Of a DNA stretch of 64,000 nucleotides, positions 1 to 64,000 are shown in pieces (the stretch's first letter is position 1; each line of letters begins with the position of its first letter). Made by a program: the position numbers and the translations under genes. The notes beneath the pieces were generated by a model that saw only the letters and a list, made by a program, of their open reading frames with translations, was not told where the DNA came from and did no database searches. The DNA comes from Azorinus chamasolen (Eukaryota > Mollusca > Bivalvia > Cardiida > Solecurtidae): contig OY755237.1 in assembly GCA_963576725.1 (NCBI GenBank), positions 59,883,873 to 59,947,872 of the forward strand, read 5' to 3'.

Positions 1-780
1 AAAAATATCTATATCTGGTTCTTTTGAAATATTTCCAGTCTGGTAAATATTATCATTCAGTCCTAAAGGAAAAGGTGTTTGCAATTTTTTGATCCAATTT
101 AATTCAGATATAAATCTAGCTTTCGATTTAAAGCTACTAGTCGCCTCCTTATCATATGTTATATGCTCAACAATTTGTACTAAAACATCTTTAAAAGAAT
201 GGCCAGATTTCCGAAAGTTTTGGTATAAAAAATTGTTTAGTTTACGATTTCGACACCGATATGCATGCTCACGAAATCGAGTTTTCAAAGCACGTCCTGT
301 TTGTCCTACGTACTGTATACCGCAACTAGGCGCGTTTCAAGTTAAAACATAAATAACGTTAGTAGTAGTACAATCAACGTCTGAGTTTATCTTGACATTA
401 AATGTTCTACCATTAACTGTAGATTTTATAGTGGAATTACAAGAAATGTTATTACAACATATGCACCTCTTAGCAAAGCACTTTTGGATAATTGGATACA
501 CTCTGTGTCGCCTGCATAAGGACCGTTTACGAATAGAAGAAACATTTTGGATAACAGATTTTAAAGGTGAAAGTACAACTATTGGTCCATTGAAAAAACA
601 TTTATTAATAGAAAGAGATGGTATGTGAAAAGATGAAGCCGACTGAAGATTAAGTTGTTTTAAACGAACAAAAGGTTGAAGGGAAGAGAAATTAGAAATA
701 TTTCTGGGTACTTGTACAGACGACACAGATTGCATATTTAAAGCTTTTAGTTCTATTCGAGGTATTTTAACTTTATTCAT
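1..780 (-). CDS. Naiad-type Penelope-like element ORF, N-terminal part with GIY-YIG endonuclease (runs off window edge)
   Basis: Reading on the - strand from the ATG at 780, the frame stays open to base 1 except for one UGA at 337-339. The first ~147 residues are basic and carry a Cys cluster (KCFAKRCICC). After the UGA comes a GIY-YIG nuclease domain: VIYVLT-UGA-NAPSCGIQYVGQTGR, then REH and KSGH, followed by TPFPLGLND. The UGA stands where the first Cys of the CCHH set of PLE nucleases is expected. The order nuclease then RT is the permuted Naiad/Chlamys arrangement, not the canonical Penelope one; the RT lies beyond the window. Known of the family: the nuclease nicks target DNA for target-primed reverse transcription. 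Inference: UGA reads as selenocysteine, because the frame is otherwise intact and the same UGA occurs in the copy at 59823. The preceding Cys codon (UGU, 370-372) is a UGA in that other copy. Confidence 0.88.
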
Positions 781-1066
781 ATTGGAAAGTGATAGAGGGG
801 CACCTGTATTGTGTTCATCAACACGTCAATTACATTAGTGTAGCTACCAAGTGCATCAAATTGTTGGTGAACACAACACCTACCACGAGGTGCATGACAT
901 ACTTATGATGATGTAAGAGGCGAATGAGAGTTGTGTATGTTACTTGCATATCCTGCAAGAGAATGATAACAACATCGATTACGTGTACGGGGATACTTTT
1001 TACGGCCACCACACGGCACAAGCAACACTGTTGTGATAATAAAAGTACAAAAATGAGTCAGTCTGG
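781..1066 (-). mobile_element. Naiad 5' untranslated region, preceded by a 3'-tail end of another copy
   Basis: Upstream of the ATG at 780, reading on the - strand, is a 5' leader that matches the leader at 57.0 kb. Shared pieces are a GTGTGG(T/C)GGC block, CCCCGTACA, and a pyrimidine tract ending in CTCTTGCAG. Immediately before it (about 1046-1066) lies GACTCATTTTTGTACTTTTA, which is the 3' terminus of the second Naiad tail type (compare 14490-14513). This is a tail-to-head junction, as expected of tandem Penelope-like copies. Confidence 0.6.
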
Positions 1067-1594
1067 TCTATAAGGCGTTGTCCCGGTCTGATAGCATGGA
1101 TCGATATCTGGTATTCACAATTTCATAAAATAATACTAACATGCAAAATAACATTAACTGGTTTTAAACCGAAAGTCAAACCCTCACCGACATCAATTTC
1201 AAGCTGATAGAGATTGTTTTATTTAACCCTTTCCCTGTTCTATGTTTATTCAAAATTTCAATACCTACTGAATATTCATGGACAAAAGTAGTTATAAATG
1301 AAATATGGAAGGGGGAACATTGCAGCTATTTAACAAAGCAAAGAAATATATATCTATCAAATTCTATTAGCAAACAGAGAAGATCCTGATCAGACGGCTC
1401 CTCTAAGAGGTCAAAGAAGGGTTAAAGTACAATATGAAGAAATTTTGAATACAAAATACCCATTCATTTTATATTTAATATTGTGGGAAATATAGATGGT
1501 CGCTCATCAATCATAAAGAGCAATATCAATTATTGGTGATTGACACGCCTATAGGTGACAGTTGATTGGATTATGTTTTGTCAATGGGTGGGTC
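1067..1594. other. No gene seen; diverged palindromic repeat
   Basis: I see no coding signal. Around 1370-1412 is a partial copy of the dispersed GCAAACAGAG...GATCAGACGGCTCCT hairpin repeat that is abundant between 3.2 and 15.7 kb. The rest is AT-rich unique-looking sequence. Confidence 0.5.
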
Positions 1595-1935
1595 TTAAAG
1601 ATACTGAACCAATGAGCTGTGACATCTTGATAGTCGCAAAAGAGCGGAAATACCCGATAAGACTTTCTTTAAAGTTGTCGGAACTTTATTGATGACCAAA
1701 TAATTAACACAATGATGACCATAAATCAATGACCCCCTGCACTGAAACATCAGGGTAGTTTCCTTACATTGTAGAGCACGCAAAGCGATCATTGTTTTAA
1801 TGTATGACCAAAACATTTGACCTTCATTATACCGAATTAGCATTCGCTTCAAAATTGTAATCTGCAAAATAAATGAAATAGGCATTGTTTTAGTTCGTTG
1901 AAAACAAACAGAAAAAAAATGAGAATCAGACATGA
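1595..1935 (-). repeat. Dispersed repeat, unrecognised (copy 1; second copy at 17835-18130)
   Basis: Reading on the - strand from about 1935, this ~340-bp stretch matches 17835-18130 on the + strand over nearly its whole length, with the same left boundary (ATGTCTGATTCTC). Both copies abut Naiad-derived sequence at that boundary. It contains a 112-codon open frame in this copy that is broken in the other, so it is unlikely to be a host gene. The family is not recognised. Confidence 0.6.
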
Positions 1936-1946
1936 CAGGCCGAGGG

Positions 1947-2011
1947 TAGTACTCTATGATGGTATACTCTTAAACTTGGATACAGGAGGAGCTTACCAGA
2001 CTCATGTATTA
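1947..2011 (+). promoter_or_regulatory. SECIS-like hairpin in Naiad tail
   Basis: The core is the same as at 62571-62635: UAGUAC pairs with GUAUUA (2006-2011). AUGA lies at 1956-1959, followed by a 12-nt arm UGGUAUACUCUU, AAA at the 5' side of the apical loop, a returning arm ending UACCA, and GA. The upstream coding region is absent here, so the hairpin is a fossil. Confidence 0.65.
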
Positions 2012-2407
2012 CTTTTTCCCTGTCGTGCCCTTAACGGCTTACCTGCAGGTGCTCTGACTTCAGCAAAGTCATTGAGTACATATTTGACGGATTGTCACAG
2101 TTATTATGCTATGTTTTACATGTTGTCCTGTGTTCACCGTCGTCTATGTTGTGGGTAAGTCCAGCGGGGATACCTTTATTTACAATATTTGTAAAGCTAG
2201 GGTGACTTTGAGAGAAGTGTGAGGTTAGGACGTCCGTAAACCGGTTTAAACCCCCAGTGGTGTTTTTGCTGCTGACCGTGCCAAGGCGGTACTCTCTTTG
2301 TCACCCTTCCTTTTGTTTGCCTTGCGTCTTTGTGCTTGTTGTTTGTTCATGTTGTGGAACGTTTGTCCCTGTTTCTTGTGTGTATTTTGGTGTTTTCTGT
2401 GTTCATT

Positions 2408-2408
<1 letters not shown>

Positions 2409-2447
<39 letters not shown>

Positions 2448-2485
2448 TTGGGTGTGTGGTTGTGTGTGTGTGTGTCATGCTGTCT
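2409..2485 (+). repeat. GT microsatellite inside Naiad tail
   Basis: An imperfect (GT)n tract interrupted by GCGTTTGG. It sits at the same place as shorter tracts in the other subfamily A tails (33.2, 42.3, 45.1 and 63.05 kb), so it belongs to the element and varies in length between copies. Confidence 0.9.
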
Positions 2486-2551
2486 ATCGGTGTTTTGGTG
2501 GTGGTTGCGTCTTGCATGTGGCTTTGCCTGCTTGACTTTACTACTTTTCCA

Positions 2552-2858
2552 TATATAAGACTCTGAGTTCAGTATACAAACTGTTTGTAAATATTAAGGA
2601 AGTCACGCTCGGCGGGCTAAGGGTTGATCTGCATATTTTTTTTATCTTTTGAAACTTGTAGGGTCCTATAGAGAATGTCCAAGTTACCTAAATTTATTAT
2701 GCTGAAAGAATTTGCTTTTAAAAATGATATTTTGTTTTCTTGTCGGGTTTCCTTCTATCTTCTTTTAAAATAAAAATCGACTAAATTTTATTTCCGTGTA
2801 AAAACATCGAATTAGTGTTAGTGTATCATTTTCAAAGGCAAGTGACTGATTAATGCGG
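2552..2858. other. No gene or recognisable element seen
   Basis: AT-rich sequence downstream of the Naiad tail. No coding frame, RNA gene or repeat that I can support. Confidence 0.5.
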
Positions 2859-3173
2859 TATGCGGAAAAATGCCACTGGAAAACATGCCACCGGAAAAAA
2901 TGCCACTGGAAAAAATGCCACCCTGATTTGGGAAAAATGCCACTGGAAAATATGCCACTTGAAAAAATGCCACCCTTTTTTCAAAATTATCTTTTAACCT
3001 TTTTTTTCAAACAAAAAATCTTGAATTTATTATACAGGCAGTTAACCTGTGTTATGCAGCTACAGCCCACATAAAGCTAAAACACCAGGGGGCAAATGTC
3101 CGCCCATACCCAAACAGGGGACAAAGGTCCGGGGGCAAGTGTCCGGGGGGGGGGGGGCAAATGTCCGTAAACC
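2859..3173 (+). repeat. Two short tandem arrays (AAATGCCACTGGAAAA; GGCAAATGTCCG) with poly-G
   Basis: From 2859 to 2976 a ~16-18-bp unit (AAAAATGCCACYGGAAAA) is repeated about six times. From about 3090 to 3170 a GGCAA(A/G)TGTCCG unit occurs three to four times, around a G11-12 run near 3147-3157. Both are simple minisatellites. They lie directly outside the left arm of the giant palindrome. Confidence 0.75.
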
Positions 3174-3289
3174 GAAATACCAATATCATGAATATTTATT
3201 AAATTTATTTTTAAAATAGCTTTTTTACTGAGGCTGTTTTGGTATTGGAACAAAACTATAGAGTTAAATCCAACATAAATTCATAAGCA

Positions 3290-4260
3290 AACAGAGAATA
3301 CCCTGATCAGACGGTTTCTATAAGAGCCATCGTATCCGTGTCTACTCTGTTTGCAAGCACGTGAAAAGCGTCGATGCTCTCAGAATTTTTACTTCTATTG
3401 CCGGGTCATGTCAGACGTGCATATCTTTAGCTGAATTCGTAACCTAAAGTTTGGTTGTCGGTGGGTTTCAACCATTTCCCTGTTGAATATTTATGTCAGA
3501 AAAGATGACATCATAATATTTATAAGTTGATTTTTATAACGGTGTAGGTACACGGTCCATGACTTTTCTTGGTACTGGTAGAAAATGTAGAGGCAGATCT
3601 TATATAATTTCACAAGTAAACAGAGCTGGTCTCGATCATACGGCTCCAATAGGCGCCTTCAGATTTTGGTCTACTCTGTTTGCAAGGGCATGGAAATTGT
3701 TTATATATGGTTAAGGGATAAGCAAACAGAGCAAATCCCTGGTCAAACAGCTTCTATTTGAGAAATCTGATCTGAGTATTATCATTTAAGAGTTTTAAAT
3801 AAATAAACATATTTTTATGAATTGTATAACTATGAAAACTTTCTTGTTATTCTGTTACTTTTGCTGATTAACCCTTTCCCTGTTCAGTATTCGTGTAAGA
3901 AATAATGATATCATGAATATTTATAAGCTAATGTTTTAAATGGCATTTGTAGACACGATTTTTTGATGTTGGTAGAAACTGTAAAGTCGGGCCTATTACA
4001 ATTCCATAAATAAACTGAGCAGACCCAGATCATGCGTATGATCTGGGACTACGCTGTTTGCAAATGCTTGAACATACGTTTATATTAGAGAAAGGTTTGT
4101 ATTTTAAGGTGGAATGGCCCGTCATTGTTTAACTGTAGATTCCATTCATTATATAAGACCTAAATTAGCTATATGATTTTGAATAATACACAGTGAAGAC
4201 CCTGGTCAGATGGTTGCCTTTTGAGCCATCTTGTCTGGGTCTACAGTTTTCAAATGTCAG
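3290..4260 (+). repeat. Array of GCAAACAGAG hairpin repeats
   Basis: At about 3290-3360, 3612-3688, 4012-4065 and 4190-4252 lie near-palindromic ~65-75-bp units. The consensus is GCAAACAGAGTAGACCC, AGATCAGACGGCTCC, a short turn, then the reverse complement. Between them recurs a spacer containing CCCTTTCCCTGTT, GAATATTTATG and GTAGAAA-TGTAGAG. The units repeat every ~350-400 bp, so hairpin and spacer together form one larger tandem unit. Related units are scattered elsewhere (6.5-6.9, 8.6, 14.7-15.6, 18.7, 22.6, 23.5, 50.1 and 54.2 kb). Confidence 0.75.
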
Positions 4261-4368
4261 TAGTTTTATTTCCCGCATTTAACAATACAAACTACAGTGA
4301 GACCCCGCTAATGCGACCACTTAATAAACAACCACTGGCGTCGTTTGAAGCAGGTGGTTGCTTAATGC

Positions 4369-5247
4369 TTTAAACCTAAAACATTTTGTCAGCTTTTTGA
4401 TGCTTTCGTAGGATCCATTTTAAATTATTCCTGTGAAGTGTGGGGTTGCACAAAAAGTAAACAGTTGGAGAACCTGCATCTGAAATTTTGTAAAAGGCTT
4501 TTAGGTGTTAGAGCAACTACACGTAACATGTGCGTTTACGGGGAGTTAGGAAGGCTACCATTGTACATCAATAGGTACAGTAGAGTTGTTAAATATTGGT
4601 GTAAACTTGTTCAAAGTAATAATATTATCATGCAGACATTGCTGAGCGAAATGGTTAGTGATTTTAATAAGGGTAAGTATAATTGGCTAAGTGATGTTAA
4701 AACACTTTTGGATGATTACGGGTTTTCCTATATTTGGCTAAGCCATGATGTGGTGGAGTTAAGTAAGTTTCATGTTGTTTTTAAAGCTAGAGTGGTAGAT
4801 GTATTCAAACAATCTTGGTATGCTTCTATTCAAGAGTCTAAAGTTCTATATACATACAAATTTTTCAAAGAAAATTTCGAGCACGAGCATTATCTTACTA
4901 TATTACCAAGAAAATATATGTATAGTTTAGCTAAACTAAGATTATCATCCCATAATCTAAGAATAGAATCGGGGCGTTACGGTGATGACAGAACTGATAG
5001 AGAGGAAAGGTATTGTGTATTTTGTTACACACATGACGTAGAGGATGAGTATCATTTTGTTTTGGTATGTAGTCTTTATGTTGAATTGAGAAAGAAGTAT
5101 ATAAAACGTGGCTATTACCAAAAACCAAGTGCGTATAAATATGTAGAATTGATGAAGTCAAATAATTTCAAAACTATACAAAATCTATCAAAATATGTTA
5201 ATGAGGCGTTCACTATGCGGAACGCTGCGTTAAACTATCTTGATTGA
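4369..5247 (+). CDS. LINE ORF2 C-terminal region after the RT domain (truncated)
   Basis: The frame is open from the insertion edge (FKPKTFCQLFDAFVGS) to a TGA at 5245-5247, about 292 codons. It begins with the region just after the RT active site (ILNYSCEVWG, then LHLKFCKRLLGV). That sequence is typical of the thumb/post-RT segment of invertebrate non-LTR retrotransposons. Near the C-terminus is a zinc-knuckle-like pattern, CVFCYTHDVEDEYHFVLVC (C-x2-C-x9-H-x4-C), usual in these proteins. The RT and endonuclease domains are missing through 5' truncation, so it cannot move itself. The lack of frameshifts suggests a recent insertion, consistent with its absence from the other arm. Clade assignment would need a search. 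Confidence 0.8.
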   Translation, partial: FKPKTFCQLFDAFVGSILNYSCEVWGCTKSKQLENLHLKFCKRLLGVRATTRNMCVYGELGRLPLYINRYSRVVKYWCKLVQSNNIIMQTLLSEMVSDFNKGKYNWLSDVKTLLDDYGFSYIWLSHDVVELSKFHVVFKARVVDVFKQSWYASIQESKVLYTYKFFKENFEHEHYLTILPRKYMYSLAKLRLSSHNLRIESGRYGDDRTDREERYCVFCYTHDVEDEYHFVLVCSLYVELRKKYIKRGYYQKPSAYKYVELMKSNNFKTIQNLSKYVNEAFTMRNAALNYLD

Positions 5248-5614
5248 TTTGACATGGGATTGTTAAGTGTTTATACACATGTATATGTATATATTATAGA
5301 GAGAGAGGGAGTGAGAAGGTTAATTATATATACTAGATATCGTTTCATATCTTCTTATATATTTATAAGTTCAACCTCCTATTCGTAATTTTTGAAAGAA
5401 TGATAATTGAATATGATTTATCATTGTGTACACGTCTGCGTGTGCATTGTATGTGCGTGTGTGTGTGTGTGGGGGGGGGGGTGTATATGTGTTTTTTGCG
5501 TATGCTATCAGAGCGTGTGTTCGAGTGACCATTATATTGGAATATGTATATCTGTTGAGTGTAACGAGGAACATGTAGTTCAAGTTACTGGAAATTGAAT
5601 AAAGAAAGAAGAAT
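4369..5614 (+). mobile_element. 5'-truncated LINE copy with 8-bp target duplication
   Basis: The insert is flanked by CTTAATGC at 4361-4368 and 5615-5622. It starts inside the coding region, carries about 370 bp of 3' untranslated DNA with GA- and GT-rich tracts and a G11 run, and ends in an A-rich tail with AATAAAG. Truncation at the 5' end, a target duplication and a 3' tail are the signature of target-primed reverse transcription. It lies inside the TIR element at 4295-5701. Confidence 0.8.
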
Positions 5615-6009
5615 CTTAATGCAGGACGAAAGTTATGCAGAAAGTTCCTGCCACCCAGATTTATGCCCCTTTTTGGTGGTCGCATTAGCGGGGTTTTACA
5701 GTATTTGTTTTAAATACTGAAAATGAATTGTGTTAGACAGTTGGAGACTATATTATTATATTACTTACTCAGCCTAAATACATGTATACTGTAATTTACT
5801 AGCTAGACATAAGAAAATAGTAACGATCAAAGGTGCCAGATGGTCAGTAAATCCCCTAATTTCTCAGCGGGGGCAAGTGGTCAGTGATTACACAACTGTC
5901 GTCTATCACACCCTGTTAACAAAGTTTTGAATTATTACGTAATAGGAATGCGTGTAATGAAACCGAACTACCTAACAATGTGCCAATTGTCTAAAGTTAT
6001 GATTTGTTA

Positions 6010-7450
6010 TGATTTCCCGAAAAATAGAAGATAACTATGCTTTGACTTATTAGATCTATGACTAAGCATAATTTAAAACAGTTAGATTATTGTGAATTCT
6101 AGTTCTAAAGACAGTATAGATTGAAATGATCTAGATCTATACTAAAATACTTTCCCTAGATCTGATACGATACTGTACAGTAGCCAAAAAGAAGATATTT
6201 TACTACACATAAATGATTGCCGTGAGACTGTACATGTATATCTTAATATCTAGATCTTATTAAAACAAAACGAGATTTAAAATTCTAAATACTGTTGATC
6301 TAGATTATTCAACGGGTGTATAACAATAGCCTCTCACTACAAAAGCCCCTCTTGCAAAAGCCCCTCACCAAAATGGTCGAGGTTTACAAAATCCCTAACA
6401 AAAAACAATACTAACATTAATTGAACTTTAAGTGTTTTGTTAAGTGTACTTTTAAAAGGAGTGTGCTAATTACCTTACTTAACGAATCTTTATAAGCTTG
6501 TCATTGAGCAAACAGAGTAGATCCAGATCAGATAGCTCAGTATTTTGATTTTGGTCTACTCTGTTTGAAATTTAAGAAAGTTAAGGAATTAGAAAATGGA
6601 AAAAGTTTGTGTTTAAGTTAATAGAGGTAGTATTATAATAATTTATAAACAATATGGATAATATTGCATCATTCTCAGCTATTGAATCTATATTAACTGT
6701 CACAAAGCAAACATGGTTGAACCAGATCATATAGCATTAGATTTGAACTGGGTCTACCCTGTTTGAAATAAATATAAGGAATCTCCTCCTTGTGATCTAC
6801 AATGTTTACTTTTATAAATATAGAGTGTGCTAATTACCTTACTCAATGAATCTTTATAAACTGGCCATTCAGCAAACAGGGTAGATCCAGATAGCTGTAA
6901 TTTTGATTTTGGTCCACTTTGTCCAAATATTTGGAGTATAATGATTAATTAACAAAAATAGTGGGGGGCTTTTGTAAGCCTTGGCCATTTTAGTGAGGGG
7001 CTTTTGATCGAGGGGCTTTTGTAGTGAGGGGCTTTTAGATGAGGAGCTTTTGTAGTAAAGGGCTTTTTAGTGTACCCCTATTCGACATATGAGGCATGTC
7101 CAACACATAAATAAGAATGTCTTCCATTTCAAGGAAAGGCCAGATCATGGGATCTTTCTTTCTCCAAAGTTCAGCTGGTAATGTATAGGGCGTTCCTGAA
7201 GGCCGATTCATTCCAGCTTCTTGTTGTACATTGTATCTACCCTTCGGTATACGGACATTTTCTCTCTAGGACATTTGTTCTCCTATTTGGGCATGGGAGG
7301 ATAGGGCTGACAGTTGTCCCCTTCAAATTTTATTTTATTTTTCTTGCTCTACTTGCTCGCAAAGGATAAAAAAAGAAAATACCTACATTGTTCTAAAAAC
7401 GGACGGTTGATTACACAGGAAATCGGTAATGCAGAAAGAGTAAGGAGCTT
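6010..7450 (+). mobile_element. Insertion in left arm containing a foldback element
   Basis: The right arm runs straight through where this ~1.4-kb block sits. Inside, 6318-6405 and 6960-7078 are inverted copies built of GGGGCTTTTG(T)AGTGA units, forming long inverted ends with GGGTGTA...TACCCC at the tips. Between them are three GCAAACAGAG hairpin repeats (about 6508, 6703 and 6868). The stretch before 6318 is rich in AGATCTAGA words. From 7079 to 7450 I see nothing recognisable. No coding capacity. Confidence 0.6.
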
Positions 7451-7916
7451 TCTAAATTACTTCAATTCTGCAATTAGCTGTCATCTGTTTTAAACGATCG
7501 TCAAATCAACATTTTTAAGAATGGTTGTTTACAATCGCCGCCCCTTAACCGATAATCTTTCTAAACCGATATTGGAGCTACATGTATCCTGTGTTTAGTT
7601 ACCACCTTTTTTTAAATGACAGCCAATTCAACTGTTTTGAATTGTTATTTTACTTCGCTATACCGGTTTGAGAACCTCTCTAATCAGGTAATTTTCTCGG
7701 TATGGTCACAGGGTTCGTTTTATAAGGTTTTGCAGTAATTTTGTTATTATCAGGGGCAGTTACATTTTTAACGCATCGAATATTAGACCACCGGCTTACT
7801 TTAAAACTAGAAATTGGCATTTAAATTAAGTAATATGCTTTTAAAAAGAAAGAAAGTTAGCGTACATGTATGACATATATATTTTGCTGTACGTATTTAT
7901 TAATAAATGATAACTA

Positions 7917-8169
7917 CAGTATAACCTCTGCAAAGCAACACTCTGGGGGATATAAACTTCTGTATTGTCGTTGTAGAGAGGTTGTTGCTCATCGGAGTTT
8001 CATGGCAAATCTCTCTCAAGAGACAACCCAGTAAGGAATACCTGGGATCTTTTGAATACAAGTGGCCGCTTAATGCATGACAAAAGTACATTTATCCTGC
8101 ATTAATCTGCCACCTGTCTTAAAACAGACATTTTATTTGTACATGTATCGATGTAGAGAGGTTCCACTG
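7917..8169 (+). mobile_element. 253-bp MITE, TA-flanked (left-arm copy)
   Basis: The ends CAGTATAACCTCTGC and (complement) CAGTGGAACCTCTCTAC form terminal inverted repeats, flanked by TA on both sides. Length and position match the copy at 13334-13586 in the opposite arm, so it was present before the arms were duplicated. CAGT ends and TA duplication suggest a Tc1/mariner-pogo derivative. No ORF. Confidence 0.75.
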
Positions 8170-10227
8170 TAAGTTTTGGGGTTGTTGAAAGGAGGTGTTT
8201 GCTGTAATCTGTACTGTTTGCTATAAACCCATTCACTGTCATTATGACGTAATAATCCACTAAAATAGTCACTGTCAAATCATTGTCTGCTTACATGTTT
8301 CATCTACTTTTCTTTATAAAAAAATTATGATAGTTTTTACTTAACCCTTTCCTCCATAAATACTCCTTTCTACGCCTCTGTAAAAGTCACATGTTGAAAC
8401 CAATGTGATAAAAAGAGCATTTGCTCCTACACGTATAGGAGTATATGCTCTATTTAACACAATGGTTTCAAATTACAAAATTCTAAAAACAATAATTTTA
8501 TCTACTTAATCCTCCTTTTCGGTAGATGTTTTCAAAGAGGTTGGATCCAAATTGAGCCTACATGTATGGAGGAATGGGTCTTAAGAAACTTTAATATAAG
8601 TGTCAAATGGTTTGGATCCTTATCAGACGCGGCGTCTGATCAGGATCCAAACTGTTTGCAAACAGTAGAGTTTTCAAGTTTGACATGGAAGGGTTTAATA
8701 GTAAATACAACTTACAATGGGGAAATTGTGATCTATTTCTAAATAAGGAATTGGTCATGGAATTTAAGCAGGCGACACGTTGGTTTAGACATATCCGTTT
8801 AACGAAAGAATGTGGGTGTACGAGGTCCGTGGTGTACATACTGTATACGCTTCTTTAATAACATTGATTAATTTAATTCGTATGCCCCTTCACTCCCAGA
8901 ATTCGGTTGCCATGACATTAACAACAGTTTAGATCTAGACCAGACGTCCAATATCTCATTATCCAACCAGAACCAAAAACTGGTTTACATCTATATCTAC
9001 GTTTGAAGACAAAAAATGGATTATCTTTTTTCATCCATAGGATACAGGTACATCATGGCAATGAATCGATTGAGCAACATCTAAATATGCAGTACATGTG
9101 CATCAAGTAGAAAGACAAAACCTGTACACAGGCAGATTTTGCACCGTAAAATATTAAGCACAAGCGTATTAAAACAACCATACAAGTATTATTCGAATGA
9201 CTATTGAAACTGGTTAAAACGTACATTTTAAGCTGCCGAACCAAGACTAAATAATGGAGAAAACTTCTAACATTACAACCCACCTGGCTGAATTGATATT
9301 AGATGTATTTAGTAAATAAAATCCCTAAATTCTTTCGTCTGCCAGCACAATATCTATATAGATTTATACAGGAATCATAAGAAGACCAGTGAGGACTATT
9401 CTCATAACAGAATCAATAGGTTCTGTTGGTCGTTTCCAGTAGATTTCTGATAATTAAAATTTAGACTGATGTGAAACTGAAAACAAAATCGATTAGGAAT
9501 TAGAATCGGAACCTAAAACATAGAATCGAAATGAAGATGGATTCACTAACAATGTGCACAAACGTATGCAAACTTGATACAACTTATACAACCTATTAAC
9601 TTATTGCGTGTGTGTTTTGTGTTTAACGGGTGTTCCGTGTTTCTATATAAAAAAAATCTTACGTTTTGAACAACAAATAATTGAAATAGAAAGCATACTA
9701 GAATATCGCACCCATATTTTGCAGAAACGAATCAGACAATTCGTGGCCAGGTTATATTCCAGTACAATCAAACGCGCCAAAAATAATGGATTTTAATGGA
9801 TTAATTTGTGTTTGCCGAATGCAGAACAGTTTCGGTTTGGAATTAGTCTAAACGAACCATTTCTCGAGTGTTTTATTTCATACATTTCATATCAATTTTG
9901 CACAATATGGATGTATATATTTGTATGTACATGTAAAGAGAAAGATAAGCCGTGAAAATGGATATAAAAGGATGAAAAGGATATAAATATCAATCCAGGT
10001 AAGGTCCAGCGCGATCCGCAGTGGTACACAGTGGTCCACGATGATACCACCGCGACATGCGGTAATAACGATCGCGCCCGGCGACGAGTGCCCCTGTGGA
10101 GGGACCAGCGCGGACCCATCACAACCCGCGCTCGATTGCGGAAGACCGCATATCAGCGCGGACAAAAATACCCGTGTCCGCGTTGGATAAAATTGCGATG
10201 GGCCGCGGAAAACAAAAAGTCCGCGTG

Positions 10228-10535
10228 GCTTGTACTGTATTTTAAAGTACAATGGCATGGGGTCATAGTGCTATTCAATATATCGCCCCCTGGTGGATGT
10301 ATTTTGGCATGAGGATAACTATTTTATTGTAAAATGGCATGAGGGTCATAGTACTATATAATATATCGCCCCCATCGTGGATGTATTTTTGCAAGGAAGT
10401 CACTGTATTTTATATTGAAATGACATGGGGTCATCATACTATATAATATATCGATCCTCCTGGTGGGTGTATTTTGGCTAGGGAGTCACTAGATTTTATA
10501 GTAAAATGGCCTGGGGTCATAGTACTATATTTCCA
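10228..10535 (+). repeat. 86-bp satellite, about 3.5 units, in palindrome spacer
   Basis: The unit contains TTTTATAGTAAAATGGCATG, GGGTCATAGTACTATATAA and ATATATCG(A)CCCC, then GTGGATGTATTTTGGCAAGG. It is the same satellite as the larger array at 20590-21725. It begins at the inner edge of the left arm, so the centre of the palindrome is satellite DNA. Confidence 0.85.
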
Positions 10536-10629
10536 ATCCAGTGATGTTAACACAAAAATCGCCGAATCTAATTGGTTGAAGTTTGACATTCATTTCTCAA
10601 TGAATGTAAAGCGTTGGTTCTCTGCCGTT

Positions 10630-11130
10630 GCTCCATGAATTACACGAAGTCGGTAACCAGTAGCCGATATACTATGGAACTACTCCTTTTTACTATGCAC
10701 GAAGTTCTATTTATAGAAAATTCATTGAAACCATGTTGACGTAGAATTATTGGGTGAAAAAATGTTGTTTTGAAGTTTTGTGAAGCGCGTATTTTGAAAT
10801 TTAAGTGTAAAGAGTGGAATTTATGGTAAAAAGCAAGTGATTGTATATCAGGAGCCAGCAGAGCCATGCGGCTCGCATGGTGTAGAGAGAAAAGGAAGAG
10901 GCGAACTTTTGTGAGGTGGGATAAAGTGATTTTTTTCGGATGGAAGTAAAGTTGTGATCGGCAGTGATAACCGTGTGTTGATTTGGAGAAAACAAAGCGA
11001 GGGCTACAGACCAGACTTAGTGTCAAAGTGGCATGGCCACTCTGCCAGTAATAACAAGATACCTCCACGTGAAATCAGTTATTTCAGGACGACAATGCCC
11101 AGGTACAACATACTGGTAGGATATAGCTGT
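10630..11130 (+). pseudogene. Tc1-like transposase relic in palindrome spacer
   Basis: Fragments in different frames match the Tc1 transposase plan: ELHEVG near 10638, then MRLAWCREKRKRR (about 10864), WDKVIFF, then KVVIGSDNRVLIWRKQSEGY (10947-11005). These correspond to the region around the second catalytic Asp of Tc1-like transposases (FxDES...GSDGRVYVWR in family terms). At least one frameshift separates WDKVIFF from KVVIGSDN, and the catalytic Asp itself is lost there. The downstream DDE region is missing. This is an old, dead copy, and no terminal repeats could be located. Confidence 0.6.
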
Positions 11131-11506
11131 TTACCAGGCCAGAAATAACATTCTAGATCCAATTCTTAGCCTGCACAGTTTCCGGGATTTGACCATAATT
11201 AAGAAGACTGCTTTATATCAAACGTAAACTTTCGTGTTGAGTGCATTTTATTGAAAATAAAACGGATTTGTTCAAGAGACTCTGAGGATCTTGACACGTA
11301 TTCCATTGGTCTATGTTCATTGCTTATACAGATCGATCCCAAGGAGGATTATGCAAGTTAATCGATTACGAGGAAATATGACAAAGTAGCAAGGGAGGAC
11401 ATGTGTTTAAACATTTCCGTTTATTCATTTTTTGTTATTGTTAACTTCGATTTGTTGCAACTAGGTCAACGATTTGAAAACAGTCTATGATACGCCATCT
11501 ATGACG
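11131..11506. other. Rest of palindrome spacer; nothing recognised
   Basis: Between the Tc1 relic and the right arm I see no gene, RNA or repeat. Confidence 0.5.
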
Positions 11507-13333
11507 TACAGTACAAGTCCCGCGGACTTTTTGTTTTCCGTGGTCCATTGCAATTTCATCCAACGCGGACAAGGTTTTTTGTCCACGCTGATATGCGGTC
11601 TTCCGCAATCCTTCGTGGGTTGTGATGGGTCCGCGATGGTGTCTCACCAGGGGCACTCGTCGCCGGGCGCGATCGTTATCACTGCAGAGTGTGATGGTAT
11701 CATCGTGGACAACGATGTACCACTGCGGATCGCGCTTGTCCTTACATGGATTGATATAAGTTTCACAGCCTTTCTTTCACGTTACATGTACATACAAATG
11801 TATACATCCATATTGTGCAAAATTGATATATAATGTATGAAATAAAACAGTCGAGAAACGGTTCGTTGAGACTAATTTCAAACCGAAACTGTTCTGCATT
11901 CAGCAAACACATATTAATTCGTCCATTACTTTTGGCGCGTTTGATTTTACAGGAATACAACCTGGTCGTGAATTGTCTGGTTCTTTTCTATAAAATGCGG
12001 GTGCGATATTCTAGTATGTTTTCTGTTTCAATTATTTGTTGTTCATAACATAAGATTTTTATATAGAAACACGGGACACCCGTTAAACAAAACACACACA
12101 CACACACACACAATAAGTTACTAGGATGTTGTATCAAGTTTGAATAGGTACGTGCGCATATTTAGTGCATTCATCTTCATTTCGATTCTATGTTTGAGGT
12201 TCCGATTCTAATTCCTAATCGATTTTGTTTTCAGTTTCACATCAGTCTGAATTTTATTTATCAGACAGCTACTGGAAACGACCAACAAAATCTATTTATT
12301 CTGTTATGAGAATAGTCCACACCAGTCTTCTTATTATTCCTGTATAGATCTATATAATTATTTTGTTGGCAGGCGAAATAATTGGGGGATTTTATTAACT
12401 AAATTCAGCTAATATCAATCACCTCGAACTTTCAGCCAGGTGAGTTGTAAAGTTAGAATTTTTCTCCATTATTGGTCTTGGTTCGGCAGCTTGAAATGCA
12501 CGTTTTAACCGGTTTCAATAGTCGTTCGAATTATACATGTATAGTTGTTTTATTAATTACTGTGTACAAATGTACCTGTGTACATGCTTTGTCTTTCTGC
12601 TTGATACACATGTATTGCATATTTAGATGCTAATCAATCGGTTCACTGACATGATGTACATGTATGCTATGGATGAAAAAAAGATAATCCTTTTTTTCTA
12701 AAGACATATAGATATAGGTGTAAATCAGTTTTGGTTCTGGTTTGGTAATGAGATATTGGACGTCTGGTCTGGATCTAAATTGTTGATAATTTCATGGCAA
12801 CCGAATTCTGGGAGTGAAGGGGTATACGAATTAAATAATTAATGTTATTAAAGAAGAGTACATGTGCGTGATTTATCTTAACCTCAAACCACGGCCCTCG
12901 TCCACCCACGTTCTTTCGTTAAACGGTTATGCCTGAACCAAAGTGTCGCCTGCTTAAAATCCATGACAATTCCTTATTTGGAAAAAGGTCACAATGTTCC
13001 GATTGTAAGTTGTATTGACTATTACACCCTTCGATGTCAAACTTAAAAACTCTAATGTTTGCAAACAGTTTGGATCCTAATCAGACGCCGCGTCTGACAT
13101 TCATATCAATGTTTCTTAAGTAAAACACACCATAAAATTCAAAGTTTTTATAAAAAAAAAGTAGATGAGACATTTAAGCAGACAATGCATTGGCAGTGAC
13201 TGTGGTAGACGGATTATTACGTCATAATGGCAGTGAAGGCAGTTTATAGCATACAGTACAACCTCTCCACAACGGCCCTCTGCACAGCAAGCACCTCCTT
13301 TCAACTACACTCCAAATGAATCCCAAAAACTAA

Positions 13334-13586
13334 CAGTGGAACCTCTCCACATCGGTACAAATAAGATGTCGGTTTTAAGGCAGGCGGCTGCTTAATGCAG
13401 GATAAAAGTATTTTTTGTCCTGCATTAAGCAGCCACCTGCATTCAAAAGATCCCAGGTATTCCTTACTGAGTTGTCTCTTGAGAGAGATTTGCCATGAAA
13501 TAAACCTCCGATGAGCAACAACCTCTCTACAACGGCAATACAGTAGTTTATATCCTCCAGAGTGTTGCTTTGCAGAGGTTATACTG
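13334..13586 (-). mobile_element. 253-bp MITE (right-arm copy)
   Basis: Mirror copy of 7917-8169, of exactly equal length: CAGTGGAACCTCTCCAC at one end and GCAGAGGTTATACTG at the other, TA-flanked. A second CAGTACAACCTCTCCAC end at about 13256 suggests a neighbouring related MITE end that is degraded in the left arm. Confidence 0.75.
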
Positions 13587-14225
13587 TAGCTATCATTTAG
13601 TAATAAATATATCAAAATACGTCGCTCATACGCCAAATGTCTTTTCTTTTTAAACGGATATTTCTTAATTTAAATGCCAATTGCTACTATTAAAGTAAGC
13701 GGATGGTCTAATATCCGATGCTTTAAAAAATGTAATTGGTCCTGATAATAACAAAATTTACTGCAAAACCGTCTAAAACGTACCCTGTGACTATACCGAG
13801 AAAAATGACCTGATTAGAGAGGTTCTCAAACCGGTATAGCGAAGTAAAACAACCATTCAAAATAATTGAATTGACTGTCATTTAAAAAAGGTGGAAACTA
13901 AACACAGGATAACTGCAAGATCGGATTAGAAAGATGCTCGCTTAAGGGGCGATTGTTAACAACCATTCTTAAAAAGTTGATTTGACAGTCGTGTAAAACA
14001 GATGGCAGCTAAATGCAGAAAACTGTTTAACAAATCATAACTTTACATTGTTTGGTAGTACTTACTGTTTCAGTAGAATCATTATTGTTACGTAATAATT
14101 CATAACTTTGTTGAGACAGTGTTTGATAGATGGCAGTTGTGTGAACACTGACCCTTGTCCCCTGCTGAGAAAGTAGGGGATTTACTGACGATCTGGCACC
14201 TTTGATCGTTACTATTTTCCTAAGC

Positions 14226-14513
14226 CAGGTTAGTCGGAGAGGGGATACGTTTATTTACACTGTTTGTCTCTTAGGATGGGGATGTAATAAGGGTGAGGTT
14301 GGGCGCCCATAAACCGGTTTAAACCCCCGGTGACTTTTGTCACTGACCGTTCCAAGGCGGTACTTCCATCTTCCTCCTATTGTATGTTTGTTTTGTCTTT
14401 GTGCGTCTCTTTTTTTTTCTACCTATGTACATTTGCTGTTTCCTTGTGTTGCTGTTCGGGCGAGTGTTTGTTCTGTATGTGGTGTTTCCTGCATGACTCA
14501 TTTTTGTACTTTT
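14226..14513 (+). mobile_element. Naiad 3' tail, subfamily B, inserted in right arm
   Basis: It interrupts sequence that is continuous in the left arm (between TACTATTTTCCTA and AATTTAGCAGTATA). It contains GTCGGAGAGGGGATACGTTT, TAAACCGGTTTAAACC, the double hairpin at 14328-14361, and ends CATGACTCATTTTTGTACTTTT. The layout equals that of the subfamily A tail, but the sequence differs through much of it. Further copies lie at 23.7-24.7, 39.2, 54.6 and 55.1 kb. Confidence 0.7.
14328..14361 (+). promoter_or_regulatory. Double hairpin of Naiad tail (subfamily B form)
   Basis: Stem 1 pairs CGGUGAC (14328-14334) with GUCACUG (14339-14345). Stem 2 pairs ACCGU (14346-14350) with GCGGU (14357-14361) around UCCAAG. 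Compare the variant forms at 16377-16417 and 62879-62914. Confidence 0.6.
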
Positions 14514-14639
14514 AGTAATTTAGCAGTATATTTAGGCTGAGTAAGTAATGTAATAACATAGTCTCCAACTGTCTAACACAATTCATTTTCAGTATTAAAA
14601 AAAGGTTTGTATTGTTAAAATCTTTGTATGCGGGAAATA

Positions 14640-15630
14640 AAAGTACTGACATTTGAAAACTGTAGATACAGTCAAGATAGTTTGAAAAACACCCTCTGAT
14701 TAGGGTCTTCACTGTTTATTATTCAAAATCATATAGCAATTTAAATCTTATATAATGAATGGAATCTTCAGTTAAACAATGACGGGCCGTTCCACCTTAA
14801 CATTTAACCCTTTCTCTAATATGTTTTCTTGCATTTGCAAACAGCGTAGACCCAGTTCATACGGCTCCTATTGTGTCCTATGGGGTATTGTCCTATGGGG
14901 TTATGTCCTACTGGGGTTTTGTCCTACACCCCGCAGACCTAGATCATACGGCTCCTATAGGAGTCTGCTCTGTTCATGAAATTGTAATAGGCCCGACTCT
15001 ACAGTTACTACCAACACCAAAACTATCTTGTCTACGAATGCCATTTAAAACATTAGCTTAAAAATAGTCATGATATCATTATTTCTTACATGAATACTTA
15101 ACAGGGAAAGGGTCAATCGTCACAAAGTAACAGAATAACAGGAATGTTTTCATAGTTATATAATTCATAAAAAATATGTTTGCTTATCCCTTTACCATAT
15201 ATAAACATATATATTTCCTTGCCTTTGCAAACAGAGTAGACCAAGATTCGGATGCACCTATTGGAGCCGTATGATCCGGGCCCACTCTGTTTGCTTATGA
15301 AATGATATAAAATCTCTACATTTTCTACCAGTACCAAATATGACATGTACCGTGTACCTATACCATTATAAAATCAACTTATAAATATTATGATGAACGT
15401 CATCTTTTCTGACATAAATATTCAACAGGGTAAGGGTTGGAAACAACCGACAACCAACCTTTAGGTTACGAATTTAGCTAAAATGTATACCTGACATGAC
15501 TCGGCAACAGAAGTAAAAAATCTGAAAGCATCGACGCTTTTTCACGTGCTTGCAAACAGAATATACCCGGACCAGACGACTCTTATAGGAACCGTCTTAT
15601 CAGGATATTCTCTGTTTGCTGATGAATTTA
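14640..15630 (-). repeat. GCAAACAGAG hairpin array, right-arm counterpart
   Basis: Hairpin units at about 14640-14720, 14838-14985, 15224-15300 and 15548-15625 mirror those at 3290-4260. The unit at 14838 is expanded by tandem copies of a (G)TCCTA(T/C)(T/G)GGGG(T) word. Confidence 0.7.
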
Positions 15631-15733
15631 TGTTGGATCTGACTCTTCATTTTTTCCCAATACCAAAACATCCTCAGTAAATATGCTATTATAAAAATTA
15701 ATTTGATAAATATTCATGATATCAGTATTTCTT

Positions 15734-16144
15734 ACAAGAATATTCACGGAGAGAAGGGTCCCAACCAATTTATATGTGTATTACGATGTCAACTCTTAAT
15801 TCTGGGTGGAATTTCACGCCTTATGATTTTAAATTTGTATAAATTTGCAACAAATAACTTTTTTGTCATGGTTGGCAGTATAGTATCCTGAGATAGGAAA
15901 TATGTGACACATATTTTGAAATGCGTGTACGTTTGTAACTCTATCAGTATTATACCCTTTAGATATGACCCTTTAACAAATACAGTTTATACTTGTGTAT
16001 TTCACAAATATTTAACCTTTTTATTTTAAATGTGAACTGATTATTACCCATGCTTTGAAAAGCTTATATCTGTCAAGTATATGTCTCTGTATCTGTTTTT
16101 TAACTCCAACGGTTGGCACGTTAAACCGTTGTTAATTTTATTAC
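15734..16144. other. No gene seen
   Basis: AT-rich sequence between the palindrome and the divergent Naiad. No supported feature. Confidence 0.45.
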
Positions 16145-16376
16145 ATTAAGTTTATTGTAGGCAAAGACCTATGATAACATAAATAAGAAACTTAGACAAT
16201 ATGGAAAAATAGTCAAACAGGGAGAGCCACACACGAAATGACACCGCACCAAACACCATCTAACAAGAAACGGTAAAGTCACAAGACAAAACATAACAGG
16301 ACGCATATCAAGACGAAACACATTAAACATTAAGCATATTAATCAACAAAATTGACCGTAGGCTGAAAGTAGGAGT

Positions 16377-16417
16377 GCCGTCTTGGTACGGCCAGCAGCC
16401 CCAAAAAAGGACTACTG
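16377..16417 (-). promoter_or_regulatory. Double hairpin of Naiad tail (subfamily C form)
   Basis: On the - strand, stem 1 pairs CAGUAGUCC (16417-16409) with GGGCUGCUG (about 16401-16393), nine pairs including U-G wobbles. Stem 2 pairs GCCGU (16392-16388) with ACGGC (16381-16377) around ACCAAG. Relative to subfamilies A and B, stem 2 shows A-U changed to G-C and U-G changed to U-A. Confidence 0.65.
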
Positions 16418-16817
16418 GGGGACTTAAACCTGGTTTACGGGTACCCAACCTCGTCCTTATCCCACTTTCACCAAAGTCAAAATGTAAATAAAATTCCCCC
16501 TCCAGACAACTCCACAACATGCATAACGATGTCTGCCAAAATGAAAATGATTTGAAAATAAACGTTAGAGGTAAACAAGCGACGTCATCATGTAAATGAC
16601 GTCATAATTTAAAAGTACGGGAAAACTATTTGAAACACTTCTACACCGACATTTAATAAAAGATAAATCGCAAGAAGATACAATTACTAGTGGATATTAA
16701 GCATGCGCAACTGTTTTGTTTGAAAAAGAATAAACGTGACATCGTAGACATGTACTCGATGACTATTCAGGTCAGAGCAGCTGTGGAGAAGTCATTTGGG
16801 ATACGACAGAACTGGCA

Positions 16818-16882
16818 AAATACAAATATCTAATTTCCTCCCTCCGTAAACGGGTTTAAGAGGGAATCTTCATAGAGTATTA
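16818..16882 (-). promoter_or_regulatory. SECIS-like hairpin of subfamily C
   Basis: On the - strand, starting at the stop codon: UAAUAC pairs with GUAUU. AUGA is at 16873-16870, followed by a 12-nt arm AGAUUCCCUCUU, then AAA (16857-16855). The returning arm GGAGGGAGGAAAUUA allows about eleven pairs with two single-A bulges, then GA. The arm sequence is largely different from subfamily A, while AUGA, the 12-nt spacing, AAA and GA are identical. Confidence 0.7.
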
Positions 16883-17680
16883 AGCCTTTTCCGTCGTCGC
16901 ACAAGCAAAGAGGAAAGCATAATGACCAACTGTAAAGGGATCGACCACCAAGCATGTAGTGTGCTGCAATATAGAGGGGTCATATCCATTTTTAATGAAT
17001 TGTTTTATACGTTTGACAAACATAGTATCAAAATATGTGTGTCCAATAATTTTTCGAAGTTTGTAAATGACATCACCGTAAAACTCCGGATGTGAAATAC
17101 CTAACTTTAGAAAAGTACGTAAATTACAATTGTATTTGCTGATGAGTAGAACATTACGGTGGTAAAATTTTGAAAATGTTTTACGAAGTTTGTCATATCT
17201 GTAGCCCTGTTTTAGTAGTTTTTCAGTGATAATAAGGTTACGATTGTTAAAATCATCAACAGAGGAACAAGCTCTAGCAAAACGAATAAGCTGAGAAATG
17301 TATACACCGTAACATGAAGCTCGGGGAACATCCCCATCCAAATGAGGATAGTTAACTATTTTAAAATTAAAGTCATCCCTTTTGTCATAAATTCCAGAAG
17401 AAATTGTTCCATTGTTTATAGATAAATTTAAATCTAAAAAGGCTGCAGATATGTCAGAACTATTTGCTTTATTAAGCTTGAGCTCCCTAGGGTAAATTGA
17501 GGTTATCATAGAATCAAAGTATGGGTTATCAATATTAAAAATGTCGTCTAAATAACGTGCTGTATTGTTAAAGGCATTGATGACATCATCCTGTGAATCG
17601 CTGTTAAGGTTAAGCATAAAATCCCGTTCATAACAAAATAAAAACAAGTCTGCAATTAAAGGAGCACAATTGGTTCCCAT
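16880..17680 (-). CDS. Naiad reverse transcriptase, C-terminal half (subfamily C)
   Basis: Open for 266 codons from GIPMGTNCAP (RT motif B, start near 17685) to UAA. It contains RYLDDIFNIDNPYFDSM, the YLDD catalytic box. Conserved C-terminal blocks follow (SCYGVYISQLIRFARAC, KLLKQGYRYDKLRKTFSKFY, GHTYFDTMFVKRIK, CLVVDPFTVGHYAFLFAC). It matches the RT of the 59.4-62.6 kb copy throughout, at clearly lower identity. Upstream of motif B the frame reads YRQVI back through a UGA (near 17713) and then becomes unalignable. The motif A half is missing, so the enzyme is not functional, although this part has no stops. Confidence 0.85.
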   Translation of the reverse strand: MGTNCAPLIADLFLFCYERDFMLNLNSDSQDDVINAFNNTARYLDDIFNIDNPYFDSMITSIYPRELKLNKANSSDISAAFLDLNLSINNGTISSGIYDKRDDFNFKIVNYPHLDGDVPRASCYGVYISQLIRFARACSSVDDFNNRNLIITEKLLKQGYRYDKLRKTFSKFYHRNVLLISKYNCNLRTFLKLGISHPEFYGDVIYKLRKIIGHTYFDTMFVKRIKQFIKNGYDPSILQHTTCLVVDPFTVGHYAFLFACATTEKA

Positions 17681-17834
17681 GGGAATACCAATGACCTGGC
17701 GATAAACAGAATTAAATCATGCAACATCTCGCGGCCAATGTACCATGTCACGCAAATTCACGTTTGCAAATACCTCTAGTTGTATGAACGGTTCAGGAAA
17801 TATAAGCATATTATTAGGATTAGGATCAAATATG

Positions 17835-18130
17835 TCTGATTCTCATTTTTCTTTTTTTCTTCAATGAAATTAAGCAAAGCTTATTTCATTTATTTTGCAG
17901 ACTACATTTTTGAAGCGTATAATGAGGATTAAAGTTTTTGGTCATACATTAAAACAATGATCGCTTTGGGTGCTCTACAATGTACGGAAACTACCCTGGT
18001 GTTTCAGCGCAGGGGGTCATTGATTTATGATCATTAATAAAGTTCCGACAACTTTAAAGGAAAGTCTTATCTGGTATTTCCGCTCCTTTGCGACTATCAA
18101 GATGTTACAGTTCATTGGTTCAGTGCCTTT
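17835..18130 (+). repeat. Dispersed repeat, unrecognised (copy 2)
   Basis: Partner of 1595-1935 in opposite orientation, with the same left boundary (ATGTCTGATTCTC) and several small deletions. See that entry. Confidence 0.6.
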
Positions 18131-18139
18131 CAGACTCAC

Positions 18140-18411
18140 ACTGTATACTGCACATATAAGCTTGTGACGCATCTGTATGCTTCTCTCCCTCTCCTCTCTA
18201 TATCGTCTCTATCTCGTCTCTCTCTTCTTTCTCTTTCTCTCGCTCCCTGTCTCTTTCTCTAGTCACTCATTGTATCCTGCACATATAAGTTTGTGACGCA
18301 TCATCTGTCTGTATGCTTCTCTCTCTCCTCTCTCTCTGTCCCTCTATCTCTATCTGTCTCTCTCTCTTTATTTCTCTCTCTGTCTCTCTGTCTCTGTGTG
18401 TGTGTGTGTGT

Positions 18412-18476
<65 letters not shown>

Positions 18477-18480
18477 CCGT
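18140..18480 (+). repeat. CT/GT microsatellite with a ~110-bp direct duplication
   Basis: CTGCACATATAA and TTGTGACGCATC followed by TGTATGCTTCTCTC occur twice (about 18148 and 18275), each leading into CT-rich sequence. The tract then runs through (GT)n at 18396-18414, (CT)n at 18415-18465 and a short GC tract. Frames over it encode SLSLSL or RERERE runs and are not genes. Confidence 0.9.
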
Positions 18481-19935
18481 ATATATGAAATAACTACGTG
18501 AATGGTACATTTATGCTAGATAGAAATTCCTTTCAATCTTCTTCCGTTTTTATATATAGCTGCCCTCTATGACTATCGATCATTTCAACGTTTTTATTGG
18601 TAATGAATACAGGAATAATTTCCCTAGGACGAATGACAATTCATGTTTGATAGATTCTACAATAAAACAGTGCACATCCTCTAAGAGCTGTCTGATCTGG
18701 GTCTGCACTGTTTTCAATTTGCGTCATTAAATGCTACTAGCATGAAAATGATCAATATGAATTAAATGAATAACAATACGGCTTTGAACTCATTTGAAAG
18801 ACAACAAAATACCAATATTTAAATAATATCTGTTACTTCAGGTGGCAGTTTTATACAGATTTTTTATGAATGCAGCCGACTGCTTTGCGCCGTTTCAAAA
18901 TAATACAATAAGCTTCAATAGTTTTCATCTATTCTGATATCAACTTAAATCTTGTAGCTGCTTTGAATGGTCGATCAAACAAGAATAGCTGTGACAGTAT
19001 AGATCTTTAGAGTATATGCGAATATCCGAACGTAAATCTGTTAGCATTTTTTCTTTGAATGAGACCCAAGTTTTACTTGATAGGTACTCATTTTAATGCA
19101 TTTAATATATTCCTACACTCATAAAATAGTTCCACTTGGTACATTTTCTATATCGCAGCAGACGGTAGCTTAAGGCAGACTGAGAGTAAAGCCAAATGGC
19201 CCATTCAGTCTGTTTTAAGCAAACATCTGTCTTCAATACTGACCACAAACTTTGGACTAAAGGGTTAAGTTTTCAAAAAGAAGTATTTCAAGAAATAAAC
19301 AAATAATGGTTTCCCCCAAGATACAACTTTCCATCCACTTTAATACGCGTATGAGGTCGAAACAAATATATGCTCCCGACATCTATAATCTCTGCGATAC
19401 GCTTTTTCTGAAAATCAGATTGTGAAAACAATTACTGCTGTTATTTTGTATCTATGTCTTTTTCTCGAGCATTTACAGTCTGGAAATCGTTAAAATCTGA
19501 CTATAAATTGTAGTTTTAGCAGAAAGAACCCGTTTCAGTCTCGGGCTTTGGGTGAAGGCTATCTATTCGCGTATATTATCTAATTTCATTTTAAATTCAA
19601 AATCTGACAGTATTACAGTCTAATCACGATACTACGGATCACGTTCGAAAGAAACACCGGTTTGCTACGAAAAATACCGCAGGTCCCGGCCGATTTTGTT
19701 CTTGTTTCAATTGCAAAAAGATGCAAAAGTACGAAAATGCGAAACTACGAAAAACACGTTATTACGAGAGGTTTTCGTAGTCCCTTAAACAAAAAAGTAT
19801 TGAGCGTCGGGCATTTTTTTCATTCAGATCAATTAATGCTTGCTTCTACGCCTAATGTGCATCAGTGTGTTAAATATTGATTACATAAAGGATTATCTTG
19901 ATTATTGTATCAATGTGTCACAGCACTTGGACAAA
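18481..19935. other. No gene seen; one dispersed hairpin repeat
   Basis: At about 18662-18720 is a diverged hairpin repeat (AAAACAGTGCACATCC...GGTCTGCACTGTTTT). Otherwise AT-rich and unassigned. Short open frames here show no recognisable domain. Confidence 0.5.
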
Positions 19936-20540
19936 TGGACAAAACTGAGTGCAGGCCGGTAATCAAGGTTTTAGTCCTGGAGGGCCGTCTGCAAAAAAGG
20001 GTAAAGAGCGATTGACGGCTGTTTATGGACAGTCATCCCTTTTCTTCTGCAACTAGCAAACCCTGTGTGAAGGAATTCCACCGTGGCAGAGAGAGTGTTT
20101 AGAGAAAGACCCCCGGTCAGGACTTCCGACCACCAGTAGCCGCCCTGAAAACATCGAGCTACTCATCGGACCTAGCCGAATGGGGGTTATTATGCCGACC
20201 TACAGAAGCAGGTGTGCCAATCCATCAAGAAAAAACGCCGGGGTGGGGATGGGTTGTGCGTCGTGGGATCCTGCTCCATCAAGGACAACGCGCATGTCAA
20301 CGCCAGCCGAGTTGCGATGGAAACTGCGCGCGAGTGTGGTATGATCATTCTCACCCACTCTACTCACCGGACCTAACACCTCTTTCCCAAGCTGAAAAAA
20401 AATCCTTCGGGCCTGAAATTTGATAATGGCGATGAGCTGACTGCTGCTGTTGAGGGATGGCTAGGGGACCAAGATGCTGACTTCTACCGTTCAGGCATCA
20501 TTGACTGGCAAACTAGGATGAACAAGTGTGTGGAGTGACG
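19936..20540 (+). pseudogene. mariner-family transposase relic with internal deletion
   Basis: The N-terminal part starts at MDKTECRPVIKVLVLEG (19936) and continues in shifted frames through LTAVYG-DSHPFSSATSK, VKEFHRGRES and a P-G-RP region, which is the mariner helix-turn-helix half. From about 20270 the C-terminal catalytic half resumes: KDNAHVNASRVAMETARECG (the HDNARPH-type motif with the second Asp), then HPLYSPDLTP. After a frameshift come LFPKLKK, GLKFDNGDELTAAVEGWL, DADFYRSG and DWQTRMNKCV. About a third of the usual ~345 codons is missing around 20170-20260. Several frameshifts and stops make it dead. Confidence 0.8.
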
Positions 20541-20589
20541 AATAGGAAGACAGTTAACTTGCAAAAAGCCAGCTCTTTCTATGTGAGGC

Positions 20590-21725
20590 TCAAAACGTTT
20601 TCATATTCCCTCGTATTTTGGCAAGGAAATCACTATATTTTATAGTAAAATAGCATAGGGGTCATAGTACTGTATGATTTATCGACCCCTGGGTTGATGT
20701 ATTTTTGCTAGGGAGTCACTATATTTTATAGTAAAATGGTATGAGGGTCATAGAACTATATAATATATCGACCCCACATCGTGGATGTATTTTTGCAATT
20801 GAGTCACTATATTTTTTAGTGAAATGATATTGGGTCATAAGACTATATAATATATCGACCCAAATCTGTTGGATGTATTTTGACAAGGGGGTCACTTTAT
20901 TTATAGTAAAATGGCATGAGGTCATAATACTATAATCATAATATATCAACTCCCGGTGGATGTATTTTGGCAAGAGAGTCACTATATTTTATAGTAAAAT
21001 GGTATGGGTCATAGTACTAAGTAATATATCGGACACCCCCAAATTGTTGATGTATTATGGCAATGGAGTCGGTATATTTTCTAGTAAAATGTCATTGGGG
21101 TCATAGTAATATATAATATATCGAACCCTCTGGTGGATGTATTTTGGCAGTCACACTATGTTATAATAAAATGACCTGGGTGTCATATTACTATATGATT
21201 TATCGAACCCGTAGTGAAATTATTGTTACAAGGGAGTGACTATATTTTATAGTAAAATGACATGGGGTCATAGTACTATATAATATATCGACCCCATCCC
21301 ATTATCGTGGATGTATTTTGGCAAAGGAGGGAGACGGTATATTTTCTAGTAAAATGAGTAAAATGGCATAGGGGTCATAGTACTATATAAGATATATAAG
21401 ATATAAGATACCCCGATCTTGGATATATTTTGGCAAGGGAGTAATTATATTTTATATGAGAATGACATAGGGATGAATGTATCGAATTAATTCGAACCCA
21501 TCCCCGGCGGATGTATTTTTGGCAAGGGAGTCACCATAATTTATAGTAAAATGACCGGGGTCATATTACTATATGATAAATCGACCCCGTGCTCGGTCGA
21601 CCTTAAAAGAGTGGGTCACAATACTTTAAAGGGTCATTATATTATGGCAAGGGAATCACTATACTTTATGTTAAAATGACCGGATGTCATAGTATTATAT
21701 AATAAAACGACCCCGGTCGATCTAC
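20590..21725 (+). repeat. 86-bp satellite array, about 13 units
   Basis: The unit is about 84-88 bp with landmarks GTCACTATATTTTATAGTAA, GGGGTCATAGTACTATATAA, ATATATCGACCCC and GGATGTATTTTGGCAAGG. Units differ by point changes and small indels. The same family lies at 10228-10535. Each unit contains an AT-rich near-palindrome (TACTATATAATATA). Confidence 0.9.
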
Positions 21726-23116
21726 TATCCGGGGAGACTTTTCCTCAATATACCGGCCTGACCACCAGACAGGGTGATTTCAGTATACTCCCTCAAAAAA
21801 GTTTGCGGGGGTATAATATATTTTGGAATTTATTTTATGGCGGAAAATATTTCACTTTTTAGGATTGACATGGGGCACGGTAAGGATTCATTCCCTTACC
21901 ATCATTTTTTAATATTAGAGGGATATACATATAATAGGTACTGTTTTCTACAGGTTCTGTCACTCTTACGCTTTTCAGGTCAGACAATCTTTGAAGTATT
22001 CGACTGGCGACCTGACTAAATTCATGTTTTTAGCGACACTTATGCGAATCTGTCAAAGTGCGTTTTACTCGGCATTTTCTTATTTGCCTCACTTTTGGCA
22101 TAGAAGTTACGTTATAAGTAATGGCGAATCAAGCAGTGGAGCTAGTTTCTGCACACATTGGCGATTTATTGGCGACCATTGGTGATTCTAACAAACATGT
22201 GTGATATTTGGCGACATAAACATGAATATCTGGCTACATGTATTGCAATATTTAGCGAGTCGAAGTGAATATGGCGGTAAACAAGAATAATCAGCATTTA
22301 AATTCCGGCCCCAGGTTTTCCTTCAAGGCGGAAATCGTCGGTTTAAGTGTGTAATCTCTACTCAGTTACCCCGGTAGAGAATGTGGTTGTGGCGGATTTA
22401 TATCCAATAAACATTGTTATTTTCATAGTCAGTAACCTTTCTAGTCCGTATTCAATTCACGGTCATGTTCTTTCTTACATTAATGTTTTGCATATATTTT
22501 CTATTTATGCTTCATATTGATGTAGGTTCGGCAGAGAACAAAATAAAATATTTTGATCGGCTTAGTGTTTTTTGTTGTTGAAAGTACTGTCATGAAAAAA
22601 GATTTATATTATTAAAACAGCAAACAGAGACGACCCTGATAATATGGTTCCTGTAAGAGCTGTCTGATCTGTTTCAACCTTGTATGCATCAAACGTTGTC
22701 AGATTAAGGGTTATTAGAATACTATTGGTTGTAAAGTGTAACCTTATTACCGTTTTCAATTACTGCCAAACTATGTAACAAATTAGATGGGTAATCAGAG
22801 ATACAGATACGGGTGCTTACCCCAAATACTTAAATCGTCATCCATCAAACCCTATACTGTGACCACTCTTTAGAAACTTCTGTTTGAGACGATTCTAAAG
22901 AGTAATCAGCATATAGGATTTGGTGGAGACGGTTCTAAAGATTGGTCGCAGTATAGAGTTTAATGGAGAAATAAAGGAGCTTTTCTTGAAAATGTTGAAA
23001 TTTACGCATCTTATCTGGATCTCTGGGATATCCCTTTAGTCAAGGTGTTCTGTTTCTCACATACAATTATGTCTTTCTAGACACGGACTATAAATAAGAA
23101 TACACTAATAACTCAC
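21726..23116. other. No gene seen; two hairpin-type repeats
   Basis: About 22618-22690 is a GCAAACAGAG hairpin copy. About 22840-22960 is another inverted-repeat type (CTGTGACCACTCTTTAGAA with its complement, twice), with relatives at 55400-55505 and 55640-55705. The rest is unassigned. Confidence 0.5.
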
Positions 23117-23313
23117 AAACTCTTTTTCTCTGAACATGACATGATCTGGATTTTCTTCCTTCATTCTTATAATGGTCTTGCTACATTGCGGCCAAACACA
23201 GTTCATCTGGTGGAAGTAGACAAGTCTAGGTTCTAGAGCAGTGTAGGCAAAATGAACAGCAACAAGTATGTGGAGAAGTGACCCTTCTGCCATCTGACTG
23301 ACATTGTAGGCAA
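23117..23313 (-). CDS. Possible host-gene exon, unrecognised
   Basis: On the - strand, 197 nt lie between an acceptor-like TTTGCCGCTCAG and a strong donor, TTT|GTGAGT (23116-23111). The frame is open for 65 codons and ends in phase 0. It reads NVSQMAEGSLLHILVAVHF, then YTALEPRLVYFHQMNCVWPQ and a CSKTIIRMKEE region. The composition is varied and protein-like, unlike the surrounding repeats, and no second copy occurs in the window. I do not recognise the family. It could be a transposon fragment I fail to place. Its entry phase (two bases complete a codon) would fit the alternative donor of the candidate exon at 46823-47061. Confidence 0.4.
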
Positions 23314-23721
23314 CTGAGCGGCAAATTAGCTATAAATATAATAGAACAATGGTAACTCATAAACACATAAAATTCATAAGTAAAACTACTATCGTGTATA
23401 TAAATTGTTATTTAACCATTGTCCTGTTAGATATACATGAAAGAAATAATGACATCATATATGTATATATATCAGCTCTATTACAGGACATTATGGCATT
23501 GATAGTGACGGTAGAGTCAGATCAACTATAATTTCATAAGCAAACAGAGCAGGCCCTGGTCACTATAGGAGCTGCCTAATCTGTTTACTACTGTTTACTA
23601 CATGTTTACTACTGGCATGAAAAGGCTTTTAGGTGAAATAATGAATTAACACATGACACAGATTACATGACAAACAACAGATATCATGTGAAATTTCTTT
23701 AGTATTTTGGATACAAGTACG
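23314..23721. other. No gene seen; hairpin repeat fragment
   Basis: AT-rich. A partial GCAAACAGAG repeat is at about 23540-23590, with CAGTAGTAAACA-type repeats after it. Confidence 0.45.
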
Positions 23722-24325
23722 TGTATGTGCCATGCAGGAAACATCGCATACAAAACACACAGCCGCCTAAACAGCATCACGACGAAAAACAGTAAATATA
23801 TTCTGAAAATGGGTGATCCCTCGAAAGCAAAAGTAGAAATGCAAAAAGAGAAAATTGCAGACTCGGTTTTATTGAGTCTGTTCATGAGTAGTAATTAAAA
23901 GTGCAACATTACTCACGCTCCCTAGCACCGGCTTAAGCAGTATTCAATTTTCAAAACTAACAACATGAAACTAATGACCCCGAAGGACCAGAAAATATAA
24001 CAACACTGAGAATGAAGTACACTGAGAATGTACATGTATATAAAAGACATAAGAGACGCACAAAGACAAAACAAACAAACAATAGGGGGAAAATGGAAGT
24101 ACCGCCTTTGAACGGTCAGTGACAAATGATACCGGTTTAAGCGCGCCTAACCTCACAGTTATTCCATCCCCACCCTAAAAGACAAACAGTGTAAGAAAAT
24201 GTATCCCCCTCTCCGACAATGGCAAATACATTGATTAAGTGCATGTAAAACGAAAACACATTTAAGTGAAACAAGCGTAGCCACCTATCGGTAATGTACT
24301 CAATGAGTGAGCTGCCTTCAGAGTA
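23722..24325 (-). mobile_element. Naiad tail subfamily B (-) with a nested short repeat (R1)
   Basis: The tail end (complement of TGCAGGAAACATCGCATAC) lies at about 23735-23795. The tail then resumes at 24017 with AAAAGACATAAGAGACGC, TAGGGGGAAAATGGAAGTAC, CGGTTTAAG and the GGATGGAATAA region. Between them, 23799-24016 is one R1 repeat copy in the - orientation. The tail is diverged, with an incomplete TAAACCGGTTTAAACC block. Confidence 0.65.
23799..24016 (-). repeat. R1 dispersed repeat, about 215 bp
   Basis: Family landmarks, read on its own + strand: CATTCTCAGTGTTGTTATA, GGTCCTTCGGGATCATTAG, TTTTGAAAATTGAATACCGC, TTAAGCCGGTGCTAGGGGGC, an internal hairpin CAGACTCAATAAAACCGAGTCTG (loop AATAAAAC), and GATCACCCATTTTCAGAAT. 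Other copies lie at 28345, 28517, 32195, 34905, 41382 and 43036. The ends resemble each other only weakly (ATTCTCAG/ATTCTGAA), so the class is unclear. Confidence 0.75.
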
Positions 24326-24711
24326 ACAAAAGTACAAAAATGAGTCATGCAGGAAACACCACATACAGAAAAAACAGTCGCCCGAACAGCAACACAAGGA
24401 AACGGCAAATGTACATAACTATAAAAACATCAAAAGACGCACAAAGACAAAACAAACATACAATAGGGGGAAGATGGAAGTACCGCCATGGAACGGTCAG
24501 TGACAAAAGTCACTGGGGGGTTAATCCGGTTTATGGGCGCCCAACCTCACACTTATTCCATCCCCACCCTAAAAAACAAACAGTGTAAATAAACGTATCC
24601 CCTTTCCGACTAATCTACAACAACCGCGACGGCAAATACAGTGGTAAAGTGCATGTATAACGAAAACATTTAAGTGAACAAACTGTATCCACCTATCGCT
24701 AGTGTACTCAA
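24326..24711 (-). mobile_element. Naiad tail subfamily B (-), second copy
   Basis: From AAAAGTACAAAAATGAGTCA (tail end) through CTATAAAAACATC, GGAAGTACCGCCATGGAACG, the GTGAC/GTCAC hairpin, CGGATTAACC, CCGACTAATC, and on to TACTCAATTTCC. It is collinear with 54600-54965 read backwards. It abuts a forward Naiad RT piece at about 24712. Confidence 0.7.
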
Positions 24712-25058
24712 TTTCCATTGATAATGCATCGAATAATGTGATTATTATGTGACGGTTACATTATATCGATGTCTTGAAGCAGGAAATTATTAATACCAAG
24801 TCATACATTTCAGTTACTACTGACGAAATGACCATCGTTTCAATCCATGTCAAAAAGTGTTAACAACTTGGAACCGATATTAAAATTACACAACATAAAC
24901 TTCCTACAATGTATTGGTTACCAAAACTACATAAAAAACCATATAAGGCGCGTTTCATTGCAAATTCTAGTTCATGTACAACTACTAAATTATCTATACT
25001 TTTGACTTCTTGTTTAACGAAGATAAAGGAACATGTAAAATTCTATATAATCAATGGA
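24712..25058 (+). pseudogene. Naiad RT fingers fragment with conserved UGA
   Basis: Frame: ASNNVIIM-UGA-RLHYIDVLK (UGA at 24750-24752), then EIINTKSYISVTTDE, a frameshift near 24870, KLPTMYWLPKLHKKPY, KARFIANSSSCTTTKLSILL and TSCLTKIKEHVKFY. It matches the RT N-terminal (fingers) region of the copy at 61077-61400, including the UGA in the same place. It ends abruptly at about 25058, where DIRS-like sequence starts. A partner of similar sequence in opposite orientation is at 42706-43420. Confidence 0.8.
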
Positions 25059-25064
25059 AGTTAA

Positions 25065-27614
25065 ACCACGTCTGGCCTTGGCGGCTGAAAATCCTGATAA
25101 CGGCCACAAGTGAAGGTGGAAGATGGCGGGATCTATATGGAGAACGCCGCCACTCTAAGAGAGAAGATCCCGACCGGGCGGGATCGAGCGTGTAGCTCGT
25201 ACAGGATACCTAGGAGATCGGTCAATCAGGCTATCTGAGGCCACATGGGGGCAATTAGGAGAATACTGCAGATCGACATGGTGATCTTCCGTAGCACAGC
25301 TGGGATTAGAATGAACGGGGAAAGGCATACCCAAAACGTTGGTCCAACTGAAAAGATAGACCATCGACTGCCATGGCTACTGGATCTATGATGAGAGATA
25401 CAAGCAGCGGCAGTTGATAATTGAATCGTGTGGCGAACCGATCTACAATCGGAGAACTGAAGCGGTGAAAAATCTGCGCCACCACAGAGTTCAGAGGCTG
25501 TCCACTAGTACATTCAGCCAGGCAGATATTTGGCAAGCAGAATTATCTGCCTGCTGTATCAGAACAGGAGGAGGTCCCTCGCGTACTCCAAGAGTGCGAG
25601 GGAGTGTGTCTCCCTGTCTTTTGATGTAAGAAACAACTGTAGTGTTGTCTGTCAGAACAAGTACACCATGGTTTCGAACCTGTAACTCGAAAAACTTCAT
25701 AGCTTTATGAACAGCTAGAGGTTTATATGAAGCTGAGACTCCAAAGCCGACCCGTCCAAAGGCCCGTGGTCAGGAGGTCCAGAGATTCCAAGTGGGCTCC
25801 CAAGTCCGTGTTTCTGGCATTCGAAATCAGATAGAGATCTGAATTCGGTGGCGCAGTCGGTACTCCATGAAGGAGACGATCGTTCTCTTTCCATCAGTCT
25901 AGAGCGACGTGGAAGCATGGAAATAAAGGAAGGGGTGGTCAGAGCATCTGCCCAAGGACGCCATTGTGTCAGCAGCAGGGAGCGGAGGTTCTTCAGACCA
26001 AAGACAAACAACATTACAGGGTATCCGCCACACGTTGTGGGGGAGATCCTGATCGTGTTGGAGTCCGTGTGGAAATTTATTCCCACAAAGGCGAAGTCCT
26101 GTGATGGGACGAGATCCGATTTCTCATGATTCAGGAAGGAATAGACCCAGCTGATAAACAATATTCCAGCTGTAGCGGATAAAGTGCAGAAGGGACAGAC
26201 GAATGAACTGGTGAGGCAGTCAATCATCGAAATACTTTATCAGAGTGATACCGGTCTGACGGAGACAAATCGCTACAACCCGATGAGTTTGGTGAAAACT
26301 CTGGGGACCGTAGACAGACAGAAGGGCCGATCATGGAACTGGTAGACGACACCTCTATGTCAGGAGCACAAAACGCATGAACCGGAATTTGGAAATAGGC
26401 GTTCGACAGATCCATGGAGACTGTCCATTGGTTTGGTTTTACGGCCAACCGAATGGAAGAAACTGTCTCCATCTTAAAATGTTCGCCATTTACAAACTCT
26501 TTTATATTCGAGGTATTGATTATCAGACAGAAGGCGCCGCTTAGGTTTGCGCTTGGCAGGGAATCTTCTATGTAGAGGAACTCTGAAACGAGGGGCCTGC
26601 TGCCGGTCTAGCACGGAAATCCGCGTCCTAATCCGGCATGCGAGAAGTAACATCACAGTAGAGTGGAAGGGCAGTCCTGGTCTAAGCAGGGGTCGGCAAC
26701 TCCACGCGTTCCGCAAAAAGACACTGAACGGAGGATACGATCCCTTATTAGCCGGCGGAAGTGGCCTTTTGCAGGTAGAGGAAGGATAGAAAAGCAATCC
26801 TCGCAAGCCCTATCAAAAGAAAAGGAAAGATGCTCTGCCTCTTTTTTTGGAGAGGAAAGGGACTCTTCTGTATATGACTGTGACACGCAATACAACTCTC
26901 GGAAAATGGGGTCGTCGAGTGGGACCACAATGGGCAAAACATCTTCTCAGTCTGAATCCGACGGTGCCTTGGCAAAAGTGGCAGACGGAGCAACACGATG
27001 AGGTGTAGGCCCGAACACAGAAACCGGCACGGAACTGTGGTGGGCAATACCCCCTTAAGAGGAAACAATACGATATGGAAGGGACCGAAGCTGTTGGTGT
27101 GGGCGCCACCGGAAGCCGCACGACTCTGAGGAGGATGGATCCGCTCAAGTGGAAAACCCTCAGTTAGCCAATGAGAGGGTAAAACTCCGGTGCAGTAAAA
27201 TGGTCCTGCAAAAAGGTCATAGAGCCGAGATCGGACGGGTCGAACTGTCGGATCGCAAGTGGGTCAAAAACAGTTAACTTGCCAGTGAAACCAAACGTAC
27301 TGCACCTGTAAGGTCCAAAAAGCTTGGGCATCTGTGGCAAGTAAAAACCCGGAATATTTGCCAGTAGGCTAGTGTGACCGGGTGTAACTAGCCGGATGGT
27401 CCAACCGGAATGGCAGGAAAATGCACCTGCAGAGTTCACTGAAAGATCTGAAAGGCTACTTCTGAACTCGGCGCTACGGAAACATGCCGGGAGTCATGAA
27501 TGGGACTCTGGGAAGGGACCCCCGCATCCGACCAGCAGGGAGTGCCAAATTCACTGACTGGGGAGTGGGAGATTGAAACAGACACAGCCTTGGAGACTGG
27601 TGTCTGAGGTGTTA
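25065..27614 (-). pseudogene. DIRS-like retroelement relic: gag, RT, RNase H, methyltransferase-like region
   Basis: Reading on the - strand: a gag-like region (27.6-26.6 kb), then RT with METVSSIRLAVKPNQW and VSMDLSNAYFQIPVH (26472-26370). Next is the connection region with SDLVPSQDFAFVGINF (about 26120-26073) and RNase H with LVLTDNTTVVSYIKRQGD (25660-25600). After it come SACQISAWLNVLVDSL and the block IVDRFATRFNYQLPLLVS, AVDGLSFQLDQRFGYAFP (25450-25320), which in DIRS elements follows RNase H. The tyrosine recombinase is lost: the copy stops at about 25065 against a Naiad fragment. Many frameshifts. The order and motifs are those of DIRS-like YR retroelements rather than LTR retrotransposons. 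A better-preserved relative with termini is at 47515-54140. Confidence 0.75.
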
Positions 27615-28344
27615 GTCCGGGTCCTCAGAACACATTTTTAGCATGCCAAAAAATAAGTTTGTCAAAGCTATGTTTTATTTAACGGTTTTCATAGTAACTC
27701 GAGGTTTTTCAAAACTACATTGGTTCAGAAAAAGCGTCATAGCCTTGCTTTCAGAGGCAATAGAAGGACAAAACAAGTACGAACCTAAAGCAGAGGAGGC
27801 AATAGAAGGACAAAACAAGTACGAACCTAAAGCAGAGACATATAGCTTGAATATGATATAGATATTATAAATATTCATAAATGCATTCTTATGAATATTA
27901 ATGAGAAATTAAAGAAATGCTTTTTTGTTAGAAAAAAGGAGTTTGTTGTTTAGAGGCTAATCAATGCACAAAAACTATTAAAATCAGGTTTAAAATGTTT
28001 GTTGGTAACCTCAGAATACATTTTGAGCACCCCCCCAAAAAATAATTGTGTCCCAGCTGTCTTATTAAACGGTGTCTATGGTAACCCGAGGTAAATTTCG
28101 AAACTACCTTGATTAAGAAAATGGGGGATAACTTTGCTTTTAGAGGCAATAGAAGGACAAAACAAAAACCAAAGTAAAGCAGAGACATATAACTGGAATA
28201 TGATATGTACTTCTAGTTATATTCATAATGTATTCTTATGAATATTAATGAGGAAGTAAAACAAACGTTTTTAGTAAAACGAGTTTGTTGTTTTGTCTGA
28301 GAGGCCTATTAATATACAAGCATATTGAATTCAGGTTTATATGT

Positions 28345-28462
28345 TTAGTGTTGCACTTTCAATTACTGCTCATGAACAGACTCAATAAAACCGAGTCTGC
28401 AATTTTCTCTTTTTGTGTTGCAATTTTTGCTCTCGGGGGATCACCTCCCTTCAGAATTTATA
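28345..28462 (+). repeat. R1 repeat, 3' half
   Basis: From AGTGTTGCACTTTCAATTAC to CCTCCCTTCAGAATT, collinear with the second half of the complete copy at 28517-28740. Confidence 0.75.
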
Positions 28463-28516
28463 ATCTTCACAACAGCAGGTGTTAAGTGCTTGTGTGGCGG
28501 CCGTAAAACGTCGCCC

Positions 28517-28740
28517 CGTACTTCATTCTCAGTGTTGTTATACCTTCTGGTCCTTCGAGATCATGAATTTCAGTACTTCTTGTTTTGAAAATTGAATACC
28601 GCTTAAGCCGGTGCTAGGGGGCGTGAGCAGTGTTGCACTTTCAATTACTGTTCATGAACAGACTCAATAAAACCGAGTCTGCAATTTTCTCTTTTTGTGT
28701 TGCAATTTTTGCTCTCGGGGGATCACCTCCCTTCAGAATT
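28517..28740 (+). repeat. R1 repeat, complete
   Basis: A full copy from GTACTTCATTCTCAGTG to CCCTTCAGAATT, with the CAGACTC/GAGTCTG internal hairpin. Confidence 0.8.
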
Positions 28741-29389
28741 AATACGATCATACAAAGAAAATAAACCATCTATGGTTCATGTAATATTTCTATAAAGCAT
28801 TATATTCAAGCTAATTTGCATATAACGTGCGTAAATGAATAAGCAATTATACACGAGCACTATATTTAGCATTGTTTCGAGTGTACTCTTTTCTATTATT
28901 TATTTTACGTAAACCATATATTGAACAAAAAATTACAAGAGCAGAGGATCATCACTGTGGGTTCATGAATAATAATGCATATTTATGAATATTAATGATA
29001 TGTAAAAATAAACACATTTGAATGAGCTGTTCTTCTTATCTGAGATTATTTTAGTTAACCAGTACGGAACTTGATACTGACTGAAACAGAGATATTGATG
29101 TCCATGTATATAAATATATAGATAATGAATATCATTTTCAAAATCATGAATATTAATGAGAATGTAAACTGTTGTTGGAAAGTAAGTTTTCTATTATATT
29201 GCAATATACATGTATGTGAACAACACCTTTCATGCATGTTTTATTGAAGACTATCAATTTTATGAGTGTTTTGCAATACAATAGAAAATATAGAGCATCT
29301 CAGCTGCAATCGTCAGCTTATGTTTACCCATACTAGCCTTGTGTGACTTTGAAATCACTCGCGATGTCTTATGTATTTGCTTGATTGTT

Positions 29390-30455
29390 TAACATGCAAT
29401 GCTTCTTGCGGCAGACTGGACAACTCATAAAGTGTGCCTGGCCTGCTGCGGATGCTCCGATTCAGCTCCCTGTCCAGTTTCGTTCCTCTGGACAGGGAAA
29501 CGTGGGAGCTTGCTGCCCGACAGAGGAAGTATTCTTCTCTTTGGTCAGCGACTCCCTCGCCACAGACAAATCACCGTTATTTAAAGCTCAGAATCCTGCT
29601 TCGTCTTTAAAATCTATTTCGTCAACAGCCCCTGTGGCGCAGTCGATTCCCCAGTTGTTAGTTGCAGCTCGGAACCCAACTGCTGGCCTGGGCGAGGGTT
29701 CCCCGTTTACCTCTTGAATGGTGCCTTTTGGTCTGGTGCCAGGTACTCTTGTTGCCAGGTATCCCGGTCAGCTTGTTGTCTGGAGATGTTTGCCGGTTAT
29801 CTATCACTAGTCCCCGGTGTCCTGGTGTCCGTGATTCCGTCATTACGTCAACGGTCTACCGAGCCCCGGCTCAATGATGTCACCGGGCATTCTTTGGCCC
29901 GGTGTCTCAAGTTTGCTCTCCATCGGTCCTCCGGTAGCCCGGTCCCGCCCTTTGGACAGGGGTACAGAAGTGGACTGGTAAATCTACCGGTCCAATCTTT
30001 TCTACTGGGCATTCTGTCTCTACATCGCATTACTTAGTCCTCTTCTACTTTAGATGATTCTGAACATAAATAATTTTCTGTTGAGAAGGCGTGTGAATAT
30101 TGTTTTAGAATCCTCTCATCCTCTGTCTGCCCTAGACCCCCGAATCCTATTCACAGGGGTCCTCTATCCTCTTCCATGCTCGTGTCAGTCGAAAAAGTGG
30201 ACCCCCTAACGTAAGTCTAGGGAGTCTCATTCCCCTTCCGGATGACTTCTTTCCCGTTTGCCTGACCTAGACGAAGATTTTTGTGACAGCCCGACAACTG
30301 GGTGGACCATGTCCGCTAAACTCTTACGGACAAGGGCTCCCTGGGTATCTCCGAGGCCTCAGGCTTCAATTAAAAATCGTCCTGGGATGTTTGATCAGAT
30401 CGCTTGACTTGATTCCGACAACCCCGGGGTGGGCATTAGGCCTTCCTCTCCCAAG

Positions 30456-30489
<34 letters not shown>

Positions 30490-31085
30490 TTCTCAATTCT
30501 TTAGCGTCGGGAGTTGCATCAGCGCCATCAGATGAGGGTCGCTTCAAACATCGACCTCCTATCTGTGGTCTTCTCTGTGGAGCTTGAATCTGAAGTTACT
30601 AAGTGGCTTTCATACCATCTGGACCGTTCGACCCAACTGACCTTGGGTCAAGGGCTCACATCGACAGCGAATATGCTCCGCTGTCGCTTGTGACACCGTC
30701 CCCTAGTCTGCAGGACAAGTCGAAGGACGAGCTGTGGGCGTTTCCCTTAGCCTCCGAACTACTTTTATGAGGTAACATTAAAGAGAAAGAGCCGACAGGG
30801 CTTCTACCAGGAACCCTCCCGCTTCCGGTCTGGGTTTCTTGGAAAATCCCTAAGTTTGAATGTAAGCCTCTTACGGGACCTCCCAAGAAATGTAAGACAA
30901 CCAGGCCCTATTCTGCCCTCAGCGGGGCCCAACCAAGAGTCGGTTAGGACCGATCCCTTTTCCCCCTAGCTCGGGACTGGCATCTCAGGGTTCCTTTCTT
31001 TTCCACTCTATGGGTTCTGGGCCTTCTAGACCCCAACCCTAGGGATTCGCCCTTTCTGTCCCCTTCCGATCCGACCCTGTATCAA
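29390..31085 (+). pseudogene. DIRS-like gag region relic
   Basis: Starts near DWTTHKVCLACCGC (29410), which resembles STADLDTHKVCL in the gag region of the DIRS copy at 53.8 kb. GC-richer than its surroundings, with open frames of 60-110 codons that do not join. Further on come VELESEVTKWLSYHLDRST (about 30570) and a proline-rich stretch, then nothing that aligns to RT. A CT tract lies at about 30458-30495. The match to DIRS gag is weak, resting on a few motifs. It fills the spacer of the second inverted repeat. Confidence 0.4.
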
Positions 31086-31089
31086 TGTG

Positions 31090-32735
31090 GTGCACTATCA
31101 CTCATGCAGTTAAATAAGGCTTTTGGACACATAATCAAATATGCACTTTCAATAAGATTTTAAATAAATAATAGTTCATTTAAATGTGTTTATTTTTTAC
31201 ATCTCATTAATATTTATAAATATGGCATTTATATTCAAAGACATGAACAAATCAATAATATACACAAAGTAAAGATCCTCTGCTCTCGTCGTTTTTGGTA
31301 CAATATCTATTATTTTACTTAATAACAATCACAGAAAAGATAGTATACTTACAATACAAGGATCATAGAAAATTGCATATTTATTTACGCATATCATATG
31401 CAAATGAGTTTTAAATATGCATGCTTTATAGAAACATTACATGAAACAAAGATGGTTTATTTTCTTTGTATGATTACATGAAAACATTCAAACCTGAATT
31501 CAATAACTCTTGTTTATTAATAGACTTCTCAGACTAAACAATAAACTCCGTTTTTCTTAAATAACTGATATTTTACTTCCTCATTAATATTCATAAGAAT
31601 AAAAGTACGAATATTAGTTAAATTACATATCATATTCAAGTTATATGTGTTTGCTTTACTTTGGTTCTTGTTTTGTCCTTCTAGTGCCTCTTAAAGCAAA
31701 GTTATGACCCCATTTTCTTAGTCACGGATGTTTCGAAATTTACATCGGTTACCATGGAAACCGTTTAATAAAACATAGCTGGGACACAATTATTTTGGAA
31801 GAATGCTCAAAACGTGTTTTGAGGACCCCAAAAAACAATTTAAACCTGAATTCAATAATTTGTGTGCATTTATAGGCATCTAAGACTAAACAACAAACTC
31901 CTTTTTCTAAAAAAAGCGGAGTTGTTTTACTTCCTCATTAAAATTCATCAGTTATATATATAAATATTATCAAAATTATACATTATAATCAAGCGATATT
32001 TGTCTGCTTCACTTTGGTTTTCGTTTTGTCCTTCTATTGCCTCTGAAAGCAAAGTTATGACGCATTGTCCAACCAAGGATGTTTCGAAATTTACCTAGAG
32101 TTACCATGGAAACCTTTTAATAAAACATAGATGGACAAAATTATTTTGGGAGAATGCTCACAATCTGTTCTGAGGACCCCGACAAACAATTTAAATTCTG
32201 AAGGGAGGTGATCCCCCGAGAGCAAAAATTGCAACACAAAAAGAGAAAATTGCAGACTCGGTTTTATTGAGTCTGTTCATGAACAGTAATTGAAAGTGCA
32301 ACACTGCTCACGCCCCCTAGCACCGGCTTAAGCGGTATTCAATTTTCAGAACAAGAAGTACTGAAATTCATGATCTCAAAGGATCAGAAGGTATAACAAC
32401 ACTGAGAATGAAGTACCTAAATTCAATAATTTTTGTGGATTAATAAGCATCACGAAGAGAACAAACCCATTTTTTCTAAAAAACACATTTTTTAATTCCT
32501 CATTTACATTCATAATAATGTATTCATGAATATTAATAAAATCACATATCACATTCAAGCGATATGTCCCTGCTTTACTTTGGTACTTGTTTTGTCCTAT
32601 TGCCCAGAAAAGTCATGACGCATTTTCTGAACCAAAGTAGTTTCGAAAATTACTTAAAACATAGCTGGAACAAACTTAGTTTTGGGGTATGCTGAAAATG
32701 TGTTCTGGGGACCCCAGCGAACAATTTGGAACCGA
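31090..32735 (-). repeat. Right arm of second long inverted repeat
   Basis: Reverse-complement units of the 27.6-29.0 kb block: TTTTGTCCTTCTA(G/T)TGCCTC, CTCATTAATATTCATAAG, AACAAACTCC(T)TTTTTCT, with copies starting near 32735, 32190, 31840 and 31480. An R1 copy sits at 32195-32420. The distal part (31170-31480) mirrors 28745-29040 (ATGGTTTATTTTCTTTGTAT, GATCCTCTGCTCT). Confidence 0.65.
32195..32420 (-). repeat. R1 repeat, complete
   Basis: A full - strand copy, ATTCTGAAGGGAGGTGATCC to CACTGAGAATGAAGTAC. Confidence 0.8.
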
Positions 32736-32779
32736 TGAAAAAAGTCTAGGGGGATGCTACGGTAACCATGACTAGGATC

Positions 32780-33115
32780 CAGCCTAAAAGGGGTCGATAA
32801 CCAAACATACAGTGTGTTGCAATATAACAGGGTCAAAACCTTTCTTCCTAAAAGTTTTAATGCGTTTAATAATAAAATCGTGAAAATGGATATAACCTCG
32901 AAATTTACTAAGTTTGTAGATAATATAACCATAGAAAACTGGGTGACAAATGCCTTGTTGCAGTAACGTTCGTAAATTCCAGTTATATTTACTAATGAGA
33001 GGTGAACTTCGATAATACAATTTTGAAAAAAAACACTTTCCGAATGTTATGATATTTGTAACCTTGCTTAAGAAGTTTATGAGTTATAACTAAATTGCGA
33101 CTGTTAATGTCTTAT
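32780..33115 (-). pseudogene. Naiad RT C-terminal fragment
   Basis: Reading on the - strand: KLLKQGYKYHNIRK-like start, SPLISKYNWNLRTLLQQGIC, FYGYIIYKLSKFRGY and the KTFRKKGFDPVILQHTVCL region. A stop follows VIDPF (32784-32786). It lacks a tail and immediately follows, in the same orientation, the 3' end of the larger copy at 33139-39097. It is therefore the downstream partner of a head-to-tail pair. Confidence 0.75.
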
Positions 33116-33639
33116 AACAAAGGAAAGGGAATAAATGAAAAAGAAGTAAAGACAAGCAGGCAAAGACGCAACCACCACCAAAGCATCGATAGATAGCATG
33201 ACACACACACGCACGCAAGCACGCACGCACACACACATACACGAGATGAACACAGAAAACACCAACAAGACACACAAGGACTAGAGATTAACGTTTCACA
33301 CATAGACAAAAGCACAAGTACAAAGACAGAAGACAAACAAAAGCAAGGGTTACAAAGAGAGTACCGCCTTGGCACGGTCAGTAGCAAAAACACCACTGGG
33401 GGTTTAAACCGGTTTACGGACGTCCTAAACTCACGCTTCTCTCAAAGTCACCGTATCTTTACAAAAAGTAAAAATAAAGGTATCTCCGCCGGATTTACCC
33501 ACAACATAGAAGACGGTTAACATATGACAATATGTAAAACATAGCATAATAACTTGAAAATCCGTCAAATATGTACTCAATGACTTGGCTGAAGTCAGAG
33601 CACCTGCAAGGAGGCCGTTAAGGGCACGACAGGGAAAGA

Positions 33640-33707
33640 TAATACATGAGTCTGGTAAGCTCCTCCCACAGTTTAAGAGTTTAAGAGTATACCATCATAG
33701 AGTACTA
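33640..33707 (-). promoter_or_regulatory. SECIS-like hairpin in Naiad copy
   Basis: On the - strand: UAG at 33707-33705 within UAGUAC, AUGA 33698-33695, UGGUAUACUCUU, AAA, then a short duplicated CUCUUAAA, the returning GGAGGAGCUUACCA, GA, and GUAUUA (33645-33640). Only the apical loop is lengthened. Confidence 0.6.
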
Positions 33708-34904
33708 CCCCGGCCTGTCATCGCGGAAGCAAAGAGGGAAGCGTAGCTACCGACTGTAAAAGGGTCGATAACCAAACATGCAGTGCGGCGTTGCAAAATA
33801 ATGCGATTATAACCTTTCTTCTTAAAGGTTTTAAAGCGTTTTATAAACAAATCATGATAATAAAATGTAGAAAACGTTTTTCGAATTTTGTGATATGTGT
33901 AACCTTGCTTAAGAAGTTTATCAGTTATAACTTAATCACTACTATTAAAATCTTCTAGCAAAGAACAGGCTCGAGGAAACCGAATAAGCTGAGTAATATA
34001 AACCTCATAATGTAGAACGGGGCATATCTCCATCTAGAAAAGGATATTTAACAATTTTAAAATTAAAATCTTCCTTTTTATCGTAAATTGTAGACGAAAC
34101 TTTATCATTTGTGATTGAAATATTCAAATCTTAATGAAGCTATAATGTCAGATTAATTCGCTCTGTTTAAAGTAAGATATTTTGGGTAAATTGAAGAAAT
34201 CAGTTTCAAAATAAGGATTATCCAAATTCAAAATACTGTCTAAATACCTTGAGGTTTTTATTAAAAGCATTAATAATATTAGTCTGTGTATAAGGTTTTA
34301 AGCTAAGCATAAAACCCCTCTCATAGAAATACAAAAACAAATCTGCAACAAGAGGGGCACAATTGGTACCCATGGTTACACCAGCAACTTGACGATATAA
34401 TTATGGTATCCCCATAACGCACAAATATATTATCTCAAATAAAGGTGAGAGATCTACAAACATAAAGGCATGTCCACATTGTGTAATGTTTAACTTCTGC
34501 TGAATTCGAACAGAATAAACGTTGAACATTACAAGCAAGGAACATTTTATTTTATCTGGCAATGTTTTTTCTATTAATTTAATCAGTTTATCATTTACAA
34601 GATGGTGAGGTAGAGTAGTATAGAGTGTAGAGAAATCATAAGAGCTCAGTGAAGAAATGTTATACTGTTCATTTTCAAGTTTAGTTAAAACATTATTTGA
34701 ATTTGTTCTGAACCAAACACATTAATACCAGATTTTTTATATATTTTATCACCGTAATGTTTTGCATGTTCTTTGATCGTAGTAAGACAGGACGTCAAAG
34801 ATATAGATATTTAGTAGTAGTACAACTAAAGTTAGCAATAAAACGAGCCTTATAAGGGTTTTAATGTAGTTTCGGAATCAAGAACAAAGTAGAAAATGTT
34901 TGCT

Positions 34905-35130
34905 GTTTTATTATTATCAGTGTTGTTATATGTTCTGGTCCTTCAGGATCATTAGTGTTTGATGTTATTAGTTTTGAAAATTGAATACTGCTTAAGCCGG
35001 TGCTAGGGGGCGTGTGTAGTGTTGCACTTTTAATTACTACTCATGAACAGACTCCATAAAACCGAATCTGCAATTTTCTCGTTGTGCACTTCTACTTTTG
35101 CTTTCGAAGGATCACCCATTTTCAGAATTT
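34905..35130 (+). repeat. R1 repeat inserted in Naiad RT
   Basis: ATTATCAGTGTTGTTATATG to CACCCATTTTCAGAATTT, in the opposite orientation to the host Naiad copy, which is continuous on both sides. Confidence 0.75.
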
Positions 35131-35437
35131 ATGTTAGGACCAGACTTAAACGTATTGCAAATTTTTACATGTTTCGAGACTATATCTTTTTCAGGTGTTT
35201 GAACTATAACATAAGTTTGTGAACAAGTTAGCTCCTTCTTTATAACATTAACATTTTACACTCGTCAAATAATGATTACTATATTTGAAGCCTTGTCAGT
35301 AGGAGCAAGAACATTATTTGAATGAAAATTAGAAAAGTTTTTCTTTAAATAGCGAAATGTAACTCTGGGTCGAGGTGGTAAAAACTGGTACATGTAATTT
35401 GATTTGTAAAAGGAAATACGCGTATAAATAATATCAA

Positions 35438-37652
35438 CAAGAGGACCATGATGGCCCTTAATCGATCACCTGTTCGTAACAGATTAATGATTTCAATGAC
35501 AGATTGCATAATTTGAAAAATATTGATAGAAAACCATCAGATGATGCTACATACTAAATATAAAGAGTCTAGACCTTAAAGATTTTCCTATGAAAAACTG
35601 TTAAGCCCCAGGGCGGGGTCAATTTTGATCCGGGGTTCATAATTTGAAACTCTTGGTAGAGGACTATTAGATAATGCCACATACCAACTATCTAAGGTCT
35701 ATGCCTTACAAGTTCAGAGAAGACTTTAAAAGATTTTTAAGAGAAGATTTTTAAAAACTTTCCTATAAAAAACTGATATGCCCCTGGGCGGGGAAGTTTT
35801 CAACCCAGGGAACATAATTTGAACAAGGCAGTCCAAAGGACAGCTATATCCTCCACCGCCGCCACCTAAATTAAGACATTGACCTTAAGGTGATACAATG
35901 GGTTTTAACGTGGTTGACATTCAACCTTCCAGTTGTTAAGAAAATAGGACGCGGAAACAAATATAATGGAAACTGAAGGTAAGAACACGACTTTCAAATG
36001 TGACCTTGACCTTGAGCCGACATGACTGAAACATGTGTTCTGCACATCATCTCAATTCGGTTAATATTTGACTCAAGTTTTATGAAAATCCTTCAAATGG
36101 TTTAGAAGATATGGAGCGGACACGAAATGTAATGGAAATTGAATATTAAATCACTTGGCCTTCAATTGTGACCTTGACCTTGAGCCGACATGACTGCCAC
36201 ATATGTTCTGCACATTGTCTCAACGTGGTTAACATTTGAGGCAAGTTTCTTGAAAATCCTACAAGGGGTTTAGGAGATAACGAAACAATAATGGAAATTG
36301 AAGGTAAGAACACTTGATCTTCAAATGTGACCTTGACCTTGAGCCGACATGACTGGCACATGTGTTCTGCACATCGTCTCAATTTAGCTAACATTTAACT
36401 AAACTTTTATGAAAATCCTTCAAAGGCTTTAGAAGATCTGGAGCGGACACGAAAATGTAACGGGAATTAAAGGTTAGAACACTTGACCTTCAAACGTGAC
36501 CTTGACCTTGAGCCAACATTATTGCCGCATGGGTTCTGCACATCGTCTCAATTCATTTAATATTTGACTCAAGTTTTATGAAAATCCTTCAAAGGGTTTA
36601 GAAGATATGGAGCGGACACGAAACTGTAATGGCAACTGAAGGTTTAAACACTTGACCTTCAAATGTGACCTTGAACTTGTGCCGACATGACTACCACATG
36701 TGTTCTGCACATCGTCTTAATTTGATTAATATTTGACTCAAGTTTTATGAAAATCCTTCAAATGGTTTAGAAGATATGGAGCGGACACGAAATGTAATGG
36801 AAATTGAAGATTAAATCACTTGGCCTTCAAATGTGACCTTGACCTGACATGACTGCCACATATGTTCTGCACATTGTCTCAACGTGGTTAACATTTGAGG
36901 CAAGTTTCTTGAAAATCCTTCACGGGGTATAGGAGATAACGAAACTATAATGGAAATTGAAGGTAAGAACACTTTATATTCAAATGTGACCTTGACCTTG
37001 AGCCGACATGACTGGCACATGTGTTCTGCACATCGTCTCAATTTAGCTAACATTTAACTAAACCTTTATGAAAGTCCTTCAAAGACTTTAGAAGATATGG
37101 AGTGGACACCAAAATGTAACGGAAATAAAAGGTTAGAACACTTGACCTTCAAACGTGACCTTGACCTTGAACCAACATGAATGCCGCATGGGTTCTGCAT
37201 ATCGTCTCAATTCATTTAATAGTTGACTCAAGTTTTATGAAAATCCTTCAAAGGGTTTAGAAGATATGGAGCGGACACGAAACTGTAATGGCAACTGAAG
37301 GTTTAAACACTTGACCTTCAAATGTGTCCTTGAACTATGACTGATACATGTGTTTTGCACATCGTCTTAATTTGGTTAACATTTGATTCAAGTTTTATGA
37401 AAATCATTCAAAGGGTTTAGAAGATATGGAGCGGACACAAAAATGCAATGGAAATTGAGGGTTAAAACCCTTGACCTTCAAATGTGACCTTGACCTTGAG
37501 CCGACATATCTGCCACATATGTTCTGCACATTGTCTCAACTTGGTTAACATTTGAGGCAAGTTTCTTGAAAATCCTTCAAGGGGTATAGGAGATATGGAG
37601 CGGACACAAAATTGTTACGGACAGACGGACAGACGGACGGACGGACAGACGG

Positions 37653-37702
<50 letters not shown>

Positions 37703-38832
37703 GAAGGCCATTCCTATAACCCTCCTCCGCTATGCGGTGGGGGAAAACAATCTTGGTAGAAAACTATTAGATAGCGCTACACACCAAATATTAAAGGTCT
37801 CTGCCTTACAGTTTTGGAGAAGAAGATTCTTAAAGCTTTTCATATGAAAATCTGATAAGCCCCAGGGCGGGGCCATTTTTGACCCAGGGGTAATAATTTG
37901 AATAATATTGGTAGAAAACCATTAGATGATGCTACATACCAAATATCAAGGGCCTAGACCTTACAGTTGTGGAGGAGAAGATTTTTAAAGATTTTCCTAT
38001 GAAAAACTGATAAGCCTTTGGGCGGGGCCATTTTGGTCCGCGGGTCATATTTTGATTAATCTTAGTAGAGGACCATTAAATAATGCTGCATACAAAATAT
38101 CAAAGGTCTGTACCTTATAATTTTAGAGAAGAATATATTTAAAGATTTTCCTATGAAAAACTGATAAGCCCCGGGGCGGGGCCATATTTGGCCCAGGGGT
38201 CATAATTTGAACAATCTTAGTAGAGGACCATTAGATCATGCTACATACCAAATACCAAAGGTCTATTCCTTACATTTTCAGAGAAGAAGATTTTTAAAGA
38301 TTTTCCTATGAAAAACTGATAAGCCACGGGGCGGGGTCATATTTGGCCCAGGGGTCATAATTTGAACAATCTTAGTAGAGGACCATTAGAGCAGGCTACA
38401 TACCAAATATCAAAGGTCTATGCCTTACAGTTTCAGAGAAGATGATTTTTAAAGATTTTCCTATGAAAAACTGATAAGCCCTGGGGCGGGGCCATTTTTG
38501 GCCCAGGGGTCATAATTTGAACAATCTTAGTAGAGAACCATTAGATAATGCTACATACTAAATACCAAAGGTTTATGCCTGACAGTTTCAGAGAAGAAGA
38601 TTTTTAAATATTTTCCTATGACAAACTGATAAGCCCCGGGGCGGGGCCATTTTTGGCCCAGGGGTCATAATTTGAACAATCTTAGTAGAAATCGTTGACG
38701 CCTGCACGTACGCACGACGCACAACGCACATACGCACATACGCACATACGCACGACGCACGACGACGGACGCCGGGCATAGGATCATCCCAATAGCTCAC
38801 CTTGGCACTTTGTGCCAGGTGAGCCAAAAATA
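35438..38832 (+). mobile_element. Tandem-repeat non-autonomous element (Helentron-associated/pearl-like), inserted in Naiad
   Basis: Ends: GGACCATGATGGCCCTTAAT-CGATCACC on the left, and on the right AGCTCACC, TTGGCACTTTGTGCCAGGTG (a hairpin), then AGCCAAAAATA. The element at 49856-52768 has the same ends. The body is a ~150-bp unit (AATCTTAGTAGAGGACCATT, CTACATACCAAATA, AGAAGATTTTTAAAGATTTT, ACTGATAAGCCCCGGGGCGG), two units before and five to six after a nested element. A CGCACGACGCACA microsatellite precedes the right hairpin. A short tandem core, adjoining microsatellite and terminal hairpin are the bivalve pearl/DTC84 plan, thought to be Helentron-related. The Naiad frame resumes on both sides (about KKYIF | DIIYTRI), so the site is exact to a few bases. 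Confidence 0.65.
35831..37750 (+). mobile_element. Second tandem-repeat element nested in the first
   Basis: Left end near AAGGCAGTCCAAAGGACAGC and CTCCACCGCC; right end CCTCCTCCGCTATGCGGTGG. About ten units of ~165 bp carry CAAATGTGACCTTGACCTTG, AGCCGACATGACTG, TTCTGCACATCGTCTCAA, AAGTTTTATGAAAATCCTTC and GATATGGAGCGGACACG. The last unit runs into an ACAGACGG/ACAG microsatellite (37618-37701). Frames such as the 82-codon one at 36146-36394 merely repeat the unit. Confidence 0.65.
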
Positions 38833-39097
38833 TATTTCTTCTAATCCGAAAGGTCATTAACATCAACGTGTTCTCGTCGACACCATTTGATGCAGAATTC
38901 GTGAATAGCTTCCGAAATATGAGTTCGACGAGCGTCAAAATCAAAAAGGGAATGTAATCTATATTTAGGTCCTTAAGTTAGGAGAGTCCTGAGACGTTTA
39001 TATTTAATAAGGTCAAAATTACCTGTAATCACGTGACCAACTGGTTTATAGCAAAAGCTAGAAATGCTACAATCTCAAGAAGTTGGTTGGGGTATTG

Positions 39098-41350
39098 ACA
39101 TACTAGAGAAATATAAACTCCATAAGTTGTAGACTGGGGAACATCTCCATCGAGAGAAGGATAATTAACAATTTTGAAATCGAAATAGTCCTTTTATCGT
39201 ATATTATAGACGAAACTTCCATCTTCCCCTATTGTATGTCTTTGTGCGTCTCTTGATGTTTTTATAGTTATGTACATTTGCTGTTTCGTTGTGTTGCTGT
39301 TCGGGCGACTGTTTGTTCTGTATGTGGTGTTTCCTGCATGACTCATTTTTGTACTTTTATCATCAGTGATGGAAATATTGAAATCTAAAAACGTAGCCTT
39401 AATGTCGGATCGATTCGCTTTGTTTAAAGTAAGTTCTTTTGGGTAAATAGAAGAAACCATAATTTCAAAATAAGGATTATTCAAATTCAAATTATCGTCT
39501 AAATACCTAGACGTTTTATTAAAAGCATTAACTATGTCAAATTGTGTATTAGGTTGTTAGCTAAGCATGAAATCCCTCTCATAGCAATACAAAAACAAAT
39601 CTGCAATAAGAGGGGATCAATTTATTCCCATTGGCATCAACAACTTGACGACATATGGTATCACCATAGCGCACAAATGTTATCTAAAAGAAATGTTAAA
39701 GACCTACAAACATCTAGGTCCACATTGTGTATTATTTTAACTTCTGAATCGAAAGGAATGAACGTTGAACATTACAAGCAGGGAACCTTTTATTCTCTCT
39801 GGCAAAGGTTTAAAATGAGTAAATGTTGTACTGTTCATTTTTAAGTTTAGTTAAAATATCAATTGAATTCTTTATGGACCAAAAAACATTAATACCAGAA
39901 TTATCATATATTTTATAACAGTAACGTTTAACATGTTCTTTGATAGTAGGACACGACGTTAAAAGTTTAGATAGTTTAGTAGTAGAACAACAACTAGAGT
40001 TAGCAATAAAAAGCGCATTGAACGGATTTTTATGTAGCTTAGGAATCCAGTACATAGTAGAAAGGTTATGCTGTTTTACGCTAGGACTAGATTTAAACGT
40101 ATTGCACATTTTTACATGTTCCGAGACTATATCTTTTTCAGGGGTTTGCACTGTAACATATGTTTGTAACCCAGTCAATTCCTCCTTCAAAACATCAACA
40201 TAATACAATCTTCACATAATTATTACAGTAGTTGATGCCTTGTCAGCAGGAGCAAGAACATAATTAGAATGAAAATTCGAAATGTTTTTCTAAAGATATC
40301 GAGATGTAACTCTAGGTCGAGGTTGTAATAGAGTTGTAAAAAGCAATACGTGTATCAATAATATCAAAAACAATCAGAAAGGGCATTTACATCAGCATGT
40401 TCTCGTCGATACCATTTGATGAAGAAAACTTAAGTAGCTTCAGGAATATGTGTACGACAAGTGTCAAAATCAATAAGGGAAGGTCTATATTTGGGTCCAT
40501 TAGTTAGGAGGATCCTGAGATGTTTAATCTTTATTAATACAATTACCAGTACTGACATGACCAACTGGTTTATAACAAAAGATTGACGTGCTACAGTCTC
40601 AAGAAATAGGGGTATTAACATCAATACAAAATGTATTTCAGTCAGATACAATTTTATTGTAGTTACAAATTTTTGTTTATTGTATTTATTACAGATGATA
40701 GGTGATTGAGAATTTATGAAATGTTTAGGAATAGTATTGATTACATTTTTATCACGAAATATACTTTGAATATGAATACAATCGATGCCATTAGTTATGA
40801 ATTGAAGTTTAGGAAAATGTCTTAAATGTTCAGATTCTTTATTAATATGAGGACGAAGAACATGCTGTATGTAACTTTGTTTAATTGAGACAGTTTTGAT
40901 CAGCGGGTCTGTACGCATAAACCTTTTATCAGAAAATTGCAAAGATGATAAACATGAAAGCATAGCATGTTTGCCAGTTTCTACAAGAAAAGTATGTTAA
41001 TAATTAACAGACATATTAAGACGTAATTTGCGCTTAATATTACAATTTCTACGTTTACCATGTGATTTGATTTTACGTTTTCTAATTGAAAATATTGAGA
41101 ACATATCGATGCTAGGATCTTTAGTTATATTACCACTTTTGTAAATGTTGTTATTCAAGCCCAAAGGGAAAGGTGTTTTTTAATCCTGTCTAGCTCTGTG
41201 ATAAACGAACTGCTGGTAGTATTAGAATCGCAATATGGTTGAACCGAAACATGTTGAAATGAATGTCATGTATAACGAAAATGCTGGTAAAGATTTTTTT
41301 TAAACGAAAGTGGTAATTATGTTCTCGAAAGTCCATTTGGTGTAATATTT
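39098..41350 (-). pseudogene. Naiad copy (subfamily A relative), nuclease C-terminus to RT, 3'-truncated
   Basis: Reading on the - strand from about 41350: FREHNYHF (GIY-YIG end), PFPLGLNNNIYKSGN, SRKRKIKSHGKRRN, then MLSCLSSLQFSDKRFMRTDP to AIPKHFINSQSPIICNKYNK (40963-40690). The linker with UGA at 40599-40601 (ISUDCSTSIFCYKPVGH in the element frame) and RLYYVDVLKEELTGLQTY preceded by UGA at 40212-40214 follow. Then LSTMYWIPKLHKNPF, damaged RT motifs, YLDDNLNLNNPYFEIM, and an end in GDVPQSTTYGVYIS at 39098. Both UGAs match the intact copy. Frameshifts are frequent. A subfamily B tail end is inserted at 39215-39360. Confidence 0.75.
39215..39360 (+). mobile_element. Naiad subfamily B tail end inserted in Naiad RT
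   Basis: TTCCATCTTCCCCTATTGTA through GCATGACTCATTTTTGTACT. RT coding resumes on both sides (IYDKR... / ...SITDD), so it is a clean insertion of the last ~145 bp of a tail. Confidence 0.7.
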
Positions 41351-41381
41351 CCTTGGCTCGTCAGTAAAGAAGCCTTTTCGC

Positions 41382-41604
41382 CCCGTACTTCATTCTCAGT
41401 GTTGTTATATTTTCTGGTATTTCGGGATCATTAGTTTTGATGTTAATCGTTTTGAAAATTGAATACCGCTTAAGCCGGTGTTAGGGGGCGTGAGTAGTGT
41501 TGCACTTTTAATAAGTACTCATGAACAGACTCAATAAAACCGAGTCTGCAATTTTCTCTTTTTGCATTTCTTCTTTTGCTTTCGAGAGATCACCCATTTT
41601 CTGA
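41382..41604 (+). repeat. R1 repeat, complete
   Basis: CCGTACTTCATTCTCAGTG to CACCCATTTTCTGATTA, following a 5' Naiad-like TCGCCCCGTAC. Confidence 0.8.
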
Positions 41605-42073
41605 TTATATTCCAGAAATGATGTTTTTCTCTGGCAAATATTGATTTGATTATTTTTTTATTTCCTGTCTGCGGCGTATTCATGCCCGAGGTTTGTCCGT
41701 TGCCCACATCACATCCGCTGGCTCACCGCTATGCGTCGTACTCGTTCCTTTCCTCTTCGTACATGGTTACTCGTGATTCTCGTCTCCACGGTTTTCTCTC
41801 TAAGTTATCTCTCCTACCCATGCCTCCCCGAGTGCTTTCACACTCATGTTCGGATAGACTGCCTCTTCATATGCTGGTGGAATCTACAAATCACTTATCG
41901 CACACACACAACACCTTTCCAATCGGGCTATGCTCTTTCGGACTCACTGTGACAAGCCGTGTTGCAAGTCAATGTGGGATATTGACTACTTTTCGGGCAC
42001 TTCCAGCTGCACAGACGTTGTTTCTCAAACTCCATGTGGATGGAAGGCAAAGACAAGCATGTCTGAAATCTTC
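41605..42073 (-). other. Possible body of a tRNA-derived SINE; no gene
   Basis: On the - strand this follows the tRNA-like block at 42074-42145 and runs to about 41640, where TTATTTTTTTATTTCC might be the A-rich tail seen from the other strand. It is GC-richer than its neighbours and has no coding domain. Only one copy is in the window, so the SINE reading is a guess from the head alone. Confidence 0.3.
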
Positions 42074-42145
42074 CGAGCGGACCGGGATTTGAACCCCGGA
42101 CCTCCGATTTGGTAGGTTAGCGTGTTACCACTAGACCACCGCTCC
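42074..42145 (-). tRNA. tRNA-like sequence (pseudo-tRNA or SINE head)
   Basis: On the - strand: acceptor-like GAGCGG paired with CCGCTC, box A TGGTCTAGTGGTAAC, and a T-arm CCGGG-GTTCAAA-TCCCGG with box B GGTTCAAATCC. Length is 70-72 nt. The anticodon arm is poor (CTAAC against ATCGG around CTACCAA), so a functional tRNA is doubtful and the isotype cannot be called. It sits between Naiad debris on one side and the unassigned 41605-42073 block on the other. Confidence 0.45.
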
Positions 42146-42149
42146 ACAC

Positions 42150-42205
42150 TTGACTTGATTAGATTAGTAAATTTATATTTAGTTATATCATGAGGAAGGG
42201 TTGTG
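42150..42205 (-). pseudogene. Short Naiad RT fragment after a tail end
   Basis: YTTLPHDITKYKFTNLI on the - strand matches the segment after RT motif A (YTTLPHHLIKDRLIKLI). It starts directly after the 3' terminus of the tail at 42206, another tail-to-internal junction in the same orientation. Confidence 0.65.
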
Positions 42206-42286
42206 TACAAATGGAAAAGTAGTAAAGTCAAGCAGGCAAAGCCACATGCAAGACGCAACCACCACCAAAACACCGATAGACAGCAT

Positions 42287-42321
<35 letters not shown>

Positions 42322-42705
42322 CCACACACCCAAACGCACACACACACACACACACGAAATGAACACAGAAAACACCAAAAGACACACAAGAACCAGGGAC
42401 AAACGTTCCACAACATGAACAAACCACAAGCACAAAGACGCAAGGCAAACAAAAGGAAGGGTGACAAAGAGAGTACCGCCTTGGCACGGTCAGCAGCAAA
42501 AACACCACTGGGGTTTAAACCGGTTTACGGACGTCCTAACCTCACACTTCTCTCAAAGTCACCCTAGCTTTACAAATATTGTAAATAAAGGTATCCCCGC
42601 TGGACTTACCCACAACATAGACGACGGTGAACACAGGACAACATGTAAAACATAGCATAATAACTGTGACAATCCGTCAAATATGTACTCAATGACTTTG
42701 CTGAA
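42206..42705 (-). mobile_element. Naiad subfamily A tail
   Basis: Tail end complement GGAAAAGTAGTAAAGTCAAG, a GT tract (42290-42352 on the + strand as CA), TACCGCCTTGGCACGGT, GGTTTAAACCGGTTTAC, CCCGCTGGACTTACCCACAA, to TTTGCTGAAGTCAGG. Its 5' part, including the SECIS, is missing; it is fused to the RT piece at 42706. Confidence 0.8.
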
Positions 42706-43420
42706 GTCAGGAAAACCTTAAGTGTTTACAAGGATGAAAGGAACCTTTTGTTCTCATGTTTTTAATAGGACAGAAGATATTTATTCCAGAACTTTCATAA
42801 GTCTTATCACAATAGAATTTAACATGTTCCTTTATCTTCGTTAAACTAGACGTCAAAAGTATATACAATTTTGTAGTTGAACAAGAGGAATTTGCAATGA
42901 AATGCGCTTGATATGGTTTGTTATGCAGTCTTTGGCAACTAATACATTGTGGGAAGTTCATGTTGTATAATTATAATATCTGCTTCAAGTTGTTCACACT
43001 TTTTGACATGTTCTGAAACGACGGGCTTTTCGTCTTCATTCTCAGTGTTGTTATATTTTCTGGTCCTTCGGGATCATTAGTTTTGATGTTATTAGTTTTG
43101 AAAATTGAATACTGTGTTGCAATTTTAATTACTACTCATGAACACACTCAATAGAACCGAGTCTGCAGTTTTTTCATTTGCATTTCTGCGTTTGCTTTCG
43201 AAGGATCACCCATTTTCAGAGTACTGGTATTAATAATTTCCTCCTTCAAGACATCGATATAATGTAATCGTCTAATAATGATGACATTATTCGATGCTTT
43301 TTCAGAAGGAACAAAGATGTATTTTAAATAGAAATCCTGCAAACTCTTTTTAAGATGTCCAAACGAAGGTGTTCATTTGAGCTATGAAATGATATGCGTT
43401 TCTCAACTATATAAAAAATC
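42706..43420 (-). pseudogene. Naiad RT fingers fragment with R1 insertion
   Basis: Reading on the - strand: RLDILKKSLQDFYLKYIFVP, EKASNNVIII-R-RLHYIDVL, where AGA stands at the UGA site of other copies, and EEIINT. R1 sits at 43036-43220. After it come CISCQRLHNKPY, AHFIANSSCSTTKLYILLTS and KIKEHVKFYCDKTYESSGIN, up to CPIKN, fused to a tail at 42705. It is inverted relative to the adjoining copy that starts at about 43421. Confidence 0.75.
43036..43220 (+). repeat. R1 repeat with internal deletion
   Basis: CATTCTCAGTGTTGTTATAT to CACCCATTTTCAGAG, lacking the TTAAGCCGGTGCTAGG block. Confidence 0.75.
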
Positions 43421-45178
43421 CAATTTGAAGGAGCATTTGACTCTTGCTGTACCGCTACTCAAATATCTAAACTTTTGACGTCCTGTCTTACTACGATCAA
43501 ATAACATGTAAAACGTTACTGTGATAAAATATATGAAAATTCTGGTATTAATGTTTTTTGGTCCATAAAAATTCATGTTGAATTAAAATTATGTTTTAAC
43601 AAAACTTGAAAATGAACAGTATAACATTTCTTCACTGAGCTCTTATGATTGATTTCTCTACACTCTATACTACTCTGCCTCACCATCTTATAAAGGATAA
43701 ACTGATTAAATTAATAGAAAAAAAACCTTTGCCAGAGAAAACAAAATGTTCATTGCTTGTAATGTTCAACGTAAATTCTTTTTGAATTCAGAAGTTGAAC
43801 ATTACACAATGTGGATTTGCCTTGATGTTTGTAGATCTCTTACCTTTCTTTTAGATAATACATTTGTGCGTTATGGGGTTACCATATATCGTCAAGATGC
43901 TGGTATACCCATGGGTACAAATTGTGCCCCTCTTGTTGCAGATTTGTTTTTGTATTGCTATGAGAGGGATTTTATGCTTAGCTTAAAACCTGATTCACAT
44001 ACCGATATTGTTATTGCTTTTAATAAAACTTCAAGGTATTTAGACGATATTTTGAATTTAGATAATCCTTATTTTGAAACTGTGATTTCTTCAATTTATC
44101 CAAAAGAACTGTCTTTAAACAAAGCGAATCAATCTGACATTATAGCTTCATTTTTAGATTTGAATCTTTCAATTACAAATGATAAAGTTTTGTCCAAAAT
44201 ATACGATAAAAGAGACGATTTTAATTTTAAAATTATTAATTATCCTTTTCTAGACTGAGATGTGCCCCGTTCTACATCTTATGGGGTTTATATTTCTCAA
44301 CTTATTCGGTTTGCCCGAGCCTACTATTTGCTTGAAGACTTTAACAATCGTAAATTAGTTATAACTGATAAACTTCTTAAGCAAGGTTACAGATATCACA
44401 AACTTTGGAAAACGTTTTCTAAATTTTATTATCAAAATTTACCAATCATTAGTAAATATAATTGCAATCTACGGACGTTACTGCAACAAGGTAGTTTTAA
44501 CCTGACTTTTTATGGGGATGTTATTTACAAACTTAGGAAAATTCGGGGTCATATCCATTTTCATGATTAGTTTATAAAACGCATTCAAATATTTAAGAAG
44601 AAAGGTTATGATCCCATTGTATTGCAAAGCGCTGCATGTTTGGTTATCGACCCTTTTACAGTCGGTAGCTACGCTTCCCTCTTTGCTTGTACGATGACAG
44701 ACCGAGGGTAGTACTCTATGGTGGTATACTCTTAAACTCAGATACGGTATGAGCTTACCAGACTCGTGTATTACGTTTTCCCTGTCGTGCCCTTAACTGC
44801 TTCGCTGCAGGTGCTCTGACTTCAGCAAAGTCATTGAGTACATATTTGAGCTAGTTTTACTTTGAGAGAAGTGTGAGGTTAGGACGTCCGTACACCGGTT
44901 TAAACCCCCAGTGGTGTTTTTACTACTGACCGTGCCAAGGCGGTACTCTCTTTGTCACCCTTCCTATTGTCTGTCTTGTGTCTTTGTGCTTGTGATTTTG
45001 TTCCTGTGTGAAGTGTTTGTCTCTAGTTATTGTGTGTATTGTTGGTGTTTTCTATGTTCATCTCGTGTGTGAGTGTGCGTTTGGGTGTGTGGTTGTGTGT
45101 GTGTGATGCTATCTATCGGTGTTTTGGTGGTGGTTGCGTCTTGTATGTGGCTTTGCCTGCTTGACTTAACTACTTTTC
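43421..45178 (+). pseudogene. Naiad RT copy (subfamily A), 5'-truncated, with tail
   Basis: From about LLKYLNF(LLTSCLTTIK) through YCDKIYENSGINVFW, motif A region FSTLYTTLPHHLIKDKLIKL, GIPMGTNCAPLVADLFLYCY and SRYLDDILNLDNPYF, to AACLVIDPFTVGSYASLFAC. Damage includes 4-base and 2-base shifts (43648, 43725), a TGA at 44257-44259 where Gly stands elsewhere, and a TAG at 44568-44570. The tail follows to 45178, where a - strand Naiad copy starts with no spacer. It is very close in sequence to the 61.3-62.6 kb copy. Confidence 0.8.
44709..44773 (+). promoter_or_regulatory. SECIS-like hairpin, core damaged
   Basis: Same fold as at 62571-62635 but with AUGG for AUGA (44718-44721) and changes in the apical part (CUCAGAUACGGUAUGAGC). 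The copy is a pseudogene, so loss of the core is as expected. Confidence 0.55.
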
Positions 45179-46440
45179 CATCAACATGTTCTCTTCGACA
45201 CCATTTATTACTAAAATTTGTAAAGCCTCAGCAATCTGACCTCGACTAGAGTTAAAATCTACCAATGATGGTATTCTGTATTTGGGACCTTTATTAAGAA
45301 GATATCGTAGATGTTTATCTTTAATTGTCTCGAAGTTACCAATTGTCACATGACCAGCCGGAGAATAGCAAAAGTTTGAGGTAAGTGACGCACTCTCAAT
45401 TAGCAGGAATATTATCATTAATACTAAGGTCGGCAACAATTTTATTATAGTTGAAAATTGTATTTCTGGTGGGTTCATTATATGTTTAGCAGATAATAGA
45501 TGGTTCTGTATTTAGGAAAAGTGTATACATTTTGTCCCTGAATATAGTTTGGAGGTCAATAAGATCAATACATTTATTAATAAAAAATCTTAAGTGTTCA
45601 GATAATTTGTCAATGTGTGGTCTGGGAACATGTAGAGAAACGCTTTGTATCAAACTAGCCGTTCCCATGACAGGATCTGATTTAAATGATTTTATCGGCT
45701 TGCTCGTCAATTTTAATGACGATATTGATAAGGAAGAAAGTCTAGAAAGCATGGCATGTTAACCAGAATGTTAGATGTAAAGTATGTAGATCAAGAATAG
45801 TCATCTTTTTTCGAGATCTTCGTTTAATATTACCATTGTACGATTCCATGTGATCGAGATTTGCGTGTCAGAACATTATACGGCTGAAGTGACCTTGACT
45901 TTAGATTGACTGACCTCACACTCAATAGAGATCATCTACTGACCATGACCAACCTCCCTACGAAATATGAAGACGGCACACCCAATAGTTATTAAGTTAT
46001 TGAGCGGACAATATTTTTGAGTTGAAAGTCACTGAATCAATAGAGATCATCTACTGACCATGAGCAATATCTCTACTAAGCAGGAAGACAGCACACCTAA
46101 TAATTATCAAGTTATTGAGCGGACAATAGTTTTGAGTTGAACGTCACTGTGACCTTGACCGTTGACCGACTGACCACAAACTAAATAGGGACCATCTACT
46201 GACCATGACCTACTTCCCTATCATGTATGACGACTATACACCTAATAGTTGTCAAGGTATTAAGCAGACAAAGGTGTGACTAACGGACAGACAGACAGAC
46301 GGACGGACGGACGAGCGCCATATCATAATAATATGAAGGTATAAAATTGAAAAATGTCTATATCAGGATCTTTTGAAATAATTACAGTCTGTTAAATATT
46401 ATCATTTAGCTCTAAAGCAAACAGTGTTTGCAAGCAGGAC
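45179..46440 (-). pseudogene. Naiad copy, nuclease end to linker, inverted against its neighbour
   Basis: Reading on the - strand from about 46440: ELNDNI...SKDPDIDIF (after the GIY-YIG domain), then a tandem-repeat insertion (45885-46330). Next are MLSRLSSLSISSLKLTSKPI, TEPSIIC, and IPAN-UGA-ECV (UGA 45396-45398). After a +1 shift come NFCYSPAGHVTIGNFE and KGPKYRIPSLVDFNSS. It ends at 45179. The UxC linker site is conserved although the subfamily differs (Ala-Asn before, Glu after). Confidence 0.75.
45885..46330 (+). repeat. Tandem-repeat element remnant with ACAGACGG microsatellite
   Basis: Three units of ~130 bp (CATCTACTGACCATGACC, AAGTTATTGAGCGGACAATA, GTGACCTTGAC), ending in GACAGACAGACAGACGGACG and GAGCGCCATATCATAATAAT. 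The plan resembles the nested element at 35831-37750, but the unit sequence differs. Confidence 0.6.
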
Positions 46441-46479
46441 ACAAACAAGATGTAAATTTGCAAATGGCCGACCGGGAAT

Positions 46480-46625
46480 AACCAATGATGTAGCGTGGCA
46501 TGTCGGGATATGGGCTAATATGTAGGCATGGCTTACGGTCGTTCCATGCGGTAGTACCTTACTGGGATTTTTTTTATTCCGGTCACTAGGTGTAAATACT
46601 ATCCTAAGGCAGAGCTCATTGCCGG
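46480..46625 (+). repeat. DIRS-type terminal repeat, solo copy
   Basis: CCAATGATGTAGCGTGGCAT, CATGCGGTAGTACCTTACTG, CCGGTCACTAGGTGTAAATA and CCTAAGGCAG match both ends of the DIRS element at 47515-54140 (right end in the same orientation, left end inverted). Confidence 0.55.
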
Positions 46626-46799
46626 CAATGTATATTGATACTTAAATGTGTCAATAAGACATAAATGCGGCACTTATACAAAAAAAGAGCTATACTCTAG
46701 TCTCTAGAATATCACTTTGCTACTGATTGTATATGTCAGGCGGAGATTGTTTATCTAAAACCCCTTCAAAATTGGATGTATTTTCAGATATATGGTTTT

Positions 46800-47061
46800 T
46801 CAACCAACAATGTTTGTGGTACCTGCAGTCACTGTTGTACCAACCTGGTGTTCCTCTACTGAGACAATCTTGCATATCATCTGGACAAAGTCAGAGATGT
46901 AGTCCATCACAACTTCATTCATCACTTCATCATCTCTCAATCCAGTCAGTGCCTTTCCCAGTTGACATTCACTCATCACTCCAACGAAAAATTCCACTTT
47001 CTCTGTCATGCCTAAATCTCCTGAAACATTGACTGAAGCAGTCATGCCACACTCACATAGC
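46800..47061 (-). CDS. Possible host-gene exon, weak CheC/CheX-like look
   Basis: On the - strand after an acceptor-like CAACCAGTATTGCAG (47062): CECGMTASVNVSGDLGMTEK, VEFFVGVMSECQLGKAL, DDEVMNEVVMDYISDFVQMI, then TTVTAGTTNIVG and TGA at 46802-46800. An alternative donor, CAG|GTACCA, would end the exon at 46823 in phase 1. The pattern of an xVSGDLG segment, an acidic D(E)xxNEVxxDxxSxxxxMI helix and a final TxxTxxG recalls the CheC/CheX phosphatase-like fold. That is an impression from motif spacing only. No other copy is in the window. It is bracketed by DIRS-type termini (46480-46625 and 47515-47641). Function unknown. Confidence 0.35.
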
Positions 47062-47514
47062 CTGCAATACTGGTTGAAACAGTAAATCATGCTTAAATAT
47101 CATGCAACATAGGCTGGAACAATCATGTAAAGTTCACAAAGATATTGACCTTAAACTAAATTACCTCAAAATCAATTGGGGTCTACCAGTCATGACCAAG
47201 CAGCAAACTGAAAACCTTTGCATTCATGTTTTCAAGTGAAAAGGACATTTTTGTTCAGGATCAGAATGACCCACTATGCCCCAAACAATAGTTCCATCTA
47301 CTGATCACATTCAACCTTTTCCCTAGGTTTCAGGATCTTAGGCCCAATGATTTTCTAGTTATTGTTAAACAATTTTGTCTACCGATCGACTGACATGGGA
47401 AACGTAATATACCCACCTTCTTTGAAGGGGGTGGGGCATAAAAGGCCATACTTATTTAAACCATTTACTCATTAAATATTAGATTTTTAGAAGTATAATC
47501 TGCTTTAGTAAGAA
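47062..47514. other. No gene seen; short tandem-repeat traces
   Basis: Contains CTCAAAATCAATTGGGGTCT and CATTCAACCTTTT...CTTAGGCC, which resemble single decayed units of the array at 57452-59411. Ends with GGGGGTGGGG. Confidence 0.45.
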
Positions 47515-47899
47515 ATCCATACCTGTGAATATTGCCTTAGGCTTTAGTTATTTACCTCGTGACCGGAATGCAACAAAGTCCCACAAGTACCACATGGCTA
47601 GCACGCATTGCCAAACACCATTTATCCCATGGTCTAACATATTATATTGAACCATTAGTTATGCTTTCTTAAAACAAAACATGATGGGATAGGAGGAGGG
47701 AATCCCTTTCACAGCAGAACATTATTTCTAACTAAAAACGTTTTTACTCATAGAAATCTAATTTTAGTAGTAAAATACGTTACCTGCTGTAAAATTTGCT
47801 GACTTTGTTCAAAAAGGTGGAAAGGATACACATACTAACGAAAACTACGACAGGGCTCGGCTGTAGAACAGTTTCTAAAAAGTTCCGACAGTCATTAGA

Positions 47900-48280
47900 T
47901 TCTTCTGAGTAATCGCACAGAAGGTCATGAGAAAAGCGAAAACCTTGAAGGTATACCCCTCTTTGACAGAGCAGAGTGACTGAGCCATGGAGAATACCTT
48001 CTTCAACAAATAAGGCGCGTGTGTCACTACGTCGTTAAGCTGCCGAAACGTGAGAAAGAATATAGTTTTCCACGTCTGGGGTGTTGAGGATGCCTGATCT
48101 AAAGGCTCATAAGGACATTAATTAGGGACCACTATACCCCATACTCTCTGATGGTATTGGCTGCGAGATTCTTCTCCATAAAGATAACAACTAGCAATTG
48201 CGAGACATCCTAAATAGAGGGACGGATAGGAATACTCGTTTAAGATGACACAAATCCGCGAATACCTTCCACTTTACATT
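47900..48280 (-). pseudogene. DIRS tyrosine recombinase region, degraded
   Basis: On the - strand, NLAANTIREYGVWYSGP-like words can be read across frames (48200-48130), then LNTPDVENYILSHV and KKVFSMAQSLCSV. The L-A-x-N-T-I-x-x-Y phrase is typical of the N-terminal core-binding part of DIRS recombinases. The catalytic R...HxxR...Y set is not identifiable. Assignment rests mainly on position after RNase H. Confidence 0.4.
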
Positions 48281-48589
48281 ATATACAATGGAAGGTTTGG
48301 ATCGTCTGACCTTGGCGACCAGATTGGCAACCGCTTGAGAAAACTTTCTGTTTCAGAGGCCTACCCTGATAACGGCAGACGTGAAGGTAGAATACAGCTA
48401 GGTCTCTGAGGAGAACGCCGTCCCTCTGAGGGAGGAGATCCTGTCTGGGAAGGATCGAATAGGGCGACTCGTACAGGAGACCCAGAATAGTGTTGAACAA
48501 GGCTCTCTGGGGCCACAAAGAGGCGATCAGGAGGATCCTGTAGTTCGAGATTCATCTAGAATCAACATTAACGGGGGTAGGCAAGTACG

Positions 48590-49850
48590 TCAATCAGTCC
48601 CACGGAAACGACACAGCATATACTGCCAAGGCTGCTGTATCCATGATTTGTAACACATATAACAGCAGTCGATGGTTGAACATGGTGGCCAACAGATCTA
48701 TCATCGGATGTCCGAGACGGTAGAAGGGACTTGTGAAGAGTCCACTCCACCGGCAGAGCTTGGTGTCTGCGGAAGAGACGTCCACTAGCACGTTCCGCCT
48801 GCCAGGAAGATGCTTGACAAGCAACGTTATATAGCTGTTGTTACAGAACAGAGAAAGATCCCCATGCACCTGAAGAGGGCGTGCCCCAAACTTTTGATAT
48901 ATGAACACACTGAAGTGTTTTAGATCTCCAGTACACAGTGGTTTTGCGCATAGTTCTCGGAAGCTCGAGACTGCAGAAGCTCGAGATTATGTATATAGAG
49001 TTTGGATTCCTGAACCGACCAGAGGCATGAGGTGAATATATCCAGATGCTCCAAATGGGCTTCACAGCCCTTGATGCTGGCTTCCAAAATTAGAAACAGA
49101 TCTGGATTCTTAGGTGCGTTCAAGACTCCCCAAAGGAAGCGATCCTCCTCCTCCAACCACGCTAGAGCGGCAGGGAAGAGAAGAGGAGTGGCAGACAGGG
49201 CGTCTGTCTAAGGATGCCATTGAGTAAGCAGGTAAAACTGAAGCGAGCGTAAGTGAAGCCTATTTAGATGAACAATGTCCGCTGCCGAATCGAGGAATTC
49301 CAATAGGGACAGAAAAAGGGCTGAGCAGCACTTCTTCTTGCCGAAAAGGTATCCACGACTTGTTCTGATGAGATCTTGACCGTGTTTGAGTCCGTAAGGA
49401 AATTCAGCCCAACACAGATGACATATTTCGTCGGAAAGATATCCGATTTCTGCTGTTTAAGTACTAGTCGAGACGTCCATACTGTGACTGAGGTCAATCG
49501 TTAAAATACGGAATCAGAGTGACACCACTCTGCGGCAGATAGGCTGCTACGACTCCCTTGGGCTTGGTGAAAACACTGGGGGCCGAAAAAAGACCAAAGG
49601 GCAGAGCCCGGGACTGGTTGACAGTACCACCCGTGGCAGAAGCGCAGGAGATGTCTGCCAGGTGAACTGGAACGCGAAAAAAGGCGACCGATAGGTCTAT
49701 GGAGACACCCCCTTGACCTGGTTTGATTGCAAGCCAACTGGAATCGGGAGGGTGGGGGTTCCATTTTGAAAGGTTCGATATCTACATACTTGTTTAGAGT
49801 AGAGAGGTCAATGATAGGTCAAAAGGCGCCGTGTTTCTTTGTAACAAGAA
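48590..49850 (-). pseudogene. DIRS RT and RNase H region
   Basis: On the - strand: RT text across frames (SIDLSVAFFRVPVHLADI, LPFGLFSAPSVFTKPKG, 49700-49560), then LVLKQQKSDIFPTKYVICVG (connection) and GLNFLTDSNTVKIS. RNase H follows, ending KHLPGRRNVLVDVSSADTKL and EWTLHKSLL (48820-48720), then IDLLATMFNHRLLLYV and AVYAVSFPWD. The same sequence of blocks occurs at 25.3-26.5 kb. Frameshifts throughout; no catalytic YxDD box is legible. Confidence 0.7.
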
Positions 49851-49855
49851 AGACA

Positions 49856-52768
49856 AGAGGGCCAGAATGGCCCTGAAGCGCTCACCAGACAAGCAGAGGA
49901 GAAGATTTTCAAAGTGTTCAATATATGTTTCTATAGAAAACTAACCGGCCCTGGGGCAGGCCAGACAAACAGAGAAGAATATTTTCAAAGTTTCACTATA
50001 GGTTTCTATTGGAAATTGGCCACCACACCCATCCATGAATATTCAAGAGGTATCTGGAGGGAATGAAATCTGTAATTAACCCTTTACTCCAGTAATACAC
50101 CTTTTTTCCATTGCAAAGAGTAGACCCAGATGGGACGGATTCTATAGCAGCAATCTGATAAGAGTCTGCTCTGGTTGCCCAAGATATAATATAGATCGAA
50201 TTGTAGTGTTCACTATGGCAAACAATTACCGTAATTAATCTCTATGACATAATCAATTTTTACATGAATATTCATGGGGGAAAGGGTTATTTCAGAACAG
50301 AGAAAGGGTTAAATACCGCTAGAAGCATGACATGGTGCTAGAAGCGAAAAACTCGGTAATAATGTACGATGATATTGATAATAAACCTATGCAACTCAAA
50401 TGAACGGTCAATGAAAGAGTGGATAAAAAAAGACAAAACACACAGAAGAGGCCATAATAATGCAGAGGCATAAAGTCACACAATTCAAACTGTCTCCTAT
50501 AAGATATTACCATCCTCTGCCTGTCTCTGACAGGCCACAAGTCAAAATGAAATGTTATCCCTTTCCCTGTTCGATATTCATCCATGTTTTCATAACCTGA
50601 TGAATATTCATGAATAACATCCTTCTAATGGAGTATGGAATATGTTGGTTATTTCATAAACTATAGTGAACTAGAAATGCAAGCCAAGGGCTGGTGTATT
50701 TCAGAAGATTTTCAATTCTTTCACTAGGTCTACATGTTTTTATAGAAATCTGGCCACCCCTGGAACAGGAGCCAAGTTTAACCCCCAGTTGCATAATTTA
50801 TACACCTTTTTTGTAAAGGACATGAAGATGATATTATGTGAAATGAGAACCTTCAAATTTCAGAGTAGAACATTTACAAGGTTTTCACTATAGATCCATG
50901 TTTCCATAGAAAACTGACCATGTACCCTGCAGCGGGGCCAATCTTTACCCAAGGGGCATACTTTATAGAACTTTTGTAGAAACCCTACAGATAATGCTAT
51001 GTGGCAAATATGGAAGCTGAGAATTTTCCAGTTCCATCGAAAATTCTCAGTTGTTTCAATATATATGTTTCTATAGAAAACTGGCTACCCCTGAAGAGGA
51101 GCCATTTCTGACCCAGAGGCATTATTTATATAACTTTTGGAGATGACCTAAAATTCATGCTATATGCCTAATATCAAAGCTGAGAACCTTCCAGTTTCAG
51201 AGAAGATTTTCCAAGTTTTCACGATATATTTGTTTCTATAGAAAACTGGACACACCTGGGGGGGCTAATTTCAACACCTGCATTGTTTATACCACAGCTG
51301 AGAACCTTCCAGTTTCAAAGAAGATTTTCAAAGATTTCACTATTTGTTTCCATTGAAAACTGCCCACCCCTGGGGTAGGGTCAATTTTGACCCCAGGGCC
51401 ATAATTTATAAAAAAAATTGTAGAGGACCTTAACATGATACTCTGTGCCAAATATGAAATATGTGAGCATTCCAGTTTCAGAGAAGAAGATTTTCAAAGA
51501 TTTCACCATTTGTTTCTATTGAAAACTGCCCACCCCTGGGGCGGGGCCAATTTTGACCCCAGGGCAATAGTTTATATAACTTTTGTAGAGGACCTGAACA
51601 TGATGCTCTGTGCCAAATATGAAAGCTGAGAGCCTTCCAGTTTCAGAGGAGAAGATTTTCAAAGATTTCACTATTTGCTTCTACTGAAAACTGCCCACCC
51701 TTGGGGCGGGGCCAATTTTAACCCCAGGGCCATAATTTATATGACTTTTGTAGAGGACCTGAACATTATGCTATATGCCAAATATGAAAGCTAAGAGCTT
51801 TCCAGTTTCAGAGAAGAAGATTTTCAAAGTTTTCATTATTTGTTTCTATTGAAAACTGCCCACCCCTGGGGCGGGCCAATTTTGACCCCAGGGTCATTAT
51901 TTATATAACTTTTGTAGAGGAACTGAACATGATGCTCTGTGCCAAATATGAAAGCTGAGAACCTTCCAGTTTCAGAGAAGAAGATTTTCAAAGATTTCAC
52001 TATTGTTTTCTATTACAAACTGCCCACCCCTGGGGCGGGGCCAATTTTGACCCCAGGGTCATAATTTATATAACTTTTGTAGAGGACCTGAGCATGATGC
52101 TCTGTGCCAAATATGAAAGCTAAGAGCCTTCCAGTTTCAGAGGAGAAGATTTTCAAATTTATCACTATTTGCTTCTACTGAAAACTGCCCACCCCTGGGC
52201 GGGGCAAATTTTAACCCCAGGGCCATAATTTATATAACTTTTGTAGAGGACCTGAGCATGATGCTATATGACAAATATGAAAGCTGAGAACCTTCCAGTT
52301 TCAGAGAAGAAGATTTTCAAAGTTTTCACTATTTGTTTCTATTGAAAACTGCCCACCCCTGGGGCGGGGCCAATTTTGACCCCAGGGCCATAATTTATAT
52401 AACTTTTGTAGAGGACCCGAACATGATGCTCTGTGCCAAATATGAAAACTGAGAGCCTTCCAGATTCAGAGGAGAAGATTTTCAAAGTTTTACGATGTTT
52501 CTATTGAAAACTTCCCACCCCTGGGGTGGGGCCAATTTTGACCCCAGGGGCATAATTTATATAAATTTTGTAGAGGACCTAAGGATGATGCTATGTGCCC
52601 AAGATGAAAGCTGAGAACCCTGTATATTCAGAGGAGAAGATTTTTAAAGTTCAAATTGTTGACGACGAACGACGGACGACGCACGACGCACGCCGACGGA
52701 CGACGGACGACGGACATCAGGCGATCACAAAAGCTCACCCTGAGCACTTCGTGCTCTGGTGAGCTAAA
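49856..52768 (+). mobile_element. Tandem-repeat non-autonomous element, second copy of the 35438 family
   Basis: Left end AGGGCCAGAATGGCCCTGAA-GCGCTCACC; right end AAGCTCACC, CTGAGCACTTCGTGCTCTGG, TGAGCTAAAAATA, the same plan as 35438-38832. About ten units of ~165 bp (TTTGTAGAGGACCTGAACAT, GATGCTCTGTGCCAAATATG, TTCCAGTTTCAGAG, AACTGCCCACCCCTGGGGCG). A GACGACGGACGACGCACG microsatellite lies at about 52670-52715. Between 50080 and 50640 the array holds GCAAACAGAG-type hairpins and their AACCCTTTCCCTG flanks, plus unassigned sequence. Confidence 0.7.
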
Positions 52769-52789
52769 AATACGGCTGTAAAAGCTGAT

Positions 52790-53830
52790 TTCTAGTTTAG
52801 TACCCTTTTGGTGACACAGCGTCTTGCATGTTCACATGATCCGACGACGGACAAGTAGGGATCCTGGACAGGAGGCTGTCAACTCAAAGGAATACGATAG
52901 CCATTCTCTACAATAGAGAAAGTCCTGAGTGATATTGAGCCTGGCTGTGACGAAGTGAAACAATCTGGCGCCCACAGGGAGGAAGGTCGGATCGGAGGGG
53001 GCTGCAGAAAAGGCTAGTCCCAGTGATTGATGCCTCCAAGGGCAAGAACGTCTAGGGTGGGGAAGGAATGGAACCTTGGGTCGCCTGGTCTGAGGTAGGG
53101 GAAACAGGCAAGGGTCCTAAATGGCTCTTGGCGGAATCCCACTGAGGGGAAGAAGGGTTGTTAGTTTTGCCCTTTTCTCCCTGAGCATTGGAAACCTGGA
53201 CCTTTGGGATCGTCCTAGGAGAATCCTCGCCTGCCTTTTCCTTCTACTTATTCGGCGCTATATGATTTTTTTAGTGTCGAAGTGCCGTAAAAAACCAACC
53301 TCACTCATTCATTCCTTCTACTTAAATGTGCCAGCAAGAGAAGATCAGAGGCAAAGGGAGCTACCCGCAGATCATGTTAAGAATTGTTCGGCAGGGCGGA
53401 AGCAGATTCTATGAAGATGTCATGTCTACAGTGGAGGATTTCCGCACGATTCCCAGGCCCACGGCCAGTTTGGCCAAACAGTCAAGCTATACGCTAAGAT
53501 ATACACTTCGGACGGAGTCTCCAAAGTCAGCTCCACTAAAAGGACAACAGTTAACACTTCAATATTAAATTCCCATCTGCTGACGTTGACGCATCTCCCA
53601 ACGCTCGAGTAAAGACACCGAGACTTAGGGGGAAGGCCCACCCTGGGATTGTCCAATTCAACAAGAGGACCTGATCAAACAGACCGGAGTGGGAGTTACT
53701 GGAAGCCGGGGTGTAGGCCAAGAGGAAGGAGCCATAGTTCGCATGAAGTTTTTTCAGGCACACTTTGTGCGTGTCCAAATCGGCTGTGGAATGCTCACAA
53801 GAAGCATTGCGTTGGACAGGCATGCTGTTA
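52790..53830 (-). pseudogene. DIRS gag-like region
   Basis: On the - strand from MPVQRNASCEHSTADLDTHK (53825) through KKLHANYGSFLLAYTPAS, then VEELTLETPSEVY-type text and a charged region to about 52790. The THKVCL phrase also begins the putative gag piece at 29.4 kb. An antisense short repeat fragment interrupts it at 53243-53318. The family-level call depends on being upstream of the RT in a bounded DIRS element. Confidence 0.45.
53243..53318 (-). repeat. Fragment of GAGTGAGTTGGGTTTTACG short element
   Basis: On the - strand GAATGAGTGAGGTTGG-TTTTTTACGGCAC resembles the head of the insertion at 63649-63884. Too short to classify. Confidence 0.45.
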
Positions 53831-54140
53831 TAAACAATCAATTACAGAAGATGCGAGGAAATGCACAATTCGATCAATACAAATCTAAATCGATTCCAGC
53901 GTTGACAGAAGCTACAGAAGCTGAACGCTAACGCGGCTGGAGACTGGCTGCAAAAGAAAAAACACGTGATGCTCAAACTTTTGTGCACAAACTGGCCGAC
54001 TTGAAATAACCAATGATTCTATGTAGCATACCGAGGAATGGGATAAATGGGGCGTGCCTCTGTGGGCTAGCCATGCGGTACTTGCGATACGTCTTATCGT
54101 TGCGGTAACTAGGTAAATAATAAAAACATAAGGCAGGTAT

Positions 54141-54599
54141 TTTGCTACTAAATCACCTTTCTGACCTTTGCAAACAAAGTAGAACCAGATCAGACCACTC
54201 CTATTGGATCCATTTGATCACGGTCTGCGCCATGCTTATAGAATAATATAGATCTGATTCTACCTATTCTACATTGGCAAAATACCATGTGTTAATATGC
54301 CATTTTGAAAATTGATCTAATTAATATTCATAATGTTATATAGCATTTTATGAGGGCAAAGGGTTAAATAATAAATATGCATACTATGATTATAGGCCTT
54401 CACCAGAATGGAGAACAAATGACAGATGTTTGACTGAAATAGCTGTATAACGATGTTAAAAATATGTCAACATGCAAACATTATTGCATAACACCTACGA
54501 CAATGACAATATCACATCTATATGGCAATACCTTAACTTCTTTTCTATGAAAAATAGATGAGCTAAAAACGAAACTTGTTACTTTCCGAAGTACTTATA
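54141..54599. other. No gene seen; hairpin repeat
   Basis: A GCAAACAAAGTAGAACCAGATC hairpin copy lies at 54170-54240 with the usual GATCTGATTCTAC flank. The rest is AT-rich. Confidence 0.5.
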
Positions 54600-54965
54600 C
54601 CAAACTTGCAGTTTCACTTAAATGTTTTCGTTTTACATGCACTTTAACACTATTTGCCATTGCGGTTTTGTGGTTTAGTCGGAGAGGGGATACGTTTATT
54701 TACACTGTTTGTTTTTAGGATGTGGATGGAATAAGTGTGATGCTGGACGCCCTTAAACCGGTTTAACCTCCGGTTACTTTTGTCACTGACCGTTCCAAGG
54801 CGGTAATTCCATCTTCCCCCTATTGTATGTTTGTTTTGTCTTTGTGCGTCTCTTTATGTTTTTATAGTTATGTACTTTTGCTGTGTTTTCTTGTGTTGTT
54901 GTTCAGGCGACTGTTTGTTCTGTAATTGGTGTTTCCTGCATGTACTCGTCTTTGTACTTGTTATT
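54600..54965 (+). mobile_element. Naiad subfamily B tail
   Basis: TTCACTTAAATGTTTTCG, GTCGGAGAGGGGATACGTTT, AAACCGGTTTAACC, CCGTTCCAAGGCGGTA, to CTGCATGTACTCGTCTTTGT. Stem 1 of the double hairpin is weakened here (GGTTAC against GTCAC). Confidence 0.7.
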
Positions 54966-55124
54966 GAATTGTGAATACCTTCATCATTTGGATTATAAAA
55001 TATATTCAATTTGAACCCTTATCATGTTAACACATTCCTGAGAAACTAATACGTAAATCAGTGTCTCATCAGGATTCAAGTTGTCTGACACTTGATCAGT
55101 AGTACATGTATTTCCTAAAGCTGA

Positions 55125-55205
55125 AATCCAGTAAAAGTACAAATATGAGTCATGCAGGAAACACCACATACATAACAAACAGCCGCCCGAACGGCACCAC
55201 AACAA
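55125..55205 (-). mobile_element. Naiad subfamily B tail end fragment
   Basis: AAAAGTACAAATATGAGTCA, TGCAGGAAACACCACATAC, CAGCCGCCCGAACGGC. Only the terminal ~80 bp are present. Confidence 0.65.
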
Positions 55206-55399
55206 GAGTATTTTCTCAGACCATGTGATAAATTTACAATCATAATGCCATCCAGTCCATGTGATAAATTTACAGATATAAAGCTATCCACTTGATAGCC
55301 TATCTGAAGCCCGGACACGATGTCTAAATCAACCAGTTCCACGATTAACTGCTATACTTCTGAATATAGGGTCAGATAAGATGAGTAACTAAAAATTCA

Positions 55400-55705
55400 A
55401 AAATAACTTCAAACCCTATGCTGTGACCACCTTTTAGACGTGTTTCTGCAAGACAATTCTAAATAGTGGTTACACAATAGGGTCTAGTTGAGAAAAGACA
55501 ATTTTAGTATTTGAAAACGTACCTTTATTGCTCAGACCTTGTGATAAATTTATAATCATAATCTTTTCCCTTTGCAGCCTATCAGAAGCCTGATAAGATG
55601 AATAAATTAAAATACTTTCAAAAATAGTACCTGTATTTCTCTACAAATTCCTACGTTGCGCCCACTCTTTAGAACGAACAATTCTCAAGGTGGTTACAAC
55701 ATTGA
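55400..55705 (+). repeat. Two copies of CTGTGACCACTCTTTAGA inverted repeat
   Basis: CCCTATGCTGTGACCACCTT... with its imperfect complement (55400-55505), and CGCCCACTCTTTAGAACG... (55640-55705). Related to 22840-22960. Confidence 0.55.
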
Positions 55706-56224
55706 AATTACAATTTCAATAGTTGATATGCACCTTTATGTATTGATCTGGCATATTGAGATAGGTTATATGAAGTGTACTACAGAAATTTGACAACAGG
55801 TCAAGGTCTAAACCTTTAGAAAAGTCCCAACCTTGAATCCTATTAAAGCAAAATACATGCAAACAGAGTTTCATTCAAAACTTAAGGTATTATGTTTGTG
55901 TTGTTTATCTCTTTTTCAAATCTTCAATAACTTTGTGAATCTTAGATTTTGACCATTACATCCTTTTAATAGTGTCAGTTTTTATCTTTCATGTTCATTG
56001 ATTGGTGCAAGCACGTTATAATAAGGTTTACGGCACTGTTTGTACTAATAGCTAAACTATGTTTGCTTATGAAATGATATAGATCTGATTCTACAGTTTG
56101 TACAAAATAAAAAAGAAAAACAGGTCCATAGTCTAATTATAAAAAGTAAGTTTAATTGATATTCATGAAATCATAAGATATTATTCATGAATATTCATAC
56201 TCTACAGAACCGTAATTAGGTTTA
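55706..56224. other. No gene seen
   Basis: AT-rich, with scattered GAATATTCATGAAT words of the hairpin-repeat flank. No coding signal. Confidence 0.45.
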
Positions 56225-56750
56225 TAAGCCCTGTATTTTCCTGTACAATATTTATATTATACATTACATATCTGTAGTGTTTATATTACACATTACATAT
56301 TTGTACAGTATTTATATTAAACATAACTACATATTTGTTTAATGAGTATTATTATACATTATACACAACATATTTGTACAGTGTGTACAACATGCGTTAC
56401 ATATGTGTATATACTCTATATTATACATTACACACATCTATACTATACATTAGGTATCTGAATGCCACCTGTAGCGTTTGTATTCTACATAACATACATG
56501 TAAAGTGTTTACATTATACACTGCATACATGTATTATGTTTATATTCTACAATACTTACATGCATGTGTTTATATTCTACATACCTTTTTACATTACACA
56601 CCTGTATGTGTTTTTATTCTACATTATAAACCTGTATTGTGTTTACATTCTACACTACATACCTCTAATGCATTTATAATATACACTACATACCTCTACA
56701 GTGTTTATGTTATTCATTACATAACTATATTATGCTTATATTCTAAATTG
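56225..56750 (+). repeat. AT-rich minisatellite, ~35-bp unit
   Basis: Repeated TACAGTGTTTATATTATACA and TTACATATCTGTA words in a loose 33-38-bp period, about 14 units. Open frames with repeated YILHYIPL text are products of the repeat. Confidence 0.8.
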
Positions 56751-56755
56751 CATAC

Positions 56756-56924
56756 CTTCATCTTCTGACCGGGGCATAGGTGACTTTAACACACTGGTCA
56801 ATTGTTGATGGATCAGCCAGGAAAATGGCATTTGACATGCAAACATCTGACCATCACAGCCTGTGGTCATGACAATAACCTCTGGAAGGTCACTCTGTCT
56901 GTTTGGAGACTGCAAATCCGAGAC
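56756..56924 (-). CDS. Possible host-gene exon, unrecognised
   Basis: On the - strand: acceptor TTTAGATTTGTTGCAG, then 169 nt ending at donor GAAG|GTATGC (56755). The frame enters in phase 0 and leaves in phase 1. It reads VSDLQSPNRQSDLPEVIVMT, TGCDGQMFACQMPFSWLIHQ and QLTSVLKSPMPRSEDE. Both splice signals are good, and the protein-like composition contrasts with the AT-rich minisatellite beside it. I do not recognise the family. Same strand as the candidates at 46.9 and 23.2 kb. The phases do not allow a direct join to the 46.9-kb piece, so an unseen exon would lie between. Confidence 0.5.
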
Positions 56925-56956
56925 CTGCAACAAATCTAAATATGCAGTTACTTTAT

Positions 56957-56993
56957 CTTGCATGTGGCTTTGCCTGCTTGACTTTACTACTTT
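56957..56993 (+). mobile_element. Naiad subfamily A tail end upstream of the near-intact copy
   Basis: CTTGCATGTGGCTTTGCCTG-CTTGACTTTACTACTTTT is the last ~38 bp of a subfamily A tail. It is followed after a few bases by the 5' leader of the next copy, giving a head-to-tail junction. Confidence 0.7.
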
Positions 56994-56999
56994 TTCATT

Positions 57000-57421
57000 T
57001 ATAAGCACAATAGTGTTGTTTGTGCAGTGTGGCGGCGATGAAACGTCTCCCCGTACATCCAATCAATATTGTTTTCTTCCTCTTGCAGGGATTGCTCTAC
57101 ATTCAATGTGTTTCCTCATACCTTTACACCGTACTTTGCACTTCATGGTGGCTTCCGTACTCACCGACATATTGTGTGACTATTTTAATTTCCCTTTTAA
57201 GATTTGTGCCCTTTGCGTTTTCTCTAGTGTGACTTTACCTTATTTGTGTTTCTTCTTACTTTTTACCCATTCAATGTTTCACGATTCATTGTTTCATTCA
57301 TATTCTTAGTCTTCTTTATTTTTGTCATAACCTCTGGTATGTTTTATATTATTTTACACCACTTTTCGTTACATACGTATGTCGCTTTTTACAGAAGGGT
57401 GCTACAATTACTACACAAAAT
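57000..57421 (+). promoter_or_regulatory. Naiad 5' leader with splice-acceptor-like tract
   Basis: Homologous to 781-1045 on the other strand. TGTTTTCTTCCTCTTGCAG (57067-57087) is a good 3' splice site and has the counterpart TTGTTATCATTCTCTTGCAG in the other copy. Some Penelope-like elements are known to carry introns. A promoter is presumably in this leader, but I cannot mark one. Confidence 0.45.
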
Positions 57422-57451
57422 ATGAATAGTCTCCCTAAACTCAAAATTAAC

Positions 57452-59411
57452 AAGAAATGTTTGTAAAACATGTATACCCCCCAGGCCCCCTGACCTTTGA
57501 TCTAGTGACCTCAACTATAGAGGTCATCTAGCGGTCATGACTAATCACCACAGCAACTTTGAAGATCCTAAGCCAAACCACTGATCATTTATTGATCTGA
57601 AAACATTTCACATATTAAGGTCATGGTGACCTTGACCTTTGACCTAGTGACCTCAACAACTATAGGGGTCATCTATTGGTCACGACCAACTACCACAGCA
57701 AGTTTGAAGATCCCGAACCAAACCATTGAGCAGTTATTAATTGGAAACCATTTCATCAGTTAAGGTCATGATGACCTTGACCTTTGACCTAGTGACCTCA
57801 AAATTAATAGGGGTCATCTAGTAAGCCAAACCACTGATCATTTATTGATCTGAAAACATTTCACATATTAAGGTCATGGTGACCTTGACCTTTGACCTAG
57901 TGACCTCAACAACTATAGGGGTCATCTATTGGTCAAGACCAACTACCACAGCAAGTTTGAAGATCCCGAACTAAACCATTGAGCAGTTATTAATTGGAAA
58001 CCATTTCATCAGTTAAGGTCATGATGACCTTGACCTTTGACCTAGTGACCTCAAAATTAATAGGGGTCATCTAGTTGTCATGACCAACCACCACAGCAAG
58101 TTTGAAGATCCTAAGCCAAACCCTTGAGCAGTTATTGATCGCAAACCATTTCACCAGTTAAGGTCATGGTGACCTTGACCTTTGACCTAGTGACCTCAAA
58201 AATAATAGGGGTTATCTATTGGTCATGACCAACCACCACAGCAAGTTTGAAGATCCTAAGCCAAACCCTTGAGCAGTTATTGATCGCAAACCATTTCACC
58301 AGTTAAGGTCATGGTGACCTTGACCTTTGACATAGTGACCTAAAAAACAATAGGGCTCATCTAGTTGTCATGACCAACCACCTAAGCAAATTTGAAGATC
58401 CTAAGCCAAACACTTGAGCAGTTATTGATAAGAAACCATTTTACAAGTTAAGGTCATGGTGACCTTGACCTTTGACCTAGTGACCTCAAATACAATAGGG
58501 GTCATCCAGTTGTCATAACCAACTACCGCAGCAAGTTTGAAGATTCTAAGCCAAACCCTTGAGCAGTTATTGATCGGAAACCATTTGACCAGTTAAGAGC
58601 ATGGTGACCTTGACCTTTGACCTAGTGACCTAAAAAACAATAGGAGTCATCTAGTGGTCATTACCAACCACCACAGCAAATTTGAAGATCCTAGGCCAAA
58701 CCCTTGAGCAGTTATTGATCGCAAACCATTTCACCCTTTAAGGTCATGGTGACCTTGACCTTTGACCTAGTGACCTAAAAAACAATAGGACTCATCTAGT
58801 TGTCATGACCAACCACCTAAGCAAATTTGAAGATCCTAAGCCAAACCCTTGAGCAGTTATGGATCAGAAACTATTTTACCAGTTAAGGTCATGGTGACCT
58901 TGACCTTTGACCTAGTGACATCAAAATCAATAGGGGTCATCCAGTGGTCATGTCCAACTACTACAGCAAGTTTGAAGATTCTAAGCTAAACCCTTGAGCA
59001 GTTATTGATCGGAAACCATTTAACTATTTAAGGTCATGGTGACCTTGACCTTTGACCTAGTGACCTCAAAATCAATAGGGGTCATCAAATGGTCATGACC
59101 AACCACCACGGCAAGTTTGAAGATCCCAAGCCAAACCCTTGAGCAGTTATTGATGGGAAACTATTTCACCATTTTAGGTCATGGTGACCTTGACCTTTGA
59201 CCTAGTGACCTCAAAAACAATAGGGATCATCTACTTGTCATGACCAACCACCACAGCAAGTTTGAAGATTCTAGGCCAAGTCGTTTATTAGTTATCATTC
59301 GGAAACCATCGATCTACCGACCGACCGACCGACCGACCGACCGACCGACAGACCGACCGACCGACATGTGCAAAGCAATATACCCCAATTTTTTCAAAAG
59401 GGGGGTATAAT
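57452..59411 (+). mobile_element. Tandem-repeat element (about 12 units of ~145 bp) interrupting the Naiad ORF
   Basis: Starts AAGAAATGTTTGTAAAACAT, GTATACCCCCCAGG; ends CCGACCGACCGACC microsatellite (59316-59366), then GCAATATACCCC-AATTTTTTC-AAAAGGGGGGTATA, a terminal hairpin. Unit words: TAAGGTCATGGTGACCTTGA, CCTTTGACCTAGTGACCTCA, AATAGGGGTCATCTA, GACCAACCACCACAGCAAGT, TTGAGCAGTTATTGATC. The plan (tandem core, tetranucleotide tract, end hairpin) is that of bivalve Helentron-associated elements. It separates codon 10 from codon 11 of the Naiad frame. No transposition gene. Confidence 0.75.
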
Positions 59412-62400
59412 AACTTAAACTTACACTCTGTGTCTTCCGTTCAGATTCCTCATAACCTGGCTAATTTCCAATCACTACAGCCGTCAGTTTGTATTAAACC
59501 TCTAAAATTGTCTTCTGCTTCATCTTTTCATGTTCCCTCTTCGGCTATTAGTAACATTTTTCATAATGGACCTAAAATCGTTTTGTCTCCTTTAAAGCAA
59601 TCTATCATTCGTTATGGTAAAGTCCATCTAAATTCACATTATTTGAACAAAAGACATAGGGTGTATCCAATAATTACTAAGTGCAATAGTAAGAGGTGTA
59701 TGTGTTGCAATTTCATTTCTACTAGATCAACAATTAAATCTCTTGTTAATGGTAGAGTGTTTAGTGTGAAGATTAATTCTGATTTAGACTGAAACTCATC
59801 TAATATTATATATGTTCTTACATGAAATGCGCCACGTTGTGGCATTCAATATGTAGGTCAGACAGGACGTTCTTTAAAAACTAGGTTTCGTGAACACAGT
59901 TACCATTGCCGGATCAAAAAAGTACGCAATTTTCTTTACCAGCATTTTCGTCATACAGGACATTCTTTCAAATATGTTTCGGTTCAACCAGTAGAACAAA
60001 TTTATTATGATTCTAAAACTACTGGTAGTTTAAAATCTAAAGCTCGTTTTATCACAGAGCTAGACTGGATAAAGAAATTACAAACACCTTTTCCTTTAGG
60101 CCTTAATGATAACATTTTCCAAAGCGGCAACATTTCTAAAGATCCAAGTATCGATATTTTCTCTATATTTTCTATTCGAAAACGTAAAAGTAGATCACAT
60201 GGCAGACGTAGAAATGGTAATATTAAGCGTAAATTACGTCGTAATATGTCTATTCATGATTTACATACTATTCTAAAACAAACTGGTAAACATTCTATGT
60301 TATCTTGTTTATCGTCTTTACCCTTTTCTAGTCTTAAGTCAATAGACGAAGAGGCTGATAAAATCTATATGCGTATAGATCCGTTAATTAATACTGCCTC
60401 ACTTATACAAAGTTACACACAGCATGTTCTTCGTCCACGTATTGATAAAGAATCTGAACATAAAAGACATTTTCTGAAACTTCAGTTCCTAAATAAAGGT
60501 ATCGATTTTATTGATATTCAAAGTATATTTCGTGATAAGAATGTAATCGATGCTATTCCCAAATATTTCATCAACTCTGAATCACCTATCATCTGTTATA
60601 AATATAATAAACCTATTAGAAATGTTATTTTGAACTACAATAAAATTGTCTCTGACTTAAATATTGATGTTAATACCCCTGTTTCTTGAGATTGTAGCAT
60701 TTCTAGCTTTTGCTATAAACCAGTTGGTCATGTCATTACCGGTAATTTTGATATCATTAAGGATAAACGTCTCAGGACCCTCCTAACTAAAGGACCTAAA
60801 TATAGATTACCTTCCCTTATTGATTTTGACGCTTGTCGAACTCATATTGCGGAAGCTATTCAAGATTTCTGCATCAAATGGTGTCGACGAGAACATGCTG
60901 ATGTTAATGCCCTTTCGGATTGGAAGAAATGTATTTTCGATATTATTGATACACGAATAACGTTTTACAAATCAAATAACCATCTTTTACCACCTCGACA
61001 TAGAGTTACATTTCGCTACTTGAAGAAAAACATTTCTAATTTTCATTCAGATTATGTTCTTGTTCCTGCTGACAAGGCATCAAACAATGTAATCATTATT
61101 TGAAGATTGTATTATGTTGATGTTTTAAAGAAGGAGCTAACTGATTCAAAAACTTATATAACAGTTCAAACACCTGAAAAAGATATAGTCTCGGAACATG
61201 TAAAAATGTGCAATGATTTTAAGTCTGGTCCTAACATAAAACAACATAAACTTTCTACTTTGTACTGGATTCCGAAACTACATAAAAACCCTTATAAGTC
61301 GCGTTTTATTGCCAACTCTAGCTGTTGTACCACTACTAAATTATCTATACTTTTGACGTCCTGTCTTACTACGATCAAAGAACATGTTAAACGCTACTGT
61401 GATAAAATATATGAAAATTCTGGTATTAATGTTTTTTGGTCCATAAAAAATTCAAATGATGTTTTAACAAAACTTGAAAATGAACAGTATAACATTTCTT
61501 TACTGAGCTCTTATGATTTCTCTACACTCTATACTACTCTACCTCACCATCTTATAAAGGATAGACTTATTAAATTAATAGAAAAAACCTTTGCCAGAGA
61601 AAACAAAATGTTCATTGCTTGTAATGTTCAACGTTCATTCTTTTCGAATTCAGAAGTTGAACATTACACAATGTGGACTTGCCTTGATGTTTGTAGATCT
61701 CTTACCTTTCTTTTAGATAATATATTTGTGCGTTATGGAGATACCATATATCGTCAAGTTGTTGGTATACCCATGGGTACAAATTGTGCCCCTCTTGTTG
61801 CAGATTTGTTTTTGTATTGCTACGAGAGGGATTTTATGCTTAGCTTAAAACCTGATACACAGACCGATATTGTTAATGCTTTTAATAAAACTTCAAGGTA
61901 TTTAGACGATATTTTGAATTTAGATAATCCTTATTTTGATACTATGGTTTCTTCAATCTACCCAAAAGAACTGTCTTTAAACAAGGCTAATCAATCTGAC
62001 ATTAATGCTTCATTTTTAGATTTGAATCTTTCAATTACAAATGATAAAGTTTCGTCCAAAGTATACGATAAAAGAGAAGATTTTAATTTTAAAATTGTTA
62101 ATTATCCTTTTCTAGATGGGGATGTGCCACGTTCTACATCTTATGGTGTTTATATTTCTCAACTTATTAGGTTTGCCCGAGCCTGTTCTTTGCTTGAAGA
62201 TTTTAACAGACGTAATTTAGTTATAACTGATAAACTTCTTAAGCAAGGTTACAGATATCACAAACTTCGGAAAACTTTTTCTAAATTTTATTATCGAAAT
62301 TTACCTCTCATTAGTAAATATAATTGCAATCTACGGACGTTACTGCGACAAGGCATTTCTCAACCAGCATTTTATGGGGATGTTATCTACAAACTTAGGA

Positions 62401-62573
62401 AAATTCGGGGTCATATCCATTTTCATGATTTGTTTATAAAACGCATTAAAACATTTAAAAAGAAAGGTTATGATCCTATTATATTGCAACACACTGCATG
62501 TTTGGTTATCGACCCTTTTGCAGTCGGTAGCTACGCTTCCCTCTTTGCTTGCGCGATGACAGGCCGAGGGTAG
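59412..62573 (+). CDS. Naiad GIY-YIG endonuclease-reverse transcriptase with four in-frame UGA codons (putative selenoprotein)
   Basis: Codons 1-10 (MNSLPKLKIN) lie at 57422-57451; the rest runs here in one frame to UAG. Numbering the whole protein (~1063 aa): basic N-terminus with KCNSKRCMCC (about 107-116) and UGA at 137 (59790). GIY-YIG follows: IIYVLT-UGA(148, 59823)-NAPRCGIQYVGQTGR, REH, HTGHSF, then TPFPLGLND and a KRKSRSHGRRRN basic patch. The linker is PVS-UGA(436, 60687)-DC...FCYKPVGHV, the CxC site with the first Cys as UGA. Then NNVIII-UGA(574, 61101)-RLYYVDVL opens the RT. RT has YDFSTLYTTLP (Asp 712), GIPMGTNCAPLVADLF (795 on) and YLDD (840-843). There is no UAA or UAG and no frameshift in 3.16 kb. 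All four UGAs stand at Cys-type positions and three recur in other copies. Inference: UGA is selenocysteine, supported by the hairpin at 62571-62635. Confidence 0.88.
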
Positions 62574-62635
62574 TACTCTATGATGGTATACTCTTAAACT
62601 TGGATGCAGGAGGAGCTTACCAGACTCATGTATTA
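62571..62635 (+). promoter_or_regulatory. SECIS element candidate overlapping the stop codon
   Basis: Helix I pairs UAGUAC (62571-62576, including the UAG stop) with GUAUUA (62630-62635). After a UCU/CUCAU internal loop come AUGA (62580-62583) and GA (62623-62624), the non-Watson-Crick quartet site. Helix II pairs UGGUA with UACCA, then, past a small internal loop, CUCUU with AGGAG. AAA (62596-62598) opens the apical loop, 12 nt after AUGA. These are the spacing and core expected of a eukaryotic SECIS. Five copies in the window carry the fold, one with a re-paired helix. Confidence 0.75.
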
Positions 62636-62878
62636 TTTTTTCCCTGTCGTGCCCTTAACGGCTTACCTGCAGGTGCTCTGACTTCAGCAAAGTCATTGAG
62701 TACATATTTGACGGATTGTCACAGTTATTATGCTATGTTTTACATGTTGTCCTGTGTTCACCGTCATCTATGTTGTGGGTAAGTCCAGCGGGGATACCTT
62801 TATTTACAATATTTGTAAAGCTAGGGTGACTTTGAGAGAAGTGCGAGGCTAGGACGTCCGTAAACCGGTTTAAACCCC

Positions 62879-62914
62879 CAGTGGTGTTTTTGCTGCTGAC
62901 CGTGCCAAGGCGGT
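62879..62914 (+). promoter_or_regulatory. Double hairpin of Naiad tail (subfamily A form)
   Basis: Stem 1 pairs CAGUGGUG (62879-62886) with UGCUGCUG (62891-62898), half by G-U wobble. Stem 2 pairs ACCGU (62899-62903) with GCGGU (62910-62914) around GCCAAG. It directly follows the conserved TAAACCGGTTTAAACC block. Wobble pairing suggests it acts as RNA. Confidence 0.6.
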
Positions 62915-63032
62915 ACTCTCTTTGTCACCCTTCCTTTTGTTTGCCTTGCGTCTTTGTGCTTGTGGTTTGTTCATGTTGTGGAACGTTTGTCCCTGGTTCT
63001 TGTGTCTCTTTTGGTGTTTTCTGTGTTCATTT

Positions 63033-63087
63033 CGTGTGTGTCTGTGTGCGTTTGGGTGTGTGGTTGTGTGTGTGTGTGTGTGTGTCA
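63033..63087 (+). repeat. GT microsatellite in Naiad tail
   Basis: Imperfect GTGTGTCTGTGTGCGTTTGG and (GT)n. Shorter than at 2409-2485 in the homologous place. Confidence 0.9.
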
Positions 63088-63284
63088 TGCTGTCTATCGG
63101 TGTTTTGGTGGTGGTTGCGTCTTGCATGTGGCTTTGCCTGCTTGACTTTACTACTTTTCCAATGATATAGAATATGCTGTTATGGTACAGTCAAATACCA
63201 TCGAACAGTCCATAAATTCCCATAAAGTTTGTAGACATTCATTTAACCGTGAAGTGAAGGTGACGCATCTTTGGACCAAGGGAT

Positions 63285-64000
63285 TAAATTAAAAAAATCG
63301 TAAGAGTTCAGTATCTCGTATGTCCTCTATTACTAGCGATATCAGCCAAACATCGGCGTCTGATGCTATTTGTGAGATTCTAAAGACCTGGTTAGGTAGT
63401 TGTAGCTATTCTTCATTAAGTGCTCGGTCCAAATCCCTGACGTTATGTACTTCAGGTCGTTCACGGTCTTTGCGTCCCAGATAATCCCAAATATGTTCTA
63501 TTGGTGAAAGATCTGGAAATCTAGCTGGCCATTCGAGTGTCTCGATATTGTTTTCCCTGAGAACATTGTGTGAGCCTCGCGGTGTGAGATCTAGCATTGT
63601 CTTGCTGAAAAACGTCGGCGTTTCCGTTCTTAAGGTACGGAACGATGAGTGAGTGAGTTGGGTTTTACGTCCAACCAACATTATTTCAGTATTTGCAGAC
63701 GGCAGTCGCATGAGACAAGTTATAGTGCTGCCTCACTGGAATACTCCTGCCGCAGGTACATGGCAAGGGAACCCCACCCAGTCACATTATCCTGACACCG
63801 GGCCGACCAGTCCTAGAACTACACCTTTATTGTCGAGCGTAGACAAGGGAGCTACTAGTATCAACTTTTAATGACATGACATGAACGATGACATGAATTC
63901 CAATTTCGTTGCAATATCGGACAGCATTCAGGTTTCCAGCAACTGTCACAAGGTCAGTTTTACCACTGTATGAAATCCCCCCATACCATCACGCTACCGC
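63285..64000 (-). pseudogene. Tc1-like transposase relic (runs off window edge)
   Basis: On the - strand from the window end: GSVMVWGGFHTVVKLTLVTV, AGNLNAVRYCNEIG, then an insertion (63649-63884). After it are IVPYLKNGNADVFQQDNARS, HTARLTQ, a frameshift, VLRENNIETLEWPARFPDLS and PIEHIWDYLGRKDRER. This is the catalytic half of a Tc1-like DDE transposase: QQDNARSHTA holds the second Asp, and PDLSPIEHIWD the third acidic residue. A stop follows ALNEE (63404-63406 region). Damaged by the insertion and at least one frameshift. Confidence 0.82.
63649..63884 (+). mobile_element. SINE-like insertion with 7-bp target duplication
   Basis: ACGATGA flanks it at 63642-63648 and 63885-63891. It starts GTGAGTGAGTTGGGTTTTAC and ends with CTTTTAATGACATGACATGA. 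About 236 bp, no ORF, no obvious box A/B. A fragment is at 53243-53318. GAGTGAGTTxxGTTTTACG elements are common in molluscs; that placement is from memory. Confidence 0.6.

Follow-up and report, generated by a model that had tools for sequence, protein, structure and literature searches.

Four UGA codons in a Naiad-type Penelope-like retroelement of the bivalve Azorinus chamasolen are probably translated as selenocysteine

Introduction

How can a reading frame of a mobile element carry four in-frame UGA codons, lack every other internal stop, and encode a single protein? This question is raised by a locus of the bivalve Azorinus chamasolen (assembly GCA_963576725.1, contig OY755237.1), which lies in a stretch of 64,000 nucleotides that we analysed as a whole and refer to as the window. 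A first-pass annotation had proposed that the locus is a copy of a Naiad element encoding a multi-selenocysteine protein. We find this proposal supported by the equivalence of the UGA positions to cysteine, the retention of UGA among genomic copies, a UGA/Cys exchange between families, SECIS matches and a tRNA-Sec match. From these comparisons we estimate a probability of roughly nine in ten that this is a Penelope-like Naiad retroelement in which the four UGA codons are translated as selenocysteine (Sec) via a SECIS at the stop codon.

Results and discussion

A single reading frame, split by an insert in the window copy

A six-frame stop count bore out the continuous frame annotated on the plus strand at 59412-62573, which contains no internal TAA or TAG, four TGA codons (Table 1) and a terminal TAG; each of the remaining five frames holds 54 to 141 stops, and the GC content is 32%. 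In total, more than 1,000 codons of the element ORF are free of TAA and TAG. The annotated extent, 57422..62573, stands in part: 57422 is the start codon, but 57451-59407 is foreign to the element, which here comprises 56956-57450 plus 59408-63161. The first of these segments corresponds to sequence directly preceding the rest of the ORF in three copies (L033, L037 and L043), and the insert is absent from these three as well as from L044, L046 and L050. It contains a 145-bp tandem array and (ACCG)n, with TATACCCCCC close to one of its ends and GGGGGGTATA at the opposite end, and is flanked by a 3-bp TAA duplication (57448-57450 and 59408-59410). Because it splits the ORF just behind the ATG, translation starting at the window copy's own ATG cannot yield the full protein. 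We also considered microsatellite-targeted insertion of the element and rejected it for this locus, as the (ACCG)n and 145-bp array before the ORF are a later insert and not the target.

Table 1 Features of the Naiad copies in the window
Feature	Position	Strand	Remarks
Further Naiad copy, N-terminal part	1..834	-	site 1 Cys, site 2 UGA
Family B copy: ORF C-terminal part (17869-16880) and SECIS (16881-16819)	16819..17869	-	SECIS_1 36.8 bits, above cutoff 35
5' segment of element: 5' UTR, ATG, first codons MNSLPKLKIN	56956..57450	+	98% identity to uninterrupted copies
Insert, 1,957 bp, outside the retroelement	57451..59407	.	tandem arrays; absent from six copies; junction letters
ORF remainder: GIY-YIG nuclease, CxC linker, RT	59408..62573	+	stop TAG 62571-62573
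UGA site 1 (aa 127)	59790..59792	+	Cys in 46/46 covering relatives among those listed; TGT (Cys) in family B
GIY-YIG nuclease core (aa 132-180), N-terminal to RT	59805..59951	+	Pfam PF01541 E 0.0034, below its cutoff
UGA site 2 (aa 138), first Cys of CCHH set	59823..59825	+	Cys in 47/47 covering relatives among those listed
UGA site 3 (aa 426), first residue of CxC	60687..60689	+	Cys 92/96, Trp 4/96 covering relatives among those listed
Reverse transcriptase region with YDFSTLYTTLP and RYLDD	61044..62186	+	limits approximate, estimated
UGA site 4 (aa 564)	61101..61103	+	Cys 105/115, Trp 10/115 covering relatives among those listed
Putative SECIS element (AUGA at 62580, apical AAA, GA partner)	62572..62634	+	overlaps stop; RF00031 24.3 bits; fold z -2.3
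3' UTR	62574..63161	+	copies stop at 63161 or a few bases from it
Second possible 3' UTR hairpin	62673..62703	+	family B has the same stem letters but another loop; fold not significant

The domain order is that of a Naiad, with a GIY-YIG nuclease N-terminal to the reverse transcriptase (RT) in one ORF, although the nuclease match is weak in the window protein itself; the protein has no Pfam RT match. In an alignment built from 47 of the 120 relatives listed (A2), PF01541 was matched by 37 of 48 members at E values up to 0.01 and PF00078 (RVT_1) by 23 of 48. The linker CxC, the CCHH set of the nuclease and tandem copies with pseudo-LTR organisation are likewise present, and it is the CCHH set that separates Naiad from Chlamys. 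The Rfam models matched in the window at E values up to 10 included no hammerhead ribozyme. Inspection by eye revealed no obvious microsatellites at the flanks of 29 copies, no statistics being attached; for Naiads, microsatellite insertion is a bias and not a requirement. Searches of NCBIfam and, by profile, of PDB returned no match, and a single-protein search of PDB gave only an alkaline phosphatase (E 0.7), which we took as a chance hit.

The UGA codons fall in near-invariant cysteine columns

All four UGA codons proved to occupy the Cys-type positions assigned to them by the first-pass annotation. Site 1 lies N-terminal of the nuclease; site 2 belongs to the CCHH set (U138, C143, H178, H184); site 3 is part of the linker motif U426-x-C428; and site 4 lies in NVIIIURLYYV, before the RT fingers. 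Counting as comparable those columns in which 20 or more of the 120 listed relatives are represented, only 10 of 956 are near-invariant for Cys, and because all four UGAs fall within these ten, their placement is beyond chance (hypergeometric P ~6e-9). The CCHH columns 138, 143, 178 and 184 hold C in 40/40, C in 37/39, H in 40/42 and H in 40/42 rows with a letter, the Sec of the window row being scored as C, and both CxC columns (426 and 428) are nearly invariant Cys in the relatives.

At sites 3 and 4 a minority of predicted proteins carry Trp in place of Cys (Table 1). Trp is missing from the remaining six near-invariant Cys columns in every relative that covers them, the pattern expected if gene predictors had read TGA as Trp; the ten Trp-bearing proteins cover at most two of these six.

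UGA is retained among genomic copies

The genome contains many near-identical copies of the element. In 30 places of the window copy's family (family A, ~99% identity, window copy included) the four sites read TGA in 13/13, 13/13, 23/23 and 29/29 cases, respectively. These are 30 of the 88 places listed, chosen for their protein similarity to the RT part, a choice that favours intact copies; 29 are informative, the reading for L025 having fallen on an older copy next to it, so that this row contributes nothing at sites 1-4. Their flanks look distinct. A search for site 1 by DNA pattern yielded 858 places; the 100 that were listed all had perfect flanks, and TGA occurred in 99 of them and TTA in one.

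Copies below 97.5% identity point the same way. TGA filled 21 of their 23 site cells and TGT (Cys) the other two, whereas in-frame stops elsewhere were mostly TAA (21 TAA, 5 TAG, 5 TGA). A duplicate locus (L004) was left out of this tally; the duplicate pair L007/L037 was kept, and holds neither a UGA site nor a stop, leaving the tallies unchanged. HSP counts at or above 97.5% identity were omitted, the same places having been entered twice. One old piece, at 43366(-), has Arg at site 4. In the 29 informative young places no covered site reads UAA, UAG or a random codon, any of which the first-pass annotation had named as counting against its proposal.

A second family, family B, shares UGA with family A at sites 3 and 4 and, in the 5' part, at site 2. 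The two families differ at site 1, where UGA in family A is exchanged for TGT (Cys) in family B, and in their true stop, which is TAG in family A and TAA in family B. Between these families dN is 0.22 and dS ~2.1 over 881 codons, and yet the UGAs at sites 3 and 4 are common to both. The claim of retention under strong constraint applies to the transposing lineage, but not to the window copy, which is interrupted by the insert. The window copy has 9 nonsynonymous and 9 synonymous private codon changes (counted over the 30 young places minus L025). Tandem copies show in four matches on C4 at intervals of exactly 4,192 bp and, for family B, in matches on C16 and C12 that lie 4,483 bp from one another.

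These copies also bear on the possibility that truncation at UGA is itself put to use, such that the product is mostly a short N-terminal peptide and the full-length Sec protein is rare and regulated. Neither site 1 nor site 2 comes later than the beginning of the nuclease core, and failed Sec insertion there would end the protein ahead of the catalytic domains. UAA or UAG occurs at the four sites in none of the copies examined, for which reason Sec identity, and not mere termination, seems to matter. We regard this alternative as improbable, while giving it more weight than those below.

SECIS hairpins and the tRNA-Sec gene

A candidate SECIS overlaps the stop codon of family A; its score for SECIS_1 (RF00031) lies below the Rfam cutoff of 35. 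In family B the model scores above that cutoff in two copies, also at the stop. Three SECIS_1 matches are listed in the window, all at Naiad 3' ends. When families A and B were aligned, 95.2% of cells paired compared with 42-56% in slid controls, in a test comprising 7 rows from two families with a structure that was drawn after seeing both and leaves out positions unpaired in either. Among shuffled alignments, the three double-sided pair changes were reached in 75 of 500 and the number of pair types in 443 of 500; the counts of paired cells and of cells altered on both sides, and the covariation score, were the only measures to lie beyond all 500. Folded without constraints, the family B hairpin pairs its AAA stretch, unlike the SECIS form in the Rfam alignment, and one old copy has AUGG in place of the SECIS AUGA. 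A tRNA-Sec gene (RF01852) is matched in the genome at 80.7 bits (cutoff 47); the model also matches in 14 of 14 control genomes, in five of them above the cutoff.

If the hairpin were incidental, the UGAs might be read by ordinary readthrough or a suppressor tRNA, as Trp or another residue. The subcutoff family A score, the parts of the pairing control that were not exceeded, and the Trp found in some predicted relatives at site 3 (4 cells) and site 4 (10 cells) are compatible with this. Yet most covering relatives have Cys at these sites, Trp is absent from the other six Cys columns, site 1 alternates between UGA and TGT, the family B SECIS exceeds the cutoff, and the ORF already uses TGG six times for Trp; we therefore judge Trp readthrough, and this explanation as a whole, very unlikely. 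That the UGAs are chance premature stops in a decaying pseudogene, as the insert and private changes of the window copy might suggest, is scarcely credible given TGA at every covered site in the informative young places and in diverged paralogues, the confinement of UGA to near-invariant Cys columns, and the long run of codons without TAA or TAG.

Proposed mechanism and significance

We therefore return to translation as selenocysteine as the preferred reading. A single ORF would be read through its four UGA codons, with one SECIS hairpin, overlapping the stop and the start of the 3' UTR, recruiting the host tRNA-Sec and Sec machinery. Of ten positions that are otherwise near-invariant for Cys, the predicted protein would carry Sec at four: before the nuclease, at the first CCHH ligand, at the first residue of the CxC, and before the RT fingers. 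Spread would proceed by target-primed reverse transcription, which may account for 5'-truncated copies, a fixed 3' end and head-to-tail arrays.

A further-reaching idea, possible but rather doubtful in our view, is that Naiads of this host lineage trade Cys for Sec site by site in clusters of the nuclease, linker and RT that may bind metal or act in redox chemistry, Sec serving as ligand or redox residue. As three- and four-Sec families would coexist in one genome, retrotransposition activity would then follow host selenium status.

That an abundant mobile element should need a rare, costly and nutrient-dependent residue at four sites is hardly explained by drift alone. With a SECIS in each family and a single Sec/Cys exchange separating them, the families amount to a natural experiment within one genome, through which it could be tested whether Sec makes for a better nuclease or RT or instead throttles the element through selenium supply. 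The locus is also a warning for annotation: standard gene prediction would end the protein at UGA or enter Trp there, which seems to have happened in some of the listed relatives.

Comparison with known systems

Multi-Sec Naiads as a phenomenon are already known: Craig, Yushenova, Rodriguez and Arkhipova (2021, in Mol Biol Evol) reportedly described multi-selenocysteine Naiads in clams and spiders. Those elements are said to have a permuted order with the nuclease before the RT, a CxC linker and a CCHH nuclease, together with high copy number, tandem copies, no canonical hammerhead and a microsatellite insertion bias. The element here shares the permuted order, the CxC linker, the CCHH nuclease, the high copy number and the tandem copies, with multiple Sec predicted and no hammerhead matched; a microsatellite bias was not apparent by eye in the 29 copies inspected. 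Among titles and abstract openings, our literature search found no paper on selenocysteine in Naiads.

Selenoprotein P is encoded by a host gene, is not mobile, and has a Sec-rich tail. The present element differs from it in being mobile and in having its predicted Sec residues scattered across nuclease and RT. The likeness lies in several Sec in one ORF (PMC8230778). In Penelope/Poseidon elements such as PAc of Anolis, the nuclease is C-terminal and a hammerhead ribozyme is present, whereas the nuclease here is N-terminal and no hammerhead was matched. Both share a single ORF with RT and GIY-YIG and an arrangement in tandem copies (PMC11167929).

The element and its reading frame

Over 59412-62573 (+), one frame runs without TAA or TAG, contains four TGA codons (sites 1-4, at 59790, 59823, 60687 and 61101) and ends in TAG, and the remaining five frames hold 54 to 141 stops apiece, so the six-frame count bears out the single clean frame proposed in the first-pass annotation. 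That annotation was also right to place the start codon at 57422, but the copy is not continuous from there to 62573, as it is broken by a 1,957-bp insert. In the uninterrupted copies elsewhere in the genome (L033, L037, L043, L044, L046 and L050), MNSLPKLKIN, which begins at the start codon, is directly joined to NLNLHSVSSVQIP. The insert contains about a dozen tandem units, has TATACCCCCC close to one end and GGGGGGTATA at the opposite end, and looks like a non-autonomous DNA transposon with a satellite-like array.

In the encoded protein the GIY-YIG nuclease lies on the N-terminal side and the RT follows. The Pfam GIY-YIG match of the window protein is weak (E 0.0034, under the cutoff); among 48 aligned members, 37 match GIY-YIG and 23 match RVT_1. 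The nuclease carries a C, C, H, H set, the linker reads UxC versus CxC in relatives, and no Rfam match to a hammerhead ribozyme was found in the window. The N-terminal nuclease, CxC linker, CCHH set and lack of a hammerhead match agree with the Naiad plan as reportedly described by Craig et al. 2021.

Features in the window belonging to, or found alongside, the Naiad families
Feature	Position	Strand	Details
Family A, first part, with start codon	56956-57450		98% identity with L033, L037 and L043 equivalents
Insert splitting the copy	57451-59407		1,957 bp; 3-bp TAA duplication; 145-bp tandem array; (ACCG)n
Family A, remainder of ORF	restarts at 59408	+
SECIS_1 match, family A	62572-62634		at stop; 24.3 bits, cutoff 35 (Rfam)
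Family B copy	17869-16880	-	C-terminal part of ORF
SECIS_1 match, family B	16881-16819	-	36.8 bits, cutoff 35
Third SECIS_1 match	1948-2010		23.2 bits; 3' UTR of 5'-truncated family A copy
Possible second hairpin behind SECIS	62673-62703; 16779-16753(-)		stem letters kept, loop changed between families
Further Naiad pieces	1-834(-), 1932-2559, 16819-17869(-), 24711-25046, 32775-34911(-), 35130-35441(-), 38826-41330(-), 42201-42710(-), 42758-43366(-), 43433-44849, 45026-46445(-)
Other long open stretches	25101-27368; 48279-49995		retroelement-like by eye in translation

UGA codons fall on conserved cysteines

Among the 120 relatives listed of 208 found, those covering sites 1-4 have Cys in 46/46, 47/47, 92/96 and 105/115 cases, respectively. 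The 14 non-Cys cells are all Trp and are spread over ten proteins, and no covering relative among those listed has Trp in any of the remaining six near-invariant Cys columns, although the ten Trp-bearing proteins cover at most two of these six. Trp at these columns is most simply explained as TGA read as Trp by the gene predictor, in which case these relatives would carry UGA there too. The proteins concerned are P0002, P0004, P0005, P0006, P0007, P0012, P0013, P0026, P0091 and P0115, most likely related Sec-Naiads; P0006 and P0012 combine Cys at site 3 with Trp at site 4, a hint that Sec sets differ among relatives. Near-invariant Cys columns number 10 of the 956 covered by at least 20 of the 120 listed relatives, and each of the four UGAs falls in one of these (random placement: P about 6e-9), which upholds the original claim that every UGA occupies a Cys-type position.

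Copy number and retention of UGA

Searching the 1.72-Gb genome (137 contigs, the window being on C3) with the RT portion (61107-62573) gave 48,473 first-look candidates and at least 88 scored places, each 99-100% identical and stop-free; from these sequences we interpret family A as a large repeat family with recent activity. Copies end at 63161 or a few bases off, 12 of 20 places retrieved together with long flanking sequence are 5'-truncated with a start within the ORF, and flanks are distinct among 29 places as judged by eye, a pattern that target-primed reverse transcription would be expected to give. Four places on contig C4 stand head to tail, spaced exactly 4,192 bp. Several further Naiad pieces in the window have decayed frames and yet retain UGA at sites 3 or 4; a Naiad protein search of the window gave no match in either of the other long open stretches.

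Across 30 of the scored places (best protein matches and so biased to intact copies; L025 was uninformative), covered cells at sites 1-4 are TGA in 13/13, 13/13, 23/23 and 29/29 cases, window copy included, with no UAA, UAG or random codon in these young copies. A DNA pattern around site 1 occurs at 858 places; among 100 of these, each of which has perfect flanks, 99 read TGA and one TTA. Eight copies drawn from this search have TGA at all covered sites, and two of them contain other in-frame stops. Of the 23 site cells in copies less than 97.5% identical, 21 are TGA (eight of them from just two copies of 96-97% identity), against 14.8 expected unchanged at the general codon-identity rate, and two are TGT, both at site 1; in-frame stops outside the four sites of these copies are 21 TAA, five TAG and five TGA. 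In the copies sampled, the comparison of UGA with UAA and UAG proposed in the first-pass annotation came out in its favour, UGA being mostly kept at the sites and other stops being mainly TAA. Site 4 is Arg in one old piece, which was found in the protein-level search alone. As the true stop, family A uses TAG and its sister family B uses TAA, so ordinary stops drift and the four UGA sites mostly do not.

SECIS elements and host machinery

The SECIS_1 match in L059, a family B copy elsewhere, scores 36.3 bits and has the same relative place as the window's family B match. Aligned between families, the AUGA, AAA and GA signatures are identical and the stems differ. A structure drawn after viewing both families, leaving out positions unpaired in either, has 95.2% of cells paired versus 42 to 56% in slid controls, and three pairs are altered on both sides; the seven rows come from two families and hold few independent events. 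Shuffles reached the three both-side-changed pairs in 75/500 and the number of pair types in 443/500, and none of the 500 reached the covariation score, the count of paired cells or the count of cells altered on both sides. Folding z-scores are -2.3, -3.1 and -2.8; when the family B hairpin is folded without constraints, its AAA stretch is paired, and a decayed copy (43433-44708) has AUGG instead of AUGA. The 3' UTR holds at least one further conserved block besides the SECIS, and folding of the possible second hairpin is not significant (z -0.8 and -1.5).

One tRNA-Sec gene match, on contig C15, scores 80.7 bits (cutoff 47); of the other 34, two score 47.2 bits and 32 fall below cutoff. Matches to this model occur in 14/14 control genomes, above cutoff in 5/14. 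Most likely, the host would insert Sec at all four UGAs, directed by a single SECIS starting at the stop codon. Sec there might aid metal binding or redox behaviour, or tie output to selenium. As a guess, residues 91/96/99/127, 138/143/178/184 and 426/428/564/639 might form three clusters, each with at least one UGA site.

Family B and constraint

Exchange of Sec and Cys at the same position between relatives is a hallmark of selenoproteins. In L059, site 1 is Cys (TGT) and sites 2-4 are TGA, and a further copy at 834-1(-) likewise combines Cys at site 1 with TGA at site 2. Head-to-tail arrays of family B occur on C16 (including L059) and C12, with exact 4,483-bp spacing; because the L059 unit has one frameshift, array growth may be satellite-like rather than retrotransposition.

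Between the two families, protein identity is 69% (residues 168-1050), dN is 0.22 and dS about 2.1, the last two over 881 codons. Leaving the window copy aside, family A copies carry variant codons of which 48 are synonymous and 30 nonsynonymous, versus 24% synonymous expected (P 4e-12), an excess inflated by picking copies on protein similarity. The window copy's 18 private changes are nine synonymous and nine nonsynonymous (P 0.017), and nonsynonymous differences from it outnumber synonymous ones in 6/8 DNA-pattern copies, as expected of decaying copies. Strong constraint, which had been ascribed to this copy, therefore belongs to the transposing lineage, where the comparison of A with B shows it best, and not to the window copy, with its evenly divided changes and insert.

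Comparison with known Naiads

The reading of the element as a real multi-Sec Naiad, as first proposed, is well supported by the Cys columns, UGA retention, the A/B exchange, the SECIS matches and the tRNA-Sec match. Sec-bearing elements of this kind have reportedly been described already; what may be added here is that coexisting families differ by a Sec/Cys exchange at site 1, that both have a SECIS which overlaps the stop, and that a second stem behind it is kept.
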